Source of the DNA: Sulfurimonas sp. | GTDB taxonomy: Bacteria; Campylobacterota; Campylobacteria; Campylobacterales; Sulfurimonadaceae | Length of the DNA: 64,000 bases | Assembly (NCBI RefSeq): GCF_028694605.1 | Contig: NZ_JAQVKP010000001.1 | Span: forward strand, 124,001-188,000 | Direction: 5' to 3' | The notes under the pieces: model-generated | Seen by the model: the letters and a program-made list of their open reading frames with translations, nothing else | The model's database searches: none | What the model was told of the DNA's origin: nothing | Shown: positions 1 through 64,000 of the stretch, piece after piece | How positions within the stretch are numbered: position 1 is the stretch's first letter | How the letters are laid out: each line of letters starts with the position of its first letter | Translations under genes and position numbers: made by a program

Positions 1-21
1 GTGACAGAGTAAAGGTGTAAA

Positions 22-810
22 ATGAGGACGATTTATCTAAGTATGGTGAGTTGCGTACTTGTTTTTGGACTTAGTGGCTGTGGTTCAAAGAGTATAGAAA
101 AACCGCAAGAAGTGGCGCAGGCACAAAAGAGTAACGGTGCGGATGATGAGTTGGCATCATTTACGGATGAGATGAAAGTCCAAGAGATTTATGATCCTCT
201 TAGCGGTTATAATCGTATGATGACAAGCTTCAATGACGCTGCGTATGAGTATGTTCTTAAGCCAGTTGCAACCGGATATAAAAATATGCTCCATTTTGAG
301 ATTCGTAACTCAATAGAGAATTTTTTTGAAAATCTCTACTTTCCGGTGCGATTTGCAAACACTCTTTTGCAGGGAAAATTCTCTTATGCCGCAGAGGAGA
401 CCGGGAGATTTGTTATAAATAGTACGGTTGGTGTTTTAGGACTTTTTGATTCTGCCAAGAGTTGTTTTGAGCTTGAAGCGCATGAAGAAGATTTTGGTCA
501 AACGCTTGGATATTATGGTGTCGGCGGTGGTCCTCATATCGTATTGCCGCTACTTGGACCATCAAATTTGCGTGACACGTTGAGCCTTTACCCAGACTCG
601 GTTTTAAGTGTGATAGATTGGGAAGAGAGGGATTATTGGACGCTTACGGATACCCCTGCGGAGTATATCGGTGTAAAATCGCTTGAGAAGATAAACACTA
701 TCTCTATACATATGGATAAATATGAGAAGATGAAAGAGGATGCGGTGGATTTGTATCCGTTTTTGCGAGATATGTATGAACAGCGTAGAAAAAAACAGAT
801 AGAGGAGTAG
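22..810 (+). CDS. mlaA: MlaA/VacJ-family outer-membrane phospholipid-trafficking lipoprotein
   Basis: The 262-residue product starts with a lipoprotein signal peptide whose lipobox ends in Leu-Ser-Gly-Cys at Cys20. The body matches the VacJ/MlaA family, with the typical stretch around residues 55-75 (DPLSGYNRMM) and the Gly-rich segment YYGVGGGPHIVLPLLGPS near 162-180. In the family, MlaA sits in the inner leaflet of the outer membrane and removes mislocalised phospholipid, handing it to MlaC. It is followed at 3 bp by mlaC and then by an RND pump, so it heads a lipid-transport operon. An upstream reading frame ends at about base 12, so the operon may begin outside the window. Confidence 0.93.
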   Translation: MRTIYLSMVSCVLVFGLSGCGSKSIEKPQEVAQAQKSNGADDELASFTDEMKVQEIYDPLSGYNRMMTSFNDAAYEYVLKPVATGYKNMLHFEIRNSIENFFENLYFPVRFANTLLQGKFSYAAEETGRFVINSTVGVLGLFDSAKSCFELEAHEEDFGQTLGYYGVGGGPHIVLPLLGPSNLRDTLSLYPDSVLSVIDWEERDYWTLTDTPAEYIGVKSLEKINTISIHMDKYEKMKEDAVDLYPFLRDMYEQRRKKQIEE

Positions 811-813
811 GTT

Positions 814-1416
814 GTGAAGTATATTTATAAAATAGTTTTGGCGATTACCGCGGTGCTTTGTTTTGGGCAAAACTTGGCTGCAAATGAACAAGTAGAGCTA
901 AAAGAGCATTTTTTAAAAAAAATTGATGAGATTATTCTTATTGTTGCAAAAAAAGAGTTTACAAAAGATGAGAGAAACGGCAAAATAGTCAAATCACTTA
1001 CTCCAATGTTTGATTTTGAGCTTATGGCAAAACTAAGCCTTGGAAACAGATGGAAAGATCTCTCTGATACAGAAAAAGAGAAGTTCGTTGCACTTTATGT
1101 TGAGCGTATGAAGCAGTCTTACTCATCAAAAATTGATGCCTATAAAGATGAAAAAGTAGAGATAAAAAAAGTAGAGCAGGCAAAAGAGGATAGAATAACT
1201 TTAGTGACTGACCTTGTTAGCAAAACAGAAAAGCTTGAAATTGCCTATAAGTTTCACAAGCCAAAAAAGCCTATAGCTTCGAAAGACAGCTGGCTTATCT
1301 ATGATGTTGAAATTTTGGGAGTAAGTATTTTAAAAACTGATATAGCTCAGTTTAAAGAGTTTTTACATACGAAAAGTATGAGTGAACTTATGGATGCTTT
1401 GGCAAAACAATCGTAG
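814..1416 (+). CDS. mlaC: MlaC/Ttg2D-family periplasmic phospholipid-binding protein
   Basis: This 200-residue protein begins at GTG and has an N-terminal signal peptide (hydrophobic segment about residues 5-22) without a lipobox, so it is probably periplasmic. The body has the MlaC/Ttg2D pattern (LTPMFDFELMAKLSLGNRW, then LYVERMKQSYSSKI). Family members carry a phospholipid between MlaA in the outer membrane and an inner-membrane complex. No mlaF/E/D ABC genes are next to it; instead a large RND transporter follows 5 bp downstream. The function is firm at family level; the pairing with the RND pump is inferred from the tight spacing. Confidence 0.9.
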   Translation: MKYIYKIVLAITAVLCFGQNLAANEQVELKEHFLKKIDEIILIVAKKEFTKDERNGKIVKSLTPMFDFELMAKLSLGNRWKDLSDTEKEKFVALYVERMKQSYSSKIDAYKDEKVEIKKVEQAKEDRITLVTDLVSKTEKLEIAYKFHKPKKPIASKDSWLIYDVEILGVSILKTDIAQFKEFLHTKSMSELMDALAKQS

Positions 1417-1421
1417 ATTTT

Positions 1422-3908
1422 ATGCTTAAAAATTTTTATCAAAACTATCTTCTAGGGTATCCAAAGATTATATTCTCCTTTATGGTTGTTTTGATAATAG
1501 CCGTGTCACTTTTTGCGTTTAAGCTAGAGATTGATGCGAGTGCCCAGACGCTTCTTTTGGAAAATGATAAAGATTTGGAGTTTTCAAGAGATGTGGCAAA
1601 GCGTTTTGAAGCACCGGATTTTTTAGTGGTTACATATACTGTCGATGGTGACTTGCTAAGCCAAGACAACATTGACAATATAACACTCTTAAGCAACAAA
1701 ATCAAAAAGCTCTCTATTGTAGAGAGCGTTACTTCAATCGTTAATGTTCCTTTGTTGCAATCTCCGCCGATGCCTCTTAAAGAGCTATTAAAAGGAATCC
1801 CAACCCTCACATCTCCGGATATCAATAAAACACTCGTCAAAGAAGAGTTTCTAACAAGCGCCATCTATAGACAAAATCTTGTGAGTGACGACTTTGCAAC
1901 AACAGCGCTTATGGTAAACCTTAAAAGAGACGAGCACTATTTTTCTCTTATAAACAACAAGGACAAATACTTAAAGCTTAAAAAAGAGCGAGCGCTTACT
2001 CACAGTGAACAGACAGAATACAAAAACGCTGCGGACGCGCTAAAAAAATACAGAGACACTTTAAGAGCGCAAAATCATGCAACAATAGTTTCATTGAGGG
2101 AGATGTTAAAAACTTTTATGCAAGAGCATCCAAAAATCAAGCTTCATCTTGGCGGCGTAGATATGATAGCTGATGATATGGTGGAGTTTGTAAAATATGA
2201 TTTGAAAACTTTTGGTTTTATGATTATTGTTCTTTTGGTGCTGATTTTATATATTTTGTTACGGGAGAAGAGATGGGTTGCGATTGCACTTTTGATTTGC
2301 AGCGCCTCTCTTGGAGTTACAAGCGGATTGTTAGGGCTTTTTGGATGGGAGATTACGGTAGTGTCTTCCAATTTTATCTCCTTGCAGCTTATTATGAATA
2401 TGTCGCTGGTCGTGCATCTTATTGTACGTTATAAGGAGCTACATGAACAAAATCCGCATGAAGAGCAAAAAAGTCTCGCTCTCGGTACTGTTTTTTCTAT
2501 GGGTAAGCCATCTCTTTTTGTTGTTTTAACCACAATCGCAGGATTCAGTTCTTTAGTTTTTAGCGGTATTTTGCCTGTTATTAACTTTGGCTGGATGATG
2601 AGTATAGGTATGGTTGTTTCGCTTGTTTTGACCTATATACTTTTTCCAATTGTTCTGCTTTTTTTTAAAAAAAGCGAGGCAGAACAACGTTCAACATCTA
2701 AAGTTTCATTTACGTCAAAAGTGGCATATATTGCGTATAACTATAAAAAAACAGTTTTAGTCTCTGCATTTTTGGTTACGGTATTTTCTGTCTCCGGGGC
2801 GATGCAGTTGCGTGTAGAGAACAGTTTTATAGACTACTTTAAAAAAGAGACGCAAATTTATCAGGGAATGGCGCTTATAGATAAAAAACTTGGCGGAACA
2901 ACGCCGCTTGATATTATTTTGACATTTAAACAAAACAGTGATGAAGTTGTTGCCATTGGAGTGAAAGATTCAAAAGAAGATGCGGAATTGGACTCTTTTA
3001 CAGATGAGTTTAAAGAGCAAGACGGCGACAAAGAACAGTACTGGTTTACCCAAAATAAGATGCGCAAAGTCAAAGAGGTACATGATTATCTTGATTCCGT
3101 AGATGCTGTTGGAAAAGTGCTTTCTCTTGCAACGGCGGGAGAGATACTTCAGGTACTTAATGATGGAGTTGAAGCTGATGGGTTGACTTTGGCGCTTATG
3201 AATAAAGAGCTGCCGCAGGAGTATAGAAAAATTATTCTCTCGCCATATATGGATATCACAAACAATCAAGTGCGTATAAGTACGAGAATCATCGACTCTC
3301 TGCCGGAACTTGAACGAGACGCACTCATCAAAAAAATCGATGCCGACCTGAAAAAAATGCTTACCCCAAAGAATGAGGAGCATAAACTATCCAATCTTTT
3401 AGTAATGTACAACAATATGCTTCAATCTCTTTTTGATTCACAAATCAAGACGATAGGCGTTGTTGTATTTATCTTATTTTTAATGTTTTTGGTACTTTTT
3501 AGAAGTTTGAAAATTGCCGTTATAGCAATGGTAGCCAACATAATTCCGGTCGGTGTTATTTTTGGCTTTATGGGATGGATGAATATACCGCTGGATATGA
3601 TGACAATAACCATTGCAGCTATCAGCATCGGTATAGCCGTGGATGACACTATCCACTATATTTATCGTTATTCCATGCTTTATCAACAGAGCAAAGATGC
3701 CAAGACGACAATGTTTCAAGCACATGAGAGTATAGGGGTGGCGATGTTTTATACCTCCGCAATCATTATGGTAGGATTTTCTGTTTTAGTACTTTCTAAC
3801 TTTTTGCCGACTATCTATTTTGGACTTTTGACTATGATAGCGATGTTTATGGCAATTGTTGCAGATTTGATGTTTTTGCCTGTACTGATTTTAATTTTTG
3901 GAATTTAG
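1422..3908 (+). CDS. MMPL/RND-family transporter (HpnN-like), lipid export partner of MlaA/MlaC
   Basis: The 828-residue protein has the RND/MMPL layout: one TM helix at about 12-32, a large periplasmic loop, a five-helix bundle (about 260-410), a second lone helix (about 440-460), a second loop, and a final bundle (about 670-828). The second bundle carries the usual acidic SIGIAVDDTIHYIYRY motif. Relatives include hopanoid transporter HpnN and the RND protein of the C. jejuni Cj1371-Cj1373 operon, which has the same gene order. It is the last gene of the operon. The substrate is not visible in the sequence; phospholipid or another outer-membrane lipid is an inference from the Mla neighbours. 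Confidence 0.87.
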   Translation: MLKNFYQNYLLGYPKIIFSFMVVLIIAVSLFAFKLEIDASAQTLLLENDKDLEFSRDVAKRFEAPDFLVVTYTVDGDLLSQDNIDNITLLSNKIKKLSIVESVTSIVNVPLLQSPPMPLKELLKGIPTLTSPDINKTLVKEEFLTSAIYRQNLVSDDFATTALMVNLKRDEHYFSLINNKDKYLKLKKERALTHSEQTEYKNAADALKKYRDTLRAQNHATIVSLREMLKTFMQEHPKIKLHLGGVDMIADDMVEFVKYDLKTFGFMIIVLLVLILYILLREKRWVAIALLICSASLGVTSGLLGLFGWEITVVSSNFISLQLIMNMSLVVHLIVRYKELHEQNPHEEQKSLALGTVFSMGKPSLFVVLTTIAGFSSLVFSGILPVINFGWMMSIGMVVSLVLTYILFPIVLLFFKKSEAEQRSTSKVSFTSKVAYIAYNYKKTVLVSAFLVTVFSVSGAMQLRVENSFIDYFKKETQIYQGMALIDKKLGGTTPLDIILTFKQNSDEVVAIGVKDSKEDAELDSFTDEFKEQDGDKEQYWFTQNKMRKVKEVHDYLDSVDAVGKVLSLATAGEILQVLNDGVEADGLTLALMNKELPQEYRKIILSPYMDITNNQVRISTRIIDSLPELERDALIKKIDADLKKMLTPKNEEHKLSNLLVMYNNMLQSLFDSQIKTIGVVVFILFLMFLVLFRSLKIAVIAMVANIIPVGVIFGFMGWMNIPLDMMTITIAAISIGIAVDDTIHYIYRYSMLYQQSKDAKTTMFQAHESIGVAMFYTSAIIMVGFSVLVLSNFLPTIYFGLLTMIAMFMAIVADLMFLPVLILIFGI

Positions 3909-3920
3909 AGGTACCCTTTA
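3904..3920 (+). repeat. 17-bp stop-codon motif TTTAGAGGTRCCCTTTA, copy 1
   Basis: This sequence overlaps the TAG stop of the RND gene. An almost identical copy (one purine differs) overlaps the TAG stop of the beta-CASP gene at 40308-40324. The core AGGTACCCT is near-palindromic. The role is unknown; see findings. Confidence 0.45.
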
Positions 3921-3950
3921 ATTTTGCATCTTCATTTCAAAAATTTTGAT

Positions 3951-3956
3951 GTACAA
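3951..3956 (+). promoter_or_regulatory. Probable -10 element for the NdvB-like gene
   Basis: TACAAT lies 27 bp before the TTG start of the glucan synthase gene in a short A/T-rich gap, with no clear -35, as is usual for sigma70 promoters in Campylobacterota. Confidence 0.4.
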
Positions 3957-3982
3957 TTCGTTTCATTTTTCTAGGAACACCA

Positions 3983-6649
3983 TTGAAATATATTCTCGTT
4001 TCTTTACTGCTCGCTTCGCTTCTTCAGGTTTTTTTATGGCTTAACAATGATAAAAAATTTATTACCCCGCCAGATGCCGAGGATATCATCGAATCACTCT
4101 CTTATGCACCATATACAAAAAAGAACGAAAAAGAGATGCTTAGCGATGAAGAGGTCGTTAGAGACTTAAAACTCCTAAAAAAATTTACAAATACGGTACG
4201 TTTTTACTCCGCAGAGGATTCTCAAAAGGTTATGCCTTTTGTGAAACAGCTTGGCATGAAAGCGCATATGGGTCTTTGGCTCTCGGGAGTTGCCGAAGAT
4301 AACGAAAAAGAGATTGCTTTGGCAAAAACTCTCATTAGTGATTATTATGACAACTTGGCATCCGTAATCGTAGGAAACGAGGTGTTGCTTCGTGATGACT
4401 TGAAGCCTGATGAACTCATTGTGCATATCAGAGATTTTAAGGGCTTTGTGGAGGGTATATTTAAGGGCAGACTGGATGTTAAAGAGCAAGCCATTAAAGA
4501 TGAGCTTGCAAAGATAAAAAACAAGCGCAAAAGAGCCGCTAAAGAGAAAGAACTTCGCATAGAACTTGTAAAACATCCTGAGCATAGTGTGGCAGTGACT
4601 ACTGCGGAGATTTGGAATATGTGGCTGCTGTATCCGGATTTGGCAAATGAAGTAGATATGATAAATATCCATATCCTTCCGTATTGGGAAAAAATAAAAG
4701 CTGAAAATGTTGAAAGTTTTTTCAAAGAGATTTATGCAAAGGTAAGGGAAATTCATAAAACTAAACCTATTACGATAGGCGAGTTTGGATGGCCAAGCCA
4801 AGGATATAACAACCAAGGTGCTGTTGCAAGTCCCGAAAATCAGGCGATGATAATAAGAAGATTTTTAAGAATGGCAAAAGAAGAAGGCTTTAGTTATAAC
4901 ATCATGGAAGCCTTTGACCAGCCTTGGAAAGGCGTGGATGAAGGGAACGTCGGGCAGTACTGGGGTATCTTTGATGCAAACCGCAAACTAAAATTTGAGA
5001 TGCAGGGTGTCGTACTTGTAGAGCCGTTCTGGTTTATGCAGATGGTTGCAGCCGCTCTCATCGGGGCAATTCTGACATTTTACGGACTTAGAAACCAAAA
5101 TATCAACTTTTTACACGCTATCACTTATGGGCTTGCTGCACAGGGTATCTCTTTTGGTATCGTTATGGCGGCGGTCTATCCGTTTATACACTATATGAAT
5201 TTTGGTATGTGGATTATGTGGGGGATGGGTTCCATTTTGATGGTACCGCTGACTCTTATCACGCTTGCAAAGGCAAATGAGCTTTTCAAGTGTACTATCG
5301 GAAAGCCGCCCAAGAGGCTTATACCGCTTGATTTGAAGTCGGAACATATTCCTTTTGTCAGTATCCATGTTCCTGCATACAAAGAACAGCCTGCTGTTTT
5401 GGAAGAGACGCTTCGTGCTCTTGCACAACTTAGATATACAAACTATGAAGTTTTAGTTATCATCAACAATACTCCCGAAGATTTTTATAAAGCTCCTATC
5501 AAAGCGTTGTGTGAAGAGCTTGGTGAGAGATTTGTCTATCTTGACATTCAGTGTAGCGGATTTAAAGCCGGAGCGCTTAACAAAGCTTTAGAATTTACAA
5601 ATCCTGAGTGCGAAATACTTGCTGTTATTGACGCTGATTATGTTATTAGCCCAAATTGGCTTATTGATTTGGTGCCGATTTTTGATGATCCAAAGGTTGC
5701 ATTGGTTCAAGCGCCTCAGGACCACAGAGACGGGAATGACTCGCTTATTAAAACAGCTATGAATGCTGAATATGCTGGCTTTTTTGATATAGGTATGGTT
5801 GAGCGTAACGAAGAGAATGCTATCGTTGCGCATGGAACTATGCTTATGGTTCGCAAAAGTGCATTTGACGAAGTCGGACAGTGGAATACCGATACAATCG
5901 TTGAGGATAGCGAGCTTGGGCTTAGACTTTTTGAAGCGGGTTACATCGGGCACTATACAAACCGCCGCTATGGTCATGGACTGTTGCCAGATACCATTGA
6001 AGCCTTTAAGAACCAACGCCATCGCTGGGCATACGGTGCGGTACAGATTCTTAAAAAGCATTGGCCGCACTTTAAGCCGTCATCAAAAACGCTTACCCGT
6101 GCGCAAAAGCATCACTTTGTCACAGGTTGGTTTTTCTGGCTCTCCGACGCACTTGGACCGGTAACTGCCGTACTTAATATCCTTTGGGTTCCGGTTATCA
6201 TCTTTGTTGGAGTTACCATCCCGACGATTGCCTTGACGGTGCCGATTTTGACCTCATTTTTAGTCAATGTTATACACTCTTTTGTACTATACAAGACAAG
6301 AGTAGGGGCAAAGTTCTACCACTCTACACTGGGTGCAATTGCGGCAATGAGTTTGCAGCTTATCATCTTTAAAGCGGTGTATGATGGATTTGTTAAAGAC
6401 CGTCTGCCGTTTAAGAGAACGGAAAAAGGCGGTAACAGCAAAAAGAGTGTAAGCAGTCCTGTTAAAAACGAGATAATTTTGGCGACACTGCTTTTGGGTT
6501 CGTTTACTGCACTCATTATGACAAACCATCAGGACATCGTGGAGATTTATGTATTTTCCGCAACTATTCTTATCCAAAGTGTGCCTTATATCTCGGCAAT
6601 TATTTTGAGACTTATTGAAAAAAGTTCTTACAAAAAAGAGGCTCTTTAA
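3983..6649 (+). CDS. GH17-GT2 membrane-bound beta-glucan synthase, NdvB-like
   Basis: This 888-residue protein begins at TTG. After an N-terminal TM helix (about 3-20) comes a GH17-like domain with the two expected glutamates, Glu133 in VGNEVLLR and Glu267 in IGEFGWPS. Two or three TM helices (about 347-430) lead to a GT2 processive glycosyltransferase with Asp-Ala-Asp (550-552), Glu-Asp (641-642) and QRHRW (678-682), then C-terminal TM helices. The same GH17+GT2 arrangement is found in Pseudomonas NdvB, which makes cyclic beta-1,3-glucans. It therefore probably builds and trims or cyclises a periplasmic glucan. A charged insert near residues 165-195 splits the GH17 part. It stands alone between two promoters. 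Confidence 0.85.
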   Translation: MKYILVSLLLASLLQVFLWLNNDKKFITPPDAEDIIESLSYAPYTKKNEKEMLSDEEVVRDLKLLKKFTNTVRFYSAEDSQKVMPFVKQLGMKAHMGLWLSGVAEDNEKEIALAKTLISDYYDNLASVIVGNEVLLRDDLKPDELIVHIRDFKGFVEGIFKGRLDVKEQAIKDELAKIKNKRKRAAKEKELRIELVKHPEHSVAVTTAEIWNMWLLYPDLANEVDMINIHILPYWEKIKAENVESFFKEIYAKVREIHKTKPITIGEFGWPSQGYNNQGAVASPENQAMIIRRFLRMAKEEGFSYNIMEAFDQPWKGVDEGNVGQYWGIFDANRKLKFEMQGVVLVEPFWFMQMVAAALIGAILTFYGLRNQNINFLHAITYGLAAQGISFGIVMAAVYPFIHYMNFGMWIMWGMGSILMVPLTLITLAKANELFKCTIGKPPKRLIPLDLKSEHIPFVSIHVPAYKEQPAVLEETLRALAQLRYTNYEVLVIINNTPEDFYKAPIKALCEELGERFVYLDIQCSGFKAGALNKALEFTNPECEILAVIDADYVISPNWLIDLVPIFDDPKVALVQAPQDHRDGNDSLIKTAMNAEYAGFFDIGMVERNEENAIVAHGTMLMVRKSAFDEVGQWNTDTIVEDSELGLRLFEAGYIGHYTNRRYGHGLLPDTIEAFKNQRHRWAYGAVQILKKHWPHFKPSSKTLTRAQKHHFVTGWFFWLSDALGPVTAVLNILWVPVIIFVGVTIPTIALTVPILTSFLVNVIHSFVLYKTRVGAKFYHSTLGAIAAMSLQLIIFKAVYDGFVKDRLPFKRTEKGGNSKKSVSSPVKNEIILATLLLGSFTALIMTNHQDIVEIYVFSATILIQSVPYISAIILRLIEKSSYKKEAL

Positions 6650-6655
6650 GTTTTC

Positions 6656-6684
6656 TTGCTTATCTTTTAAAAAAACTATAAAAT
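6656..6684 (+). promoter_or_regulatory. Probable promoter of the hydrogenase operon
   Basis: TTGCTT at 6656-6661 and TATAAAAT at 6677-6684 resemble -35 and -10 boxes with 15 bp between them. The predicted transcript starts just before the GAGGAA ribosome site of the fused hydrogenase gene. No obvious operator is seen. Confidence 0.5.
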
Positions 6685-6712
6685 AGGAGCATTTAAAAGA
6701 AGAGGAATCGTT

Positions 6713-9124
6713 ATGAGACTCTTGATTGTCGGCGGCGGCATTGCTGCGGTTTATTTGGCAAATAGAGCAAAGAAAATCGATGCTTTGCTTGATGTTGTTA
6801 TGCTAAGTGATGAGGCGTACGCACCTTACGATAGAATCCATCTCTGCTCCCTAGTCGATGAGAGCGCAACACTTCAAAAGATATCACTGCATCTTGACCC
6901 AAGAGTGCATCTTGAGCTAAACCAAAAAATCATTAAAATCGATAAAGAAAAAAAAAGAGTTTTTTCAAAAGATGCGATGTTTCATTATGACAAGCTTGTT
7001 ATTGCAACAGGTTCACTGCCAAACACTCCGTTTGATATAAGCAAAATCAAAAATGCTGCCGTTTTTAGAAGCGCAGATGACGCAAAATCAATCAAAGAGG
7101 GCATAAAAGGAAGAGAAGTTGTTGTAGTTGGAGCAGGTCCCATTGCACTGGAGCTTTTGGAACGGCTGGGCAAAATGGAGAGTGTGCATAAAGTTACACT
7201 GCTTGTACGCTCAAATTTTTTATATGATAAAAATCTCTCACATGAATCCATAAAGCTCATAGAGAATAGCTACACAAAAGATAAGAAAATGACTATATCT
7301 TACGAAGATGAAATCATAGATATCGTAGTTGAAGATGGCGAGATAAAGAGGCTCAAGAGTAAAAAACTGGAGATTGAGAACCCTTTTGTGGTCTTTGGTA
7401 TAGGGATAAAGCCAAATATTGATAGTTTTAGAGATGTTTTAGAGTGTAACAGAGGCATTTTAACAAATCTTTTTATGCAGTGCGAAGATGATATCTACGC
7501 TATCGGAGAGTGTGCAGAGGTAAGAGAACTTGGTTTTGTTGCTGGGCATGTCGAGGCTTGCGTGGATGAGGCGGAGTGCACAGTGGCACATCTACTGCTT
7601 CAAGAACCAAAAGAGTTTGTACGCAAAACAACGGTTGATATGCTCAAAGTCGGTGAGTTTAATCTAGTGGATGTGATCTCTGCAAAATTTTCAAATCCCT
7701 ATGAGAAGGTCACGGTAAGTGCTGAGAACTGCGTCGATGAGTATTTTTTAAGAGAGAAAAAATTACTTCGTTATGTCGGTATCAACTCAAATACGGATAT
7801 AGCTTTCATGCAAACTATTATGCAAAATGAGAGTGAAGTTGCTATCGACGAGCTGTATAAAAACAGAGTTGCTAAAGATAGAGGCAAACTTGTTTGCAGT
7901 TGTACAAGTTCGTATCATAATGATTTGGTTGATATAGTTGTGAAAAACGGCGTTGGGTCGTTTGCGGATTTGGCACACTTCTCACAAGCCGGCAGGGTTT
8001 GCGGCAGATGCAGAGGCGAGGTTGTCAAAATCATAGAGGGGTCACAGCATCTTATAGACTTTGGCAAGGTCAAAAAAAGCGCTCAAGATGTAGAGATAGA
8101 AAAAAAAGTAGAGGAAGCAAAAAAGAGAGTTGAGAGATACAACAAGCTCCATCCAAAAAATCAGCTTGATGCAAGCAATCTTGAAGCGGCTATGCAAAGT
8201 TTTGATATAAAAAAAGATGAGGTAAACAGATGGATTAGTATGGTAAGCGCAAATATGCAGCTTCATCCAAAATTTGAAGAAGTTGTGCAAAGCGGAGTTA
8301 AGGTTTTAAATAAAGTACCTATCATCTGGCTTGAGTTGGCGGATTGCAGCGGCAATTCGGAGGCTTTTATCAAATCTGCCAATCCTTCTATCGAGGATTT
8401 GATATTTGACTATATTTCGCTTGATTATCATGAGCTTTTGATGAGCGCTAGCGGCGATGCGAGCGAGAGTGCGCTTGAAGATATTATCAAAAATCAAAAA
8501 GGTGAATATGTGCTTATTGTCGAGGGTGCCGTGCCTTTGGGATTGGATGGAAAATACCTTAGAATCGGCAGGCAAGGAGAGACGGGTATAGAACTCTTAA
8601 GGAGATGTGCCAAAGACGCCGCACTTGTCGTTGCGGTGGGAAGCTGTGCGTTTGATGGCGGAGTGGTCGCTGCCGCGCCAAACCCCACGGGAGCCGTGGG
8701 TGTGGCAGAAGCACTTGGACGGGATGATGTCATAAATATTTCTGGATGCCCCACAAACCCTATAAACATAGTCGGTACACTGCTTTACTTTATGATGTTT
8801 GAAGAGATGCCTCCGCTTGATGAGTTTAACAGACCTCTTTGGGCGTATGAGGGCAGAATTCATGATAATTGCGAAAGAAGAGGACATTTTGAAGCAGGTG
8901 AATTTGTCAAAGAGTGGGGCGATGAGGGGGCAAAAAAAGGGTGGTGCCTTTTTGAGATGGGGTGCAAAGGTGCTTACGCAAATGCTTCCTGCCCGAGTAT
9001 GAAGTTCAACAAAGGCACAAGCTGGCCTGTGCAAGCAGGGCATGGATGTATGGCATGTACAGAGAGAGGTTTTTTTGACAAATACGCAAATGAGAGAGTT
9101 TACCATGAAAAAAATAGTCATTGA
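6713..9124 (+). CDS. hupS: Fusion: NirB-like FAD/NAD(P) oxidoreductase + BFD-like [2Fe-2S] domain + NiFe hydrogenase small subunit
   Basis: One 803-residue frame holds three modules. Residues 1-380 form a pyridine-nucleotide-disulfide-type flavoprotein (GGGIAA 7-12 for FAD, GAGPIALE 140-147 for NAD(P), AIGECAE 263-269). Residues 393-440 form a BFD-like [2Fe-2S] site (Cys395, Cys397, Cys430, Cys433). After a helical linker, residues 535-800 are a NiFe hydrogenase small subunit with Cys645, Cys679, His717, Cys720, Cys745, Cys751, Cys760, Cys779 and Cys782. The usual first CxxC reads CSGN, so the second proximal cysteine is Asn548. There is no Tat signal or C-terminal anchor, so it is cytosolic, as in group 2 enzymes. 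It overlaps the large-subunit gene by 20 bp. The fusion suggests electron flow between H2 and NAD(P) or a ferredoxin. Confidence 0.88.
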   Translation: MRLLIVGGGIAAVYLANRAKKIDALLDVVMLSDEAYAPYDRIHLCSLVDESATLQKISLHLDPRVHLELNQKIIKIDKEKKRVFSKDAMFHYDKLVIATGSLPNTPFDISKIKNAAVFRSADDAKSIKEGIKGREVVVVGAGPIALELLERLGKMESVHKVTLLVRSNFLYDKNLSHESIKLIENSYTKDKKMTISYEDEIIDIVVEDGEIKRLKSKKLEIENPFVVFGIGIKPNIDSFRDVLECNRGILTNLFMQCEDDIYAIGECAEVRELGFVAGHVEACVDEAECTVAHLLLQEPKEFVRKTTVDMLKVGEFNLVDVISAKFSNPYEKVTVSAENCVDEYFLREKKLLRYVGINSNTDIAFMQTIMQNESEVAIDELYKNRVAKDRGKLVCSCTSSYHNDLVDIVVKNGVGSFADLAHFSQAGRVCGRCRGEVVKIIEGSQHLIDFGKVKKSAQDVEIEKKVEEAKKRVERYNKLHPKNQLDASNLEAAMQSFDIKKDEVNRWISMVSANMQLHPKFEEVVQSGVKVLNKVPIIWLELADCSGNSEAFIKSANPSIEDLIFDYISLDYHELLMSASGDASESALEDIIKNQKGEYVLIVEGAVPLGLDGKYLRIGRQGETGIELLRRCAKDAALVVAVGSCAFDGGVVAAAPNPTGAVGVAEALGRDDVINISGCPTNPINIVGTLLYFMMFEEMPPLDEFNRPLWAYEGRIHDNCERRGHFEAGEFVKEWGDEGAKKGWCLFEMGCKGAYANASCPSMKFNKGTSWPVQAGHGCMACTERGFFDKYANERVYHEKNSH

Positions 9125-10778
9125 CCCAGTCACGAGGATAGAGGGGCATCTAAGGGTTGAAGTTGAAGTGGACGAGGGTGGAGTTGTAAGAGAGGCGTAT
9201 GCGAGCGGAGGGCTTTTTCGCGGTATAGAGATTATTTTAAAAAACAGAGACCCTAGAGATGCAGGGCTTTTGGCGGGAAGGATTTGCGGAGTTTGTACTA
9301 ACTCACATTTTCGTGCAGCGGTGAGCAGTGTCGAGGACGCTTACGGTATAGAGCTGCCAAAAAATGCGCAGATCATAAGAGACCTTATCGCAATGGCGCT
9401 CTTTATCCAAGACCATGTTGTGCATTTTTACCATTTGCACTCTTTGGATTTTGTGGATGTGACAAGTGCGCTTCAAGCTGATGCCGCTCTTGCGCTGGAG
9501 GAGGCGAAAAAGTATGCAAAAAATCCATACGCCAGTTCACTTTCTCATTACGAAGCAGTTTTGCTAAAACTTCAAAATTTTGTTAAAGCAGGCAGACTTG
9601 GACCATTTGCTTACGGATACTGGGGGCATAGCGCCTACAAGCTTACCCCCGAACAAAACCTTATTATCATTTCGCACTATCTTGAAGCGCTTAAATTTCA
9701 AACAGAGCTAAGCAAGGCAGTAGCGATATTTGGTGGTAAAACACCGCATCCGCAAAGTATAGTCGTAGGAGGCGTGACAAGCGTGGCAGATATGCTCAAT
9801 CCACAAAGGCTTAACGACTACATCTTTAGCATCAAAGAGGCAAAAGAGTTTGTGGATAACGCCTATCTCTCAGATATGAAGCTTTTGGCAGCTGCATACA
9901 GGGACGAGATAAAAGCAGGCACTGGCAGAGGTGCGGGGAACTTTTTTTCTGTGGGGGGCTATGCCTTTGATGCAACACAGCAGCTCTTTAGCAGCGGAGT
10001 GGTCTATGGGCATGACTTTTCAAAAGTAGAGGAGTTTGACGAGAGCAAAATCACCGAAGAGGTGGATAGAGCGTGGTATAGTGCAGACGGTGAGGTGTGT
10101 TATACGGATTTAAACGACGACGGCACACTAAAAACAGCTAAAAGCGACGATAAATACTCATGGATAAAAGCTCCTAGATATAACGGTGAGGCGATGGAAT
10201 GCGGACCTTTGGCAAGAGTGTTTGTCAGTTATGCAAAGTCAAACGAGCTTATAAAACCTTTTGTAGATGAGTTTTTAAAAGATACGGATTTGGAGCTTAC
10301 GGATTTATCTAGCAGCGTCGGGAGAAATGCGGCAAGAGCCATAGAGAGTGCTTATATTTGTGAGTATGTTTTTAAGCTTGTATCCGATTTGCTTCAAAAT
10401 ATAAAGCACGATGACACACAAACTTGGGCAAAATACGAGTTTGAAAAACTGCCTCACTGTGCGAAAGGCAGAGCATTTTTTGAAGTCCCGCGCGGTGTTT
10501 TGTCACACTTTGTAAGCATAAAAGATCAAAAGATAGAGAACTACTCCGTCATAGCACCGACCACTTGGAATGCTTCGCCCAAAGATAGGTTCGGTAAAAG
10601 AGGGGCTTATGAACAAGCACTTATAGGCATAAAGATAAAAGACACCGCAAAGCCGCTTGAAGTGCTAAGAGTTATACACTCTTTTGACCCATGCCTTGCT
10701 TGTGCCGTGCATGTTATCGATGCAAAAGGCGTGGAGCTTGGCAACTATAAAATTAAAAGCGTGTCATGTATGGTTTGA
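9105..10778 (+). CDS. hupL: NiFe hydrogenase large subunit (cytosolic uptake type)
   Basis: The 557-residue protein starts at the ATG at 9105, where the product opens with MKKIVIDPVTRIEGHLRV and a GAGAGAG purine run precedes it; an upstream in-frame ATG at 9042 would add an unrelated 21 residues. Both metal motifs are present: RICGVCTNSH near the N-terminus and DPCLACAVH at the C-terminus, giving the four cysteines that hold the NiFe(CN)2CO site. After the final His a 21-residue tail remains, the part removed by the maturation endopeptidase encoded at 13696. It pairs with the fused small subunit upstream. The operon continues only after an inserted restriction-modification pair. Confidence 0.95.
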   Translation: MKKIVIDPVTRIEGHLRVEVEVDEGGVVREAYASGGLFRGIEIILKNRDPRDAGLLAGRICGVCTNSHFRAAVSSVEDAYGIELPKNAQIIRDLIAMALFIQDHVVHFYHLHSLDFVDVTSALQADAALALEEAKKYAKNPYASSLSHYEAVLLKLQNFVKAGRLGPFAYGYWGHSAYKLTPEQNLIIISHYLEALKFQTELSKAVAIFGGKTPHPQSIVVGGVTSVADMLNPQRLNDYIFSIKEAKEFVDNAYLSDMKLLAAAYRDEIKAGTGRGAGNFFSVGGYAFDATQQLFSSGVVYGHDFSKVEEFDESKITEEVDRAWYSADGEVCYTDLNDDGTLKTAKSDDKYSWIKAPRYNGEAMECGPLARVFVSYAKSNELIKPFVDEFLKDTDLELTDLSSSVGRNAARAIESAYICEYVFKLVSDLLQNIKHDDTQTWAKYEFEKLPHCAKGRAFFEVPRGVLSHFVSIKDQKIENYSVIAPTTWNASPKDRFGKRGAYEQALIGIKIKDTAKPLEVLRVIHSFDPCLACAVHVIDAKGVELGNYKIKSVSCMV

Positions 10779-10790
10779 AGCTTGTTTTAT
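10778..10790 (+). repeat. 13-bp inverted repeat, left arm flanking the R-M pair
   Basis: The bases AAGCTTGTTTTAT begin at the last base of the large-subunit stop codon. Their exact reverse complement lies at 13655-13667, just past the stop of the methyltransferase gene. The two arms bracket the inserted genes. Confidence 0.5.
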
Positions 10791-10965
10791 TTATAGATAA
10801 GCGAAATATATCGTTTGTGTAGATTAGTTTTATATGAACCTGTTTGTAAACAAAATATTTTTCGATTCAATGGTTATATATGAAGAAAAAGGTAAAATAA
10901 ATAGACTTATCTGTGCATTATTGTATTCTGGCTTTTTGAGATAATAAATAAAAAAGGGAGTTAGT

Positions 10966-12066
10966 GTGACGTATTATGAAAATATAAAAAAATTAACTAA
11001 AACAGTTCCTGTGGAGCTGGTTGATTTTGAACAACCAAGAGACCAAGCAAGAACTCCTACACAAGCGTCATCAAATTTTATTACAAATAAAGAGCAGGGT
11101 GATTGGGCTGAAAACCTTATTACAAGGGCAGTTAATGAAAATTCTAAAAATTTTGTAGCGGTTAAATATGGTAAATCTGATGATTTGGTAGCAGGAGAAG
11201 AGGGATTTGATACATTTTATCAAGAATTTCAAAATGAACTTGACACAATTGGCAAACGACCAGACTTGCTAATTTTTAAAAGGTCAGATTTTGATAATAA
11301 TTTAGGTTTTGATATCAGTCAAGTGCCACATTATCAAATAACTGATTATGTAAAAAAGGCAATTGCAGGTATTGAGGTGCGTTCAAGTGCATTTTTAATT
11401 GACAAATATGAAGAAGCAATGCGATTAAAAACTGAAAAGTTTATACAAATTGCACTAGAGACAAAACATAAAATTCTTTCTGATTTTTCGGATGTTTTAA
11501 ATCATCCTGCAAGACAAAACTATATTGAAATTTTGAATAGTATTAATGAAAATACTCTAAACATAACAAATTTTAGAACACCAAGTTGGAGTTCATCTAA
11601 AACACTTATTGAAGTAAAAGAACTTTTCAAGCAACTCAAAAGTGCTATTAAAGAGATTCAAAAAAGAGATTATCTATCAATAACTCCAAAAGTTGAAGAT
11701 ATAAAAGTTGTTTATAAGTGGATTGAGACTTTTAATGTCCCCCATTTTTATTTCCAAGTATTTTTTGATAAAGTTTATGGTATTTCATTTGAGCAAATTT
11801 TAAAAATTATATCAGATTCTGATAATGATGGTGTGATTTTTTCTGTTGAGGCAGATGCAAAAAATCAAAACAAGACAACGATAAAAATCAACTCAAAATC
11901 TGGTGTTCAGATTGCTTCAAAAGTCGATGAACCAGAACATGAAAGTGTTAGAAAAGAGATGGATAGAGGACGGTTACTGTTTTATGTAACATTTAAAGGA
12001 GGAACCGCATATCTTGATTTAGATAAATTACAAACAATTTTAGAGATAGACGAAGTTGAGTTTTAA
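10966..12066 (+). CDS. Probable type II restriction endonuclease, AccI-like
   Basis: This 366-residue protein starts at GTG behind a GGGAG ribosome site. It shows a likely PD-(D/E)XK-type core: RPDLLIF with Asp100, followed by GIEVRSS with Glu137 and Arg139 in place of the usual Lys. The length, the EVRSS motif and the partner methyltransferase resemble the AccI family of endonucleases (GTMKAC cutters), but this was judged by eye. The gene overlaps the methyltransferase start by one base, so the two are translationally coupled. The local DNA is markedly more A/T-rich than the hydrogenase genes on either side, pointing to recent acquisition. Confidence 0.62.
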
Positions 12067-13658
12067 TGATAGCAACGATAGAACATGTAATTAATAATTC
12101 AATAGAAAATGATTATTCTAAATCAATTTCTATTGAACATCGTAAAAAATTTGCACAATTTTTTACACCTTTTCCCATTGCCGATGCAATGTCTAAATGG
12201 ATTTTAGGCAATGACCAATTAAAGAGTGTTCTTGAGCCTGCTTTTGGACTTGGTATATTTTCAAGAGCTATTTTAAATCATAAAAAAGATGTTTATATTA
12301 AAGGTTTTGAAGTTGACGACACTATTTTTGATAATGCAAAGAAGCATTTTGAAAATACAGAAAATGTAAACATTCTTTTACAAGACTATATGTATAACGA
12401 TTGGAAAAACAAATATGATGGAATTATTTGTAACCCGCCTTATTTTAAATTTCACAATTATGACAATAAAAATATTTTAAAAGAAATTGAGACCAATCTA
12501 AAATGTAAATTGAACGGTTTTACAAATTTATATACTTTATTTTTACTAAAATCAATTCATCAATTAAGTAAAAATGGACGATGTGCCTATATAGTCCCTT
12601 CAGAATTTTTAAATTCGGATTATGGCAAATTAGTGAAAAAGCATTTAATAAAAAGTAAAACATTAAGACACGTTATTGTAATTGACTTTGAAGAAAATGT
12701 GTTTGACGATGCTTTAACAACAGCATCAATTATACTTTGTGCAAATGATAATTTAACACAAAGAGTCAAGTTTAGTAACATTCAATCTTTACAAGATTTA
12801 AGTAAAATAGACAATATAATTACTAATTATCCAAATCTTTCAGATGCAAAACAGGTATATGATTTTTCAGAATTAAATCCAGAAATTAAATGGAAAGCTT
12901 ATTATCAAAAGCAAAATAGTATTAAGTTTAAGAATCTTGTGCCATTTTCAACTTATGCAAGAGTGGTTCGTGGTATTGCAACAGGCTCAAACGAATTCTT
13001 TACATTCAGTTCATCAAAAGCAAAGGAGTACAATATCGATGAACAACACTTATTGCCTTGTATTTGCAGTGCAAAAGATGTTAAAAGAGCATTTTTTAAT
13101 TTACAAGATTTTGAAGAATTAAAGCAAAATGACAAATCTGTTTTTCTTCTTAATGCTCAAAATTCAACTGATAAAAATGTAAATTCTTATATACGAAAAG
13201 GGGAGGGTGAAGAAATAAACAAACGATTTCTTACGGCAAGTAGAAAACCTTGGTATTCACTTGAAAAAAGACCGCCATCACCCATTTGGGTTTCAGTGTT
13301 TAATAGAAATGGTTTGCGATTCATTAGGAATGAAGCAAATATTTCTAACTTAACTTCGTATCATTGTGTTTACCTAAAAGAATCTGGTTTGTTTTCTGAA
13401 ATAGATGTAGATTTGTTTTTTGCTTACTTGCTAACAGATACAGCAAAACTAATTTTCCAAGACCAAGCAAGAGAATATGGGAATGGATTACAAAAATTTG
13501 AACCAAATGATTTAAATAAAGCCATGATCTTGAATCTAAATTGTTTAGATAATGATTCAGTTAAAAAAATTTTAGATTTTTATAAACTTTATAAACAAGG
13601 GATAAATTGTATAGATGAAATTGATAAGATTTTAATCAAGAATTTTAAAATGGTATAA
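12066..13658 (+). CDS. Type II N6-adenine DNA methyltransferase (Eco57I/N6_Mtase class)
   Basis: The 530-residue protein has the gamma-type amino-methyltransferase motifs: FTPFPIADAM near residue 33, an AdoMet-binding EPAFGLGIF (57-65, motif I) and NPPY at 123-126 (motif IV, adenine N6 class). A long C-terminal half (about 290-530) would be the target-recognition region. It follows the endonuclease with a one-base overlap, as expected for a protecting methylase. The order nuclease-then-methylase without a visible controller gene is unusual but not unique. High A/T and Lys/Asn-rich codons differ from the neighbouring hydrogenase genes. Confidence 0.88.
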   Translation: MIATIEHVINNSIENDYSKSISIEHRKKFAQFFTPFPIADAMSKWILGNDQLKSVLEPAFGLGIFSRAILNHKKDVYIKGFEVDDTIFDNAKKHFENTENVNILLQDYMYNDWKNKYDGIICNPPYFKFHNYDNKNILKEIETNLKCKLNGFTNLYTLFLLKSIHQLSKNGRCAYIVPSEFLNSDYGKLVKKHLIKSKTLRHVIVIDFEENVFDDALTTASIILCANDNLTQRVKFSNIQSLQDLSKIDNIITNYPNLSDAKQVYDFSELNPEIKWKAYYQKQNSIKFKNLVPFSTYARVVRGIATGSNEFFTFSSSKAKEYNIDEQHLLPCICSAKDVKRAFFNLQDFEELKQNDKSVFLLNAQNSTDKNVNSYIRKGEGEEINKRFLTASRKPWYSLEKRPPSPIWVSVFNRNGLRFIRNEANISNLTSYHCVYLKESGLFSEIDVDLFFAYLLTDTAKLIFQDQAREYGNGLQKFEPNDLNKAMILNLNCLDNDSVKKILDFYKLYKQGINCIDEIDKILIKNFKMV

Positions 13659-13667
13659 AACAAGCTT
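13655..13667 (-). repeat. 13-bp inverted repeat, right arm flanking the R-M pair
   Basis: ATAAAACAAGCTT overlaps the methyltransferase stop codon and is the exact reverse complement of 10778-10790. The next hydrogenase gene begins 28 bp later. Confidence 0.5.
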
Positions 13668-13695
13668 TTGTGTCCATAGATTGGAGAGTAACATC

Positions 13696-14217
13696 ATGAA
13701 AAAAATCATAGTTATCGGGGTTGGAAATCTGCTTTTTTGTGATGATGGGGTTGGGGTAATTGCGGCACAATATCTTAGAGAAAATTTTATCTTTGAGCCG
13801 GAGATTGCTGTCGTTGACGGTGGTACTCTTGGATTTGGGCTTTTTGAGTATTTTAGCACCTATGATACTGTTTTTGTAGTAGATACCATATCTATAGACG
13901 ATGAAGCAGGAGAGATATATAAAATACCATCCCATGAACTGCTCACTCTTGGAGGTTATAAAAAAAGTGCTCATGAAGTAGAAGTTTTGCAGATGTTAGA
14001 GATATGCGAGTTGTATGATAAAAAAGCGGATGTAACTATTATAGCGGTAGTTCCAGAGGATATAGCTACTCCAAAGATAGGATTGAGCCAAACTATAAAA
14101 GATGTTTTTGATAGCTTGATAAATATCGTTATATCAGAACTGGAAGCACTCGGCATAAAAGCTATAAAAAAAGATAATTTTGATTTAAGTGATATAATAG
14201 AGTTAAAAAAAGGTTAG
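13696..14217 (+). CDS. hyaD: NiFe hydrogenase maturation endopeptidase (HyaD/HupD/HybD family)
   Basis: The 173-residue product begins at the ATG at 13696 (MKKIIVIGVGNLLFCDDGVG), with GGAGAG 8-14 bp ahead; the TTG at 13681 lies at that ribosome site and is unlikely to be the start. The GVGNLLFCDDGVG opening includes the acidic residue used to bind the large-subunit nickel, and Asp/His residues near 60-90 complete the family pattern. The enzyme cleaves the C-terminal tail of the large subunit after the His of DPCxxCxxH. Its natural place is directly after hupL, from which it is now separated by the R-M pair. Confidence 0.9.
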   Translation: MKKIIVIGVGNLLFCDDGVGVIAAQYLRENFIFEPEIAVVDGGTLGFGLFEYFSTYDTVFVVDTISIDDEAGEIYKIPSHELLTLGGYKKSAHEVEVLQMLEICELYDKKADVTIIAVVPEDIATPKIGLSQTIKDVFDSLINIVISELEALGIKAIKKDNFDLSDIIELKKG

Positions 14218-14219
14218 CT

Positions 14220-14387
14220 ATGCGTTATTTATCCGCAATATTGTTGTGTTTAAGTACTTTAGTTGCTCACGAAGGTGAACATATACATTTTTTTAGTAAT
14301 TGGCATCTTGATGATTTTTTACTCTTTTTAGGCACTCTAATAGGTGCATTGTCGCTTTATAGGTACTTTGCTAGAGGAAATAGATAA
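14220..14387 (+). CDS. Small His-rich single-pass membrane protein in the hydrogenase operon
   Basis: This 55-codon frame begins at an ATG 2 bp after the protease stop and ends directly against the hypB GTG start with no gap. It encodes a signal-like N-terminus (about residues 3-16), then a short HEGEHIHFFSNWH segment with five histidines and two acidic residues, and then a TM helix (about 31-48) ending in RYFARGNR. No family was recognised. Its tight placement between the endopeptidase and the nickel GTPase HypB, plus the His-rich part, suggests metal binding or membrane docking, which is an inference only. Confidence 0.65.
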   Translation: MRYLSAILLCLSTLVAHEGEHIHFFSNWHLDDFLLFLGTLIGALSLYRYFARGNR

Positions 14388-15086
14388 GTGTGTAAAGATT
14401 GCGGCTGCGGCATAAACGACAACCATGAGATAAATGATAAAAAAACAATAGAAGTCATTACAAAAATATTGGATAAAAACGATACTCAAGCCATGCACAA
14501 TAGAGAGCATTTCGACGAACATAAAGTTTTGGCTATAAATATAATGAGTTCTCCCGGAAGCGGTAAAACATCTCTCTTAGAGAAGTTTGGGGAGTTGGCT
14601 AAGTTTAAATTCTGCGTTATAGAGGGCGATTTAGAAACAACAAGAGACTCTGATAGGCTAAGAGCAAAAAATATCCCTTCCATTCAGATACAAACACTCT
14701 CAACTTGCCATCTTGACGCATTTATGATACATAAAGCACTTCATGACATACCGCTAGAGGGTATGGATGTCTGCTTTGTAGAAAATGTGGGCAATCTTGT
14801 CTGCCCAGCTTCTTATGATGTCGGAACGCATCTAAATATCGTCCTTGTAAGTGTTGCTGAGGGTGATGATAAGATAGCCAAATATCCGGTCATGTTCCGC
14901 AAGGCTGATTTGATACTTATCACAAAAACCGATCTTTTACCTTACATAGAGTTTGATATAGAGGCGGAGAAAAAGGAAGCGAGAAAACTCCGCCCCAATG
15001 TGGACATCTTGGAAGTAAGCATCAAGGATGACAGCTCCATAAAAAAGGTGTTGAATTGGATAGAGTTTAAAAGAGAGATGCGCTGA
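14388..15086 (+). CDS. hypB: Hydrogenase nickel-incorporation GTPase HypB
   Basis: The 232-residue protein starts at GTG with an N-terminal MCKDCGCG metal site (Cys2, Cys5, Cys7). The GTPase core has a P-loop SSPGSGKTS near residue 53, IEGDLETTRD, the metal-binding CHLDA of the G domain, ENVGNLVCP and the TKTD guanine-specificity motif. HypB works with HypA to insert nickel into the large-subunit precursor. It abuts the small membrane gene upstream and overlaps the hypC start by one base. No extended poly-His nickel-storage stretch is present. Confidence 0.95.
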   Translation: MCKDCGCGINDNHEINDKKTIEVITKILDKNDTQAMHNREHFDEHKVLAINIMSSPGSGKTSLLEKFGELAKFKFCVIEGDLETTRDSDRLRAKNIPSIQIQTLSTCHLDAFMIHKALHDIPLEGMDVCFVENVGNLVCPASYDVGTHLNIVLVSVAEGDDKIAKYPVMFRKADLILITKTDLLPYIEFDIEAEKKEARKLRPNVDILEVSIKDDSSIKKVLNWIEFKREMR

Positions 15087-15328
15087 TGTGTCTCTCAATT
15101 CCAAGCCGCGTAACAAAGATAGATAAAGAGAGCAACACCGCAACACTCGATACTATGGGGGTTAGCCGTGAGGCTTCTCTGGAACTTATGCAAGATGGGA
15201 GCGTGGAAGTGGGTGACTATGTTCTTGTGCATATAGGTTTTATTATGAACAAAATCGACAAAGCCGATGCCCTGCTTTGCTTAGAGGCGTTTGAGGAGAT
15301 AGCAAAGCGGATGGAAGACGATGAGTAG
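15086..15328 (+). CDS. hypC: Hydrogenase maturation chaperone HypC
   Basis: This 80-residue protein opens with MCLSIPSRV, the conserved HypC/HybG start whose Cys2 carries the Fe(CN)2CO unit with HypD and binds the large-subunit precursor. The body has the usual GDYVLVHIGFIMNKID segment. It overlaps hypB by one base and hypD by 8 bases, in the standard hypBCD order. Confidence 0.95.
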   Translation: MCLSIPSRVTKIDKESNTATLDTMGVSREASLELMQDGSVEVGDYVLVHIGFIMNKIDKADALLCLEAFEEIAKRMEDDE

Positions 15329-16466
15329 AGAGCTTGAACTTAAAGAGCTTTATCTCGGCTTTAGAGATCCGAAAACTATCAAAGCCTATGCAAAACTTAT
15401 AGAAAAAGAGGCGCAAAAACTTGACTGTGATATAAACATCATGGAGGTTTGCGGAGGACATACGCATACTATTATGAAGTACGGACTCATCCAACTCCTG
15501 CCTAAAAATGTGAAGTTTATCCATGGTCCGGGGTGTCCTGTTTGCATTATGCCAAAGGAGAGGATAGACCACGCTTACATTTTGGCAGGGCAAAAAGATA
15601 TGATAGTTGTAACACTTGGCGATATGATAAAAGTGCCGGGGAGTTTTGGCAGCCTGCAAGATGCAAGAAGCAAAGGTGCGGATGTAAGATTTGTCTATTC
15701 GCCCGCAGATACGCTAAAGATTGCAGAGCAAAACCCCGACAAAACCGTTCTGTTTTTTGCCATAGGTTTTGAGACAACTACTCCTATGACAGCGGCACTT
15801 ATAAATCAAGTCATACAAAAAGATATAAAAAATATCCTCTTTCACATAAACCACGTAACGGTTCCTGAGCCGATGAGGGTTTTGCTTGATGATGAGACAA
15901 ACAAGATAGACGCTTTCATAGGTCCGGCTCACGTGAGCGTGATAAGCGGAAGCAGGATTTACGGCGAGTTTGTGCGTGACTATAAAAAACCCGTGGTTGT
16001 AAGCGGTTTTGAACCTGTAGATGTTATAAAGTCTGTCTATATGCTCGTCAAGCAGTTTAGCCAAAAGAGGTGTGAAGTTAAGGTAGAGTACAGCAGAAGC
16101 GTCACGCATGATGGCAACATTGAGGCGCAAAAACTAAATGAGAAGTTCTTTGAGAAGCGGGAGCATTTTAGATGGCGTGGCATCGGCGACATTGCCCAGA
16201 GCGCACTAAAGTTAAAAGATGAGTTTGTGTACCTTGATGCGGAAATTATTTATAAAGATATATTGCCAAGTCGTAAGATAGACGACCATAAACTCTGTAT
16301 TTGCGGAGATATTTTAAAAGGCAAAGCAAATCCTAAAGATTGCAAAGTATTTGGCAAAGCATGCACGCCATCAAGCCCGCTTGGAAGCTGTATGGTAAGC
16401 AGCGAGGGAGCCTGTGCGGCGTACTATAAATATGGGGAAATTTTAATATGCAATACAAATATATAG
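15321..16466 (+). CDS. hypD: Hydrogenase Fe-cofactor assembly protein HypD
   Basis: The 381-residue protein has the HypD signature motifs: EVCGGHTHTI near residue 41, GPGCPVCIMP near 70, GFETTTP near 150, and a C-terminal cysteine-rich region (ICGDILKG, then four further Cys) that holds a [4Fe-4S] cluster. With HypC it forms the scaffold where Fe(CN)2CO is built before transfer to the large subunit. In related genomes hypE usually comes next; here an aldo/keto reductase starts inside the last 19 bases and hypE is 6.7 kb away. Confidence 0.95.
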   Translation: MSRELELKELYLGFRDPKTIKAYAKLIEKEAQKLDCDINIMEVCGGHTHTIMKYGLIQLLPKNVKFIHGPGCPVCIMPKERIDHAYILAGQKDMIVVTLGDMIKVPGSFGSLQDARSKGADVRFVYSPADTLKIAEQNPDKTVLFFAIGFETTTPMTAALINQVIQKDIKNILFHINHVTVPEPMRVLLDDETNKIDAFIGPAHVSVISGSRIYGEFVRDYKKPVVVSGFEPVDVIKSVYMLVKQFSQKRCEVKVEYSRSVTHDGNIEAQKLNEKFFEKREHFRWRGIGDIAQSALKLKDEFVYLDAEIIYKDILPSRKIDDHKLCICGDILKGKANPKDCKVFGKACTPSSPLGSCMVSSEGACAAYYKYGEILICNTNI

Positions 16467-17467
16467 GAAAAACAGGGCTTAGGGTAACTCCCATCGCTCT
16501 TGGGACAATGAGTTTTGGTTCTTGGAGCGATGAAGCTGAAGCTTTTATGATTATGGACAAGGCTTATGATAGGGGGATTAACTTTTTTGATACGGCAGAG
16601 CTTTATCCGGTGCCGCCGAGGGTTGAAGATGTTGGTATAACTGAGAGCATCATCGGAAAATGGCTCAAGACAAAACCCAGAGATAGCATCATCTTAGCTT
16701 CAAAAGTCGCAGGTGCCGCAAACGGCTGGTTTGTTCCGCCCATCCGACATGGTTATACCGCCATTGATGCGTTTCATATCAAACGCGCAATTGAGGGGAG
16801 TTTAAAAAGACTTCAAACTGACTACATAGACCTATACCAAATGCACTGGAGTGATTCTGTTGTACCAATCGAGGAGTCGTTAAAAGCCTTTGACGCACTT
16901 GTAAAAGAGGGCAAGGTTAGGTACATAGGAACTTCAAACGATACCGCTTACGGACTTACAAAAGCAAATGAGACTTCAAAAAGATTAGGCATATCAAGAT
17001 TTGAATCGATTCAAAATAACTTTTCACTTAACAATCCGCGGTTTTTGGATGAACTTGCAAATGTGTGCAAAAGAGAGCAGATATCGCTACTCGCTTATTC
17101 ACCAATAGCAGGCGGTGTTTTAAGCGGCAAATACAACGCCGAGTTTTATCCGCAAAATGCAAGATATTCAGACTATCTCATCAGCAAAAACACTCGCCTA
17201 AACTCTCAAGCCACAAAGTTTGTAAATGAGAAATCTTTAAAATCTACTGCAAGATATTTGGAAATAGCAAAGAGACTTGAAATCTCTCCTGTAACTTTGG
17301 CTGTTGCTTACTCAAAGCAGTTTGATTTTGTAGCAACAACGATTATCGGGGCTAGAAATGTAGAACAGATGGATGCGTCATTTGCGGCTTTTGATGTAAC
17401 TTTGAGCGAGGAGACGATGAACGAGATAAGAGCGGTGCAGCAAGAGATTATGTACCCGATGGGATGA
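16448..17467 (+). CDS. Aldo/keto reductase family oxidoreductase
   Basis: The 339-residue protein has the AKR TIM-barrel features: an N-terminal YIGKTGLRVTPIALGTM, the catalytic Asp/Tyr in FFDTAELYP, Lys in ILASKV, and DLYQMHWSD with the active-site His. The C-terminal part (TIIGARNVEQM) matches the NADPH-binding end of Tas/YghZ-type members. Such enzymes reduce carbonyls with NAD(P)H; the substrate cannot be read from the sequence. The start lies 19 bp inside hypD, so it is probably cotranscribed with the hyp genes, but no link to hydrogenase assembly is known. Confidence 0.88.
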   Translation: MQYKYIGKTGLRVTPIALGTMSFGSWSDEAEAFMIMDKAYDRGINFFDTAELYPVPPRVEDVGITESIIGKWLKTKPRDSIILASKVAGAANGWFVPPIRHGYTAIDAFHIKRAIEGSLKRLQTDYIDLYQMHWSDSVVPIEESLKAFDALVKEGKVRYIGTSNDTAYGLTKANETSKRLGISRFESIQNNFSLNNPRFLDELANVCKREQISLLAYSPIAGGVLSGKYNAEFYPQNARYSDYLISKNTRLNSQATKFVNEKSLKSTARYLEIAKRLEISPVTLAVAYSKQFDFVATTIIGARNVEQMDASFAAFDVTLSEETMNEIRAVQQEIMYPMG

Positions 17468-17470
17468 GAG

Positions 17471-17962
17471 ATGAAAAAACTCTATATTATCAGACATGCA
17501 AAATCGAGTTGGAGTGATGAGGCACTAGAGGATTTTGAGCGACCGCTTAACAAAAGAGGCAAAGCAAATGCCCCGATGATGGGAGAGAGACTAAAAGAGA
17601 AGCATATCATGCCAGACATCATCCTCTCAAGCCCCGCTAAAAGAGCCAAAAGCACGGCTCAAATGATTGCCAAAGAGATTGGATACAAGAAAAAAGTGCT
17701 TTTTGATGCAAATATCTATGAAGCGAATGTGGAAGTGTTGCGCAATATTTTAAGATCGCTTGATGATAAAAACGGTACGGTTTTTTTGGTGGGACACAAC
17801 CCCTCTTTGAATGATTTGGCTCACTATTATGTAGATTTTGAGGCAAATATCCCAACATGCGGTGTTGTAGAGATAGCGTTTGCATCTAAAAAATGGGCAG
17901 AGATAGAACCAAAAGATGCAGAACTCCTCTCATTTGACTACCCAAAAAAGAGTGAGACATAG
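17471..17962 (+). CDS. sixA: SixA-like phosphohistidine phosphatase (histidine phosphatase family)
   Basis: The 163-residue protein is a short histidine phosphatase with the catalytic RHAKSSW motif at residues 8-14, FERPLNKRG, SSPAKRAKST and the second catalytic His in VGHNPSLND near residue 107. SixA proteins remove phosphate from phosphohistidine on phosphotransfer proteins. It begins 3 bp after the aldo/keto reductase and is followed at 3 bp by a CHAD-domain gene, a pairing often seen and usually linked to phosphate or polyphosphate metabolism. Confidence 0.85.
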   Translation: MKKLYIIRHAKSSWSDEALEDFERPLNKRGKANAPMMGERLKEKHIMPDIILSSPAKRAKSTAQMIAKEIGYKKKVLFDANIYEANVEVLRNILRSLDDKNGTVFLVGHNPSLNDLAHYYVDFEANIPTCGVVEIAFASKKWAEIEPKDAELLSFDYPKKSET

Positions 17963-17965
17963 TAT

Positions 17966-18706
17966 ATGCAAAGCACACAAATAGAAAAAAAGCTCAAAGA
18001 GTTTAAAAAAATTCTCAAACATTTCACAAAAAAATCTCTGCAAAGCCCCGATGACGTCCACGTACTGCGTGTCAAATCCAGAGAACTTTTTTCTTTGCTA
18101 AGTAAAGAGGATGCATTTGCCAAGATAGTAAAAAAAGCCATCTCACTGAGCAATGAAATCAGAGATATCGATGTCTTTTTTAGCGACTACCTCGCATCTT
18201 TGCCCAAAAGATATAGAAAAAAACTCCAAGAGGAGATAGCAGAAAAAGTAAAAGAGGATGCAAGAGAAAAAGAGATAAAAAAACTCCGTAAATATCTCAA
18301 AAATCTACAAATCCCAAAGAGCCTAGAGCAAAAAACCAAAGAAGAAACCCCACAAACTCCACTACAAATAAAATTCCCACCGCTAGAGAAAAAGAAACTG
18401 CACAAATACAGAATCACCATCAAAAAGAGGCTCTACATAGAGAAAAACAGCTCTGTAAAAGATGAGAAAAAGATAAAAATCTTAACAGAGATGAAAGATG
18501 CCTTAGGTGCCATAAATGACAACTACAACGGCTTAGAGAGAGTTCATAGCTATGGTGTAAAAGAGAAGCTGTATAAAAAAATAGAGAGATATACGCAGGA
18601 AGAGAATGCAAGAGTGTATGAGAAGATAAAGGATAGTTACGGTGTAATCATTTCATTAGATGAGTATAATGCTACCCATAACCAAAAGGAGCTTACAAAG
18701 TTATGA
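17966..18706 (+). CDS. CHAD-domain protein
   Basis: This 246-residue, very Lys-rich helical protein carries the CHAD signature HVLRVKSRELFSLLS near residues 28-42, a second half with HKYRITIKKRLY, and a tail with NDNYNGLERVHSYG. CHAD proteins bind polyphosphate through conserved basic and histidine residues. The four-base ATGA overlap couples it to the Fic gene that follows. The last third resembles the remnant at 19672-19809, showing that a related CHAD gene once existed downstream. Confidence 0.85.
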   Translation: MQSTQIEKKLKEFKKILKHFTKKSLQSPDDVHVLRVKSRELFSLLSKEDAFAKIVKKAISLSNEIRDIDVFFSDYLASLPKRYRKKLQEEIAEKVKEDAREKEIKKLRKYLKNLQIPKSLEQKTKEETPQTPLQIKFPPLEKKKLHKYRITIKKRLYIEKNSSVKDEKKIKILTEMKDALGAINDNYNGLERVHSYGVKEKLYKKIERYTQEENARVYEKIKDSYGVIISLDEYNATHNQKELTKL

Positions 18707-19671
18707 GTTATGAACCGCCGTTTACGATCACATCCAAGATTTTAAATCTTGTGAGCCAAATAAGTGAAGCTTTAGCCAAAATTGAGATGCAAGAACACAA
18801 TGTCATCACACCATATTTAAGAAAAATCAATCGCATTAAAACTTTAGCTGGTACTTTAGAAATAGAGGGAAATTTTTTAGGTGAAGAAAAAATCACGGCT
18901 ATTCTTGAGGGAAAAAGAGTTTTAGGAACTGTATTGGAACTTGCAGAGGTAAATGGAGCTATAAAAGCATATGAGAAGTTTGAAGAGTACAGCTCTGACT
19001 CTTTAACAGACTTGCTTCAAGCACATAAAATCTTAATGGGCGATATTTTAACGACTGCCGGAACTTTTCGAAGAGTAAATGTAGGAGTTGGTGGACAAAA
19101 CGGAGTGACACATGTTGCACCACCCTATGATAGAGTTCCTGACTTGATGCACGATTTGTTTGAATGGCTTAAAAAATCAGATGTGCATCCACTTATCAAA
19201 AGCAGTGTATTTCATTATGAATTTGAGTTTATCCACCCTTTTAGCGATGGAAACGGTCGCATAGGGAGGCTTTGGCAGAGTGTCATTTTGTACAACTACA
19301 AAAAAGTTTTCTCTTCAATTGCTACTGAAAGTATAGTAAGAGATTACCAAGATAACTATTATAAAGCTTTAGAAGATTCCGGTGCATTGGGTGAAAGTAC
19401 ATCGTTTATAGAATATATGCTAGAAATGATTTTAGAAGCAATAAAAAAGGTCGGTAATGAAGTCGGTAATAAGGTCGGTAATGCTTTAACTGACAATCAG
19501 ATGCAAATTGTGCAAAACATAAAAGAAAACCCAAAAATATCAGCTAAAAAACTATCAAATATTGTAGGTATATCGGTTAGAAAAATAGAAGAAAATATTT
19601 CTAAACTCAAAGAGATGAAGATAATTGATAGAGTTGGTGGAACTCGCGGATATTGGGAAGTGTTGGAATAA
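18703..19671 (+). CDS. Class II Fic-domain protein with winged-helix C-terminus
   Basis: The 322-residue protein has the Fic catalytic loop HPFSDGNGRIGR at 178-189 and, at 51-56, TLEIEG, which fits the (S/T)xxxE(G/N) inhibitory helix found N-terminal to the core in class II Fic proteins. Such enzymes AMPylate target proteins; the inhibitory Glu suppresses ATP use. The C-terminal 65 residues look like a winged-helix DNA-binding domain, joined by a linker built of three VGN repeats. It overlaps the CHAD gene by 4 bp. It sits with MazF-like and McrBC genes, so a toxin or defence role is plausible. Confidence 0.87.
   Translation: MSYEPPFTITSKILNLVSQISEALAKIEMQEHNVITPYLRKINRIKTLAGTLEIEGNFLGEEKITAILEGKRVLGTVLELAEVNGAIKAYEKFEEYSSDSLTDLLQAHKILMGDILTTAGTFRRVNVGVGGQNGVTHVAPPYDRVPDLMHDLFEWLKKSDVHPLIKSSVFHYEFEFIHPFSDGNGRIGRLWQSVILYNYKKVFSSIATESIVRDYQDNYYKALEDSGALGESTSFIEYMLEMILEAIKKVGNEVGNKVGNALTDNQMQIVQNIKENPKISAKKLSNIVGISVRKIEENISKLKEMKIIDRVGGTRGYWEVLE
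19447..19482 (+). repeat. Three in-frame 12-bp tandem repeats inside the Fic gene
   Basis: Three copies of (A/G)A(A/G)GTCGGTAAT stand head to tail and encode the linker KVGNEVGNKVGN. The unit length keeps the frame, so copy changes would alter only linker length. Confidence 0.8.
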
Positions 19672-19809
19672 TGATGGTAGAAATAACTACAATGCCATCG
19701 AGAGGCTAAAAAATTACGGTGTAAAAGAGCCTCTGTACAATAAAATAGCCAAATATACACAAAAACGAAATCAAAAACTTTATGAGAAGTTACGGTATAT
19801 GGTAAAATA
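19672..19809 (+). pseudogene. 3' remnant of a second CHAD-domain gene
   Basis: Read in the frame containing the stop codon at 19807-19809, this stretch encodes NNYNAIERLKNYGVKEPLYNKIAKYTQ and what follows, which aligns with the last part of the CHAD protein at 17966-18706 (NDNYNGLERVHSYGVKEKLYKKIERYTQ). No CHAD signature or proper start survives. The DNA is diverged from the intact gene, so this is the tail of a paralogue or of an older gene cut by the Fic insertion, not a fresh copy. It could still be read from an ATG at 19625 inside the Fic frame, which is unlikely to matter. Confidence 0.65.
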
Positions 19810-19836
19810 ATAGAAATAAGAGGCAAATTGTAAAAT
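19796..19836 (+). repeat. 41-bp direct repeat, copy 1 (upstream of MazF-like gene)
   Basis: It begins TATATGGTAAAATAATA and matches 20417-20457 at about 36 of 41 positions. It covers the end of the CHAD remnant and the region just before the MazF-like start. The TAAAAT inside could act as a -10 element. Confidence 0.6.
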
Positions 19837-20230
19837 GAAAAAATTTGATGAGTGGAACGAAGCCAAAAAACAGATACAAAATGAAACCATAAAAGTAGGA
19901 TATAAAAATAGAGATATTTTTTATATAAAAATGGGGCACAATATAGGCTATGAGCAAGATGGTAAAGGTGATAACTTTGTAAGACCGGTAGTAGTTTTAA
20001 AAGGATTTAACAAAGAAGTTTTTTTGGGGATTCCACTCTCTTCAAAAGATAAAGAAGGAAAATTTTACTATCGATTTGAATTTGAAAAAGATAATAGCAT
20101 AGTAAAAAATATAGCTATATTGTCTCAAATTAGACTATTTAGCACAAAGAGGCTTTTAAATAAGATTGGAATGATAAGTGAAAGTGATTTTGAAAAACTA
20201 AAAGATAAGCTGAGAGAACCTATTGATTAA
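19835..20230 (+). CDS. MazF/PemK-like toxin-family protein
   Basis: The 131-residue protein fits the PemK/MazF fold family: an early DIFYIKMGHNIGYEQDGKG loop, FVRPVVVLKGF, FLGIPLSS, and the C-terminal QIRLFSTKRL pattern with Gln, Arg and Asp/Ser at the typical places. MazF toxins are ribosome-independent or -dependent RNA endonucleases. An N-terminal helical extension of about 25 residues precedes the core. No antitoxin frame is seen immediately upstream, where a CHAD remnant lies, so it is either solitary or neutralised in trans. The gene is bracketed by 41-bp direct repeats. Confidence 0.72.
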   Translation: MKKFDEWNEAKKQIQNETIKVGYKNRDIFYIKMGHNIGYEQDGKGDNFVRPVVVLKGFNKEVFLGIPLSSKDKEGKFYYRFEFEKDNSIVKNIAILSQIRLFSTKRLLNKIGMISESDFEKLKDKLREPID

Positions 20231-20255
20231 CCCCGTCGAAAGACGGGTCGTCCCG
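20231..20255 (+). repeat. G/C-rich nested hairpin after the MazF-like gene
   Basis: CCCGTC-GAAA-GACGGG (20232-20247) makes a perfect 6-bp stem with a GNRA loop, and CGGG-TCGT-CCCG (20244-20255) makes an alternative stem using the same bases. It starts at the base after the stop codon. No T-run follows, so it is not a classic terminator. Confidence 0.55.
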
Positions 20256-20416
20256 AAGGAATTTAGAAGATAATTGTAGCAAAAAAATAATAAATATATA
20301 ATAAATTAAATCTTAACAAAAGATATGCAATAGAATATCGTCAAAAGTATCTATGTAGTGCTGATTTATAAGTATTTGTTTCAGAGTGAGTAAGGCGGTG
20401 GAGTTAAAAATGGTGC

Positions 20417-20457
20417 TATATGGTAAAATAATAAAAATAAGAGAGAAGTTATAAAAT
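20417..20457 (+). repeat. 41-bp direct repeat, copy 2 (upstream of mcrC)
   Basis: Near-identical to 19796-19836, 621 bp away. It lies shortly before the mcrC start and also contains a TAAAAT that could be a -10 element. Confidence 0.6.
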
Positions 20458-20491
20458 ATTTTTAAATGGCAAAAGTGGTAAAAAAACTGAA

Positions 20492-21628
20492 ATGAAAAAT
20501 ATAATCTATGAATACAATGAAGTAAAAGATGAGAAGCTAAAAAAGTACATCATTGACACTCCTTTGCTTCATAAATATTTTAAACTTGACTGGAAGATTT
20601 TAAAATCACAGCAATACTGCGGAATACTAAATTTTGAAGATAAAGATTACTATCTGCTTCCTAAGATAGCCGATAATGATGATGAAAAAAACCTTGATAT
20701 TTTTATCTATATGCTCATGTACGCTTATGATATAAAACTTGAGAATGAAGATATAGCGTCATGTAAAAATGAAAAGCATAATATCTTAGAAGTTTTTATA
20801 CAGCTTTTTGCAAAAGGGCTGTTTAAAGAGTTCGGGCGAGGTGTTTACAAAGAGTATATAACCGAGCAGGATAATTTGACGACGCTTAGAGGTAAGTACC
20901 TTATAAACGAAAATCTAAAGTACAACTTTACAAACGCAAAGATATACTGCGAATATGACGAGTTTAGTATGAATAACACGCTAAATCAGTTTTTTTTGTA
21001 CGCCGTCAAAACTCTTATGCCCTTTACCAGAGATAAAAAACTTCTAAAACAGTGCGAGTTGGTGCTTGATGAGGTGGAGTACAGACACTTAGATATAAAT
21101 AGCTTTATGATTCATTTTAACCGCTTAAATCTAAGATACAGAGATAGTTTTGAGTTTGCGATACTTCTTCTTAGTAAATCTATCCCGCTCTTTTCAAAAG
21201 ACAAGAAAAGCTTTGCGTTCTTGTTTGATATGAATATGCTCTTTGAGCGGTTTGTCGGTAGGATGATAAAAGAGATAGAGCCTGAAACAAAGCTACAAAG
21301 CTATGATGTTTATGGAGATTTGATTTTAAAACCTGATATTATTGTGGGCGATTTGATAATAGATACGAAATACAAAAAGCTACATGTAAAAGAGGATATA
21401 AAAAGAGACGACAAGTTTCAAATGTATGTTTACGGCAAAAACTACGGTATAAAAAATATGATGCTTCTGTATCCAAAACATCTGGAGCATTTTGATTATG
21501 ATTTTGTTTTGGGGACAAACGGAGATGAAATTTTGATGAAGATAAAGAGCTTGGATTTGGGGTTTGATGGGTGTAGTTATGGGGAGTATATTGAGAAAAT
21601 TAGAGAGAGACTGGAGAAAATAATATGA
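20492..21628 (+). CDS. mcrC: McrC-like nuclease subunit of a McrBC restriction system
   Basis: The 378-residue protein has an N-terminal McrC-type domain and a C-terminal PD-(D/E)XK nuclease core: FLFDMNMLFERFVGRMI near 243-259, Pro281-Asp282, and DTK at 291-293. McrC is the cleavage subunit that docks on the McrB ring and cuts DNA carrying modified cytosine. The gene precedes mcrB and overlaps it by 4 bp, opposite to the E. coli order. The ribosome site is weak. A short A/T-rich leader with a possible promoter lies upstream. Confidence 0.85.
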   Translation: MKNIIYEYNEVKDEKLKKYIIDTPLLHKYFKLDWKILKSQQYCGILNFEDKDYYLLPKIADNDDEKNLDIFIYMLMYAYDIKLENEDIASCKNEKHNILEVFIQLFAKGLFKEFGRGVYKEYITEQDNLTTLRGKYLINENLKYNFTNAKIYCEYDEFSMNNTLNQFFLYAVKTLMPFTRDKKLLKQCELVLDEVEYRHLDINSFMIHFNRLNLRYRDSFEFAILLLSKSIPLFSKDKKSFAFLFDMNMLFERFVGRMIKEIEPETKLQSYDVYGDLILKPDIIVGDLIIDTKYKKLHVKEDIKRDDKFQMYVYGKNYGIKNMMLLYPKHLEHFDYDFVLGTNGDEILMKIKSLDLGFDGCSYGEYIEKIRERLEKII

Positions 21629-23181
21629 ACGAAAACTTAAGTATAGCGGTTTTAACACATAATCCAAATGGAGACTGGGGTGATGTAAGACCATTGATTG
21701 AACAGCAAGGTTATTATGAAAAGTGGGGCAAAAGTATAAATCTTGTAGTTGGGCAAACAGTTTTGATTTATATATCGAGTAATATCCGTCAAATTCAATA
21801 TATTATGGAAGTTACAAATGTTTATGATGATAGTATAGATGTAAAATTAATTAAAAAGCTTAGTAGAGAACAATCTCAGTTATTATCTTTTGAAAATTTG
21901 AAAAAACATGGTTTGAAAAAAGGAACGATAAATTATATTTTAGATAATAATAGACAACTATATGAATATGTAAAATCTGTTATAAATGACGACACAATTA
22001 AAGAAAAAAAAGATAAAAAATTGAATATAAAAAACATAATCCTCTACGGTGCTCCGGGAGTCGGTAAAACCCATAACTACCAAAATCTTATCTCTATGAT
22101 AGAAGAGGGCAAAAGCCAAAATGAGATATTTTACACCGTTTCAAAAAACCTACATGTAGATTTACAAAACGAAACTTTTGAGAGCATAAAAAATGAGAAA
22201 AGAGTTGAGTTTGTAACATTTCATCAAAGCTACTCTTATGAGGATTTTATAGAGGGTTTTAGACCTAGCGACAATGGAAATATAGAGTTAGAAGATGGGA
22301 TATTTAAAAATATAGCTAAAGAAGCAAATAGCAATATTGTTGATAGTTTTTCTAACAATATAAATATAAACTTCAAAAGTGTGCTGGAGCAGTTTCAATT
22401 AAAATTTGAAATCGGCAGTAAATTAAAAACTTATAGTAATAATAGCGAGTTTACCATCTCAAAATATACCGATAAATCCATTCATATTATGGTAAATGAA
22501 AATAAATTTTCTGTTTCATATTTGCCTCTTGAAGAAATATATAACAGCAATAAGATAAAACCTATCAATAATCCTCAAGATGTTATAGATGCCTTGTCTG
22601 GTAGGTTTAAAGGTTTGGCAACATATTATTATTCTATTTTTAGAGAAATGCTTTTATTTAAAGAAGTTAAGCAAAATAGCACTGCTTTAAAAAACTTCTA
22701 CATAGTCATAGACGAAATCAACAGAGGAAATATCTCTAAAATCTTTGGAGAGTTGATAACGCTTATAGAAGAAGATAAAAGGGATGTTTACGAAGTTACG
22801 CTTCCGTACTCAAAAGAGAAGTTCAAAGTGCCTTCAAATCTCTACATCATCGCCACCATGAACTCTACCGACAAATCAATCGCAACTATAGACATAGCAC
22901 TAAGACGAAGATTTACATTTTTGAAGATGAAGCCAAATGAAGATTTGGTACATGTAAAGGCAAAAGAGCTGTTTAATGACTTAAATAAGTTTATAAAAGA
23001 GAATCTAAACGAAGACTATATGTTAGGTCATAGCTATTTTATGAAGATAGAGAGTGATGAAGATCTGGAGTTTGTAAAAGAGTACAAGATAAGACCGCTT
23101 TTGGAGGAGTATTTTTATGCTGATGAAAAAAAATATAACGATGCTATTAATATTTTGAACAAAAAGAGCCAAGATGACTAA
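21625..23181 (+). CDS. mcrB: McrB-like AAA+ ATPase with an N-terminal EVE/PUA-like domain
   Basis: In this 518-residue protein residues 1-115 look like an EVE/PUA-type reader (GDWGDVRPLIEQQGYYEKWG, then VGQTVLIYISS), a fold known to bind modified bases. Residues 135-500 are an McrB-type motor: Walker A GAPGVGKTH (142-150), Walker B VIDEINRGN (361-369), the MNSTDKS signature (412-418) and RRRF (427-430). McrB binds modified DNA, hydrolyses GTP and drives McrC. It ends 8 bp inside hypE, so translation of the two may be linked. Confidence 0.87.
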   Translation: MNENLSIAVLTHNPNGDWGDVRPLIEQQGYYEKWGKSINLVVGQTVLIYISSNIRQIQYIMEVTNVYDDSIDVKLIKKLSREQSQLLSFENLKKHGLKKGTINYILDNNRQLYEYVKSVINDDTIKEKKDKKLNIKNIILYGAPGVGKTHNYQNLISMIEEGKSQNEIFYTVSKNLHVDLQNETFESIKNEKRVEFVTFHQSYSYEDFIEGFRPSDNGNIELEDGIFKNIAKEANSNIVDSFSNNININFKSVLEQFQLKFEIGSKLKTYSNNSEFTISKYTDKSIHIMVNENKFSVSYLPLEEIYNSNKIKPINNPQDVIDALSGRFKGLATYYYSIFREMLLFKEVKQNSTALKNFYIVIDEINRGNISKIFGELITLIEEDKRDVYEVTLPYSKEKFKVPSNLYIIATMNSTDKSIATIDIALRRRFTFLKMKPNEDLVHVKAKELFNDLNKFIKENLNEDYMLGHSYFMKIESDEDLEFVKEYKIRPLLEEYFYADEKKYNDAINILNKKSQDD

Positions 23182-24166
23182 AACAATAAGCTTAGCCCAC
23201 GGCAACGGCGGAGTTGAGAACAACGAGCTGATATCCAAGGTCTTTTACAGAGCTTTTAAAAACGATATACTCCAAAAGAGTGAAGATGCAGCTGTTATAG
23301 AAAGCGGAACATTGGCATTTTCAACAGATAGTTTTACGGTTACTCCGCTCTTTTTTGCAGGAGGAGATATCGGTAAACTTGCAGTATGCGGAACTTGTAA
23401 CGATTTGGCTATGATGGGTGCAAAGCCAAAGTATCTAACTTGCAGTGTTATCATAGAAGAAGGCTTTAGTATAGATGAGCTTGAGAGAATAGTTTCATCT
23501 ATGCAAAAAGAGCTTGATATTAACGGAGCCGTAATCGTTAGCGGCGATACAAAAGTAGTACCTCGTGGCAGTGTCGATAAGATATTTATCAATACCGCAG
23601 GAATCGGAGAGATTTTAAAAAAAGGTATCAGCTCAAACAAGATAAATGAGGATGATATCATACTTCTTAGCCGTGATATAGGGTGTCACGGAGCTACTAT
23701 ATTTGCTTCCCGTGAGGGGATTGAGCTAACAAGTACGCTTAAGAGTGATTGTAGCTCTCTTTATCCCATTGTTAAGAGGTTATTGGATGAAGATATAGAT
23801 ATAACGGCTATGAGAGATGCAACTCGCGGCGGACTTAGTGCTGTTTTAAACGAGTGGGCAAAACAGTCTGATATCTGTATAGAGGTAGATGAGAGTAAGA
23901 TATCTATAAGCGATGAGGTAATGGGGCTTTGCGAGATTTTGGGTTTTGACGCCATGAGCCTTGCAAATGAGGGTACTTTTTTACTTGCCGTTAAAAAAGA
24001 TGAGGCGCATAGGGCAGTTGAAATTCTCAAATCCTACAACAAAAATGCCTCTATAATCGCAAATGTATCAACTAAATATCTCAAAAAAGTTATCATAAAT
24101 TCGTCGTGGGGTACGCAGAGATTTTTAGATATGCCAAGCGGCGAACTGCTTCCAAGGATTTGCTAA
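23174..24166 (+). CDS. hypE: Hydrogenase cyanide-ligand enzyme HypE
   Basis: The 330-residue PurM-like protein opens with TISLAHGNGGVENNELI and ends in PRIC, the C-terminal Cys that accepts the carbamoyl group from HypF and is dehydrated to thiocyanate. ATP-binding motifs (FSTDSFTVTP, GGDIGKLAVCGTCNDLAMMGA) are present. The start overlaps the mcrB end by 8 bp and hypA begins at the next base after the stop. It resumes the hyp operon after the accessory block. Confidence 0.95.
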   Translation: MTKTISLAHGNGGVENNELISKVFYRAFKNDILQKSEDAAVIESGTLAFSTDSFTVTPLFFAGGDIGKLAVCGTCNDLAMMGAKPKYLTCSVIIEEGFSIDELERIVSSMQKELDINGAVIVSGDTKVVPRGSVDKIFINTAGIGEILKKGISSNKINEDDIILLSRDIGCHGATIFASREGIELTSTLKSDCSSLYPIVKRLLDEDIDITAMRDATRGGLSAVLNEWAKQSDICIEVDESKISISDEVMGLCEILGFDAMSLANEGTFLLAVKKDEAHRAVEILKSYNKNASIIANVSTKYLKKVIINSSWGTQRFLDMPSGELLPRIC

Positions 24167-24511
24167 ATGCATGAGTACGGCATTGTTCAATCTTTGATAG
24201 ATAGTTGTGATGAACATGCCAAGAAAAACAGTGCAAAAAAAGTAATAAAGGTCGTAATAAAAATCGGTGTACTTAGTGGAGTGGAGCCGCATCTTCTAAG
24301 TGAAGCGTTCGAGATGTTCAAGTTTGGCACGATATGTCATGAGGCTGATTTGGTTATAAATATTCAAAAAGTAAAAGTGCATTGCAATAGTTGCGGCGCT
24401 GAGAAAGAACTTAAAAAAAATGAGTTTATCTGTCCAAAATGCGGCAGTTTTGACTTAAAAGTTCTTGATGGCGAAGATATGTATCTTATGAGTTTAGAGC
24501 TTAAGCAGTGA
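24167..24511 (+). CDS. hypA: Hydrogenase nickel chaperone HypA
   Basis: The 114-residue protein begins MHEYGIVQSL, with the N-terminal Met-His-Glu nickel site, and carries a zinc site from Cys73, Cys76, Cys89 and Cys92. It delivers nickel with HypB to the hydrogenase large subunit. It follows hypE without a gap and overlaps hypF by 4 bp. Confidence 0.95.
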   Translation: MHEYGIVQSLIDSCDEHAKKNSAKKVIKVVIKIGVLSGVEPHLLSEAFEMFKFGTICHEADLVINIQKVKVHCNSCGAEKELKKNEFICPKCGSFDLKVLDGEDMYLMSLELKQ

Positions 24512-26739
24512 TATTTGCCATCGAGATAAGAGGTGTGGTGCAGGGGGTTGGATTTCGTCCTTTTATATATAACCTTGCCGCTTCATCTGGGTTAAAGGGG
24601 CAAGTTTCAAACAACGGCTACGGCGTGCTGATACTTCTTGATGCGACACGAGAAAAAGTAGATGGATTTATCCGACAAATCAGGCAAAATAAGCCGCCTC
24701 TCAGCGAGATAGACTCCATAAAAATCACTCAAATAAAAAAAACAAAATCCTTTGAGGGCTTTAGCATCCAAATAAGCAAAAGTGCAAAACTGCTCTCAAG
24801 CAAGATTCCATCAGATATTGCGATGTGTGAGGAGTGTGAGAGTGAACTGAGCGACAAAACCAACCGCAGATTTGAGTATCCCTTTATCACATGCACAAAT
24901 TGCGGACCAAGGTACAGCATCATAAAAAATCTTCCCTATGATAGAAAAAATACATCTATGGATGAATTTATAATGTGCAAAAAGTGCGAAGCAGAGTATA
25001 AAAACCCGCAAGACAGAAGATACCATGCCCAGCCCATAGGGTGCCATGAGTGCGGACCTGCACTCTCTTTATATGAGAGCAACGGCAAAAAAATAGAGTC
25101 TGAAAATATTATAGATGAGGTTGTACAAACTATAGCTGATGGTAGGATTGTAGCCATAAAGGGAATCGGCGGTTATCATCTTGTTTGCGATGCCTCAAAC
25201 GATAGTGCGGTTGAACTTCTGCGAGAAAGAAAGAGACGACCTTCAAAACCGTTTGGAGTGATGGTAAAAGATATTGATACCTCAAAGCACCTTGCCTACA
25301 TAAGCGAAAAAGAGGAAGCATTGCTCAACTCAAACAGACGCCCCATTGTTTTGCTTCAAAAAAGAGATGATTATGCACTAAGCCGATATGTGGCTCCAAA
25401 TATCAGCCAAATCGGTCTTTTTTTGGCATATACTCCTCTGCATTATCTTATTTTGCAAAAATTAGAGAGACCGATAGTCGCTACAAGCGCAAATATCTCT
25501 GATGAGCCTCTGTGCAGAACTTATGATGAGATTATGGGACTATCATCCGTTTGGGACTGCTGTTTGGAGCATAACAGGGAGATAGTAAACGGCTGTGACG
25601 ACTCGGTTGCTTTTGTGGAGAACGAGAAAATATTTATGCTAAGAGAGGCAAGAGGATATGCGCCTCTTTATCTTAAACTCCTGCATAAAACAGATAAAAA
25701 GATTCTCTCTCTTGGTGCAAACCAGAAAAGCACGGTTGCCATAACCATAGAAGATAGCGTTGTTTTATCGCCATATATAGGGGATTTGGGAAGTTTGTCG
25801 AGTGTGGAGCATTTCAAATCACATATAGAGACGCTAAAGAGAATCTATGATTTTACTCCTGATGTAGTTGTCTGTGATAAACATCCAAACTACGAATCTA
25901 CCAAATATGCAAAAGAGTTAAAAGCGCAAAATGAAGTCATAGAGTTAGTGCAGGTTCAACATCACTATGCGCATATTTTGGCTACTATGGGTGTAGAGGG
26001 TATCGCTTCAAAAGTTTTGGGTGTTAGTTTTGACGGAACCGGTTATGGGGATGATGGCAACCTTTGGGGCGGAGAGTTTTTTGTTTGTGACAACAGTTCT
26101 TATAAGAGAGTAGGGCAGTTTAAATATTTCAGGCTTATCGGCGGTGAGAGAGCCATAAAAGAGCCACGGCGGGTTGCTCTTAGCTTCTTGTTTGAGATAT
26201 ACGGCGATGAAGCTTTTAAACTGAATAATCAGACAATTAACTCTTTTTCCAGCTCAGAGATAAAAACACTATATACAGTATGGAAAAACGGACTAAACTC
26301 TCCGCTCTCAAGCTCTTGCGGGCGGTTATTTGATGCAGTGGCATCTCTTTTGGATATTGTCCAAATTTGCAGTTATGAGGGCGAGAGCGGTCTGCTTTTG
26401 GAGAGCCTTTATGATGAAAATATTACAGAGTATTATGAGTTTGGCGTGCAAGATTTTGAGATAGATTTTAGCCAAATAGCAAAACAGATTTTAGTTGAAA
26501 AAGATGTACATGTAGCGGTTTCAAAGTTTTTTAATACAATAGTAGAGATTATTTATGATATGTACAAAAAGTATGATTTGCCTTTGGTTTTAAGCGGCGG
26601 AGTTTTTCAAAACAGAGTGCTTTTAAGGTTGATTATGAGAAAAATCCCTGATGTTATTTTGCCCGAGATGTTTGTCGCCAATGACGCTGCAATCGCTTAC
26701 GGACAAGCAATTGCAGCGTTAAATCTCAAAACTCTTTGA
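24508..26739 (+). CDS. hypF: Carbamoyltransferase HypF
   Basis: The 743-residue protein starts at GTG and shows the HypF domain order: acylphosphatase-like IRGVVQGVGFRPF (7-18), two zinc-finger sets (Cys107/110/129/132 and Cys157/160/179/182), a YrdC-like part (about 195-370) and a Kae1-like part with VQHHYAHILA and SGGVFQNRVL. It makes carbamoyl-AMP and loads HypE. It ends the locus, and its last 21 bases overlap the end of the convergent aroE gene, leaving no room for a separate terminator. Confidence 0.95.
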   Translation: MIFAIEIRGVVQGVGFRPFIYNLAASSGLKGQVSNNGYGVLILLDATREKVDGFIRQIRQNKPPLSEIDSIKITQIKKTKSFEGFSIQISKSAKLLSSKIPSDIAMCEECESELSDKTNRRFEYPFITCTNCGPRYSIIKNLPYDRKNTSMDEFIMCKKCEAEYKNPQDRRYHAQPIGCHECGPALSLYESNGKKIESENIIDEVVQTIADGRIVAIKGIGGYHLVCDASNDSAVELLRERKRRPSKPFGVMVKDIDTSKHLAYISEKEEALLNSNRRPIVLLQKRDDYALSRYVAPNISQIGLFLAYTPLHYLILQKLERPIVATSANISDEPLCRTYDEIMGLSSVWDCCLEHNREIVNGCDDSVAFVENEKIFMLREARGYAPLYLKLLHKTDKKILSLGANQKSTVAITIEDSVVLSPYIGDLGSLSSVEHFKSHIETLKRIYDFTPDVVVCDKHPNYESTKYAKELKAQNEVIELVQVQHHYAHILATMGVEGIASKVLGVSFDGTGYGDDGNLWGGEFFVCDNSSYKRVGQFKYFRLIGGERAIKEPRRVALSFLFEIYGDEAFKLNNQTINSFSSSEIKTLYTVWKNGLNSPLSSSCGRLFDAVASLLDIVQICSYEGESGLLLESLYDENITEYYEFGVQDFEIDFSQIAKQILVEKDVHVAVSKFFNTIVEIIYDMYKKYDLPLVLSGGVFQNRVLLRLIMRKIPDVILPEMFVANDAAIAYGQAIAALNLKTL

Positions 26740-27510
26740 CATGTGAAGTTTGATATCGCCTGTTTTTAACTCATGATTGACAAATAGCTCGTTTGCCAAA
26801 ACACCTTGACCCAAAAGCATATCGGCACCGTCTTTGTAAGTAATGTTTTTTTCTTTTGCCATCTTTAAAAACGGTGTCATTTTTCCGTAAATTGCATCTG
26901 CCGCAAATGAGCTGTTATCTAAAATTTCTTTGATTAGCTCCAACGGAGCAGGCAACTCTTCATCTTTTAGCCCCGCACTTGTGGTATTTACTACCAAATC
27001 ATATTTTGATATTTTAAAATCATTCCATGTAAAGCTCTCGCACCCAAGCTCTTTAAAGTAGAGCAGTTTATCTTCGCTTCTATTTAAAACGCTCACTTTT
27101 ATACCATCTTGTACAAATCTTGCGCAGAGTGCTTTTGCCGTTCCGCCCGCACCTAGAACTAAAATATTTTTAACTTCTCCAAACTCTTTTATAGCAAACA
27201 TAAAACCGTCTGCATCGGTGTTGTAGCCTATTAACTTGCCATTTTCATTTATAAGGGTATTTACAACTCCCACTTTTTTTGCAAAGCCTCTTACTTCATC
27301 GCAAGCCTTGTATGCCGCTTCTTTATGGGGAACGGTAACATTTGCGCCGCTAAGGGCAAGAGCAAAAAAAGTCTCTTTTAGTTTTGAGCCATCACGCAGA
27401 TGAACTCTTGTGTAGCACGCTTTGTAGTTTAGGTTTTTAAATACGCTGTTGTGCATAAGCGGGGAGCGAGAGTGCGAAACAGGGTCGCCAAAGATGGCAA
27501 ACAGTTTCAT
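26719..27510 (-). CDS. aroE: Shikimate dehydrogenase
   Basis: The 263-residue protein has AroE motifs: FGDPVSHSRSPLMHN at the N-terminus, NVTVPHKE with the catalytic Lys, YNTDADGF, the NADP loop LGAGGTAKAL and the C-terminal GADMLLGQG. It reduces 3-dehydroshikimate to shikimate in aromatic amino acid synthesis. It shares one base with the trpE stop codon, so it is the last gene of the nine-gene minus-strand operon. The 3' ends of aroE and hypF overlap. Confidence 0.95.
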   Translation of the reverse strand: MKLFAIFGDPVSHSRSPLMHNSVFKNLNYKACYTRVHLRDGSKLKETFFALALSGANVTVPHKEAAYKACDEVRGFAKKVGVVNTLINENGKLIGYNTDADGFMFAIKEFGEVKNILVLGAGGTAKALCARFVQDGIKVSVLNRSEDKLLYFKELGCESFTWNDFKISKYDLVVNTTSAGLKDEELPAPLELIKEILDNSSFAADAIYGKMTPFLKMAKEKNITYKDGADMLLGQGVLANELFVNHELKTGDIKLHMSKSFEI

Positions 27511-28940
27511 TAGTCCAAATCTTCCAGTGAAGCAACAAGCGCGCCGAGTTTGTTTTTAACCTCTAGGTACTCAAGCTCGTTTTGACTGTCAGCTACCACG
27601 CCCGCACCTGCTTGAAGAACAACTTTGTCCTCTTTTACTAGAGCAGTTCTAATGGTTATTGCACTGTCCATATTGCCGTCAAATCCGAAGTAACCTATGC
27701 TTCCGCTGTAAAAACCTCTCTTTAGACCCTCAAACTCGGCTATAAGCTCCATTGCTCTTATCTTTGGCGCACCCGTCATAGTTCCTGCCGTAAAAGTTGC
27801 CATAAACAAATCAAACATATCTTTGTCATCTGCAATAGTTGCTGTTACATCTGAGACGATGTGCATAACATGCGAAAACCTCTCTATGTGCATCATATTT
27901 TCGACTTTTACACTCCCTGTCTTTGCTACACGGCTAACATCGTTTCTGCCAAGGTCTATCAGCATAAGATGTTCTGAGAGCTCTTTTGGGTCACTGAGCA
28001 ACTCTTCTTCAAGCTCCATATCTCTTTGCTTTGTAGTGCCTCTTTTTCTTGTTCCTGCTATAGGGCGGAGGAGAAGTTCCCCGTTTGTAAGTCTAACCAT
28101 AACTTCAGGCGAAGAACCGACGATATTAAAATCTTCGTATTCCATCAAAAACATATAAGGTGATGGGTTTTTACTTCGGAGTATTCTGTAAAAGCTGAAA
28201 GGGTCAACTTTTATCTTTCTTGTAAAGCGATTTGTCATAAGGATTTGAAAAACATCGCCGCTTCTTATCATCTCTTTTGATTTTTCCACCATCTCAAAAA
28301 ACTGCTCTTTTGAGAATGCGAAAGTTCCTTTGTCATCACCTATGTTTCTCTTCATATGGACATATTCATAAGAGTTTTTTAACTCCGCTTCAACTTCTTC
28401 AAATTTATCGCTCATCTCTTTTAGAGTGCTGATAAGTGTAAGTTGATAATTTTTATGAGAATAAACCAAAATGATTTTTGGGAGGATGAGATCCAAATCG
28501 GGAGTGTTGAGTTCATCTTTTAAACCATCCATGGTTGTATGAAGTTTTGGTTCAAAAACCTTGACCATATCGTAGCCTATGTAGCCGATAAAACCATCCA
28601 CATAACCTACTTTTAGTGCGGCAGATGCTTCTTTATAGATGGATGTATCAATGTTTTTGTAGTAATTCTTTAAAAAAGTAAAAGGGGAGACATCTTTTGT
28701 ATGTGTTATACCGTCTGCATCTGTGTAGAGAGTTTTGCCATCTGCATACTGAACTCTCTCCCTCGCACCGATACAGATAAAGCTGTAATTACCCTCACTT
28801 GCTCCTGCACTCTCAAAGAGGTATGAGATTTCATTTGGAAAAAGTGCTTTCAATTTTGCATAAATGGCGACGGGGGCTAATTGGTCTTGAATAAATTGTT
28901 TAGAGTAAATCAAAAGAGTAACCTTCGGTTGCTCCGACAA
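27510..28940 (-). CDS. trpE: Anthranilate synthase component I
   Basis: The 476-residue protein carries the chorismate-binding enzyme motifs IAGTRKRG, LIDLGRNDVSRVA, HIVSDV and TAGTMTGAPKIRAMELI. The N-terminal FESAGASEGNYSFICIG region matches the tryptophan-feedback part of TrpE rather than PabB. It would convert chorismate to anthranilate with a glutamine amidotransferase partner encoded elsewhere; no other trp gene is adjacent. The start used is TTG at 28940, 12 bp after the SPOR gene. Its place beside aroE keeps aromatic genes together. Confidence 0.88.
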   Translation of the reverse strand: MSEQPKVTLLIYSKQFIQDQLAPVAIYAKLKALFPNEISYLFESAGASEGNYSFICIGARERVQYADGKTLYTDADGITHTKDVSPFTFLKNYYKNIDTSIYKEASAALKVGYVDGFIGYIGYDMVKVFEPKLHTTMDGLKDELNTPDLDLILPKIILVYSHKNYQLTLISTLKEMSDKFEEVEAELKNSYEYVHMKRNIGDDKGTFAFSKEQFFEMVEKSKEMIRSGDVFQILMTNRFTRKIKVDPFSFYRILRSKNPSPYMFLMEYEDFNIVGSSPEVMVRLTNGELLLRPIAGTRKRGTTKQRDMELEEELLSDPKELSEHLMLIDLGRNDVSRVAKTGSVKVENMMHIERFSHVMHIVSDVTATIADDKDMFDLFMATFTAGTMTGAPKIRAMELIAEFEGLKRGFYSGSIGYFGFDGNMDSAITIRTALVKEDKVVLQAGAGVVADSQNELEYLEVKNKLGALVASLEDLD

Positions 28941-28952
28941 GCGGAGCGTTTT

Positions 28953-29630
28953 TTAGATTTTTGTTAAAAAGGCGGCTGGCTCAACGGAAGCTCTTAATGC
29001 TTTAAGCGCTTTTCTTGCTTCCGCTTCATTGCTAAATGGACCAACTAGGACTTTATTGACAGGTGTAGTTTTATTTGAAACTTGATGAAAAGTGTAGCCG
29101 TAGCCAAGCTTGATTATAGAATCTAAAAAGCTTTTATTTGGCTGGTTTTTGGAAAAAGAACCAACTTGAACATAATAACCCGAAGGTGTTGCTGTCGATG
29201 GAGTTTGTGATTGTACAGTACTCTCTTTTGGAGAAACTGCTTTTTTCGTCTCTACGACTTTTTTAGGCTCTGCGACAGTTTGTTGTTGTGTTTGAGTTGT
29301 TGCTGCCTGAGTGCTGTCTTTTGTACTCTCCTGCTTCAATCTTTGTGCTATTTCATCTAAAGAACCGTTTTCTTTATTTGCTTCTTGGATGACTTTTACG
29401 TCCTCAAAAAGAGGTTCTCCGGCTACTGTTTTTGTCTCTTTTTGTGGTTCGGGAGGAAGTACTGCTTGTGGGAGATTGTCTGTGCTACTTGACGTTAAAG
29501 TATTCATAAGCATAACAACAAGGATAAGCACAATACCAAGCGTTGCAACTGCTAAAACAACTCTTCTGCTGTTTGCAGATGCGCTGTTTTTGTTGAGGAT
29601 AATATCGTTTAATTCGCTTTTTTCTTCCAT
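28953..29630 (-). CDS. SPOR-domain membrane protein
   Basis: The 225-residue protein has a short cytoplasmic N-terminus, one TM helix (about 25-43), a low-complexity Gln/Thr/Lys/Pro-rich linker, and a C-terminal SPOR domain beginning YYVQVGSFSKN and including LVGPFSNEAEA. SPOR domains bind denuded peptidoglycan at the division site. In Campylobacterota a SPOR gene commonly sits between the DUF1882 gene and aroE, as here apart from trpE. Confidence 0.87.
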   Translation of the reverse strand: MEEKSELNDIILNKNSASANSRRVVLAVATLGIVLILVVMLMNTLTSSSTDNLPQAVLPPEPQKETKTVAGEPLFEDVKVIQEANKENGSLDEIAQRLKQESTKDSTQAATTQTQQQTVAEPKKVVETKKAVSPKESTVQSQTPSTATPSGYYVQVGSFSKNQPNKSFLDSIIKLGYGYTFHQVSNKTTPVNKVLVGPFSNEAEARKALKALRASVEPAAFLTKI

Positions 29631-29675
29631 AATCTCTCCTTTTATTATCTACTTAAAATCATACCAAAAAGTTGG

Positions 29676-30218
29676 TTACATATGTTTTGACCATGAAGCA
29701 CCGCGTTCTTTGGCATATACCTCATAAGGAAGTGCCAAAATATTGTACTCATCAGGCATATCTTGATTTGGAAACATACGCCACTGATTTGGTTGTTTTG
29801 CTGCCAGTTTCATACTTATCATCTTTCCAAGCTGTATGGCTTCCTGAAGTGTCGTATGTCCTTTATGGATATAAACATGCAGATGTCCCTCTGTTTTTGT
29901 TTTGTATGCCGTAAAGTTGATAAAGCCCTCTTCACGAAGAAGAAGTTGTGTTTTATGGTAAAAACGCTCAGGGTCTCGCCCATTGTAGTCGATAACTATA
30001 TTTTCAACTTTACCGTGTTTGTTGATAAGTGAATGTGCGACCGTTATTTCGCCCTTAAGATGTTGGTTGATGACGGCATGAGTGAGTGTTGCGTTAACCT
30101 TCTCAAATTTGTTATAAAATGTACGACCTTTGAAGATAATTTTATCTACTACCACGTCCCTTTTAATCCAATAGTGATCCGTTAACATTTTTATAAGATT
30201 TAAATCTGCTGCCGTCAT
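29676..30218 (-). CDS. DUF1882-type conserved Campylobacterota protein
   Basis: The 180-residue protein belongs to a lineage-restricted family found after glyA in Campylobacter and Helicobacter. It lacks a signal peptide or TM helices. Two motifs stand out: [13 protein letters not shown] (74-86) and [11 protein letters not shown] (110-120). They resemble motifs I and II of archaeo-eukaryotic-type primases, but the usual second acidic residue of motif I is Asn here, so catalysis is doubtful. No function is established. It lies 11 bp after glyA in the same operon. Confidence 0.8.
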
Positions 30219-30228
30219 CTTTTAGCCC

Positions 30229-31476
30229 TTAATATGTCGATTGGTGATAAACCACAAAGTTTTGCGCTAGTTCTTTAAGCTCTTTTTTGACAGATGCTTG
30301 AAGCTCTGTGTTGTTGATATCATCAAGAACGTCAGCGATTTTGTTCGCTATGAACTCAAACTCCTTCTCTTTCATGCCTCTTGAAGTCAGAGCAGGGCTT
30401 CCTATGCGGATACCTGAAGTCACAAACGGACTTCTTGTCTCTCCCGGAACTGTGTTTTTGTTTACTGTTATGCCTGCATTTCCAAGAGCTATATCTGCAT
30501 CTTTACCTGAAAAATCACGGTTGATGAAAGAGAGAAGAACCAGATGGTTGTCCGTTCCGCCGCTTACAAGCTCAAACCCTCTTTTTACCAGTACTTCTCC
30601 AAGAATTTTAGCATTTGCTTTTACCTGTTTTGCATAATCTTTCCACTCAGCAGAGAGGTTATACTTGAAACCTACCGCTTTTGCAGCGATAACATGAACA
30701 AGCGGTCCGCCCTGGATGCCCGGGAAGATGGCAGAGTTAAGTTTTTTTGCCATCTCTTCATCGTTTGTCATAATCATACCGCCTCTTGGACCTGCGAGAG
30801 TTTTGTGGGTTGTTGTCGTTACAACGTGTGCATGAGGGAATGGACTAGGATGCTCTCCTGCTGCAACAAGTCCTGCAACGTGGGCGATATCGGCAAATAA
30901 AATTGCTCCGACCGCATCGGCAATCTCACGGAATTTTGCAAAATCTATCTCTCTGGCATAAGCAGAAGCACCGCAAACGATGATTTTTGGCTGTACTGCT
31001 TTTGCAATTTCCATGATTTTGTCATAGTTCATACGACCGTCAAGCTCTACACCGTAAGTAAAAGAGTGGTAGTTTTTTCCTGAAAAGCTTGGCTTGCTTC
31101 CGTGTGTTAAGTGCCCGCCATGGCTGAGATCCATCCCTAAAAGCTTGTCGCCTGCATTTAAAAGTGCCGCATAAACCGCCGCATTTGCTTGGCTTCCTGA
31201 GTGCGGCTGTACATTTGCATAGTTACATCCAAAAAGTTTACACGCTCTGTCAATCGCCAACTGCTCAACACCATCTGCGTACTCACAACCACCGTAATAG
31301 CGTTTGCCCGGATAACCCTCCGCATATTTGTTTGTAAATACAGAACCCATAGTCTCCATAACGGCAGGAAGCGTGAAGTTTTCACTCGCAATCATCTCCA
31401 AATGCGTTGTCTGTCTCTCTAGCTCTTTTTCGCATAACTCAAAAATTTCGTTATCGAACTCTTTTAAAAAACTCAT
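30229..31476 (-). CDS. glyA: Serine hydroxymethyltransferase
   Basis: The 415-residue protein shows all SHMT features: [36 protein letters not shown], and the PLP lysine Lys225 in [14 protein letters not shown]. It interconverts serine and glycine while charging tetrahydrofolate. It starts 25 bp after the lysS stop and belongs to the fur-lysS-glyA operon. Confidence 0.97.
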
Positions 31477-31500
31477 TTTTCTATCCTTTTCCTATTTAAA

Positions 31501-33015
31501 TTAAATTGTCTCTTCGTTTTTTTCTTCGTTATGCAACGGTTTCATAGCAGGGAAGAGCAGAACATCTCTGATGGAATGCTCGTTTGTAAGCAGCATGACA
31601 AGTCTGTCTATGCCTATGCCTTGACCTGCCGTTGGAGCCATACCATAGCTAAGGGCCTCTATAAAGTCCAAATCCATCTCATGCGCTTCATCGTCACCGT
31701 TCTCTTTGGCTGCACCTTGTGCTTCAAATCTTTGAAGCTGATCCACAGGGTCGTTTAATTCGCTAAATGCGTTGGCGATTTCCCGCCCTGCGATGAAAAG
31801 CTCAAATCTCTCGGTGATTGCCGGATTTACATCGCTTCTTCTTGCAAGCGGAGAAATCTCAACCGGATACTCGGTGATAAAAGTCGGGTTTATAAGCTTC
31901 TCTTCAACAAACTCATCAAAAAGTTCGCCTTGAAGCTGACCTAAGTTTAGCCCATCTTTTACGACAATATTTTTGCTCTTTAAAAATGCAACTATCTTCT
32001 CTTTGTCGTTGACTATATCTTGCGGTACGCCGCCGATAGTAGTTAGAGACTCAATAAGAGGCACTTCGCTAAAGCGGCTAAAATCAACTTCCATCTCTCC
32101 GTAAGGGAGCTTTGTGGGGAGATTTAAGTGGTCAAAAAGATATGTAAAATACTCTTTTGTAATTTCAATCAAATCTTTATAAGTTTTGTACGCCCAGTAA
32201 AATTCTATAGATGTAAACTCAGGGTTGTGGGTAGCGTCCATTCCCTCATTTCTAAAGTTGCGGTTTATCTCAAAAACAGCCTCAAACCCACCGACAATAA
32301 GTCTTTTAAGGTAAAGTTCAGGAGCGATTCTTAAGTATCTGTCGATACCAAGAGCGTTATGGTGTGTCACAAACGGTTTTGCATTTGCGCCGCCTGCAAT
32401 AGGGTGCATCATAGGAGTTTCAACCTCTAAAAAGCCCTTATCTTCAAAGAAGCGGCGAGTGAGAGAGATGACTTTTGAACGGATTTGGAATGTTTTGCGG
32501 ACATCTGCATTCATGATAAGGTCGAGATATCTTTTTCTGTATCTTGTCTCTTTGTCTGTTATGCCGTGAAACTTTTCAGGCAGCGGCGCAATGGCTTTTG
32601 TTAAAAGTCTTAGCTTGTCTGCATGAAGCGAGAGCTCACCTTGACCTGTTACGAACGGGTATCCGCTAACTTCTACTATATCACCCACTTCTATATTTTT
32701 TTTAAAAGTTTCGTTGTAGAAATTTTCACCTATATTGTCTCTTGCTACATAGACCTGAAGCACACCGCTCTCATCCTCTATCTGGATAAAGCTCGCTTTA
32801 CCCATGATACGAAAGAGCTTTATACGCCCGCTTAGAGTGTAGCAGCGGTTTTCATCTCTTTTGTTCTCGGTGTGGGCAATATCCGTATTGACATATAAAA
32901 ACTTCTCAATGGTAGTGTCTCTTCTTGAATCATTAGAGTAAGGGTTAATTCCCTCTCTCTTTAGAAGCTCCGCTTTTTCAATTCTTTGTTGAATAAATTT
33001 ATTTTCAAAAACCAA
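31501..33015 (-). CDS. lysS: Lysyl-tRNA synthetase, class II
   Basis: The 504-residue protein has the OB-fold anticodon domain (about 55-155) and class II motifs: motif 1 around [15 protein letters not shown], motif 2 [15 protein letters not shown], and motif 3 [12 protein letters not shown] near the C-terminus. It charges tRNA-Lys. The start is 19 bp after fur, fitting the conserved operon. Confidence 0.97.
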
Positions 33016-33034
33016 TAATCTTTCCTTTTATTTT

Positions 33035-33511
33035 TTACTTTTTTTGGCAATTTTTACATATGCCGTAAATCTGCATAGAGTGGTCTTTCATCTCAAAACC
33101 AAGCTCCTGTGCGATTTTATGCTGTCTCTCTTCTATCTGTTCATCAACAAACTCCGTAATGCTTCCGCAAGAGGTACAGATAAAGTGATCATGATGGTGC
33201 TTTGCGCCAAGTTCATATTTTTTGCCTTGCGCACCAAAAGAGAGCGATGTAACCATGTCGGATTCTTCAAGCAAAGATAGCGTTCTATAAACGGTTGCAA
33301 TTCCGGTTTTTAGGTCGGGAAACTTCTTTTGGATAAGGTTGTGGAGTGATTCCGGTGTGAGATGCTCATCAGCATTATAGAGTGTCTCAAGTATCACCTC
33401 TCTTTGGATTGTAAACTTCAGATTGTTTTTTTTAAGCAGCTGCTTAAAATCTTCCAGCAACTGTTTGTATTTAACGGTTTTGTCACTAAAATCAGTAGTT
33501 ATTTCCGGCAT
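33035..33511 (-). CDS. fur: Ferric uptake regulator Fur
   Basis: The 158-residue protein has an N-terminal winged helix (TIQREVILETLYN) and a dimerisation domain with His105-108, Cys112/Cys115 and Cys152/Cys155, the structural zinc site. Fur represses iron-uptake genes with Fe2+. It sits between cvpA and lysS as in C. jejuni. Other Fur-family members (PerR, Zur) share these motifs, but length and synteny favour Fur. Confidence 0.92.
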   Translation of the reverse strand: MPEITTDFSDKTVKYKQLLEDFKQLLKKNNLKFTIQREVILETLYNADEHLTPESLHNLIQKKFPDLKTGIATVYRTLSLLEESDMVTSLSFGAQGKKYELGAKHHHDHFICTSCGSITEFVDEQIEERQHKIAQELGFEMKDHSMQIYGICKNCQKK

Positions 33512-33513
33512 AT

Positions 33514-34161
33514 TTATCTCTTTTGACTTGACGAATTTTTATCTGTTATTGAATCTATTTTGTTTTTAGTATCTTCTACGATTTGAAGTGCGCTCTCTTG
33601 CAAATCTTTTGCAACATTGCCACTTATCATGTCTGAGCTTTCATTTAGTTTTGTATTAATACCGTTTGAGAGCTCTTTTGGGTCAAGTTTCATAATAACA
33701 CTTCCAGTCTTTACCAAAATAGGAAAGAGTAAACTGTTGTGCATTACCTTGTCAAGATTTGGACGCATTGCATCTATGTTGTAGGCAGAATAAAAAATTA
33801 CCGATGCAATAAGAAAAAATTTGCCGGCACTAAATATGAAGCCTAAAATTTTATCAAAAAAACCGAGACCGCTTAATAGACTCAACTTTTTGAAAATAAG
33901 ACCGACTCCTACCATAAATAGCCAAAATAGTCCAAGAGTAACTAAAAAACCGGTAAAACTAATGGCTGCGCTGTTTTCAAACTTTAAAAGAGAATTGTTG
34001 ATAAGCTGACCTACATCTTCCCCAACCCTTGAGGCAATAAAGATACCACCTATAATGCCGATTAGCCCAAAAAGTTCTTTAAAAAATCCGTTTATTATTC
34101 CTTTTAAACCAAGAAAAAGAATGAGGATTGAAACTATAATATCAAAAGTGTTAAACTCCAT
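33514..34161 (-). CDS. cvpA: CvpA-family membrane protein
   Basis: The 215-residue protein has four TM helices in the first 130 residues with the CvpA pattern (FDIIVSILILFLGLKGIINGFFKELFGLIG) and a hydrophilic, probably helical, C-terminal tail. Relatives are needed for colicin V export and biofilm formation; the biochemical role is unclear. It shares one base with the GGDEF gene end and lies 2 bp before fur. Confidence 0.88.
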   Translation of the reverse strand: MEFNTFDIIVSILILFLGLKGIINGFFKELFGLIGIIGGIFIASRVGEDVGQLINNSLLKFENSAAISFTGFLVTLGLFWLFMVGVGLIFKKLSLLSGLGFFDKILGFIFSAGKFFLIASVIFYSAYNIDAMRPNLDKVMHNSLLFPILVKTGSVIMKLDPKELSNGINTKLNESSDMISGNVAKDLQESALQIVEDTKNKIDSITDKNSSSQKR

Positions 34162-35075
34162 TATTCACACGCCTTTGAAACCATGTTTTTTCCATTTCTT
34201 TTTGACATATAAAGCGCTTTGTCCGCTCTTGAAAGCAGGGAGTCTGGCGTGTCGCCGCTTTTGAGCTTTGTTACGCCGATACTTGCGGTTACAGAGATGC
34301 GCTCACCCATATAGATAAGCTTGTTGGAGCTGACAAGATTTAAGAGTCTGTTTGCAATGAGTTCGCACTGTTCATCTGTATTACGGTTGATAACAACAGT
34401 AAACTCCTCTCCGCCGTATCTAAAAATCTTATCACCATCCCGAAGAGTTTTTCTGAGGACATTGGAGATAAAGATAAGTATTTTGTCGCCCGTTAAATGA
34501 CCGTATTTGTCATTAATGGTTTTAAAATTATCAATATCAAGCATGATAACGTGCATGGCATAGGGAACACCCTTGTTAGAGCATACGTCAGCGAGATAAG
34601 CGCTAAGCGCTCTTCTGTTAAAAACTTTTGTAAGAGGATCTAGGTTTGATGTCTCTTCAAGGATTTTAACTTTTTGGGTCAAATCCGCAATCACTTCGTT
34701 TGCTTTTTTTACCTCTTCTATCATGTGGGATTGAATTTCATCGAACATACTAGAGAGTGAGTCTATGTCAATATGCTGTGAGGAGCATTTTTCTATAGCC
34801 TCTTGATTGCGTTCTGCCAGTTCACCAAACTTTTGGTTTGTACTTTTGTAGGAATTTAAGCTCTGTTTCATGAGCTCTTTATAAGAGTTTTTGAAACTCG
34901 CTTTTGCGTGTTCTATGGAGTCTATGTCTTTGTCGTTGATATCGGAAACTATTTCCATGGCATCTTGTAGATAAGTGACAACTTGCCCTTTTGTCGGCTC
35001 TTCTTCTGCTTCAATACGCTCAAGCAGATTTTCATAAATCTCCCCAATAAGCGCTTTTAAATCGTTTTTTTGCAT
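34161..35075 (-). CDS. Diguanylate cyclase (GGDEF domain)
   Basis: With the start at 35075 the protein has 304 residues: a helical, soluble N-terminal part (1-140, coiled coil near 115-142) and a GGDEF domain with the active-site GGEEF at 221-225 and an RxxD product-inhibition site at 212-215. It should make cyclic di-GMP. An in-frame ATG at 35147 exists, but a clear TATAAT at 35106-35111 lies inside that extension, so transcription probably begins past it; 35090 is another possible start. It is the first gene of the cvpA-fur-lysS operon. Confidence 0.85.
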   Translation of the reverse strand: MQKNDLKALIGEIYENLLERIEAEEEPTKGQVVTYLQDAMEIVSDINDKDIDSIEHAKASFKNSYKELMKQSLNSYKSTNQKFGELAERNQEAIEKCSSQHIDIDSLSSMFDEIQSHMIEEVKKANEVIADLTQKVKILEETSNLDPLTKVFNRRALSAYLADVCSNKGVPYAMHVIMLDIDNFKTINDKYGHLTGDKILIFISNVLRKTLRDGDKIFRYGGEEFTVVINRNTDEQCELIANRLLNLVSSNKLIYMGERISVTASIGVTKLKSGDTPDSLLSRADKALYMSKRNGKNMVSKACE

Positions 35076-35105
35076 AGTGACACAGTCCATTGAAAAATAT
35101 GCTGC

Positions 35106-35133
35106 ATTATACATTTCTAACCATAAAAAAAAG
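35106..35133 (-). promoter_or_regulatory. Probable promoter of the GGDEF-cvpA-fur operon
   Basis: On the minus strand a perfect TATAAT (35106-35111) is preceded 16 bp upstream by a T-rich -35-like CTTTTT. This placement argues for the shorter GGDEF start. Confidence 0.5.
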
Positions 35134-35195
35134 CTTTTTTCTATCATTGCGGATGTTAAAATTTGATAATCAGTCCTATTTTAGTTACTTTTGTG

Positions 35196-35201
35196 TAGAA
35201 T
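35196..35201 (+). promoter_or_regulatory. Probable -10 element of the DAHP synthase gene
   Basis: TAGAAT lies 39 bp before the ATG in the 165-bp gap shared with the divergent GGDEF operon; a GTAAAGG ribosome site follows. Confidence 0.45.
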
Positions 35202-35240
35202 CTCAAAAATTTTTTAGATTATTAAAGTAAAGGTTTAACT

Positions 35241-36590
35241 ATGAGTACTTGGAATCCATCAAGCTGGAGAGAAAAACCTATCGTTCAGCAACCGACATAT
35301 AAAAATATGGATGAACTTAAGCGTGTTTTGGATGAGTTGAAGAATTATCCGCCTCTTGTTTTTGCCGGTGAAGCACGTTCGCTAAAAGCACAGTTGGCAA
35401 ACGCTTCCGAGGGAAAGGCTTTTTTGTTACAGGGCGGTGATTGTGCTGAGAGTTTTAGTGAGTTTCATGCACACAATATTCGTGATACATTTAAAGCGAT
35501 TTTACAAATGGCAGTTGTGATGACCTATGCCGGCGGTCTCCCTGTTATCAAAATAGGTCGTGTCGGTGGTCAATTTGCAAAGCCGCGCTCAAGCGATACT
35601 GAAACTATCGGCGGGGTAACGCTGGATGCTTACCGCGGCGATATTATTAACGGTGTTGAGTTCACGTCTGAGGCACGTGTTCCCGATCCGCAGAGAATGA
35701 TAAAAGCCTACAACCAATCAGCAGCAACACTCAACCTTTTACGTGCTTTTGCATCAGGCGGTTTGGCAGATTTGCATGAGGTACACAAGTGGAATCTTGA
35801 CTTTACGCATCAGAGTGAAATCAGTAAAAAGTATGAAGATTTGGCAGAAGAGATTGGTAAGTCTTTAAAGTTTATGGAAGCATGCGGTATCTCATCAAAG
35901 ACGCATAGAGCACTTCGTGAAACTGATTTTTATACATCACATGAGGCACTTTTGCTCCCGTACGAAGAGGCGTTTACCAGAAGAGATTCACTTACGGGAG
36001 ATTGGTACGACACCTCTGCGCACATGCTTTGGATTGGCGACAGAACACGCCAGCTTGATGGTGCGCATATAGAGTATATGAGAGGTATCAAAAACCCTAT
36101 CGGTGTTAAAGCCGGTCCGTCGATGGATCCTGAAGATTTGGTAAGACTTTGCGATATATTAAACCCAAACAATGAAGCAGGACGTTTAAATATCATCGTA
36201 AGAATGGGAGCTGACAAAGTTGGTGAGGGTATGCCTAAACTTATCCGTGCGATTGAGCGAGAGGGTAAAAAAGTTCTTTGGAGCTGTGACCCGATGCACG
36301 GAAACACTATCAAATCATCCAACAACTTTAAAACACGTCCGGTTGATGCCATCCTTACAGAGATGAAACAGTTCTTCCAAGTTCACAAATCAGAAGGAAC
36401 ATTTGCAGGCGGTGTGCATCTTGAGATGACTGGCAAAAATGTAACCGAGTGTATCGGCGGTTCATTTATCGTAACAGAGGAGGATTTAAGCTCTCGTTAC
36501 CACACGCATTGTGACCCAAGACTAAACGCTGACCAAGCTTTAGAGCTGGCATTTTTGATAGCAGATACGCTTAAAGAGGCTCAACAGTAA
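35241..36590 (+). CDS. aroG: Class II 3-deoxy-7-phosphoheptulonate synthase (DAHP synthase)
   Basis: The 449-residue protein matches plant-type (class II) DAHP synthases: [17 protein letters not shown] at the start, [11 protein letters not shown], the metal/substrate motif [11 protein letters not shown] and [13 protein letters not shown], and GGVHLEMTG near the end. It condenses PEP with erythrose 4-phosphate, the first step to chorismate. This is the usual type in Campylobacterota. It stands alone under its own promoter and ends in a hairpin shared with the convergent ABC-F gene. Confidence 0.94.
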
Positions 36591-36617
36591 CTAGCGCATT
36601 TTGCGTTAGTTACTGTT
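36583..36617. terminator. Bidirectional hairpin between DAHP synthase and ABC-F genes
   Basis: Two 16-bp arms (36583-36598 and 36602-36617) pair with a single G-T exception around a TTT loop. The stems contain the stop codons of both convergent genes. T-runs are modest on either side. Confidence 0.65.
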
Positions 36618-38546
36618 TATCTCCTCTTCTTTCTCCTGAATCATCAACAGCTCTTCCACTTTTTCTTCATAAAGACTCCTTAATTCTTCAAGTTCTTTGG
36701 CTAATTGCGTTATACCGATTTTTTCATAACATGCAGGATTTGCCAAACAGCTGTTTTTCTCATCGATTTTGGCTTCAAGTGCGTCTATCTCAAGCGGAAG
36801 CTTCTCTAGCGCAATCTTCTCTTTATAGGTGAGACGCAACTCTTTTGGTTTGCTCTCTTTTGGTTTTTCTTCTGTTTTTTGGCTCTCTTTTTCAAGTTCG
36901 CTCAGCTCTTTGAGTTCATGCTCAAGTTCAAGATACTCCGTGTAGCTTTGATAACTCTCTTCTATATGCTTGTCTGCTTTGAAGATAAATAGTTTTTTGG
37001 CGATTTTATCGACAAAATATCTGTCATGACTGACGATGATGACCGCTCCGCCAAAGTTCATCAACTGCTCTTCTAGGATGTTGATGGTTGGAATATCCAA
37101 ATCGTTTGTAGGTTCGTCAAGGATGAGAATGTCCACATTTTTGGTAAAGAGCAGGGCAAGGGCGATACGGTTTTTCTCTCCGCCGCTTAAGATGCCTATC
37201 TTTTTATCCAAAAACTCTCTTGGGAAAAGGAAGTTTTTCAAGTACCCAAAAACATGCATATCACGTCCACGGACACTTACTCTGTCGCCGCCAAAGGGGC
37301 AGAAGGTCTCTATAAGATTTTTTTCATCATCAAGCATCTCTCGGTGTTGGTCAAAGTAGCCCACGCTAAACTCTCCTCGCTTGATTTTCCCCTCCGTAGG
37401 TTCGATGCGCCCTAAAAGAGCCTTTAGGAGTGTTGATTTGCCGCTTCCGTTTGGTCCGACAATGGCGATAACATCTTTTTGAAGGATTCTTGTTGTAAAG
37501 CTTTTAAAAAGCAGTTTGTTGCCAAGCGTTAGACCGAGGTTTTCGACTTCAAAGAGCATTTTTTGCTTATTGATGCTTTTATCACGGTTGAAATGTTTTG
37601 CTTCACGCTCTAGTTCTAACGTCATCTTTTTTATTTTAGAAGGATTTGTTTTTGCATCTTCTCTTAGAGCCATCAGACGTTCTTTGCGCCCCTCGTTTCT
37701 CTTAAGCCTTGCTTTGACGCCCCGTGCAAACCACTCGTTTTCTCGCTTTAGTATCGTTAAAAGCGTCTCATGTTGTTTTTGGAGTGTTTGCATATACTCC
37801 TCTTTTTGCGTGAGATAGCTGCTGTATCCGCCGCTATACTCTCTAAGCGCACAATCCTCCACTTCAACACACTTTGTGGCTACTCGGTCGATAAAGTATC
37901 TGTCATGCGAGATAAAAACAAGAGTAAACTTCTCTTTTAAAATCAGCTCCTCCAAAAACTCTACCATGTAAACATCAAGGTGGTTTGTCGGTTCATCAAG
38001 AAGCAAAATATCCGGTTTTTGCAAAAGCAGCGAAGCAAGGGCAACTCTTCTTTGTTCGCCTCCGCTAAGCATCATAACGGGCTTGTCTTCATACGGTTTG
38101 AGGTCAAAATGCTTGATGATGCGCTCTATTTTGTCATCCAAGTTCCACGCATTGTGATGCTCAATATAGCGAGATAGCATCTCATGCTCATCAATAAGTG
38201 CTTTATTTTCAAACTCATCTGACAAGAGAAGAGAGAGTGTGTTGTAGCGCTCTTTTGCACGGTTAATCTCATCCAAACCCGCCTCGACCGCTTCTCGAAC
38301 ACTTTGTCCCTCTTGAAACTCTGGTCTTTGTGCAAGCATCTTTATCTCAAGGTTTTGTCTGCAAATCCTCTCACCGCCGTCTTGCTCAAGCGTACCGTTG
38401 ACAATCTTCATAAGAGTAGATTTGCCGCTGCCGTTTTTGCCGATAATGACGATTCTCTCACCTTCATCTACATGAAAATTTATTTCACTTAAAATTTTTT
38501 GTGCTTCATAATGTTTTGATATATTTAGTAAATCTATAAGTGCCAT
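36606..38546 (-). CDS. ABC-F family ATPase (Uup-like)
   Basis: The 646-residue soluble protein has two ABC domains: Walker A GKNGSGKST (36-44) with LSGGEQRR and LLLDEPTNHLD, then GPNGSGKST with LSGGEKNR and LILDEPTNDLD. Between them is the charged P-site linker (about 240-330), and a coiled-coil C-terminus (about 535-646) is typical of Uup. It has no TM helices. ABC-F proteins act on the ribosome; Uup also affects branched DNA intermediates and transposon excision. It is monocistronic. Confidence 0.9.
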   Translation of the reverse strand: MALIDLLNISKHYEAQKILSEINFHVDEGERIVIIGKNGSGKSTLMKIVNGTLEQDGGERICRQNLEIKMLAQRPEFQEGQSVREAVEAGLDEINRAKERYNTLSLLLSDEFENKALIDEHEMLSRYIEHHNAWNLDDKIERIIKHFDLKPYEDKPVMMLSGGEQRRVALASLLLQKPDILLLDEPTNHLDVYMVEFLEELILKEKFTLVFISHDRYFIDRVATKCVEVEDCALREYSGGYSSYLTQKEEYMQTLQKQHETLLTILKRENEWFARGVKARLKRNEGRKERLMALREDAKTNPSKIKKMTLELEREAKHFNRDKSINKQKMLFEVENLGLTLGNKLLFKSFTTRILQKDVIAIVGPNGSGKSTLLKALLGRIEPTEGKIKRGEFSVGYFDQHREMLDDEKNLIETFCPFGGDRVSVRGRDMHVFGYLKNFLFPREFLDKKIGILSGGEKNRIALALLFTKNVDILILDEPTNDLDIPTINILEEQLMNFGGAVIIVSHDRYFVDKIAKKLFIFKADKHIEESYQSYTEYLELEHELKELSELEKESQKTEEKPKESKPKELRLTYKEKIALEKLPLEIDALEAKIDEKNSCLANPACYEKIGITQLAKELEELRSLYEEKVEELLMIQEKEEEINSN

Positions 38547-38612
38547 TTTTTTTTGTCTTTGTATAATTTATGCGATTATAGTGTAAGTTACATAAGAGTT
38601 AAATTTGAATAC

Positions 38613-38881
38613 ATTACCGCACCGACAAATAAACTTAACTTTTGATGATATAATTTTGTCCATAATCAAGGCAAATTTTTGAAGCCCTAGCCAAGGCTCG
38701 GGCAAAAAAATTTAACGCAGAGTATGGGCAAAAGTATATCACCCTGCGGGAAGCACGATAAGAGGCAATCTTAAGATATAAAAAGTTTTGAAGTGCAACA
38801 GGCACTCCTGCAACTTTTTATACCTCAATCTCACCTCTTCTCGTACTTTCAAAAGTTAAGTTTATTTGTCGGTGCGGTAAT
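38613..38881. repeat. 269-bp palindromic element with 33-bp perfect terminal inverted repeats
   Basis: The 368-bp gap between the ABC-F and beta-CASP genes contains this unit. Its first 33 bp (38613-38645) and last 33 bp (38849-38881) are exact reverse complements. Inside are a GCCCTAGCC-AA-GGCTCGGGC hairpin (about 38683-38702), a CGCAG/CTGCG hairpin (38716-38748), and a long imperfect stem with arms 38753-38786 and 38812-38846 whose inner 11 bp (TATAAAAAGTT) pair exactly. Several mismatches on the plus strand become G-U pairs on the minus strand. No frame of note lies inside. It looks like a MITE or a structured RNA locus. Confidence 0.7.
38649..38654 (+). promoter_or_regulatory. Perfect TATAAT inside the palindromic element
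   Basis: A consensus -10 box sits just inside the left terminal repeat and points toward the beta-CASP gene, 261 bp away. It could drive that gene with a structured leader, or a small RNA. Confidence 0.4.
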
Positions 38882-38914
38882 AATCGACCAGATTGAAAAA
38901 ACAAGGATGAAAGA

Positions 38915-40312
38915 ATGGCAACTGTTACATCATACGGAGCGGCGCAGACTGTTACGGGTTCGTGCCACTTAGTAAAAATCGATTCAATAAAAATTTTGAT
39001 TGATTGCGGTATGTTTCAAGGCAACGGCAATGAAGAGAGAAACTACGGGGCTTTTGAGTTTGACCCTTCAAAAGTCAACTATCTTGTCCTAACCCATGCG
39101 CATCTTGACCATATCGGAAGAGTGCCAAAGCTTATCAAAGATGGGTTTAATGGCAGGATAATTGCTACAAAAGCGACACATGATATAGCAAAAGTGATGC
39201 TGCTTGATAGTGCAAATATACTTCAAGAAGAGTATAAAACACTCCGCAGAAAGGCACGCAGACGCGGCGAAGAAGAGAGTATCTTAAAGCCGCTTTATAC
39301 AAAAGAGGATGTGGATAGAGTTTTTGAGAAAAAGTGGTGTACGCTGGAGTATTTTGAGGAGCATAAGTTAAAGCATCATATCAAGGTGACGCTGGCGAAT
39401 GCGGGACATATCATGGGAAGCGCTTTTGTGATTCTTGACTATCAGGAACAAAACAGACATAAGCGCATCATCTTTTCGGGTGATTTAGGCTCTCCTGAGA
39501 GGCTTATCATCGACAGTGCGGACAACATCGACCAAGCGGATGTTCTTTTTGTAGAGTCAACATACGGAGATCGTCAACATAAACCGCTTGAGCAGAGTGT
39601 TGCAGAGTTTAAAGAAGCCGTGCGCACTACACTACAGCAAAACGGCAATGTTATAATCCCGTCTTTCGCGCTTGAGAGGACGCAAGAGATACTTTGGCTG
39701 CTTCATGAGATGCACGATGATGGCGAGCTGCCAAAATGCCGTGTCTTTTTGGATAGCCCGCTTGCTATCAAAGCGACAAAACTATATAACCGTTTTCCTA
39801 TTCACTTGAGTGATACGCTTGAGTATGCGCCCGGAAGCGGGGGTGACCCATTCTCCTTTGCATGGCTTGAAACAACGACAACGCGAGACCAGTCTATGGC
39901 GATAAACAAAACAAAAGAGCGCTCTATAATCATCGCAGGAAGCGGAATGTGTAACGGCGGGCGCATTATGCATCACCTCAAACATAGACTTTGGAACACG
40001 AGAAATGCCGTGATATTTGTAGGGTATCAGGTTCATGGTACACTTGGACGCAGTATCGTTGACGGCGAAAAGATGATTAAGATTTATGGCGAAGAGATAG
40101 CTGTTAAAGCAAAAGTTTACACGATTAACGGTTTCTCCGCACATGCAGACCAAAAAGAGCTAATCGAGTGGATAAGACCTATTGGGGGACTGAAAAATAT
40201 CTACTTGATTCATGGAGAGATAGAGAAAATGGAAGTTTTTGCTTCTGAGATTCAAAATGAGCTTAAACAAGAAGTAAACATTGTTGAGTATGCAAAACCG
40301 ATAAAACTTTAG
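38915..40312 (+). CDS. Beta-CASP metallo-beta-lactamase-fold RNA-processing protein
   Basis: The 465-residue protein has the MBL motif HAHLDH at 61-66, further metal ligands in NAGHIMGSAF and FSGDLGS, a beta-CASP insert (VIIPSFALERTQEIL ... GSGMCNGGRIMHHL) and a C-terminal RMMBL segment (INGFSAHADQKEL, IYLIHGE). This is the CPSF73/YSH1-like class found in bacteria, usually predicted to be ribonucleases. It is distinct from RNase J, which is longer. The leader contains the palindromic element. The stop codon overlaps the 17-bp motif. Confidence 0.9.
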   Translation: MATVTSYGAAQTVTGSCHLVKIDSIKILIDCGMFQGNGNEERNYGAFEFDPSKVNYLVLTHAHLDHIGRVPKLIKDGFNGRIIATKATHDIAKVMLLDSANILQEEYKTLRRKARRRGEEESILKPLYTKEDVDRVFEKKWCTLEYFEEHKLKHHIKVTLANAGHIMGSAFVILDYQEQNRHKRIIFSGDLGSPERLIIDSADNIDQADVLFVESTYGDRQHKPLEQSVAEFKEAVRTTLQQNGNVIIPSFALERTQEILWLLHEMHDDGELPKCRVFLDSPLAIKATKLYNRFPIHLSDTLEYAPGSGGDPFSFAWLETTTTRDQSMAINKTKERSIIIAGSGMCNGGRIMHHLKHRLWNTRNAVIFVGYQVHGTLGRSIVDGEKMIKIYGEEIAVKAKVYTINGFSAHADQKELIEWIRPIGGLKNIYLIHGEIEKMEVFASEIQNELKQEVNIVEYAKPIKL

Positions 40313-40324
40313 AGGTGCCCTTTA
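40308..40324 (+). repeat. 17-bp stop-codon motif TTTAGAGGTRCCCTTTA, copy 2
   Basis: It overlaps the TAG stop of the beta-CASP gene, exactly as the copy at 3904-3920 overlaps the RND gene stop; the two differ at one purine. Confidence 0.45.
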
Positions 40325-40334
40325 GAGCTTTTCT

Positions 40335-40661
40335 TTAGGATTCCCCAAAACACAGCTCTTTAGCTGTGTACCATTGAGCAATGGCTGCATCGGTATAAGG
40401 GTACTCCCTTTGTGTATAGGGGATGGCGGAGTTACGGAGTTTTGAACGAACTATTCCCATTATGATAAAAGTTAGAACAAGTGCGAGTGCGGCTAAAAAA
40501 AAGTCATAAAAAAACCAAACCCAAAGAGTAATTAAAACTGTCGTATATTCCAAAAAGAGACGCAGAAAAAACGCCACAAACCTGCACTTTTTACTGTGCA
40601 GTTTAGGTGTCGGCTCTAAAAGTTCTATATATTCTTTATGATATACACTCTCTTGAAACAA
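40335..40661 (-). CDS. Small two-TM membrane protein, unknown
   Basis: The 108-residue protein has a basic N-terminal segment (residues 1-27), two adjoining TM helices (about 30-72) and a hydrophilic C-terminus with YTQREYPYTDAAIAQWYTAKE. No family was recognised. It starts 6 bp after the stop of the universal stress protein gene on the same strand, so the two are probably cotranscribed. Function unknown. Confidence 0.7.
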   Translation of the reverse strand: MFQESVYHKEYIELLEPTPKLHSKKCRFVAFFLRLFLEYTTVLITLWVWFFYDFFLAALALVLTFIIMGIVRSKLRNSAIPYTQREYPYTDAAIAQWYTAKELCFGES

Positions 40662-40667
40662 AAAAAA

Positions 40668-41510
40668 TTACCTGCTCTGTTTGATAATTAGCACATCCGT
40701 GGCAGAGTACTCAAGGATATCAAAAGCAAAAAAGCTTACATTTTGCGTCGCATGGATAACAAGCAAATCATGCTCAATCCCTATAGCTTCTTTTTGGAAC
40801 ATTTTTGGGTTTAAAGAACTTCTAATAGAATGTGCAGTCACATCAATTTCCTTTGGAAGCATAAGAGAGTTTACAAATGAGTCTAACTCCTGTCGTGACT
40901 CATCTATGATACTGTTTTCATAGGCTGCCACATCCTCTTCATTGAGTCCGTAGCGGCTTATTTCACTGACAGTAGTTGCAGGAAGATAGTATAGATTGAC
41001 GAGAGTTATTTTTGCACTCTCAAAAAGCTGCGCCGTCTTTTTTATGGCTGATGCAGAAGCTTCAGACATATCTGTAAGAACCATAATATTCTCATAGGCA
41101 AGTTCATGATCGCTCTTCATCACTAAGAGTGAAGTTTGTGCATGCTTGATAATCTCTTTTGTGTGAGAACCCATAAGAAACTCATTTAAAAAATGCGTCT
41201 CTCCGCTGTTTCCCATGATGATGATATCTGCATCTAAAATTTTTGCAGTGTTTGCAATCTCTACTTTGACTTTACCGCTAACACAATGAAAATTCTCTTT
41301 TTTAAGAGAGCTAAAGTTTTTGTTCAGCTCAAGAAAAGCATTCTCTCTAAGAGCGCCTAAATCCACTTTTTTTGAAAAAAATGAACTCTCTATTACATGA
41401 ACAAGATGCAACTCTCCACCCATCCTCTGTGTAAATACAATCGCTTTTTCCAAAACGACAAAACTACTCTTTGAGAAGTCTGTCGCAACCAGTGTTATAA
41501 ATTTTTGCAT
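40668..41510 (-). CDS. Tandem universal stress protein (UspA family)
   Basis: The 280-residue protein contains two Usp domains, about 1-137 and 140-280. The first keeps the ATP-type GNSGETHFLNEFLMGSHTKEI motif (G-x2-G-x9-G-S/T) and LLVMKS; the second lacks it and is likely structural. Such proteins bind ATP and respond to stress; their direct activity is unknown. It is transcribed divergently from htpG, with a large inverted repeat between the two. Confidence 0.88.
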   Translation of the reverse strand: MQKFITLVATDFSKSSFVVLEKAIVFTQRMGGELHLVHVIESSFFSKKVDLGALRENAFLELNKNFSSLKKENFHCVSGKVKVEIANTAKILDADIIIMGNSGETHFLNEFLMGSHTKEIIKHAQTSLLVMKSDHELAYENIMVLTDMSEASASAIKKTAQLFESAKITLVNLYYLPATTVSEISRYGLNEEDVAAYENSIIDESRQELDSFVNSLMLPKEIDVTAHSIRSSLNPKMFQKEAIGIEHDLLVIHATQNVSFFAFDILEYSATDVLIIKQSR

Positions 41511-41635
41511 AATTAACCCCTATAGACTTTTTTAGTGTAAACCTCTTCTATGAGATTATAGCTTATTTGTAAGATATTTATCTTTTTTACGATTTAAAAA
41601 TCAATAATGAGTAAAATTGCCATATAGATACTAAT

Positions 41636-41664
41636 CTATCTTTAGTCATGCAGACTAAAGATAG
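41636..41664. promoter_or_regulatory. Perfect 12-bp inverted repeat between uspA-like gene and htpG
   Basis: CTATCTTTAGTC, five bases, then GACTAAAGATAG. It lies 74 bp before the htpG start and 126 bp before the uspA-like start, just upstream of the htpG promoter. It matches neither CIRCE nor the HspR HAIR site. It looks like an operator for an unidentified dimeric regulator. Confidence 0.6.
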
Positions 41665-41676
41665 TTGATTTAATTT

Positions 41677-41706
41677 GCAATTATTAACCTTTTTTTGCTA
41701 ATATTT
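41677..41706 (+). promoter_or_regulatory. Probable htpG promoter
   Basis: TTGCAA and TAATAT, 18 bp apart, lie between the inverted repeat and the AAGGA ribosome site of htpG. Confidence 0.4.
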
Positions 41707-41737
41707 CCTAAATTTTTTAACTATAAGGATTTCAAAG

Positions 41738-43630
41738 ATGGCAAAACATCAATTTCAAACAGAAGCAAATCAGATACTTAATCTTATGATTCACTCTCTC
41801 TACTCAAACAAAGAGATATTTTTGCGTGAACTGGTTTCCAACGCTTCGGATGCGCTTGACAAACTTAACTTGCTCGTTTTAACAAATGACGCATATAAGA
41901 GCATCAGCTTCAATCCTCGTATTGATATCGTTGCAAACAAAGAGACAAAAACTCTTACTATCAAAGATAGCGGGATAGGTATGAATGAAGAGGATTTGAT
42001 GAACAACCTTGGAACGATTGCCAAGTCGGGAACAAAAGCATTTTTAGAAAATCTAACTGGAGATCAGAAAAAAGATTCAAATCTTATCGGTCAGTTTGGT
42101 GTCGGTTTTTATGCTTGTTTTATGGTCGCGCATAGAGTCGAAGTAACAACTAAAAAAGCTGGTGAAGAGCAGGCATATCTTTGGATAAGCAAGGGTGACG
42201 GTGAGTTTGAGATAGAACATACCACTCAAGATGGTCACGGAACAACGATAGTAATGCACCTGAATGATGAAGATAGCGAGTTTTTAGATACATATAGAAT
42301 TGAAAATATTATTAAAAAATACTCAAACCACATCCCTTTTGCGATTTTTATGGATAAAGAAAAGTTTATCGTTGCAAAAAAAGATGATGAAGGCAAAGAG
42401 ATAGAGCCTTCAAGAACAGAGATTGAAAATAAGCAGATTAACCGTGCCAATGCGCTTTGGACAATATCGAAAAGTGAGATAAAAGATGAAGAGTATAAAG
42501 ATTTTTACAGCTCTATCGCTCACTCTTCAGAAGAACCTCTTGCGTGGATGCACAACAAAGCTGAGGGTGCTATAGAATATACGACACTCTTTTACATCCC
42601 AAGTAAAGCACCGATGGATTTGTACAGAGTTGACTATCAGACAGGGATTAAACTCTATATCAACCGTGTATTTATCACAGACGATGAAAAAGAGCTGATG
42701 CCGACTTATATGAGATTTTTACGCGGTGTGATTGACTCAAAAGATCTTCCGCTCAATGTTTCCCGTGAGATTTTACAGTCAAATGCAGTGATGGCAAAGA
42801 TAAAAAATGCCTCTGTTAAAAAGGTACTCTCAGAACTTGCAAAAATGGCGGCAAACGACAAAGATAAGTACAAAACATTCTTTAAAGAGTTTGGAAATGT
42901 CCTCAAAGAAGGGCTTTATAGTGACTATGGCAACCGTGAGAAGATTTTGGAGCTTATGCAGTTTAATACTCTCAATTCCCATGAACAGGTTATGTTTGAA
43001 GAGTTTTTGAAAAATGTGGATGAGACAAAAAAAGAGATTTATTTTATCACAGGTAAAACATCTATCTCTATGCTCAAAAACTCGCCTGCACTGGAGCGAT
43101 TCAAGTCTCGCGGCATCGATGTTTTAGTGCTTAATGAAGAGATTGACACAATAATCTTTCCAATGGTAACTGAGTATAAAGAGTACAAGCTTGTTCACGT
43201 CAGCGATGCAAAATTTGATGAGAATGAAGATGAGAAAAAAGCGCATGAAGGGGTAGCAAAAGAGTATGATGGACTTGCAAAAGAACTCAAAGACTCTTTG
43301 GGAGATAGCGTAAAAGCTGTTGAAGTTACTTTTGATTTGGTTGATTCTCCTGTAAAACTCAAAGAAGACAAGGAAGACCCTGCATTTATGATGGCGCAAA
43401 TTATGAGACAGATGGGACAAAAAGGTGATGCGCCTGCACCTGCGCCGATTTTACAGATAAATCCCAAACATGAACTTATCGTAAAACTGAAAAACTCTGT
43501 TGATCAAAATCTCATTAATGATGCGGCGCATCTTTTGCTTGATCAGGCAAAACTTTTTGACGGTGTTGAGTTGGAAGACACAATAGGGTTTATAACAAGA
43601 TTAAACCGTGTTATTTCTAAAGCAGTATAG
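41738..43630 (+). CDS. htpG: Molecular chaperone HtpG (Hsp90)
   Basis: The 630-residue protein has the GHKL ATPase motifs of Hsp90: ELVSNASDALDKL, DSGIGM, NLGTIAKSGT and GQFGVGFYA, followed by the middle domain (PLNVSREILQ) and a C-terminal dimerisation domain. It lacks a eukaryotic charged linker. It folds client proteins under stress. The gene is single and ends in a short hairpin. The inverted repeat upstream suggests regulated expression. Confidence 0.97.
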   Translation: MAKHQFQTEANQILNLMIHSLYSNKEIFLRELVSNASDALDKLNLLVLTNDAYKSISFNPRIDIVANKETKTLTIKDSGIGMNEEDLMNNLGTIAKSGTKAFLENLTGDQKKDSNLIGQFGVGFYACFMVAHRVEVTTKKAGEEQAYLWISKGDGEFEIEHTTQDGHGTTIVMHLNDEDSEFLDTYRIENIIKKYSNHIPFAIFMDKEKFIVAKKDDEGKEIEPSRTEIENKQINRANALWTISKSEIKDEEYKDFYSSIAHSSEEPLAWMHNKAEGAIEYTTLFYIPSKAPMDLYRVDYQTGIKLYINRVFITDDEKELMPTYMRFLRGVIDSKDLPLNVSREILQSNAVMAKIKNASVKKVLSELAKMAANDKDKYKTFFKEFGNVLKEGLYSDYGNREKILELMQFNTLNSHEQVMFEEFLKNVDETKKEIYFITGKTSISMLKNSPALERFKSRGIDVLVLNEEIDTIIFPMVTEYKEYKLVHVSDAKFDENEDEKKAHEGVAKEYDGLAKELKDSLGDSVKAVEVTFDLVDSPVKLKEDKEDPAFMMAQIMRQMGQKGDAPAPAPILQINPKHELIVKLKNSVDQNLINDAAHLLLDQAKLFDGVELEDTIGFITRLNRVISKAV

Positions 43631-43638
43631 TTGCTTGT

Positions 43639-43661
43639 ATGAGTGCTTTTGTAGCACTCAT
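43639..43661 (+). terminator. Hairpin after htpG
   Basis: ATGAGTGC and GCACTCAT pair perfectly around a seven-base loop 9 bp after the stop; a T-run follows only about 15 bp later, so termination may be weak. Confidence 0.5.
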
Positions 43662-43728
43662 TATGCGGTTGTCTCTATTTTTTAAGAGTTTCTAATCATA
43701 AGAGAAAAAAATATGTTATTTTACTTCC

Positions 43729-44235
43729 ATGAATAGCAATATAAGAGAAAAGAGGCGTCCTGAGAACGCCGAACTCCGCCGCAAAATAGACAGACTGCTA
43801 CAAGATGGCGATATGTTTGTCAAACAAAATCTAGGACATTTGGGTGTTTCAAACTATAGCTATGAGATAGAAGAGGCGATAGAAGAGCTATCTTTAGAAA
43901 AAGAGATAGTTCTGCAGCTTATAGAAGATTATGTCATACAGATTTTAAAATCAAAAATTGCATTTTATGCATCCATTCACAAGCTTAAAAAAGATGCTTT
44001 AGATGGCAAAGTGTTAGACTACACAGATATTAGGCATTTGGCACATAAAAATTTGGGTGTTGTAAGAAATCTGCGTATAAAAGATGCTCAGAAAATTCTT
44101 GAAGAGATGATGGTTGAAGACAACTTGGACTATCTGCGACTCTATGCAAAAGCGCTGGAAATCTCTGCCATAAAACTAAATCCCCTTTGTGCGTATGAGA
44201 CGCTCAATCTTATAGCAGTTAAAAATTCTCTTTAA
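43729..44235 (+). CDS. Conserved hypothetical helical protein
   Basis: This 168-residue protein is almost wholly helical and charged, with no TM segment or signal. It starts RRPENAELRRKIDRLLQDGDMFVKQNLGHLGVSNYSYEI in two-part form and contains several Leu/Ile-rich amphipathic stretches. No catalytic motif or known family was recognised. It follows htpG after 98 bp with its own possible promoter (TTATTTTAC region). Function unknown. Confidence 0.7.
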   Translation: MNSNIREKRRPENAELRRKIDRLLQDGDMFVKQNLGHLGVSNYSYEIEEAIEELSLEKEIVLQLIEDYVIQILKSKIAFYASIHKLKKDALDGKVLDYTDIRHLAHKNLGVVRNLRIKDAQKILEEMMVEDNLDYLRLYAKALEISAIKLNPLCAYETLNLIAVKNSL

Positions 44236-44406
44236 TTATTTTTCTCTAAGAGACTGAGAGACTTCCTCAAGTAGATTGGTTGGTTTTTTAATTAAGACGG
44301 CTTCTTCCTCTTTTGCCGGCAAAACAAAAGCAAGTATGATAAATACAAACGCAAAGAAGATACCGACTAAGATAGCAAGAATGATTTTTAGTTTGTGTTC
44401 ATTCAC
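44236..44406 (-). CDS. Small single-pass membrane protein
   Basis: A 56-codon frame begins at GTG (44404-44406) and ends at TAA. The product has one TM helix (about 8-29) and an acidic, then amphipathic, C-terminal segment (KKPTNLLEEVSQSLREK). It lies 5 bp after the gene at 44412 on the same strand, which supports translation, and ends one base after the convergent gene stop. No family recognised. Confidence 0.55.
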   Translation of the reverse strand: MNEHKLKIILAILVGIFFAFVFIILAFVLPAKEEEAVLIKKPTNLLEEVSQSLREK

Positions 44407-44411
44407 TTTTT

Positions 44412-44732
44412 TTAATCTACTTTATTGAGGCTGTTGGAAGTCATATAAATCCAAAACTCTTTGTGAGAATAGCCTCTGTTTAAAAAGAAAATCTGCAATA
44501 TAGCCACTCTATAAAGCGTGATTGCCATTTTTGCGTATGGTACAAAAAGAGACAAACTAACAAGAAGCGATTGCTCTTTGTCTCCTTTGGAGTTTATCAT
44601 CTCCTGCATTCCTATGTTTTTACTAAGATAGAGCCCAAAAAGCAGTGAAAAAAGAAAGTTCAAAACCAATCCAAATATTATGTACGCCATAAACTCTTGT
44701 TCGTGCATTCCACCTATCATTGTTTCCTCCAA
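44412..44732 (-). CDS. Membrane protein of unknown function
   Basis: The 106-residue protein has two or three hydrophobic segments (about 14-36 and 55-85). No motif was recognised. It lies 26 bp after the DUF3817 gene and before a small membrane gene, so three membrane-protein genes form one minus-strand unit. Confidence 0.7.
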   Translation of the reverse strand: MEETMIGGMHEQEFMAYIIFGLVLNFLFSLLFGLYLSKNIGMQEMINSKGDKEQSLLVSLSLFVPYAKMAITLYRVAILQIFFLNRGYSHKEFWIYMTSNSLNKVD

Positions 44733-44758
44733 ATTGTTTATTTTTGCGGCTATTTTAT

Positions 44759-45064
44759 CTAAATAGAACTTTTGAGTTCATAAGATGCTATGCTCTTTTT
44801 TGTAAAAAATGTTCCAAACGGGATAAGTGATGCGATAAAAAAGAGTGTGCTATCTCCAACCGACCATTCTGCTTCTTGCCAAGCCTTAACAAGATAGTAG
44901 CAAAAAAGTATAAATAAAATTCCATGAATCATTCCAACAACTTTAACAGCCATAGGCACGGCAAAAAGGTACTTCATAGGCATTGCGATAAAAACAAGAG
45001 CTAGGTAAGAGTAGCCTTCAATGCTATTTATGCTCCCAAATTTTATAACATTTTCGTTTTTCAT
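44759..45064 (-). CDS. DUF3817-family integral membrane protein
   Basis: The 101-residue protein has three TM helices and the DUF3817 pattern: INSIEGYSYLALVFIAMPMKY, then VVGMIHGILFILFCYYL and SLIPFGTFF. The family is widespread and uncharacterised. It heads the three-gene minus-strand unit and is divergent from oadG. Confidence 0.85.
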   Translation of the reverse strand: MKNENVIKFGSINSIEGYSYLALVFIAMPMKYLFAVPMAVKVVGMIHGILFILFCYYLVKAWQEAEWSVGDSTLFFIASLIPFGTFFTKKSIASYELKSSI

Positions 45065-45186
45065 ATCTATCCTAACTTTTTTTAAAATCTGTGAATTATA
45101 TAATCAAAAAGTAACAATCAACCTATTTGATAAAATCTAAAAACCATTCGCAAACTCTTTTTAAACATAAATAGTGTACAGTAGCG

Positions 45187-45200
45187 CCAAACAAGTTTGG
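45187..45200 (+). promoter_or_regulatory. Hairpin touching the oadG ribosome site
   Basis: CCAAA-CAAG-TTTGG (within CCAAACAAGTTTGG) ends at the first bases of the GGAGGG ribosome site (45199-45204). Pairing would partly hide that site. Confidence 0.35.
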
Positions 45201-45211
45201 AGGGTGTGGTG

Positions 45212-45457
45212 ATGGATATGAATCCTGTGCTAGAGAGTTTAAAATTCTTGGTTCTTGGAATGGGAACGGTTTTTCTTTTTCTTGTAATTATGATTTATTG
45301 TATGAACATAATGTCGAGTATTTTAAGTAAATATTTTCCAGAAGCAAGACCGGATGTAAATGCAAAATTAAATTTGGCGACAAGCAGCACACAAAAAGAT
45401 GATAAAAAAATAGTTGCAGCCATTACGGCAGCGATTAAATACCATAGAGAAGGATAG
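45212..45457 (+). CDS. oadG: Oxaloacetate decarboxylase gamma subunit (OadG family)
   Basis: Starting at the ATG at 45212, 8 bp after GGAGGG, the product has 81 residues: one TM helix (about 7-32) with the OadG pattern LVLGMGTVFLFLVIMIYCM and a short polar tail. An in-frame TTG at 45197 overlaps the ribosome site and is not the start. Gamma holds the Na+-pumping complex together and helps bind zinc. It leads oadA and oadB. Confidence 0.82.
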   Translation: MDMNPVLESLKFLVLGMGTVFLFLVIMIYCMNIMSSILSKYFPEARPDVNAKLNLATSSTQKDDKKIVAAITAAIKYHREG

Positions 45458-45467
45458 GAAGCAGATA

Positions 45468-47288
45468 ATGTCTAAAAAATTTATTGATATAATGGACACA
45501 ACTTTCAGAGACGGGTTCCAGTCCGTCTTTGGCGGTCGTGTGTTAATGAAGGATTTTTTTCCGGCTGTTGAAGCTGCAAAAGTAGCAGGAATCAAGCACT
45601 TTGAGTTTGGCGGTGGGGCGAGATTTCAGTCTCTTTACTTCTATCTAAGAGAAGATGCATTTGAGATGATGGATGGTTTTCGTAAAATCGTAGGACCGGA
45701 TGCAAATCTTCAAACACTTGCTCGCGGCATAAACACCGTTATGCTTGACACAGGCTCTAAAGAACTGATTGATTTGCATGCAAAGATGTTTAAGAAACAC
45801 GGCGCTACAACGATTAGAAATTTTGATGCGCTCAACGATGTAGAAAACCTAAAATACTCTGCTGAGAGAATCGTGCATCATGGACTTAAGCACGAAGTAG
45901 TAGTAACGATGATGGATTTGCCTCCTGGATGCTACGGTGCACATACTGTAGAGTTTTATGAAAAAACTTTGCGTGAGATACTTGATAGCGGCATTCCATA
46001 TCACAGTATCTGTTTTAAAGATGCTTCCGGTACATCAAATCCTCAAAAAGTTTTTGAAACGATTCAGATGGCAAGACGCTTGGTGCCTGAGGGAACACAT
46101 ATCAGACTTCATACACATGAGACAGCCGGCGTCTCCGTTGCTGCTTATATGGCTGCACTTGAAGCGGGTGTTGACGGCATAGATTTAGCTGCTGCACCGG
46201 TAAGCGGCGGTACAAGCCAACCGGATATCCTCACTATGCTTCACGCAACTAAAGGGATGAACTATGACCTTGGCGGCTTGGAGATTGATAAGATTTTGAC
46301 ATACGAAAAAGAGTTGCAGTCTTGTTTGTCTGACTACTTTATGCCGCCTGAAGCGACAATGGTATCTCCTATCATCCCATTTTCTCCAATGCCGGGCGGT
46401 GCGCTTACCGCAAACACACAGATGATGCGTGACAACGGAATTATGGATAGATTCCCTGAGGTTATTGCTGCGATGACTGAAGTTGTAAAAAAAGGCGGAT
46501 ACGGAACTTCTGTAACACCTGTTTCGCAGTTCTACTTCCAACAGGCTCTCAACAATGTAATGCAAGGTCCATGGAATGCAATTGCTCCTGGATATGGCAA
46601 GATGGTTTTAGGTTATTTTGGTAAAACTCCGGTTGAGCCGGATCCTGAAATTGTTAAAATTGCATCCGAGAAGCTTGGACTTGCTCCAACTACAGAGAAA
46701 GCTCTTGATTTGGCAAATGCCGATGAGAGCAAATCTTTGGCTACTTGGATTAACAAGCTAAAGTCAGAAAATATAGAGATAACAGAAGAAAATATCTTTA
46801 TAGCTGCAGCTTGTCATGAGAAGGGAATCGCCTTTTTAAAAGGCGAAGGTGAGTTGATGGTTCGTAAACTGTCTGATATGAAAAAAGAAGAAACAAGCAA
46901 AGAGAGCGGGAGCAAAAATATGGGAAGCGGAAGTTATACAGTTGTAGTTGATGGTCAAAAATATAGCGTTCAGGTTGCAGAGGGCAATGTAGATATCCAA
47001 GTAACGGCAGTAAACGGCGAGAGTGCGGCAGTATCTGCTCCGACACCTGTGGCAGCACCTGCAGCAAGTGGAACCGGAATGGAGATCAAGGCGCTTCTTC
47101 CGGGAAGTGTTTGGAAAATAGTTGCAAATCCGGGTCAAAGCGTAAAAGAGGGTGATGTTATCCTTATACTAGAGTCTATGAAGATGGAGATAGATGTAGT
47201 AGCACCAAAAGGCGGTGTTATCAAGTCTATCCATGTAGCTACAAATGATAAAGTAGTTGAAGGTCAAACAGTAGCGATACTAGGGTAG
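45468..47288 (+). CDS. oadA: Oxaloacetate decarboxylase alpha / pyruvate carboxylase B, biotin-carrying
   Basis: Starting at 45468 the 606-residue protein has a carboxyltransferase TIM barrel ([10 protein letters not shown], catalytic Lys in ICFKDASG, metal ligands in RLHTHETAG), a conserved PYC_OADA domain (about 290-460), a variable Ser/Ala/Pro linker and a C-terminal biotinyl domain with ESMKM (biotin Lys near 572; Ser replaces the commoner Ala). It moves CO2 between oxaloacetate and biotin. With oadG and oadB beside it, sodium-pumping decarboxylation is more likely than carboxylation, though alpha-type subunits serve both. Confidence 0.92.
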
Positions 47289-47292
47289 TCTT

Positions 47293-48615
47293 ATGAGAGC
47301 ATTTTTAATAAAAATAGTCATGTTGCTCGCACTTTTTGGTTTTAGTGCTGCTTATGCTTCTGATGCGCCTGCAGTTGATAGAGAAGCAGCGAATGTTGAA
47401 ACATATCAGCCAAAAAGCGTCGGCACTCTTGTTAGTGATTTTCTAAAATCAACCGGTATTTATGCTTTGGCAAATCCAGATCCAGACGAGTTAAATGCCA
47501 AAGGGCAGCCTATGAGCGATTTTCATAAATCATGGGGTAGAATCATTATGATACTTGTGACGTTTGTCATCTTTTATCTTGCAGTTGTTAAAGGTTTTGA
47601 GCCGCTTCTGCTTTTACCTATAGGTTTTGGCGGACTTTTGGCAAATATTCCTGTCGCAAATATGGCAGGGCCTGAAGGGTTTTTGGGCATCATTTACCAT
47701 ATGGGTCTCTCAAATCAGCTCTTTCCTATTCTTATCTTTATGGGTGTAGGAGCAATGACTGACTTTGGACCACTTTTATCAAATCCTAAAACTGCACTTC
47801 TTGGGGGTGCGGCACAGTTTGGTATCTTTGGAACACTGGTAGGCGCTGTTATGCTTGCAGAATATACAACGATTTTTGATTTTACGCTCAAACAGGCTTC
47901 CGCTATCTCCATTATCGGCGGAGCGGATGGTCCAACATCTATATTTATCGCAACAAAGCTTGCTCCTGAACTGTTAGGTGCTATTGCTGTTGCGTCTTAC
48001 TCTTATATGGCGCTTGTTCCGGTTATTCAGCCTCCGATTATGAAGGCGCTTACAACGGATGCGGAGAGAAGAATCAGAATGAGTACCATGAGACATGTCT
48101 CTCGTTTAGAGAAGTTGGTTTTCCCTATCATGGTTTTAGTTCTTGCTATTTTGGTGCTTCCGGATGCAACACCGCTTATCGGTGCATTTATGTTCGGTAA
48201 CTTCTTAAAAGAGACGGGCGTTGTTGATAGGCTCTCAGATACTATGCAAAATGCACTTATCAATATCGTAACGATTTTCTTAGGTTTGGCGGTTGGTTCT
48301 AAACTTGCTTCAGATCAGTTCTTAGTTGCTGAAACACTTGCTATTTTGGCACTTGGTATTGTGGCGTTTTCTGCGGGAACTGCAGGCGGTGTTATCATGG
48401 CAAAAATCATGAATATGTTTTCTAAAACTAAGATTAACCCGCTTATCGGTTCTGCGGGTGTTTCTGCCGTTCCTATGGCGGCACGTGTATCGAACAAAGT
48501 AGGTATGGAGTATGACCGTACAAATATGCTTTTGATGCACGCAATGGGTCCAAACGTTGCAGGTGTTATCGGTTCTGCGGTTGCAGCGGGTGTTTTAATC
48601 TCTATCTTCAAATAA
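47293..48615 (+). CDS. oadB: Sodium-pumping oxaloacetate decarboxylase beta subunit
   Basis: The 440-residue protein has about ten TM helices. It carries the beta-subunit motifs [15 protein letters not shown], the key Asp in [12 protein letters not shown], and the C-terminal [17 protein letters not shown]. It decarboxylates carboxybiotin and exports Na+. An extended N-terminus of about 75 residues with a signal-like helix precedes the core. It starts 4 bp after oadA and closes the operon with a terminator. Confidence 0.94.
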
Positions 48616-48641
48616 TCTTTCCCTTTTTTAAAGGGAGAGAA
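48616..48641. terminator. Bidirectional terminator between oadB and cheV
   Basis: TCTTTCCCTTT and AAAGGGAGAGA pair with one mismatch right after the oadB stop; T-rich sequence follows on the plus strand. Confidence 0.7.
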
Positions 48642-48647
48642 AATCTC

Positions 48648-49595
48648 TTATATTTTTTTATTCATAATCTCTACGATGAGCGGAATGATATTTTGACTTT
48701 TTGTCTTATCTATAAAAGCATCTGCGCCTAGTACTTGAGCTTCTCTTTTGTTGTTAGTGCCTGTCATAGAACTGTTTACTATGATAGGAATATCTTTTGT
48801 TTTTGCGTTGGCTTTGAGAAGCTTTACAACCGTAAAGCCAGACATCTCCGGCATCTCTATATCTGTAATCACAGCAGGAATAGCGGAGACATTGTCACCA
48901 AGAGTGTTGATATAGTCTAAAAGTAGTTTTCCATTGTTAAAAAGCTTCATGGAAATATGTGCGTTTTCAAAAATTTGTTTAAGGTGTTTTTGTGCTGTTT
49001 TTGAATCTTCTGCTATTAAAACTGTTCCAGTTTTGAGTTTTTTCGGTATTTCAATATTTACCAAATTTGCCGGTGATTCAAATACATCAACCATAGCTTG
49101 AGGAATGACGTCTGCAAGAAGTTTCTCGTAATCAAGCACAAGACATAAACTTCCATCTTCAAGTCGTGTATCGTTGATTACAACATTATCCTCGCCAACT
49201 CTATAACTATCCGGAGCATGCATCTCATTCCAGTTTTTCTTAATTACCCTAAAAGCAGACATTATGCGAAGTCCTATAATGATGCCATTAAAATCACATA
49301 TTAATATATTCGATTTTTTCATTTCCTCTTTTGTAAGAGTTGTTCCAAGCCACAGTGGAAGATTTAGTATGGGAATTTGAAGTCCGCGCAAAACAATTGT
49401 TCCTTCCAAAAGGTAATGTGATGACGGTATCTGGGTGATATAGTGGTTTTTTGACTCAACAACTTCACGAGTTTTAAATACATTGATAGCATAATAAGCA
49501 GAGTCCGGTACATCACTTACACGAAAGACTAAAAGCTGTACCTCGTTGTTTTTTGCAAGATTTGTGGCAGCGTCAACATTGTCTAAAACAGACAT
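48648..49595 (-). CDS. cheV: Chemotaxis coupling protein CheV
   Basis: The 315-residue protein joins a CheW-like domain (about 10-170, with YLLEGTIVLRGLQIPILNLPLWLG) to a receiver domain (about 190-312) carrying the acidic pair in LIAEDS, the phospho-acceptor Asp in TDIEMPEMSG, and Ser/Lys at VNSSMT and FIDKT. CheV couples chemoreceptors to CheA with adjustable gain. It is monocistronic and divergent from the next operon. Confidence 0.92.
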   Translation of the reverse strand: MSVLDNVDAATNLAKNNEVQLLVFRVSDVPDSAYYAINVFKTREVVESKNHYITQIPSSHYLLEGTIVLRGLQIPILNLPLWLGTTLTKEEMKKSNILICDFNGIIIGLRIMSAFRVIKKNWNEMHAPDSYRVGEDNVVINDTRLEDGSLCLVLDYEKLLADVIPQAMVDVFESPANLVNIEIPKKLKTGTVLIAEDSKTAQKHLKQIFENAHISMKLFNNGKLLLDYINTLGDNVSAIPAVITDIEMPEMSGFTVVKLLKANAKTKDIPIIVNSSMTGTNNKREAQVLGADAFIDKTKSQNIIPLIVEIMNKKI

Positions 49596-49670
49596 AAATT
49601 CCCCTTTCTCTCTATTTCTAGGATGATACCAAAAATTCGGTCTATTCTGCTTGAATGTTAATGATGAAAT

Positions 49671-49676
49671 GGTAAA
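49671..49676 (+). promoter_or_regulatory. Probable -10 element of the adaptor-argD-TolC operon
   Basis: TAAAAT in the gap divergent from cheV, about 30 bp before the HlyD-like ATG. Confidence 0.35.
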
Positions 49677-49706
49677 ATAAGCCCTTATTTCTTTAGAGGT
49701 GTTTTT

Positions 49707-50504
49707 ATGAAACTATTTTTTTTGCTGCCGCTTCTCTTTGCTATTTTAGATGCCAAGGTATATTATGCAAAGGTTGAACCTTATGAGATAAGAGATATCT
49801 CTTCTAATGTTTCGGGTTTGGTTGTTCATGCAGATGAGAGTTTGGTTGGAACGAAACTCACGGAAAAACCTTATATAGGGATAGATTTTGAGCTTGACAG
49901 AAAAGAACTTGCAACTGTGCGTGAGAAAGTTATGTATCTTAAGAGTGTTATAGAGATAAATGAAGCTGTTCTTGTTAACATGGATGAATCGCTTGTTAAA
50001 AAGAGAGAAAATTACAAAAAAATAGAGCCTTTAAAGTTTAAATCTTCAGTTGAAAAAGACAGAGAGTTTTATGATTTGATATCAAGTGAAAATCTCTATC
50101 TTAGCACAAGAAAAGAGATTCAAAATTTAAAAATTCAGATAACAGATCTGAAACATAGAGAAGCACAACTTCAAAGAAGCATAGATGATAAAAACCTTGT
50201 AGCAAAAAACTTTGTACTCTATGAGATGCTTGTACAACCAGGGCAAGTAGTTGGCATGGCAACACCACTAGCCAAAGTTGCCGATACTTCAAAGGCAAAG
50301 TTAACGATATATCTTGATGAAGCAGATATCGTTGGCGCACAAAAAAAGGTTGTTTATATTGATGGAGAGAAGAGTCGTTATAAGATTTCAAGACTTTTAC
50401 GCATAGCTGATGGAAAAAATATCTCTAAATACATGGCGCAAATCATTACAGAAGCACCGGAGCTATTTTCAAAACTGGTAAAAGTGGAGCTGAGGGATGA
50501 GTAA
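49707..50504 (+). CDS. HlyD/RND-type periplasmic adaptor protein
   Basis: The 265-residue protein has a signal peptide (about 1-16), a split lipoyl/barrel region (DISSNVSGLVVHADESLVG and LVQPGQVVGMATPLAKVAD) and a central coiled coil (about 70-170). This is the membrane-fusion-protein layout linking an inner-membrane pump to a TolC-like channel. A TolC-family gene lies three genes later in the same overlapping operon, but no pump gene is present. Substrate unknown. Confidence 0.78.
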   Translation: MKLFFLLPLLFAILDAKVYYAKVEPYEIRDISSNVSGLVVHADESLVGTKLTEKPYIGIDFELDRKELATVREKVMYLKSVIEINEAVLVNMDESLVKKRENYKKIEPLKFKSSVEKDREFYDLISSENLYLSTRKEIQNLKIQITDLKHREAQLQRSIDDKNLVAKNFVLYEMLVQPGQVVGMATPLAKVADTSKAKLTIYLDEADIVGAQKKVVYIDGEKSRYKISRLLRIADGKNISKYMAQIITEAPELFSKLVKVELRDE

Positions 50505-52239
50505 TAAAACTGCGTGTCCGCTTGATTGTTATGACGCATGTGAGATAATTTTTGATAATCAAAAGCTAAGAGGAGTAAAAGAGGGGCATACACAAGGTTT
50601 TTTATGCCCTCATCTCAACCACTATGAAAAGCATGCAACTATCCAAACCCCACGATACAAAGGGGAAGAGATTTCACTTGACGTGGCACTGGAAAAGCTC
50701 AAAGTGATGTTGCAAAGTTGCGCAAAAAACAAGATACTTCACTATAGAGGAAGCGGGAATTTTGCACTTATGCAAGAGGTGACAGACCATTTTTTTGCTT
50801 CTTACGGTGCTGTTTTGACGGAAGGGAGTTTGTGTGATGGAGCAGGAGAAGAGGGAATCAAGCAAGGCAGAGGCAGCAACAAAACTATGCCTATCCATGA
50901 GATTGCAAAATCAGAAGTAGTTGTTTTTTGGGGCAGAAATCCGCATACTACATCAAGCCACCTTCTTCCTCTCATCAAGGGCAAAACGATTATAGTTATA
51001 GACCCGATAAAAACGCCCATAGCAAGAATGGCTGATTTGCATATCCAGCTTAAACCGCATACCGACCAGTTTCTGGCAATGCTGCTTGCACGTTTTTTAC
51101 ATATCGAGAGCGGATATGATAAAGAGTTTTTACAGAAGTATGCGAGCGGTTGTGAAGAGTACTATGAGTTGACGCAAAATCTGCGTATCAAGGCAGTTTT
51201 GGAGCAGATGGATGTCTCCCTCGGGCAGCTTGGAGATTTTTTGAGACTTGTAAAAGATAAGAGAGCAGCTTTTGTCTGTGGTGTCGGTGTCCAAAAATAT
51301 CATGACGGTGCGGATGTGATGCGCTCAATTGACGCTTTGGCAGCAATGCTTGGACTCTTTGGCAAAGAGGGCTGCGGCGTAAGTTATCTCGGTGCTTCAA
51401 GGGCAAATATCGCCTCGCCTTTTTATACGCAGAGCAAAAAAGTCTCCAAGGTTTTGACTGAATTTAGCAGTTTTGATACGGTTTTTATACAAGGGGCAAA
51501 TCCGCTTTCGCAGATGCCGGATTCAAATCGAGTAAGAGCATCGATGGAGCGGGTAAAAAATATTGTCTATTTTGGTCTTTTTGAGAATGAGACAAGCGAG
51601 GTTGCCGACCTTGTGATACCTGCAAAAAGCTTTTTGTATAAAGATGATGTAAGAACATCTTACTCACACAATAGAATCTCTTTTATGCCAAAGGTGGCAG
51701 AGACGGATGCCGGAATCAGTGAGTATGATTTGAGTGCATATTTGTGCAGAGAGTTTGGCATTGATTTGCAGAGTGAAGAGTTTTATATAAACCATTTTAA
51801 AAGTTTTGCAGTTCAAAAAATTGATGGGCTGCTTTATGTAGATAAGAGAGAAGAAATACCCTATGCTAATGGTTTTGATACAAAGGACGGCGAGTTTGTT
51901 TTTCTTGATGAGATTGACTCAAAAATAGATGAAAATGAGGGGCTGCATCTCATAACAAGTAAAAGCCCTACAAGCTTAAATTCACAATTTCACCGCCAAG
52001 AGAGTGTCTATCTGCACAGCTCTTTAGGGTTTAGGGAGGGTGAGATGGTAAGTGTCACATCGGTCAGCGGAAGCGTAAGACTTAGTGTCAGGCATAATAA
52101 CGATTTGCGCTCCGATTGTGTTTTGATTTACAGCGGTACCAAAGGGGTCAACAATTTAACCCCTTCAAAGCATGCATTAAGCGCTAAAAGCGCAATATTC
52201 CAAGAAAATAAGGTGGAGGTTAGAAAATGGACAGTATAA
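50497..52239 (+). CDS. Molybdopterin oxidoreductase (DMSO-reductase family)
   Basis: The 580-residue protein has an N-terminal [4Fe-4S] site (Cys7, Cys11, Cys15, Cys37), molybdopterin-binding regions (VVFWGRNPHTT, GANPLSQMPDSNRVRASM) and a C-terminal MoCo domain (LITSKSPTSLNSQF). Cys113 in SLCDGAG is a candidate metal ligand. It lacks a Tat signal, so it is cytosolic, and is shorter than most family members (700 or more). Substrate cannot be told; formate, polysulfide or similar are possibilities. It overlaps both neighbours by 8-13 bp. Confidence 0.85.
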   Translation: MSNKTACPLDCYDACEIIFDNQKLRGVKEGHTQGFLCPHLNHYEKHATIQTPRYKGEEISLDVALEKLKVMLQSCAKNKILHYRGSGNFALMQEVTDHFFASYGAVLTEGSLCDGAGEEGIKQGRGSNKTMPIHEIAKSEVVVFWGRNPHTTSSHLLPLIKGKTIIVIDPIKTPIARMADLHIQLKPHTDQFLAMLLARFLHIESGYDKEFLQKYASGCEEYYELTQNLRIKAVLEQMDVSLGQLGDFLRLVKDKRAAFVCGVGVQKYHDGADVMRSIDALAAMLGLFGKEGCGVSYLGASRANIASPFYTQSKKVSKVLTEFSSFDTVFIQGANPLSQMPDSNRVRASMERVKNIVYFGLFENETSEVADLVIPAKSFLYKDDVRTSYSHNRISFMPKVAETDAGISEYDLSAYLCREFGIDLQSEEFYINHFKSFAVQKIDGLLYVDKREEIPYANGFDTKDGEFVFLDEIDSKIDENEGLHLITSKSPTSLNSQFHRQESVYLHSSLGFREGEMVSVTSVSGSVRLSVRHNNDLRSDCVLIYSGTKGVNNLTPSKHALSAKSAIFQENKVEVRKWTV

Positions 52240-53411
52240 AAGATTTAGATAAAAAATATGTTTTGCCAACCTATGCGAGAGCGGATGTTGAGTTTGTAGG
52301 CGGAGAGAATGCAAAACTTTATGACGTTAATGGCAAAAGATATATAGATTTTGCTTCAGGTATAGCGGTTTGCAGTGTCGGGCATGCAAACAAAAGAGTA
52401 AATGACGCCATCTGCAACCAGCTATCAAAGCTGACACATACTTCAAATCTTTACTATATAGCACCACAGGCAAAAGCAGCGCAAAAGATAGTCGAGGCAA
52501 GCGGCTATGATATGAAGTGCTTTTTTGGAAACAGCGGAGCAGAAGCTAATGAGGGTGCTATCAAAATAGCGAGAAAGTTTGGTGAAAAAGAGGGTGAAAT
52601 TAAAAGATATAAAGTTATAACGCTACAGCACTCTTTTCACGGAAGAACGATTACAACGGTAAAAGCAACCGGTCAGGCGTATATGCACAACTATTTTGGA
52701 CCATATCCGGACGGTTTTGTTTATGCAGATGATATAAACCATGTTGAGAGTTTGGTGGATGACCACACATGTGCGGTTATGATAGAGCTTGTGCAGGGCG
52801 AGGGCGGAGTACAGCCTTTGGATAGAGAAGCGGTGCAAAAACTTGCAAAATTTCTAAAGTCAAAAGATGTGCTGCTTATCATTGATGAAGTTCAGACGGG
52901 AGTTTACAGAACTGGTAAATTTTTGGCATCGAACTACTACGATATTGAGCCTGACATTGTTACTTTGGCAAAAGGACTAGGCGGGGGTGTGCCTATAGGT
53001 GTTGTTATGACATCGCATAAAGATATATTTAGTGCAGGAGATCACGGTTCTACATTCGGCGGAAACTTTTTAAGTACGACTGCCGCATGTGAAGTTATGG
53101 ATATCTTGGATGAGATGTATGATGATGGCAGATTGCAAAGCAGCATAGACTATTTTGACAGCTCTTTAGAGAAATTTTATAGCGCACATGGGGATATCTT
53201 TACTTCGAAGGTCGGTATAGGGATGATGTGCGGGCTTCGTGTCAAAGATGGCGACACACTCGCTAAAATCATCTTAAAGGCAAGAGAAGAGGGCGTAATC
53301 GTACTAAGAGCAGGAAGAGATACGCTGAGACTTTTACCGGCTCTGACAATCACAAAAGAGGAAATAGATGAAGGCTTTGAAGCTCTCAACCGTGCTATTG
53401 GTTCTTTATAG
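52227..53411 (+). CDS. argD: Acetylornithine aminotransferase
   Basis: The 394-residue class III PLP aminotransferase has FFGNSGAEANEGAIKIAR, the QHSFHGRT motif, LIIDEVQTGVYRTG and the PLP Lys in TLAKGLGGGVPIG. ArgD converts N-acetylglutamate semialdehyde to N-acetylornithine in arginine synthesis and may also serve lysine synthesis. Its last 44 bp overlap the TolC-like gene. No other arg gene is near. Confidence 0.92.
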   Translation: MDSIKDLDKKYVLPTYARADVEFVGGENAKLYDVNGKRYIDFASGIAVCSVGHANKRVNDAICNQLSKLTHTSNLYYIAPQAKAAQKIVEASGYDMKCFFGNSGAEANEGAIKIARKFGEKEGEIKRYKVITLQHSFHGRTITTVKATGQAYMHNYFGPYPDGFVYADDINHVESLVDDHTCAVMIELVQGEGGVQPLDREAVQKLAKFLKSKDVLLIIDEVQTGVYRTGKFLASNYYDIEPDIVTLAKGLGGGVPIGVVMTSHKDIFSAGDHGSTFGGNFLSTTAACEVMDILDEMYDDGRLQSSIDYFDSSLEKFYSAHGDIFTSKVGIGMMCGLRVKDGDTLAKIILKAREEGVIVLRAGRDTLRLLPALTITKEEIDEGFEALNRAIGSL

Positions 53412-54573
53412 CAGTACACTTCTTGTTTGTGATGAGAAGCTAGAAAACTATATTTCAGAGACTAAAAAAGAGCAGTTTCGTTATGATTATCAAAAAAATG
53501 AGGCTGAGAGTTCTAAACTCCGCGATTCATGGATAGCACCTCTTAATCTTAACTATAGTTACTCAAAAAGTAATCCTTACAGTGATGAACAGATTAGCGA
53601 AAACGCTTCTATCAAGATGGATCAGCCAATTTTTCAGAGCGGGGGTATCTACTATGGGATTAAGTTTGCAGAGGCTTCAAAAATCTATGCGGACTACTCC
53701 ATTGATGTAGCAAAAAGAAAGCTTATAAAAGATGCCGTCTCACTGTTGATGCAGATTAAGCAGATAGATTTGAAAAGAGAGAAGCAGAATCTCCTTATAA
53801 AAAATGCAGAGATTAGTCTTGCGCAAAAAAAGGAAGATTATCTAAGCGGACAGCTTGATTCAGGTTTTTTAGACAGCGCTATAATTGAGCGAAATCAGCT
53901 GATTCAGGCACTATATGACATAGAGACAAGCAAAGAGCGGCTAATCTCAAAATTTAATGCCATAAGCGATATGGACTACAAAGATGCGGCTGTTCCAAAA
54001 CTAAGAACGCTTACTCAAAAAGAGTTTTTAGATGAAAATATAGTCTTAACCATGTCGCAGAGTGAGATAGAAAAAAACCGCTATTTTACAGATGTTACAA
54101 TGGCAAAATATCTTCCTAAAGTCAATCTTGTTGCAGGATATAACTGGGATAAGAGTGATGCAATCTTTCAGTTTGGACCAAACGAGAAGGATTACTACAA
54201 CGTTGGGTTTAAAGCTAACCTGCCTCTTGATATCAACAGTTTTAGAGATATGGAGTCCTCAAAAGTTGACTATATGAAGTCAAAATTAGCAGTTGAAGAT
54301 AGAAAAAGAGAACTCCGTGCCATATATGAACAAGTTATGCAAAATATACAAAACCTTGAGAAAAAAAAGCAGCTCAGTATCGAGAACAGAGATATCTATG
54401 AGAGACTTTTGGCAGATACAAAGCAGCTCTTTGAAGCCGGATATAAAGCAGAATTTGATGTTGAGCTTATGCAAAACTCTGTAGAGATTCAAAAGAGCGA
54501 TGTTAACATCTTCGAAATAGATAAGCAGTTAGAGCTTCTCACGCTCTATGAGATGTATAAAAATGAGATTTAG
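53368..54573 (+). CDS. TolC-family outer-membrane channel protein
   Basis: The 401-residue protein has a signal peptide (about 1-20) and two long helical repeats with beta strands, typical of TolC/OEP proteins (WIAPLNLNYSYSKSNPYS, YLPKVNLVAGYNW, LFEAGYKAEFDVELMQNS). It probably forms the exit channel for the HlyD-like adaptor encoded at 49707. The start sits 44 bp inside argD, and no better start fits the signal peptide. Confidence 0.8.
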   Translation: MKALKLSTVLLVLYSSTLLVCDEKLENYISETKKEQFRYDYQKNEAESSKLRDSWIAPLNLNYSYSKSNPYSDEQISENASIKMDQPIFQSGGIYYGIKFAEASKIYADYSIDVAKRKLIKDAVSLLMQIKQIDLKREKQNLLIKNAEISLAQKKEDYLSGQLDSGFLDSAIIERNQLIQALYDIETSKERLISKFNAISDMDYKDAAVPKLRTLTQKEFLDENIVLTMSQSEIEKNRYFTDVTMAKYLPKVNLVAGYNWDKSDAIFQFGPNEKDYYNVGFKANLPLDINSFRDMESSKVDYMKSKLAVEDRKRELRAIYEQVMQNIQNLEKKKQLSIENRDIYERLLADTKQLFEAGYKAEFDVELMQNSVEIQKSDVNIFEIDKQLELLTLYEMYKNEI

Positions 54574-55552
54574 CGACTATATGTCAGAGTGGCTGTACGG
54601 CAAAGACGGCTACTACGCAACCTATAAAAATATAGGCAAAAGCGGGGATTTTTACACCTCTGTAAGTACGAGTAAGTTTTTTGGCGGAACGATTGCAAAG
54701 CATATTATCTCTTTGGTTGATGAGGGTTTTTTAGAGCATAATGCCGTGATTTGTGAAATAGGAGCGCATCATGGCTATTTTTTAGCCGATGTTATAGAGT
54801 TTATATATTCACTCCGTCCGCAACTGCTTCAAACACTTAAATTTGTCATTATTGAGCGGTTTGAAGCGTTGCAGGAGTTTCAAAAAAATTATTTTCAAGA
54901 GAGCTTTGGTGACATTGTAAAGCTTACACACTATAAATCTTTAAGCGAGTTAAAGTGCGAAAATGCTTTTTTTATAGCAAACGAGATATTTGACGCATTC
55001 CCGTGTGAACTTTACTACAAAGGTAAAAGTGCAAGAGTAGATGGGCATGAAGTTGTTTTTGATGTTGAAGATGTATGGGTAGAAGAGAAAGCCAAAAAGT
55101 ATCATAAAGATAGAGGCGAAATAGCAAAAGGATATGAAGAGTTTGCTAATGAGATGGCGTTATCGTGCAAAAAATTTGAGTTTATGAGTTTTGACTACGG
55201 AGAGATGCAAGCCCGTCCCGACTTTTCACTTAGGGTTTATGCAAAACATGAAGTAATTCCATTCTTCGATAAAAGTATGAAAAAAAATGAGTTGTTTGCC
55301 AAATCAGATATAACCTACGATGTAACATTTGCCCATGTCAGAGATGCTTTTTTAGAAGCCGGGGTGGAGTTTGTAGTACTCAAAGCGCAGATGGTAGCTC
55401 TTGTAGATATGGGAATCTTGGAACTTTTAGAGATACTTAGAGAAAAAGCAGATGAGAAAATCTACAAACAAGAGCTAGAAAAAGTAAAAATTTTAATTAT
55501 GCCAAATTTTTTAGGCGAGCGGTTTAAGATGATGCGCTTTAGAAAAGTGTAA
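54563..55552 (+). CDS. MidA/NDUFAF7-type SAM-dependent methyltransferase
   Basis: Starting at 54563 (MRFSDYMSEWLYG), the 329-residue protein matches the MidA family: GDFYTSVSTSKFFGGTIA, the AdoMet motif VICEIGAHHGYF, and ANEIFDAFPCELYY. The upstream ATG at 54548 would add five residues. In mitochondria the relative NDUFAF7 methylates a complex I subunit; the bacterial target is not established. It overlaps the end of the TolC gene and ends in a shared terminator. Confidence 0.87.
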   Translation: MRFSDYMSEWLYGKDGYYATYKNIGKSGDFYTSVSTSKFFGGTIAKHIISLVDEGFLEHNAVICEIGAHHGYFLADVIEFIYSLRPQLLQTLKFVIIERFEALQEFQKNYFQESFGDIVKLTHYKSLSELKCENAFFIANEIFDAFPCELYYKGKSARVDGHEVVFDVEDVWVEEKAKKYHKDRGEIAKGYEEFANEMALSCKKFEFMSFDYGEMQARPDFSLRVYAKHEVIPFFDKSMKKNELFAKSDITYDVTFAHVRDAFLEAGVEFVVLKAQMVALVDMGILELLEILREKADEKIYKQELEKVKILIMPNFLGERFKMMRFRKV

Positions 55553-55578
55553 AAACCCTGCGATAAAGCAAGATTTTT
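55551..55578. terminator. Bidirectional terminator between midA-like gene and pilT
   Basis: AAAAACCCTGC and GCAAGATTTTT pair around GATAAA; mismatches on the plus strand are G-U pairs on the minus strand, and T-runs flank both ends. It contains the two stop codons. Confidence 0.65.
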
Positions 55579-56659
55579 ACATATTGTGGAGGATTTTCAT
55601 AAACTCTTCAGGTCTGTTTGAAGCTGTGATAGCGGTCTCTTTTGTGATAACTCTTTTACGAAGCAGTGCGAGAAGCTGATCTGTTTGTGTTGTCATATTT
55701 GTCTCATTCTGGTTTAGCTGCATTTGAGAGTAGATTTGATGTACTTTGTCCTCTCTGATAAGGTTTTGGATAGCCGGATTTGCTATTAAAACTTCTTGTG
55801 TTGCAACGATGCCGCCGCCGATTCTTGGCATAAGAGACTGAGAGATAACAGAAATAAGTGAAGAGGCCAGTTGCGCTCTAACCTGTGCTTGTTCTCCTGC
55901 ATCAAAAACGTCAATGATACGGTTGATGGTAGAAGCTGCCGAGTTTGTATGCAGTGTTCCAAAAACGATATGTCCGGTCTCTGCAGCGGTAAGGGCGGCA
56001 GAAATGGTCTCTCTGTCTCTCATCTCACCTACCAAAATAACATCAGGGTCTTGCCTGAGGGCGTATTTAAGTGCTGTTGCGAAAGAACTTGTATCTGAGC
56101 CTACTTCTCGTTGTGAGAAGAGTGATTTAATGTTTGTATGGACAAATTCAACCGGGTCTTCGATAGTAATGATATGTTTGTTTGCGGTTAAATTAATCTC
56201 ATGAAGCATTGAAGCAAGTGTTGTTGACTTACCGCTACCCGTTGGTCCTGTGACAAGGATAAGCCCTTTTTCTCTTTTTACAAGTTCTTTAAAAATCGGG
56301 TTGTTGTTAAATTTTTCAAGCGGTGGGACATCTATGGGAATCATACGGAATGCACACGATATTCCCCCGATAGTGCGGTAGTAGTTTGCACGGAAACGAC
56401 CTACATTCTCAAGCTCAAAAGAGAAGTCAAGCTCATTTCTATCTTCAAAAATCTTCTTTTGTTTATCCTCGATTAGTGCATACGCCATCTCCTCTATCTC
56501 TTTTGCACTCAAAACCGGAAGGTTGAGCGGTTTTAGAGATTTGTCGATTCTGATTTGCGGCTCACTCCCCGGAACAAGATGCAAATCCGAAGACTCAAAA
56601 TGTAAGACACTCTTGAGTAACTTTTTAATATCAATAGGTTTCTTTGTCTCTTCGCCCAT
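55577..56659 (-). CDS. pilT: PilT-like twitching/retraction ATPase
   Basis: The 360-residue protein has the PilT layout: N-terminal PAS-like domain (about 10-110), Walker A GPTGSGKS (138-145), Asp box, Walker B DVILVGEMRD, and the His box HIVFGTLHTNSA. It powers retraction of type IV pili or related DNA-uptake and secretion machines. No other pilus genes are adjacent. It is read apart from gatC, 47 bp downstream of it on the minus strand. Confidence 0.9.
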   Translation of the reverse strand: MGEETKKPIDIKKLLKSVLHFESSDLHLVPGSEPQIRIDKSLKPLNLPVLSAKEIEEMAYALIEDKQKKIFEDRNELDFSFELENVGRFRANYYRTIGGISCAFRMIPIDVPPLEKFNNNPIFKELVKREKGLILVTGPTGSGKSTTLASMLHEINLTANKHIITIEDPVEFVHTNIKSLFSQREVGSDTSSFATALKYALRQDPDVILVGEMRDRETISAALTAAETGHIVFGTLHTNSAASTINRIIDVFDAGEQAQVRAQLASSLISVISQSLMPRIGGGIVATQEVLIANPAIQNLIREDKVHQIYSQMQLNQNETNMTTQTDQLLALLRKRVITKETAITASNRPEEFMKILHNM

Positions 56660-56705
56660 ATCTGACTCCTTGTCTATTTTGAATTTATTCTGCTAAATTA
56701 TAACA

Positions 56706-56993
56706 CTATTCTATAATCTTTGGTACGATAAAGAAATGATCACTGCTCTGTGGTGCATTTTTAATAATACTATCGTTGATAGAAGTATCGCAAGACGGAG
56801 TGTCTTCTCTTAAAAATGTAGCTGCGTCACTCATTGCAAATTTGTCATCTACGCCATCCGTATTTAGCTCGCTTAGGTTATCCACAAAATTAACAATTTG
56901 CGAGAGCTGCTCTATAATCTCTTCACGCTTATCGTCTGAAATTTTTAAAAATGACAATTTTTCCAGCTTGCTCAATAACGCATTATCTACCTG
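56706..56993 (-). CDS. gatC: Glutamyl/aspartyl-tRNA amidotransferase subunit C
   Basis: The 95-residue product starts at 56993 (MQVDNALLSKLEKLSFLKI) and has the GatC pattern LSQIVNFVDNLSELNTDGV, then the FLREDTPS segment. Together with GatA and GatB, encoded elsewhere, it converts Glu-tRNA-Gln and Asp-tRNA-Asn. An extension to 57068 is possible but has no GatC similarity. Confidence 0.88.
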   Translation of the reverse strand, partial: QVDNALLSKLEKLSFLKISDDKREEIIEQLSQIVNFVDNLSELNTDGVDDKFAMSDAATFLREDTPSCDTSINDSIIKNAPQSSDHFFIVPKIIE

Positions 56994-57118
56994 CATATAA
57001 CAATCCCATATAATAATTTTCAAAGATTGTAACAAAAAAAAGCTCTCTCTTTGATGAAAGTTTAACAAAATATGCGATATTATTGTAAACTTTTTAAATA
57101 GCAGTGTAAGGAAGATTT

Positions 57119-57706
57119 TTGAGCTTAAAAGATAATATAGATATGGTAAAAGAGGAGTTAAACTCCGAAGAAAAGTTTTTTGAAAAAGCGGTTGTGACTG
57201 AAAAATTTATCAAAAAATATAAAAATGTTCTTATAGGCTCCGTTATTGCTGTTGTTCTTTTTGCTGTTGCAAATGTAGCATACGAGATGAATGAGAAAAG
57301 CAAGCTAGAGAGCGTAAATAAAGCTTTTGCAAAATTAAGCGCAAACCCGAAAGACGGTGCTGCTCTGAATGAAATCAAATCATTATCGTCTGAGTTGCAT
57401 GATGCTTGGATTTTTTCGCAGGCAGTTGCAAACAAAGATATGGAATCACTTAAGGGTTTAAAAGATACAAAAGCGCTTATAGTAAGTGATTTGGCAGAGT
57501 ATGAGATGGCGACGGATGAGGCTTCACTTCAAAAGTATGCTTCAAGACAGGATGCGATTTTTAGAGATTTGGCACTTGTTCAAAGTGCAGTGCTGCTCTT
57601 AAATGCAAACAAAATCCAAGAAGCAAGAGATGCTCTTGCTAAAGTTTCTAAAGGTTCTTCTATGGAAAAACTAGTAGCAGCTCTTATGCATTATGGAGTG
57701 AAATAA
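57119..57706 (+). CDS. YfgM-like tetratricopeptide membrane protein
   Basis: The 195-residue protein begins at TTG, has one TM helix (about 39-57) and a helical periplasmic domain with TPR-like repeats, ending in a repeat LNANKIQEARDALAKVSKGS. The layout matches YfgM/ancillary SecYEG translocon subunits, which also sit beside BamB in other bacteria, as here. Two genes downstream is a recombinase. Family assignment is by layout and context. Confidence 0.68.
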   Translation: MSLKDNIDMVKEELNSEEKFFEKAVVTEKFIKKYKNVLIGSVIAVVLFAVANVAYEMNEKSKLESVNKAFAKLSANPKDGAALNEIKSLSSELHDAWIFSQAVANKDMESLKGLKDTKALIVSDLAEYEMATDEASLQKYASRQDAIFRDLALVQSAVLLLNANKIQEARDALAKVSKGSSMEKLVAALMHYGVK

Positions 57707-57710
57707 TATT

Positions 57711-58706
57711 TTGAAAACATTATCTCTTCTGCTTATATCATTTAGCATTGTTTTTTTTAGTGCGTGTAGTTCTAAAGAGGTTTATAAACCTATAAAAGTT
57801 GTCGGTGACTGGAAGCATGCCGGAGACAGTGATGTAGTTATCAATGCTGTATCACAAGATGCCGCTATGGTCGAAAAAAGAAATGTTTTTGCCGGCGGTA
57901 AGGTTCTTGATGTTACTGTTGCGGAGGGTGAAAAACTCTTGGGTTTTAGCGATGGATGGGTTATAAGTTCAAATATAGACGGAAATGTAACACTGCAAAG
58001 CACTCAAGATAAAAAAGTAGAGAAATTTAATCTTAAAAAAACAGTTGCTGCCGCAAGTATAAGTGGTGATACTCTCGCCGTTTTGTTTGCAGATAATGAG
58101 ATGGCGCTCTACTCGCTTGCATCCAAAACGCTGCTTTTAAAAGAGCAGGGCAATCCTCCAATCGTCGTAAACTCAAAATTGATAAAGCCTTATTTTAGGG
58201 ATGATTTAGTAATTTTCGCAACGCTTGATGGGAAAGTCGTTATTGTAAACACGCAAACAAAAAAAAGATTGCGTACGATTATAGTAAGCAGTGAAGAACA
58301 TTTTAACAATGTAATCTACTTTGGTCTTTTGGATAACAAAATCATTGCGGCAACGGCACACAAAATTCTCTCACTCTCAAAAGAGGAAGTGCGTGCTCCT
58401 TATGATATAAGAGGTGTTGTTGCGGATGATAAAACTCTTTACATTGCCACCAAGCAAGGCGAGATTATCTCTTTAAGCTCTGATTTGAAACAAAATGCGA
58501 AGTTAAAATTTCCGTTTGCCCACTTTTTAGGTCTTATTGTAAGCGGTGAGAAGCTTTATGCCCTAGAAAAAGAGGCGTATCTTATAGAGATGCCAAAAGA
58601 TTTGTCGTCGTACAGCGTCTATGAAGCAGATGTTGAAGATGGTTATGTTTATATCAATGATAAAACCTTTTTTGTCCATGATGAGTATATTTCAGTAGAG
58701 AAGTAA
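57711..58706 (+). CDS. BamB-like beta-propeller lipoprotein
   Basis: The 331-residue protein starts at TTG, has a lipoprotein signal with lipobox FFSAC (Cys near 19) and repeated short strands typical of a PQQ/WD-like propeller (GDTLAVLFADNEMALYSL, VIFATLDGKVVIVN). BamB helps assemble outer-membrane proteins. The pairing with a YfgM-like gene upstream is the same as in gamma-proteobacteria. Sequence similarity to BamB was not tested. Confidence 0.65.
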   Translation: MKTLSLLLISFSIVFFSACSSKEVYKPIKVVGDWKHAGDSDVVINAVSQDAAMVEKRNVFAGGKVLDVTVAEGEKLLGFSDGWVISSNIDGNVTLQSTQDKKVEKFNLKKTVAAASISGDTLAVLFADNEMALYSLASKTLLLKEQGNPPIVVNSKLIKPYFRDDLVIFATLDGKVVIVNTQTKKRLRTIIVSSEEHFNNVIYFGLLDNKIIAATAHKILSLSKEEVRAPYDIRGVVADDKTLYIATKQGEIISLSSDLKQNAKLKFPFAHFLGLIVSGEKLYALEKEAYLIEMPKDLSSYSVYEADVEDGYVYINDKTFFVHDEYISVEK

Positions 58707-59533
58707 TGTCTAAAGAGCTTGAAGCTTTTATAGAGTATATAACAGTTATAAGAGCTTTGAGTAAAAAAAGTGTCGGTGCATATAAAAGCGACCTTATAGC
58801 TTTGGAAAATGCACTGCTAAAGCCTCTTATCGAGCTTGATACAAATACCCTTTTTGAACTTCTAAACAGCTATAAGAACAAAAGAACCCTCAATCGAAAG
58901 CTCTCTTCCGTTAATGCTTTTTTTGATTTTTGCTATAAAAGCCAATTTACAGAGGAAAAAACAAAGCTCAAATTTTCAAAAATCCCAAAACTTCTCCCAA
59001 AATTTCTCCCGTTTGAAGCGATACAAAGCAGTCTTGCTTTGATAGACAGAAGCTCTTTTATCGGTTTGCGTGATTATGCGCTGATACTTTTTTTGTATGC
59101 AACAGGAGCAAGGATAAGCGAGTGTCTTGGGCTGCAACGAGGAGACATCGAGGGGGAGTGGCTTCATATTAGGCATGCAAAGGGTGAAAAAGAGCGCATT
59201 GTTCCCATCGCCTCAGTTGCAAAAAAAGCGATTGATGCATATCTAAACGAGGCAAAAAATGAGAGAACATTTGTATGGCAAAACTATAAAGGCGATAGGC
59301 TAAGCCGTATTTCTGCCTACAAGGTTACACAAAAATATCTTGGTATCTCACCCCATGTGCTGCGCCACTCCTACGCAACATCGCTTATCGCCGGTGGTGC
59401 TGATTTGCGTGTTGTTCAGGAGCTTTTAGGGCATGCTTCACTTCTAACTACCCAAATATACACCCATATACAAAAGCAGGACTTAAAAGAGACGATTGAG
59501 GCTTGTCATCCTATGGCAAAAGAAAATCTATGA
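58706..59533 (+). CDS. Tyrosine recombinase (XerC/XerD type)
   Basis: The 275-residue protein has an N-terminal SAM-like core-binding domain (1-95) and a catalytic domain with Arg136, Lys159, His217, Arg220, His243 and nucleophile Tyr252, all in place. It could be the chromosome dimer-resolving Xer enzyme, though Campylobacterota often use a longer single XerH; an integrase role is possible. It shares one base with the lipoprotein stop and couples to the HD gene by ATGA. Confidence 0.88.
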   Translation: MSKELEAFIEYITVIRALSKKSVGAYKSDLIALENALLKPLIELDTNTLFELLNSYKNKRTLNRKLSSVNAFFDFCYKSQFTEEKTKLKFSKIPKLLPKFLPFEAIQSSLALIDRSSFIGLRDYALILFLYATGARISECLGLQRGDIEGEWLHIRHAKGEKERIVPIASVAKKAIDAYLNEAKNERTFVWQNYKGDRLSRISAYKVTQKYLGISPHVLRHSYATSLIAGGADLRVVQELLGHASLLTTQIYTHIQKQDLKETIEACHPMAKENL

Positions 59534-60003
59534 ATAAAATCAACAACTCTTTGTTTTCAAAACCTTTTTTGAAGTCTCTCTTTTTTGTACAAAATAAGTG
59601 GCATCAGCACGGGGTTTTAGTGCATACGCTTTGCGTGATTTATCATATATTAAAAGCAGGGGAGTTTCGTTTTTTGGCGGCAGGATTGCTGCATGATATA
59701 GGCAAACCGTTTTGTGCATTTAAAAAAGATGAAGAAGATAGGGAATTTGACGAATATAGTTTTACGGATCATGAAGAGAGAAGTTATGAAATCATCAAAG
59801 ATTGGAATTTTATAAGCTCTTATACAAAAGAGTTAGTGCGGTATCACTATCTTATCCGTGATGTACAAAAGAGTAAAACCGAAGATTTTGGTCGCTATGA
59901 ACGTAAAAAAAAGATTTGGGATGGCTTGAGCGAAGAGTTCAAAAAAGATGTAGCACTTTTTATGAGTTATGATGATTTGGGCAAAGGGAAGAGAAGAAGA
60001 TAA
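59530..60003 (+). CDS. HD-domain protein
   Basis: The 157-residue protein starts at the ATG overlapping the recombinase stop. It has an HD-type metal site: His near 28 (HQHGVLVHTL), His-Asp in LLHDIGKPF (about 61), and further His residues (TDHEERS, VRYHYLI). HD proteins are metal-dependent phosphohydrolases. No second domain is present. The substrate is unknown. Confidence 0.8.
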   Translation: MNKINNSLFSKPFLKSLFFVQNKWHQHGVLVHTLCVIYHILKAGEFRFLAAGLLHDIGKPFCAFKKDEEDREFDEYSFTDHEERSYEIIKDWNFISSYTKELVRYHYLIRDVQKSKTEDFGRYERKKKIWDGLSEEFKKDVALFMSYDDLGKGKRRR

Positions 60004-60071
60004 TACAAATCTAACACAAATGTAACAAAAAAGGTGTAAAATTCAATTTAATTTAAGATTATGGGTTGTTT

Positions 60072-60575
60072 ATGAAAAAAATTTCCTCTCTGTTTTTAGT
60101 TCTTGTTTTTGTTTTGCTGCTTATCTCTGTATTCTTTTTTTTAGCATCATCAAAGAAAATGATAGTCGTGCAAGAGGGAAATAGCGCGCAACTTCCTATT
60201 GAAATGGAAGTAGGACGTTTTCAGGATAGCGATTGCGGTATGGTTATTGATGAATTAAAAGATGCATCACAGGTCATAAGCAGCAGCGGCAAGAGCTGGT
60301 TTTTCCATGACCACGGCGGTATGATAAAATGGCTTGAAGACAAAGAGTTCAAAGAGAGTGCAAAAATTTGGGTTATGAGCAGAGATACAAAAGAGTGGAC
60401 AGATGCAAGAGAGGCATTTTACTCGGTAAGTGACGATACTCCGATGGGATACGGGTTTGGAGCGTACAAAAAAAAGAGCAATGGGTACATAGATTTTGCT
60501 ACAATGCGTCTTAGAGTTCTGCGTGGCGAGACACTGCGCAATCCGCTTATAAAAAAACAGCTAGGCAAAGAGTAG
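60072..60575 (+). CDS. NosL-like periplasmic copper-associated protein
   Basis: The 167-residue protein starts at 60072, after a TAAAAT promoter-like site, and has an N-terminal TM/signal helix (about 5-25). It carries the NosL-type CGM motif (Cys55-Gly-Met57) and FFHDHGGMIKWLED (77-90), followed by WVMSRDTKEW. NosL binds Cu(I) for nitrous oxide reductase; relatives outside nos clusters handle copper for other enzymes. It is 5 bp before a SafE/COG2836 gene, which supports a copper role. Confidence 0.78.
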   Translation: MKKISSLFLVLVFVLLLISVFFFLASSKKMIVVQEGNSAQLPIEMEVGRFQDSDCGMVIDELKDASQVISSSGKSWFFHDHGGMIKWLEDKEFKESAKIWVMSRDTKEWTDAREAFYSVSDDTPMGYGFGAYKKKSNGYIDFATMRLRVLRGETLRNPLIKKQLGKE

Positions 60576-60580
60576 AAAAT

Positions 60581-61294
60581 TTGGAAACAGTCAATCTTTT
60601 AACCATCGTCACTATTGCTTTTCTTGGCTCTTTTGGGCACTGTATAGGGATGTGCGGCGGAATTGTTTTGGCATATTCAACTCTAAAAATTGACCCCGAG
60701 AGTTCAAAAGTTTCACAGAGTGTTGCGCATTTGCTTTACTCATTTGGAAGAGTATTTACCTATACCATCCTTGGGGCTATTTTCGGTACGCTTGGGGGTG
60801 TTGTTACTTTTAGCAATACCGCAAACGGCGTGTTGCTTCTTGTCGCCGGGATTGCCATGGTTTTAGCTGGGCTATCGCTAATGGGGAAGATAAAATTTTT
60901 AACGCTTATAGAACACTCTTTTTCATCTTCGGATACATATAAAAATCTCTTTAAACGTGTTTTGCACTCCAAATCAAACATGAGTTTTTTTACTCTTGGC
61001 ATGCTTAATGGTCTTTTGCCATGTGGATTTGTCTATTTTTTTGCCATTACTGCCGCAAGTACGGCAAGTCCTATTTATGGGGCTTTAGTTATGGCTGTGT
61101 TTGGTTTAAGCACCATTCCTGCCATGTTTGGGCTCGGGTTTTTAGCTTCTCTCTCTCGTGCGACAAGTATGAGAAACATGATGGTAAGCCTCTCCTCGTT
61201 TGCCGTAGTGCTTTACGGAATATACACGATTTATAATGGATATGACTTTTTAGCAAGAGCGGAAAAAACCATTACGGAATGTCATGGTAAATAG
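60581..61294 (+). CDS. SafE/COG2836-type membrane protein, probable copper transport
   Basis: The 237-residue protein starts at TTG and has six TM helices, with CIGMCGG (Cys21, Cys25) in the first and LNGLLPCG in the fourth. This is the COG2836 group related to DsbD-like transporters, often next to cytochrome oxidase or copper genes. It pairs with the NosL-like gene. Transport of copper or reductant is inferred. Confidence 0.8.
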   Translation: METVNLLTIVTIAFLGSFGHCIGMCGGIVLAYSTLKIDPESSKVSQSVAHLLYSFGRVFTYTILGAIFGTLGGVVTFSNTANGVLLLVAGIAMVLAGLSLMGKIKFLTLIEHSFSSSDTYKNLFKRVLHSKSNMSFFTLGMLNGLLPCGFVYFFAITAASTASPIYGALVMAVFGLSTIPAMFGLGFLASLSRATSMRNMMVSLSSFAVVLYGIYTIYNGYDFLARAEKTITECHGK

Positions 61295-61316
61295 GGTTTC
61301 TATTATCTCTCCGTAA

Positions 61317-61652
61317 ATAACAAATAATGTTAGTATAGACCTCTCAGAGCTGAATTATAATGGTAATCTATATAGCCTTGATGCAGAAAATAACATTGAA
61401 AATAGTATATCAATTATGTTTAGTGATGTGTTGAATACTTCCGAAGACGGTTCATTGCTGCTTAACATAGATGCTTTAGATACCATAAGCATAGATGGCG
61501 ATAGTGATTTATCAGACGGAATCACTGGATGGAATAATTCGGGCAGTGCTTCAATTAATAATAAATATTATGAGATATATGGAAAATCAACAGAAACTCA
61601 GTATGCAGAGCTTTGGATAAATGTTGATGATATGGCTCCTCTAGTTCCTTAA
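61317..61652 (+). pseudogene. C-terminal remnant of a large repeat adhesin
   Basis: An open stretch of 111 codons after a stop at 61314 lacks a proper start or ribosome site. It encodes VSIDLSELNY, then SDVLNTSEDGSLLLNIDA, DTISIDGDSD, GWNNSGSASINNKYYEIYG and AELWINVDD. This is the pattern found near the C-termini of giant calcium-binding or BapA-like adhesins. Only the end is left, directly before a strong terminator. An ATG at 61416 would give 78 residues but is unlikely to be functional. Confidence 0.6.
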
Positions 61653-61739
61653 TTTTTAAAGACACCAAAGAGGCTCTTTGGTGTCTTATTTCTCCATGAA
61701 AAAACTGCTTCCGCTCTCTCTTTTTTTACTACTTCTATG
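61652..61739 (+). repeat. 85-bp direct repeat, copy A (terminator plus 5' end of lipoprotein gene)
   Basis: This stretch matches 63408-63494 with about ten differences and two small gaps. It includes the terminator and an ATG frame of 15 codons (61696-61743, MKKLLPLSLFLLLLW) that is the broken 5' end of the lipoprotein gene found intact after copy B. Confidence 0.75.
61661..61685 (+). terminator. Rho-independent-type terminator
   Basis: GACACCAAAG-AGGCT-CTTTGGTGTC forms a perfect 10-bp stem, followed by TTATTTCT. It follows the adhesin remnant. Confidence 0.75.
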
Positions 61740-61785
61740 GTAAAATAGAAAGAATCAGAATCAACTCAAACAAGACATTTAGAAA

Positions 61786-63342
61786 ATGAAACTTAAAAAA
61801 CTGCCGATTGGAATATCAACACTTAAAACTATCATGGAAGAAGGCTATCTTTATGTTGATAAAACAGAGTTAGCACAACATCTAATTGAAAATGGACAAT
61901 ACTATTTTCTCTCCCGTCCACGAAGATTTGGAAAATCACTTTTTCTTGATACTTTACGAACTGTTTTTAGTGGAGATAAGGAGGTTTTTAAAGGGCTTTA
62001 TATCGGTGAAAGTGGCTATGAGTTTAGAAAACATCCAGTTGTTAGGATAAGTTTTGCAAGTGGTAAATTTACCTCTAAGGATGAATTTAATCAAAGAATA
62101 TATGAGATTTTAAAATCAAACCAACAAGATTTAGGCATTGTATGCGATAAGGATTTGTCAAGTTCTGGTTGTTTTGAACAACTTATCAAAGAAGCATATT
62201 TAAAATACAACCAAAAAGTAGTCATCCTTGTCGATGAATATGATAAACCAATTTTAGATAATATTGAAAATACAGAAATCGCTAGACTTATGAGAGAAGA
62301 GCTTAAAAATTTCTATAGTGTGATAAAAGGGAGTGATGAATACCTTAAATTTGTATTTATCACAGGTGTAAGTAAATTTAGTAAAGTGAGTCTTTTTAGT
62401 GGGCTCAATAATATCCTAGATATTACGCTCAATCCAAAATATGCAACTATTTGTGGATATACCCAAAATGATGTAGAAACAGTATTTGCAAAGCACCTTA
62501 ATGGGCAAGATTTTGTTAAAATCAGACATTGGTACAATGGGTATAAATTTCTGGGAGAAGGAGTCTATAACCCTTTTGATATATTGCTTTTTATTTCAAA
62601 TGAGTTTATTTATCGCAACTATTGGTTTTCGACTGCGACCCCTACATTTTTGCTTAAACTTATAGAAAAAAATGACTATTTCTTGCCTGATTTTGAAAAT
62701 ATCACTAAAGATGAGTCGATGCTTGATAGCTTTGATGTGGACTATATTGAACTTGAAACTTTGATGTGGCAGACTGGGTATCTTACAATTATAGATTCAA
62801 AAGAAACTCCAATAGGGATGAAATACTCTCTCTCTATTCCAAATCAAGAAGTAAAAATATCACTTTTTGGTAGTATCTCTGATTTTATGAGTAAAATTCA
62901 AAATTCTATGGAAAACAAAGGCTTTATTTATGAATCATTTTTAAATCTTGATTTTAAAAGATTAGGAACCTCCATCAAATCCCTTTTTGCTTCCATTCCT
63001 TATCATCTTTATACAAATAATCCTATGTTTGAGCGGGAAGGGTATTATGTAAGTGTGTTTTATGCTTATGTTAAATCTATGGGTTTAGAGCTAAGGGTAG
63101 AAGAAACTACTAATAAAGGCAGAATTGATATGGTGGTTTTTTATCCAAATGCAATATTTGTGATGGAGTTTAAAGTTATTGCGAGTGAAACGAAGCAATC
63201 TACTGCTTTATCTCAAATCAAATCTATGAATTATCATGAAAAATACTTAAGTGACACGAGAGGTATATATCTTGTTGGGTTAGAGTTTAGCAAGAGTGAC
63301 AAAAATATCTATAAACTTGAATGGGAAAAGGTTCAAAAATAG
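61786..63342 (+). CDS. AAA-ATPase-like / PD-(D/E)XK nuclease-domain protein (DUF1703 type)
   Basis: The 518-residue protein has an N-terminal AAA-ATPase-like domain (IGISTLKTIMEEGYLYVDKT; a Walker A variant RPRRFGKS at 44-51; Walker B-type ILVDEYDKPI near 150) and a C-terminal PD-(D/E)XK-like part (GRIDMVVF ... FVMEFK near 446-466). Members occur in many copies in gut and marine bacteria; function is unproven, with defence or mobile-element roles suggested. It sits between 85-bp direct repeats, suggesting insertion. A short IASETKQS segment inside is discussed in findings. Confidence 0.85.
   Translation: MKLKKLPIGISTLKTIMEEGYLYVDKTELAQHLIENGQYYFLSRPRRFGKSLFLDTLRTVFSGDKEVFKGLYIGESGYEFRKHPVVRISFASGKFTSKDEFNQRIYEILKSNQQDLGIVCDKDLSSSGCFEQLIKEAYLKYNQKVVILVDEYDKPILDNIENTEIARLMREELKNFYSVIKGSDEYLKFVFITGVSKFSKVSLFSGLNNILDITLNPKYATICGYTQNDVETVFAKHLNGQDFVKIRHWYNGYKFLGEGVYNPFDILLFISNEFIYRNYWFSTATPTFLLKLIEKNDYFLPDFENITKDESMLDSFDVDYIELETLMWQTGYLTIIDSKETPIGMKYSLSIPNQEVKISLFGSISDFMSKIQNSMENKGFIYESFLNLDFKRLGTSIKSLFASIPYHLYTNNPMFEREGYYVSVFYAYVKSMGLELRVEETTNKGRIDMVVFYPNAIFVMEFKVIASETKQSTALSQIKSMNYHEKYLSDTRGIYLVGLEFSKSDKNIYKLEWEKVQK
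63178..63199 (+). repeat. Short palindromic repeat inside the nuclease domain
   Basis: ATTGC and GCAAT bracket GAGTGAAACGAA. The DNA and its reading IASETKQS resemble a dispersed bacterial palindromic repeat known for that peptide. Confidence 0.4.
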
Positions 63343-63358
63343 AGAAGCTCTCTTTTTT
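63341..63358 (+). terminator. Short hairpin and T-run after the AAA-ATPase gene
   Basis: AGAGA-AGC-TCTCT followed by five T residues, directly at the stop codon. Confidence 0.5.
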
Positions 63359-63407
63359 GTTTACATGCGACTTTGTAAAACATTTTTTTTGAATTTATGA
63401 TGCCTTT

Positions 63408-63494
63408 ATTTTTAAAGATGCCAAAAAGAGGCTATTTGGTGTATTATTTCTCCATGAAAAAACTGCTTCCGCTCTCTTTTTTACTATTGCTTGG
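63408..63494 (+). repeat. 85-bp direct repeat, copy B
   Basis: Matches copy A at 61652-61739. Here the terminator-like stem is weakened by changes, while the lipoprotein frame is intact. Confidence 0.75.
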
Positions 63495-64000
63495 CTGTGC
63501 CACGCCTGATTCGCAAGAGAGTCTGCGCGATGTGTCCGCTTATCTTCAAAAAAGTATTATTAAAAAAGAAAAGTTCGACATATTGGCGTTTGAGAGCGAT
63601 TTGGCACAGTGCAATGGTGAGAGACTTTTTGTCTTTGTGGAGGGAGACGGAGCGGCATGGAAGAGCAGAAATGTAGTATCTAATGACCCGACTCCAAAAA
63701 AACCGACATCACTTTTTCTCTTAAACAGTGTTCAAAAAAAATGTTCTCTATATCTCGCCCGCCCATGCCAGTACACGGGGCAAAAATGTGATAAAAAAGA
63801 GTTTACAAGCCACAGATACAGCCCTGCGGTTTTAAAAAACTACAACGAAATACTCACGACTTACAAGCAAAAATATGCTATAGACGACTTTGTGCTGGTT
63901 GGATACTCCGGAGGAGGGGCAGTTGTAGCGTTGCTGGCAACCATGAGAGAAGATATATCTGCCATCGTTACGGTAGCTTCAAACCTAGACACCGATGCTT
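63454..64000 (+). CDS. Lipoprotein alpha/beta hydrolase, partial at window end
   Basis: The frame is open for 182 codons to the window edge. It starts with a lipoprotein signal (lipobox LLGC, Cys15) and has an alpha/beta-hydrolase pattern: LFVFVEGDGAAWKSR as the first strand and oxyanion region, and nucleophile elbow GYSGGGAVVALLA. Extra Cys residues (CQYTGQKC) are typical of a secreted enzyme. The acid and His of the triad lie beyond the window. The 5' end is duplicated at 61696. Substrate unknown. Confidence 0.78.
   Translation, partial: MKKLLPLSFLLLLGCATPDSQESLRDVSAYLQKSIIKKEKFDILAFESDLAQCNGERLFVFVEGDGAAWKSRNVVSNDPTPKKPTSLFLLNSVQKKCSLYLARPCQYTGQKCDKKEFTSHRYSPAVLKNYNEILTTYKQKYAIDDFVLVGYSGGGAVVALLATMREDISAIVTVASNLDTDA

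Follow-up and report, generated by a model that had tools for sequence, protein, structure and literature searches.

A [NiFe] hydrogenase of Sulfurimonas with its small subunit fused to a NirB-like flavin and [2Fe-2S] module: a candidate cytoplasmic H2:NAD(P)+ oxidoreductase

We analyzed a 64,000-nucleotide stretch of the genome of Sulfurimonas sp. (contig NZ_JAQVKP010000001.1, positions 124,001 to 188,000; hereafter the window) and found at positions 6713–10778 a gene pair that probably encodes an H2:NAD(P)+ oxidoreductase, soluble and cytoplasmic, whose hydrogenase part belongs to group 1 and not to group 3. The [NiFe] site of the large subunit would split H2 and, in the simplest reading, electrons would pass from there through three clusters to a [2Fe-2S] center, FAD, and NAD(P); the enzyme would thus amount to the electron module of NirB with a hydrogenase replacing the sirohaem part. 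Such an enzyme would probably serve CO2 fixation, supplying it with reductant while sparing the cell reverse electron transport. We favor this reading because of the domain order, the fold, the invariant ligands, and the flavin and BFD parts co-linear with those of NirB; because of NADP-type residues at positions 165 and 166, the lack of a Tat motif in 100 fusions, and the absence of any cytochrome b match adjoining the pair; and because 20 of the 80 named loci have Ech-type hydrogenase genes close by, dN/dS values are 0.048–0.073, and the genome contains an ATP-citrate-lyase domain.

The fused architecture is not new, and the window protein is a member of a described, uncharacterized kind. 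Hansen and Perner (2016), with reference to Scott et al. (2006), reported that the small subunit of Hydrogenovibrio crunogenus XCL-2 contains a pyridine nucleotide-disulfide oxidoreductase domain and named Sulfurimonas autotrophica, Sulfuricurvum kujiense, Sulfurovum sp. AR, Arcobacter nitrofigilis, and Thioalkalimicrobium microaerophilum as further carriers (PMC4744846). This answers the question left by an earlier sequence-only reading of the window, whether the architecture had been described in other Campylobacterota, and contradicts its statement that known hydrogenases use separate diaphorase subunits. What is added here is the BFD domain, the nucleotide-site residues, the single large-subunit clade, and the Ech neighborhood. 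In the literature available to us we found no mention of the BFD domain or of the Ech neighborhood of fused hydrogenases, which may still be in print, and no activity tied to a fused small subunit.

The fused protein (803 amino acids) is encoded by one intact frame at 6713–9124 on the forward strand, from ATG to stop, and comprises, from the N- to the C-terminus, a NirB-like FAD/NAD(P) oxidoreductase, a BFD-type [2Fe-2S] domain, a linker, and a complete group-1 [NiFe]-hydrogenase small subunit. A Pfam search placed Pyr_redox_2 at residues 2–271 (2e-37), Fer2_BFD at residues 393–442 (4.3e-8), Oxidored_q6 at residues 545–692 (3.7e-28), and NiFe_hyd_SSU_C at residues 712–791 (9.9e-29), each above its curated cut-off, and detected neither a sirohaem domain nor an extra ferredoxin-type cluster domain in the frame. 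The oxidoreductase core, of the NirB/putidaredoxin-reductase type, thus lies at 6716–7525 and the BFD-like domain, with Cys 395, 397, 430, and 433, at 7889–8038. Residues 534–791 (8312–9085), which carry the proximal, distal, and medial cluster sites, align with solved group-1 small subunits, the best in the sequence search being those of C. necator and of E. coli Hyd-1 and Hyd-2, and the NCBIfam hydA small-subunit model scored 367 bits against a cut-off of 179.5. The domain assignment of the sequence-only reading agrees with Pfam, NCBIfam, the structure model, and the fold searches. The CxC...CxxC site and the full small subunit that it had noted also stood, refined to C395-x-C397...C430-x-x-C433 and to a hydrogenase part from about residue 534, in which the proximal CxxC is C545-x-x-N548.

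The N-terminal half was compared with NirB, whose FAD/NAD and BFD [2Fe-2S] parts are arranged likewise; the alignment with E. coli NirB spans both. The NCBIfam NirB model matched residues 1–442 with only 146 bits, far below its cut-off of 578, and the two proteins differ at the nucleotide site. Where the second strand of the NAD(P) domain ends, the NADH enzymes E. coli NirB and Lpd have Glu and NorW has Asp, whereas the NADPH enzyme Gor has Val-Arg; the window protein has Val165-Arg166, with Val in place of the Glu of NirB. Residue 166 is Arg in 73 of 75 fusion rows, and residue 165 is V, S, L, I, A, or N in the 74 of these rows that were listed. Val165-Arg166 may therefore confer NADP(H) or dual specificity. 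T176R mutants of BphA4, which we take to have been made to study NADPH preference, were among the fold matches of the N-terminal part, and T176 is presumably the counterpart of fusion residue 166.

A structure model built from 117 rows gave a mean pLDDT of 85.3 and a pTM of 0.57, so that the parts fold while their relative placement is unsure; the pTM was counted against the H2:NAD(P)+ reading. It superseded a first model from 20 sequences, in which the small-subunit part was poor (pLDDT 70.8 overall). Residues 1–387 resembled FAD-dependent ferredoxin reductases (best Z 35.7, rmsd 2.5, 379 residues aligned, 21% identity), and the matches listed in both fold searches were flavoprotein reductases and their relatives, all at the N-terminal part; the hydrogenase part was assigned by sequence. 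This ferredoxin-reductase fold, together with the requirement of organisms using the reductive TCA (rTCA) cycle for reduced ferredoxin, would suit a flavin-based bifurcating or ferredoxin-linked enzyme that reduces ferredoxin along with, or in place of, NAD(P)+. We consider this quite unlikely, as the frame lacks an extra ferredoxin-type cluster domain, the closest folds of the FAD domain among the matches listed are simple one-flavin reductases, and the Ech found near 20 of 80 loci could itself provide ferredoxin.

The fusion is shared by many relatives. Matches of any kind to the fused protein occurred in 281 of 298 Campylobacterota genomes, mostly to ordinary small subunits, and a survey for the same architecture, which the sequence-only reading had called for, found essentially full-length matches (50–100% identical) in 20 of the 298, the genome of the window included. 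When named genomes were scanned with only the N-terminal part, 132 matches to the pattern appeared, of which 114 were confirmed; among the 80 of these that were analyzed, the frame continued into the small subunit in every case. Altogether, the fused architecture was present at at least 100 loci (20 genome matches and 80 scan loci), with 95 complete frames and five ended by a contig edge, and these encode at least 92 distinct proteins (eight identical pairs among the 100 loci). By record title, the carriers among the matches listed were mainly Sulfurimonas, Sulfuricurvum, and Sulfurovum, and also Hydrogenimonas, Arcobacteraceae, and two Gammaproteobacteria. None of the 445 plasmid and 18 phage records with a match covered 80% of the fusion. 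The architecture shared by 100 loci, the invariant cofactor ligands, and the dN/dS of 0.05–0.07 in five pairs of relatives show that the frame is no artefact. An assembly or sequencing error joining two genes, a danger that the sequence-only reading had named, is hardly conceivable given 95 complete frames and 92 distinct proteins, and we found no point in its favor.

The putative cofactor sites are equally constant. None of the 75 fusion rows (<90% identity) deviates at G7, G9, C45, G140, or G142, at the four cysteines of the BFD domain, or at the ligands of the proximal, medial, and distal clusters. This is in line with the cofactor sites of the sequence-only reading, and the protein would be expected to bind FAD, NAD(P), and its clusters. 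The window protein has three Cys and Asn548 at the proximal site, His and three Cys at the distal site, and three Cys at the medial site, names that we assign by analogy with solved group-1 enzymes. Asn occupies the position of the second Cys of the proximal CxxC in all 92 distinct fusion proteins. A fusion-specific Cys-to-Asn exchange was ruled out, since 42 conventional small subunits have Asn in 31 cases at the same position (Cys in nine, Glu in one, and Asp in one); the residue is common to Tat-bearing small subunits of Campylobacterota and to 2d-like ones. Hansen and Perner found the group-1 cluster-binding motifs not to be conserved in the fused type and doubted cluster binding (PMC4744846), a doubt that we counted against the H2:NAD(P)+ reading. 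Because Asn occurs at this position elsewhere and is reported as a proximal ligand in cyanobacterial HupS (PMC6616624), Asn alone is no argument against cluster binding in the fusions.

The large subunit (9105–10778, forward strand; PF00374, 1.8e-194) carries the motifs GRICGVCTNSH and DPCLACAVH. By homology it likely starts at 9105, overlapping the small-subunit frame by 20 bases, whereas the longest frame begins at 9042. On the basis of motifs, published work assigns the large subunits of the fused type to group 1b. The L2 motif of the window fits the group 1b pattern DPCxACxVH, but the L1 motif, quoted for this group as QRxCGVCTxxH (PMC4744846), has Gly in place of Gln; Gln is found at this position in 38 of 87 fusion large subunits. 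Of the periplasmic traits of group 1b, the window hydrogenase shows no Tat-like motif in its first 60 residues, and no cytochrome b was found beside the pair.

Trees were computed for the large subunit (84 rows: 40 of 80 fusion, 23 of 45 Asn-class, 8 of 8 canonical, 6 of 11 2d-like, 2 of 2 other sequences, and five references) and for the small subunit (58 rows: 26 fusion, 16 Asn-class, six canonical, four 2d-like, two others, and four references); both were quick searches of thinned sets run without bootstraps, in which the meeting of long branches was flagged, and the 2d-like rows were chosen by motif and setting, not by HydDB. The large subunits paired with fusions form a single clade within group 1 (40 rows, SH-aLRT 100), which groups with HoxG, HyaB, and HybC (SH-aLRT 99) apart from HoxC (2b), the 2d-like rows, and HoxH (3d). 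The window subunit is thus not of the group 3 type, being far from HoxH, the sole group 3 row in this tree. The fusions join the canonical class in the large-subunit tree (SH-aLRT 86), unlike in the small-subunit tree, where they join the Tat-bearing Asn class. Two Gammaproteobacteria, a Thiomicrorhabdus and a Piscirickettsiaceae MAG, are nested inside the fusion clade, consistent with transfer out of Campylobacterota; XCL-2 itself is absent from the tree. In these bacteria, cytoplasmic group 2 hydrogenases have been proposed to act as sensors (PMC4584964), and the fused enzyme might likewise be a regulatory H2 sensor. This is very unlikely, as the large subunit groups with group 1 away from HoxC, no kinase adjoins the pair in the window, and a sensor would need no flavin module.

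These positions set the fused enzyme beside several known systems. Cluster I of XCL-2 and SP-41 shares the domain plan, in that the XCL-2 small subunit (813 amino acids) includes a pyridine nucleotide-disulfide oxidoreductase domain and lacks a Tat signal, and that cytochrome b is missing (PMC4744846, PMC6501319); the window protein, a single chain of about 800 amino acids, likewise has no Tat-like motif and no cytochrome b gene beside the pair. Compared by published description, XCL-2 differs in nothing basic, the BFD [2Fe-2S] domain going unmentioned in these accounts as far as available to us, and the nested Thiomicrorhabdus relative is also of 813 amino acids. The group 1b membrane-bound hydrogenases of Campylobacterota have the large subunits nearest to those of the fusions in the tree, but the fusions have no Tat motif, no adjacent cytochrome b that we could find, and an extra flavin module. 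Group 3b/3d enzymes such as C. necator HoxFUYH share the proposed reaction of H2 with NAD(P)+, whereas the fusions lie on another large-subunit branch than HoxH and carry another type of flavin module, in one chain rather than in separate subunits. Group 2d enzymes of the Aquifex Hase III type are also cytoplasmic and proposed to feed the rTCA cycle (PMC10052474, PMC5401914, PMC6702916), but the small subunits of the 2d-like rows have about 310–320 amino acids, lack the flavin module, and are distant in the tree.

In the window, the genes following the pair are restriction-modification and maturation genes, all the latter on the forward strand: a maturation protease of the HycI family (13681–14217; PF01750, 8.2e-23), HypB (14388–15086; TIGR00073), HypC (15086–15328; TIGR00074), HypD (15321–16466; TIGR00075), HypE (23174–24166; TIGR02124), and HypF (24508–26739; TIGR00143), the five Hyp proteins scoring above cut-off, with a HypA-like frame of 114 amino acids, named by eye, between hypE and hypF (24167–24511). 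No Tat-like motif was present in the first 60 residues of any of the 100 fusions. Downstream sequence of at least 6 kb was available for 46 loci; in 44 of these the large-subunit gene is adjacent to the fusion, and two cytochrome b queries gave matches at four loci, none of them beside the pair. The genome of the window, rated 100% complete in 25 contigs, has one PF00374 match and one small-subunit match, and no [NiFe] hydrogenase besides the fusion was found in it.

Gonnella et al. (2019) showed that the cluster I hydrogenase is present and expressed in SP-41, with the highest expression of its large-subunit gene when H2 is the sole donor, and put forward an additional role as a soluble hydrogenase as possible, although hydrogenase activity was found in membranes and not in the soluble fraction (PMC6501319). 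This membrane activity would suit an uptake enzyme that is membrane-linked through the cytochrome b of another cluster; such borrowing, or decay to an enzyme that no longer binds clusters, was raised in PMC4744846 and PMC6501319. We regard both as unlikely. They are opposed by dN/dS values of 0.048–0.073 in five pairs, by the retention of all ligands in 75 of 75 rows, by the Asn ligand of HupS (PMC6616624), by the lack of a second [NiFe] large subunit to borrow from in the genome of the window (by large-subunit search), and by the missing Tat motif.

Ech-type hydrogenase genes, called when at least two of four core subunits occurred within a stretch of up to 8 kb, were located on the same strand near the fusion at 20 of the 80 named loci (nine downstream and 11 upstream), with all six subunits at 11 of the 80. 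The fraction was 11 of 34 among loci flanked on each side by 6 kb or more and 18 of 70 after thinning to <90% identity. At the other 60 loci no Ech was present in the stretch examined, many of these stretches being short. A nickel-free complex was excluded as the neighbor, since both CxxC motifs are kept in four complete EchE-like sequences. In the genome of the window no Ech partner was found, the best EchE relative being 29% identical and NuoD-like; this and the 60 loci were counted against the H2:NAD(P)+ reading. In Desulfurobacterium, Ech and an NAD(P)-linked hydrogenase are 51 nt apart (PMC12724263). The neighborhood of fusion and Ech suggests that NAD(P)H and ferredoxin may be supplied together. 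The genome of the window has one ATP-citrate-lyase citrate-binding domain, which supports a reductive TCA setting; the sequence-only reading had named CO2 fixation in an autotroph as a possible purpose.

Hydrogenases coupled to NAD(P) are generally reversible, and the same enzyme could run in reverse as an NAD(P)H-driven, H2-evolving redox valve. No H2 uptake has been seen in carriers of the fused type (PMC4744846, PMC4584964), which would fit; the SP-41 cluster I large-subunit gene, however, peaks with H2 as the only donor (PMC6501319), and Ech near the fusions of relatives is compatible with supply as much as with disposal. We give this reversed direction a small but real chance. Under the published test conditions XCL-2 fractions showed no activity, and the strain did not consume H2 (PMC4744846), and extracts of S. 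autotrophica showed no H2 uptake (PMC4584964). The published accounts of the tests with XCL-2, SP-41, and S. autotrophica, in the portions available to us, do not state that NAD(P)+ was offered as acceptor. The inactive XCL-2 fractions, the membrane location in SP-41, and the missing uptake in S. autotrophica were counted against the H2:NAD(P)+ reading.

As to origin, we tentatively suggest, at somewhat less than even odds, a one-time conversion in Campylobacterota, in which a group-1 hydrogenase and a NirB-like flavin/[2Fe-2S] module gave rise to a cytoplasmic H2:NADP+ oxidoreductase, a second, two-gene route to the job of group 3. With Ech alongside in many relatives, the reductive TCA cycle would draw its NADPH as well as its ferredoxin from H2, and the enzyme would later have been passed to Gammaproteobacteria.

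If NAD(P)+ is reduced by H2 as proposed, an enzyme currently filed as respiratory group 1b would be a compact means, needing two genes only, of making NAD(P)H in the cytoplasm of many sulfur- and hydrogen-oxidizing autotrophs, and could serve as a two-subunit enzyme for H2-driven cofactor recycling. The puzzle of XCL-2, whose well-conserved hydrogenase consumed no H2 in tests, becomes testable, as NAD(P)+ may be the needed acceptor, and predictions of H2 use and of the avoidance of reverse electron transport in these bacteria would change.

Residue 45 of the fusion protein (window 6845-6847) is a cysteine within the motif YDRIHLC and was invariant in all 75 of the fusions retained at less than 90% identity, whereas E. 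coli NirB has a serine at the matching position. In the relatives compared with the window, genes for an Ech-type group 4 [NiFe] hydrogenase are located close to the fusion, downstream of it in nine loci and upstream in 11 (L036, L038, L040, L042-L045, L074, L077, L080-L083, L086, L088, L095, L102, L107, L108, and L110). Two other fusion-bearing contigs, L061 and L100, are titled Flavobacteriaceae and Helicobacter pylori PMSS1, respectively, and were probably mis-binned or mislabelled.

In one class of Tat-bearing Campylobacterota hydrogenases (loci L021-L030, L112-L143, and others), Asn replaces the second Cys of the proximal-cluster site, in the motif WLELQDCAGNSE and its variants, and the locus L142 has Glu at this position (DCAGETE). 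A Tat-class-like hydrogenase with a cytochrome b is also encoded on a plasmid of Sulfurimonas paralvinellae (L173, NZ_CP041407.1), where it adjoins a 2d-like pair. Another [NiFe] enzyme, carrying QRVCGVCPYAH and, in its small subunit, CSGCS, was found in two genomes of a single genus (L148:443-1993 and L153:1501-3051), and in the tree it fell outside every hydrogenase class set up here.

In the window, the interval 10966-13658, which separates the large-subunit gene from that of the maturation protease, encodes an AccI-type restriction endonuclease (Pfam PF09545, 6e-216) together with the cognate type II methyltransferase. Further downstream, frames for a Fic protein, a PemK-like toxin, and McrC-like and McrB-like proteins (18703-23181) separate hypD from hypE, and the hyp genes of the window are thus interrupted by defence-type genes.

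Follow-up and report, generated by a model that had tools for sequence, protein, structure and literature searches.

The ~270-bp inverted-repeat element of the window (the whole stretch of 64,000 nucleotides of Sulfurimonas sp. DNA that was analysed) is very probably a non-autonomous DNA transposon (MITE) moved by a transposase acting in trans. It is short and has no transposase gene, it carries terminal inverted repeats and a target duplication with an empty site in relatives, and its copies are dispersed; for two end types of the family, type II and TAGACTT, a partner insertion sequence (IS) with the same ends was also found, as in IS5-family-derived MITEs. A MITE had been one of the options named by the sequence-only reading, and the many copies, the empty site with its TA duplication and the end types matching insertion sequences all bear it out. 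The element family, with its cloverleaf fold in two phyla, is apparently undescribed so far: no prior description was found in the open-access literature, subscription papers being outside the scope of the search, and GGAACCTCTGA as literal text in the open-access literature returned unrelated papers only.

Structure of the window element

The 33-bp arms at 38613-38645 and 38849-38881 are perfect reverse complements, as the sequence-only reading had it, and once the target duplication is subtracted the element proper is 38614-38880. The strong internal structure that it described was confirmed, with a fold of -135.8 kcal/mol for the minus strand (z -16.5, 0 shuffles as good) and of -119.8 kcal/mol for the plus strand (z -14.9), and so were its three interior hairpins, which are P4, P3 and P2 of Table 1. 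The overall shape is a four-way junction, or cloverleaf, closed by the terminal stem and holding the three hairpins inside; 'sense' here means the minus strand of the window. The covariance model R1, which covers P3 and P4, matches at 38646-38750 with 106 bits. No ORF within the element reaches 80 aa, and the TATAAT noticed there is indeed present, at 38649-38654 within P4, but the other copies do not conserve it.

Table 1. Features of the element and its surroundings (positions in the window)
Feature	Position	Strand	Evidence
Left remainder of the split, predicted -10 region of the beta-CASP promoter: TTTGAATA; relatives TTTGAATATAAT	38604..38611	+	TTGAATATAAT conservation
Left copy of the TA target duplication, now CA	38612..38613		empty site in L232, L236, L239, L246
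Terminal inverted repeat, left arm TTACCGCACCGACAAATAAACTTAACTTTTGA (type I ends)	38614..38645		perfect complement of 38849-38880
Hairpin P4, conserved internal-loop motif ACTCTGCGTTA ... GCCTTGATTATG	38646..38741	-	covariance model, compensatory pairs
P3 mini-hairpin CCC-NNN-GGG, 9-nt CCCTGCGGG, junction centre	38742..38750
Hairpin P2, inverted homologue of P4; minus strand favoured by wobble pairs	38751..38848	-
Terminal inverted repeat, right arm	38849..38880		complement of left arm
Right copy of the TA target duplication	38881..38882		empty site in relatives
Beta-CASP metallo-hydrolase gene, downstream neighbour outside the element	38915..40312	+	Pfam PF10996, PF07521

Insertion into a predicted promoter

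Congeneric relatives share the divergent ABC-F and beta-CASP genes that flank the element (~90% identity over the gene in the nearest), and the spacer between them is 91-190 bp long in 17 of these relatives, where it lacks the element, against 368 bp in the window. Four congeners (L232, L236, L239 and L246) have the empty site GAATATAATC, and at the same site the window reads GAATA[CA]-TTACCG...CGGTAA-[TA]ATC; the difference amounts to a TA target duplication whose left copy has undergone one T to C change. The insertion target, TATAAT, is a -10-like box, and 19 of 26 relatives have TTGAATATAAT with no more than one mismatch; insertion at the TA thus split the beta-CASP promoter at its predicted -10 box. 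The other option, that the element regulates the beta-CASP gene, as an RNA or as a structured leader, has in its favour the strong fold placed 33 bp upstream of the start codon, but it is highly improbable, given that the equivalent spacer is free of the element in the 17 congeners, that other copies adjoin many different and unrelated genes without orientation bias, and that the only Rfam matches to the window element, at E up to 10, are far under the gathering threshold.

Distribution and genomic setting

Covariance model matches were found in 90 of the 299 genomes of the order and in 29 of its 81 genera (Sulfurimonas, Sulfurovum and kin). An exact-pattern scan of genome contigs gave 82 loci, nearly all from Campylobacterota (Sulfurimonas, Sulfurovum, Sulfurospirillum, Nitratifractor and MAGs), and also matched three species of Microbulbifer (Gammaproteobacteria), the elements of which have the same architecture on folding. 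A search at class level around one Microbulbifer genome was positive in 36 of 369 genomes, many of them multi-copy; many of the positive genomes in the class-level and order searches are fragmented or MAGs, and the Microbulbifer records carry no MAG label. The Microbulbifer element had no match in plasmids, and 2.9 million viral contigs held a single match.

Of 91 elements, none is located within an ORF; 47 lie between tandem genes (25 sense, 22 antisense), 28 between divergent and 13 between convergent genes. This intergenic setting fits a tolerated mobile element and not a regulator of a single gene. Three other roles were considered and rejected: that of a cis-regulatory leader, as the position upstream of orthologous genes is not conserved; that of a terminator, with only 13 convergent against 28 divergent sites; and phage or plasmid carriage, as the window element was unmatched in both sets.

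A BLAST-type search of the own genome found a single full copy, a 177-bp one on C18 that lacks P2, a solo end of 45 bp and a palindrome of 53 bp consisting of ends only. The covariance model of P3 and P4 raised the total to 15 copies that bear the core, with ends of three kinds, and relatives hold many more. Twelve of these 15 copies end in GGGCACCTCTAAAAA, quite unlike the window ends, and 3 of the 12 cleanly lack P2; another (L092, G000:C16:25915-26018) has the ends TACCAAATCCG and a flanking TTA repeat.

Shortened and irregular forms were seen as well. A type II copy without P2 lies at G000:C13:122055-122156, ~2 kb ahead of the window start. Solo type II ends of ~14-33 bp (GGGCACCTCTAAAAA; TTAAGGGCACCTCTAAAAA) with no partner end occur on C4, C13, C15, C17, C21 and C25 of the own genome (loci L085, L194-L198, L201 and L202) and are possibly deletion or excision scars, and one spacer (L004 / L093, G000:C8:123527-123588) holds adjacent solo ends of two different types. 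Type I palindromes of 53-63 bp made of ends only are found at G000:C13:287519-287571, G209:C1:1844674-1844731, G329:C197:7821-7876 and G311:C96:11805-11867. At the other extreme, L037 (G027:C245) has ~36 bp extra within P2 and a total of 305 bp. The complete genome G209 has many copies with the same slightly unequal end pair, TATTACCGTACCAAT / TATTACCGCACCAAC, which suggests recent spread.

A conserved, covarying core

The members of the family share a common plan of a ~33-bp terminal stem, a ~100-nt hairpin, CCC-NNN-GGG and a ~95-nt hairpin. Over 98 elements from Campylobacterota and Microbulbifer and ~20 further gammaproteobacterial ones, the medians are 33-34 for the terminal arm, 97-100 for P2, 9 for P3, 93-95 for P4 and 267-271 for the total. 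Covariation among homologues, proposed as a check by the sequence-only reading, is extensive: with 27 type I elements aligned by MAFFT, in the fitting of which structure was not used, 63 of 109 consensus pairs are compensatory (both sides changed and pairing kept). Of the 38 pairs of the covariance model that matches at P4, 25 are compensatory. In P3 and P4, taken over 13 elements drawn from several end types, pairing holds in 95.5% of cells, where shuffling gives 75.4 and sliding at most 46; the covariation score is 0.55, against 0.18 when shuffled and at most 0.14 when slid. The P4 model also matches P2 on its opposite strand, and the ~200-nt non-coding core is therefore an inverted pair of homologous hairpins around CCC-NNN-GGG. 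The stems also contain conserved mismatches, one P4 pair being T-G in 90 of the 91 rows, and the letters of the internal loop are conserved.

Ends, partner insertion sequences and the core tree

The type I ends (TTACCGCACC) are flanked by a TA duplication, and 4-bp repeats flank 18 of 41 copies with type II ends, where 4.1 would be expected. Two insertion sequences with type II ends were found: L212, of 1014 bp, with ends GGGCATCTCTAAAAAC, TAAA duplicated and a PF01609 transposase; and L302, of ~1254 bp, from a genome of the Microbulbifer-centred class-level search, with ends GGGCACCTCTATTTAGT, ATAA duplicated and a 369-aa IS5-family transposase, again of PF01609, scoring 243 bits against a cut-off of 140. 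A third, L207, of 910 bp, has the ends TAGACTTCTTGCATAACCC, which match the TAGACTT end type, and a PF01609 transposase; the transposase genes of L207 and L212 are degraded and score under the curated cut-off. In ten genomes, the majority rich in type I ends, no IS with the window's type I ends was found within two mismatches, and among the pairs listed in the search for type I end pairs all span ~56-280 bp and none is IS-sized. The transposase search covered PF01609 and found no gene of that family in the own genome. We infer that the transposase is encoded elsewhere, that it would belong to the IS5 superfamily, the presumed class for the type I ends of the window too, and that it would move the element in trans by recognising the outer ~15-20 bp of the terminal repeats.

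In the tree built from 108 cores in four end groups, type I ends form one branch (100/99) inside the type II ('CACCTCT') cores, and TAGACTT ends form another (100/97), also among type II cores. The end group changes 8 times on this tree, against 45 in shuffles, and the 8 is an overcount; the true changes are fewer, because L076 (ends AGGTCACCTCTAAT), L025 and L109 belong to type II and were scored otherwise. The Sulfurimonas cores L092 and L026 group with gammaproteobacterial cores on long branches, and their placement is unsure. Judging from the tree, the ends seem to be inherited with the core, yet to have been replaced several times in one core lineage, because the type I and TAGACTT branches nest among type II cores; the core lineage would thus have swapped its terminal repeats, and presumably the transposase with them. 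It could be argued instead that the core is an independent mobile unit that enters short palindromic MITEs at their centre, since it is always placed exactly between the arms, since ends-only palindromes occur and since one core tree carries several end types. We consider this improbable: the tight clustering of end types on the core tree implies that changes of ends are rare, and the ends-only palindromes are equally explicable as deletions.

Why the fold persists

The sequence-only reading had taken the mismatches of the long internal stem, mostly G-U on the minus strand, as a hint of selection on a minus-strand RNA. In the window this holds for P2, with 6 G-T against 1 A-C, plus G-A, on the minus strand, but not for P4, which has 2 G-T and 1 A-C and mainly pyrimidine mismatches on the same strand. 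Counted over the family at mismatches in mostly Watson-Crick pairs, P2 has 48 G-T against 8 A-C in type I and 22 against 9 in type II, even when the pairs derive from the opposite strand; P4 of type I has a weak opposite lean (9 against 19), and the terminal arms have no wobble bias (87 against 98). These cells count sequences and not independent events, and by pairs P2 has 17 against 7 (p 0.06). Because P2 leans towards G-T while P4 leans the opposite way, each hairpin seems to favour the strand running inwards from its own end, a pattern that is suggestive rather than proven and that would fit RNA entering from either side, or else DNA in single-stranded form. The G-U bias of P2 thus stands, but with P4 weakly opposite it does not indicate a single minus-strand RNA.

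The reading that we favour, tentatively, is that the conserved core acts in RNA read inwards. A single strand running inwards from either end may fold at once into a hairpin, and that strand is most likely RNA whose transcription runs from neighbouring genes into the element; so folded, it might insulate or process read-through, which would make insertions tolerable and keep the core. Placed behind it, and rather unlikely, is the view that this is an ordinary MITE with a functionless core, the inner stems of which seem conserved merely through template-switch correction of palindromes. The terminal arms do stay complementary without strand preference, and copies without P2 or without both hairpins persist, including palindromes of 53-79 bp; however, such correction would erase the mismatches and internal-loop letters conserved in the stems, and neither the constancy of arm lengths over two phyla nor the wobble asymmetry of P2 agrees with it. 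Lower still we place the view that the fold acts as DNA, in a cruciform or single-stranded hairpin that joins both ends for the transposase or the replication machinery. The end-to-end fold, in which one stem has both termini at its base, the symmetry of the inverted halves and the fixed lengths speak for this, but IS5-type transposases are thought to act on duplex ends, and the strand-specific wobble of P2 fits RNA at least as well. Joining the favoured role in inward-read RNA to the history of the ends would give a single selfish core, defined by shape rather than by ends, that has lasted in at least two phyla through changes of transposase, its hairpins acting in whatever outside RNA enters; such a fold-defined IS parasite is a speculative picture, and we hold it to be doubtful as a whole.

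Relation to known elements and significance

Like the present family, IS5-family-derived MITEs are short, non-coding and multi-copy, lie at AT-rich intergenic sites and have terminal repeats matching IS5 elements and a 4-bp or TA duplication; the present family differs from them in its fixed-size cloverleaf core, common to many end types and two phyla, and in its long perfect arms, which extend beyond the IS ends. Correia elements of Neisseria, ERIC, YPAL and other palindromic intergenic repeats are likewise dispersed, intergenic and foldable; to our knowledge, Correia, ERIC and YPAL have other lengths and ends and lack a four-way junction centred on CCC-NNN-GGG. REPINs are paired short hairpins and are not known to carry long terminal repeats or a target duplication. 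With their RAYT transposases, they resemble the present family in being non-autonomous hairpin elements mobilised in trans (PMC3116915). QMITE1 and QMITE2 of Coxiella burnetii are also structured gammaproteobacterial MITEs with strongly folding transcripts, but by their description they are set apart by different sizes (~400 bp, and a 113-145 bp core with 23-29 bp ends) and duplications (7-9 bp in QMITE2), and no relatives of QMITE1 were reported in other genomes (PMC5896051).

The family is an unannotated repeat in many marine and subsurface sulfur-bacterial genomes, and it can split promoters, as in the window. MITEs are usually seen as decayed insertion sequences with a disposable interior and one transposase. 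A covarying cloverleaf interior with fixed dimensions, found in two phyla and between several end types, suggests that here it is the interior that matters and the partner that is exchangeable. The family would therefore be test material for how non-coding elements survive and for how MITEs may outlive their parent element.
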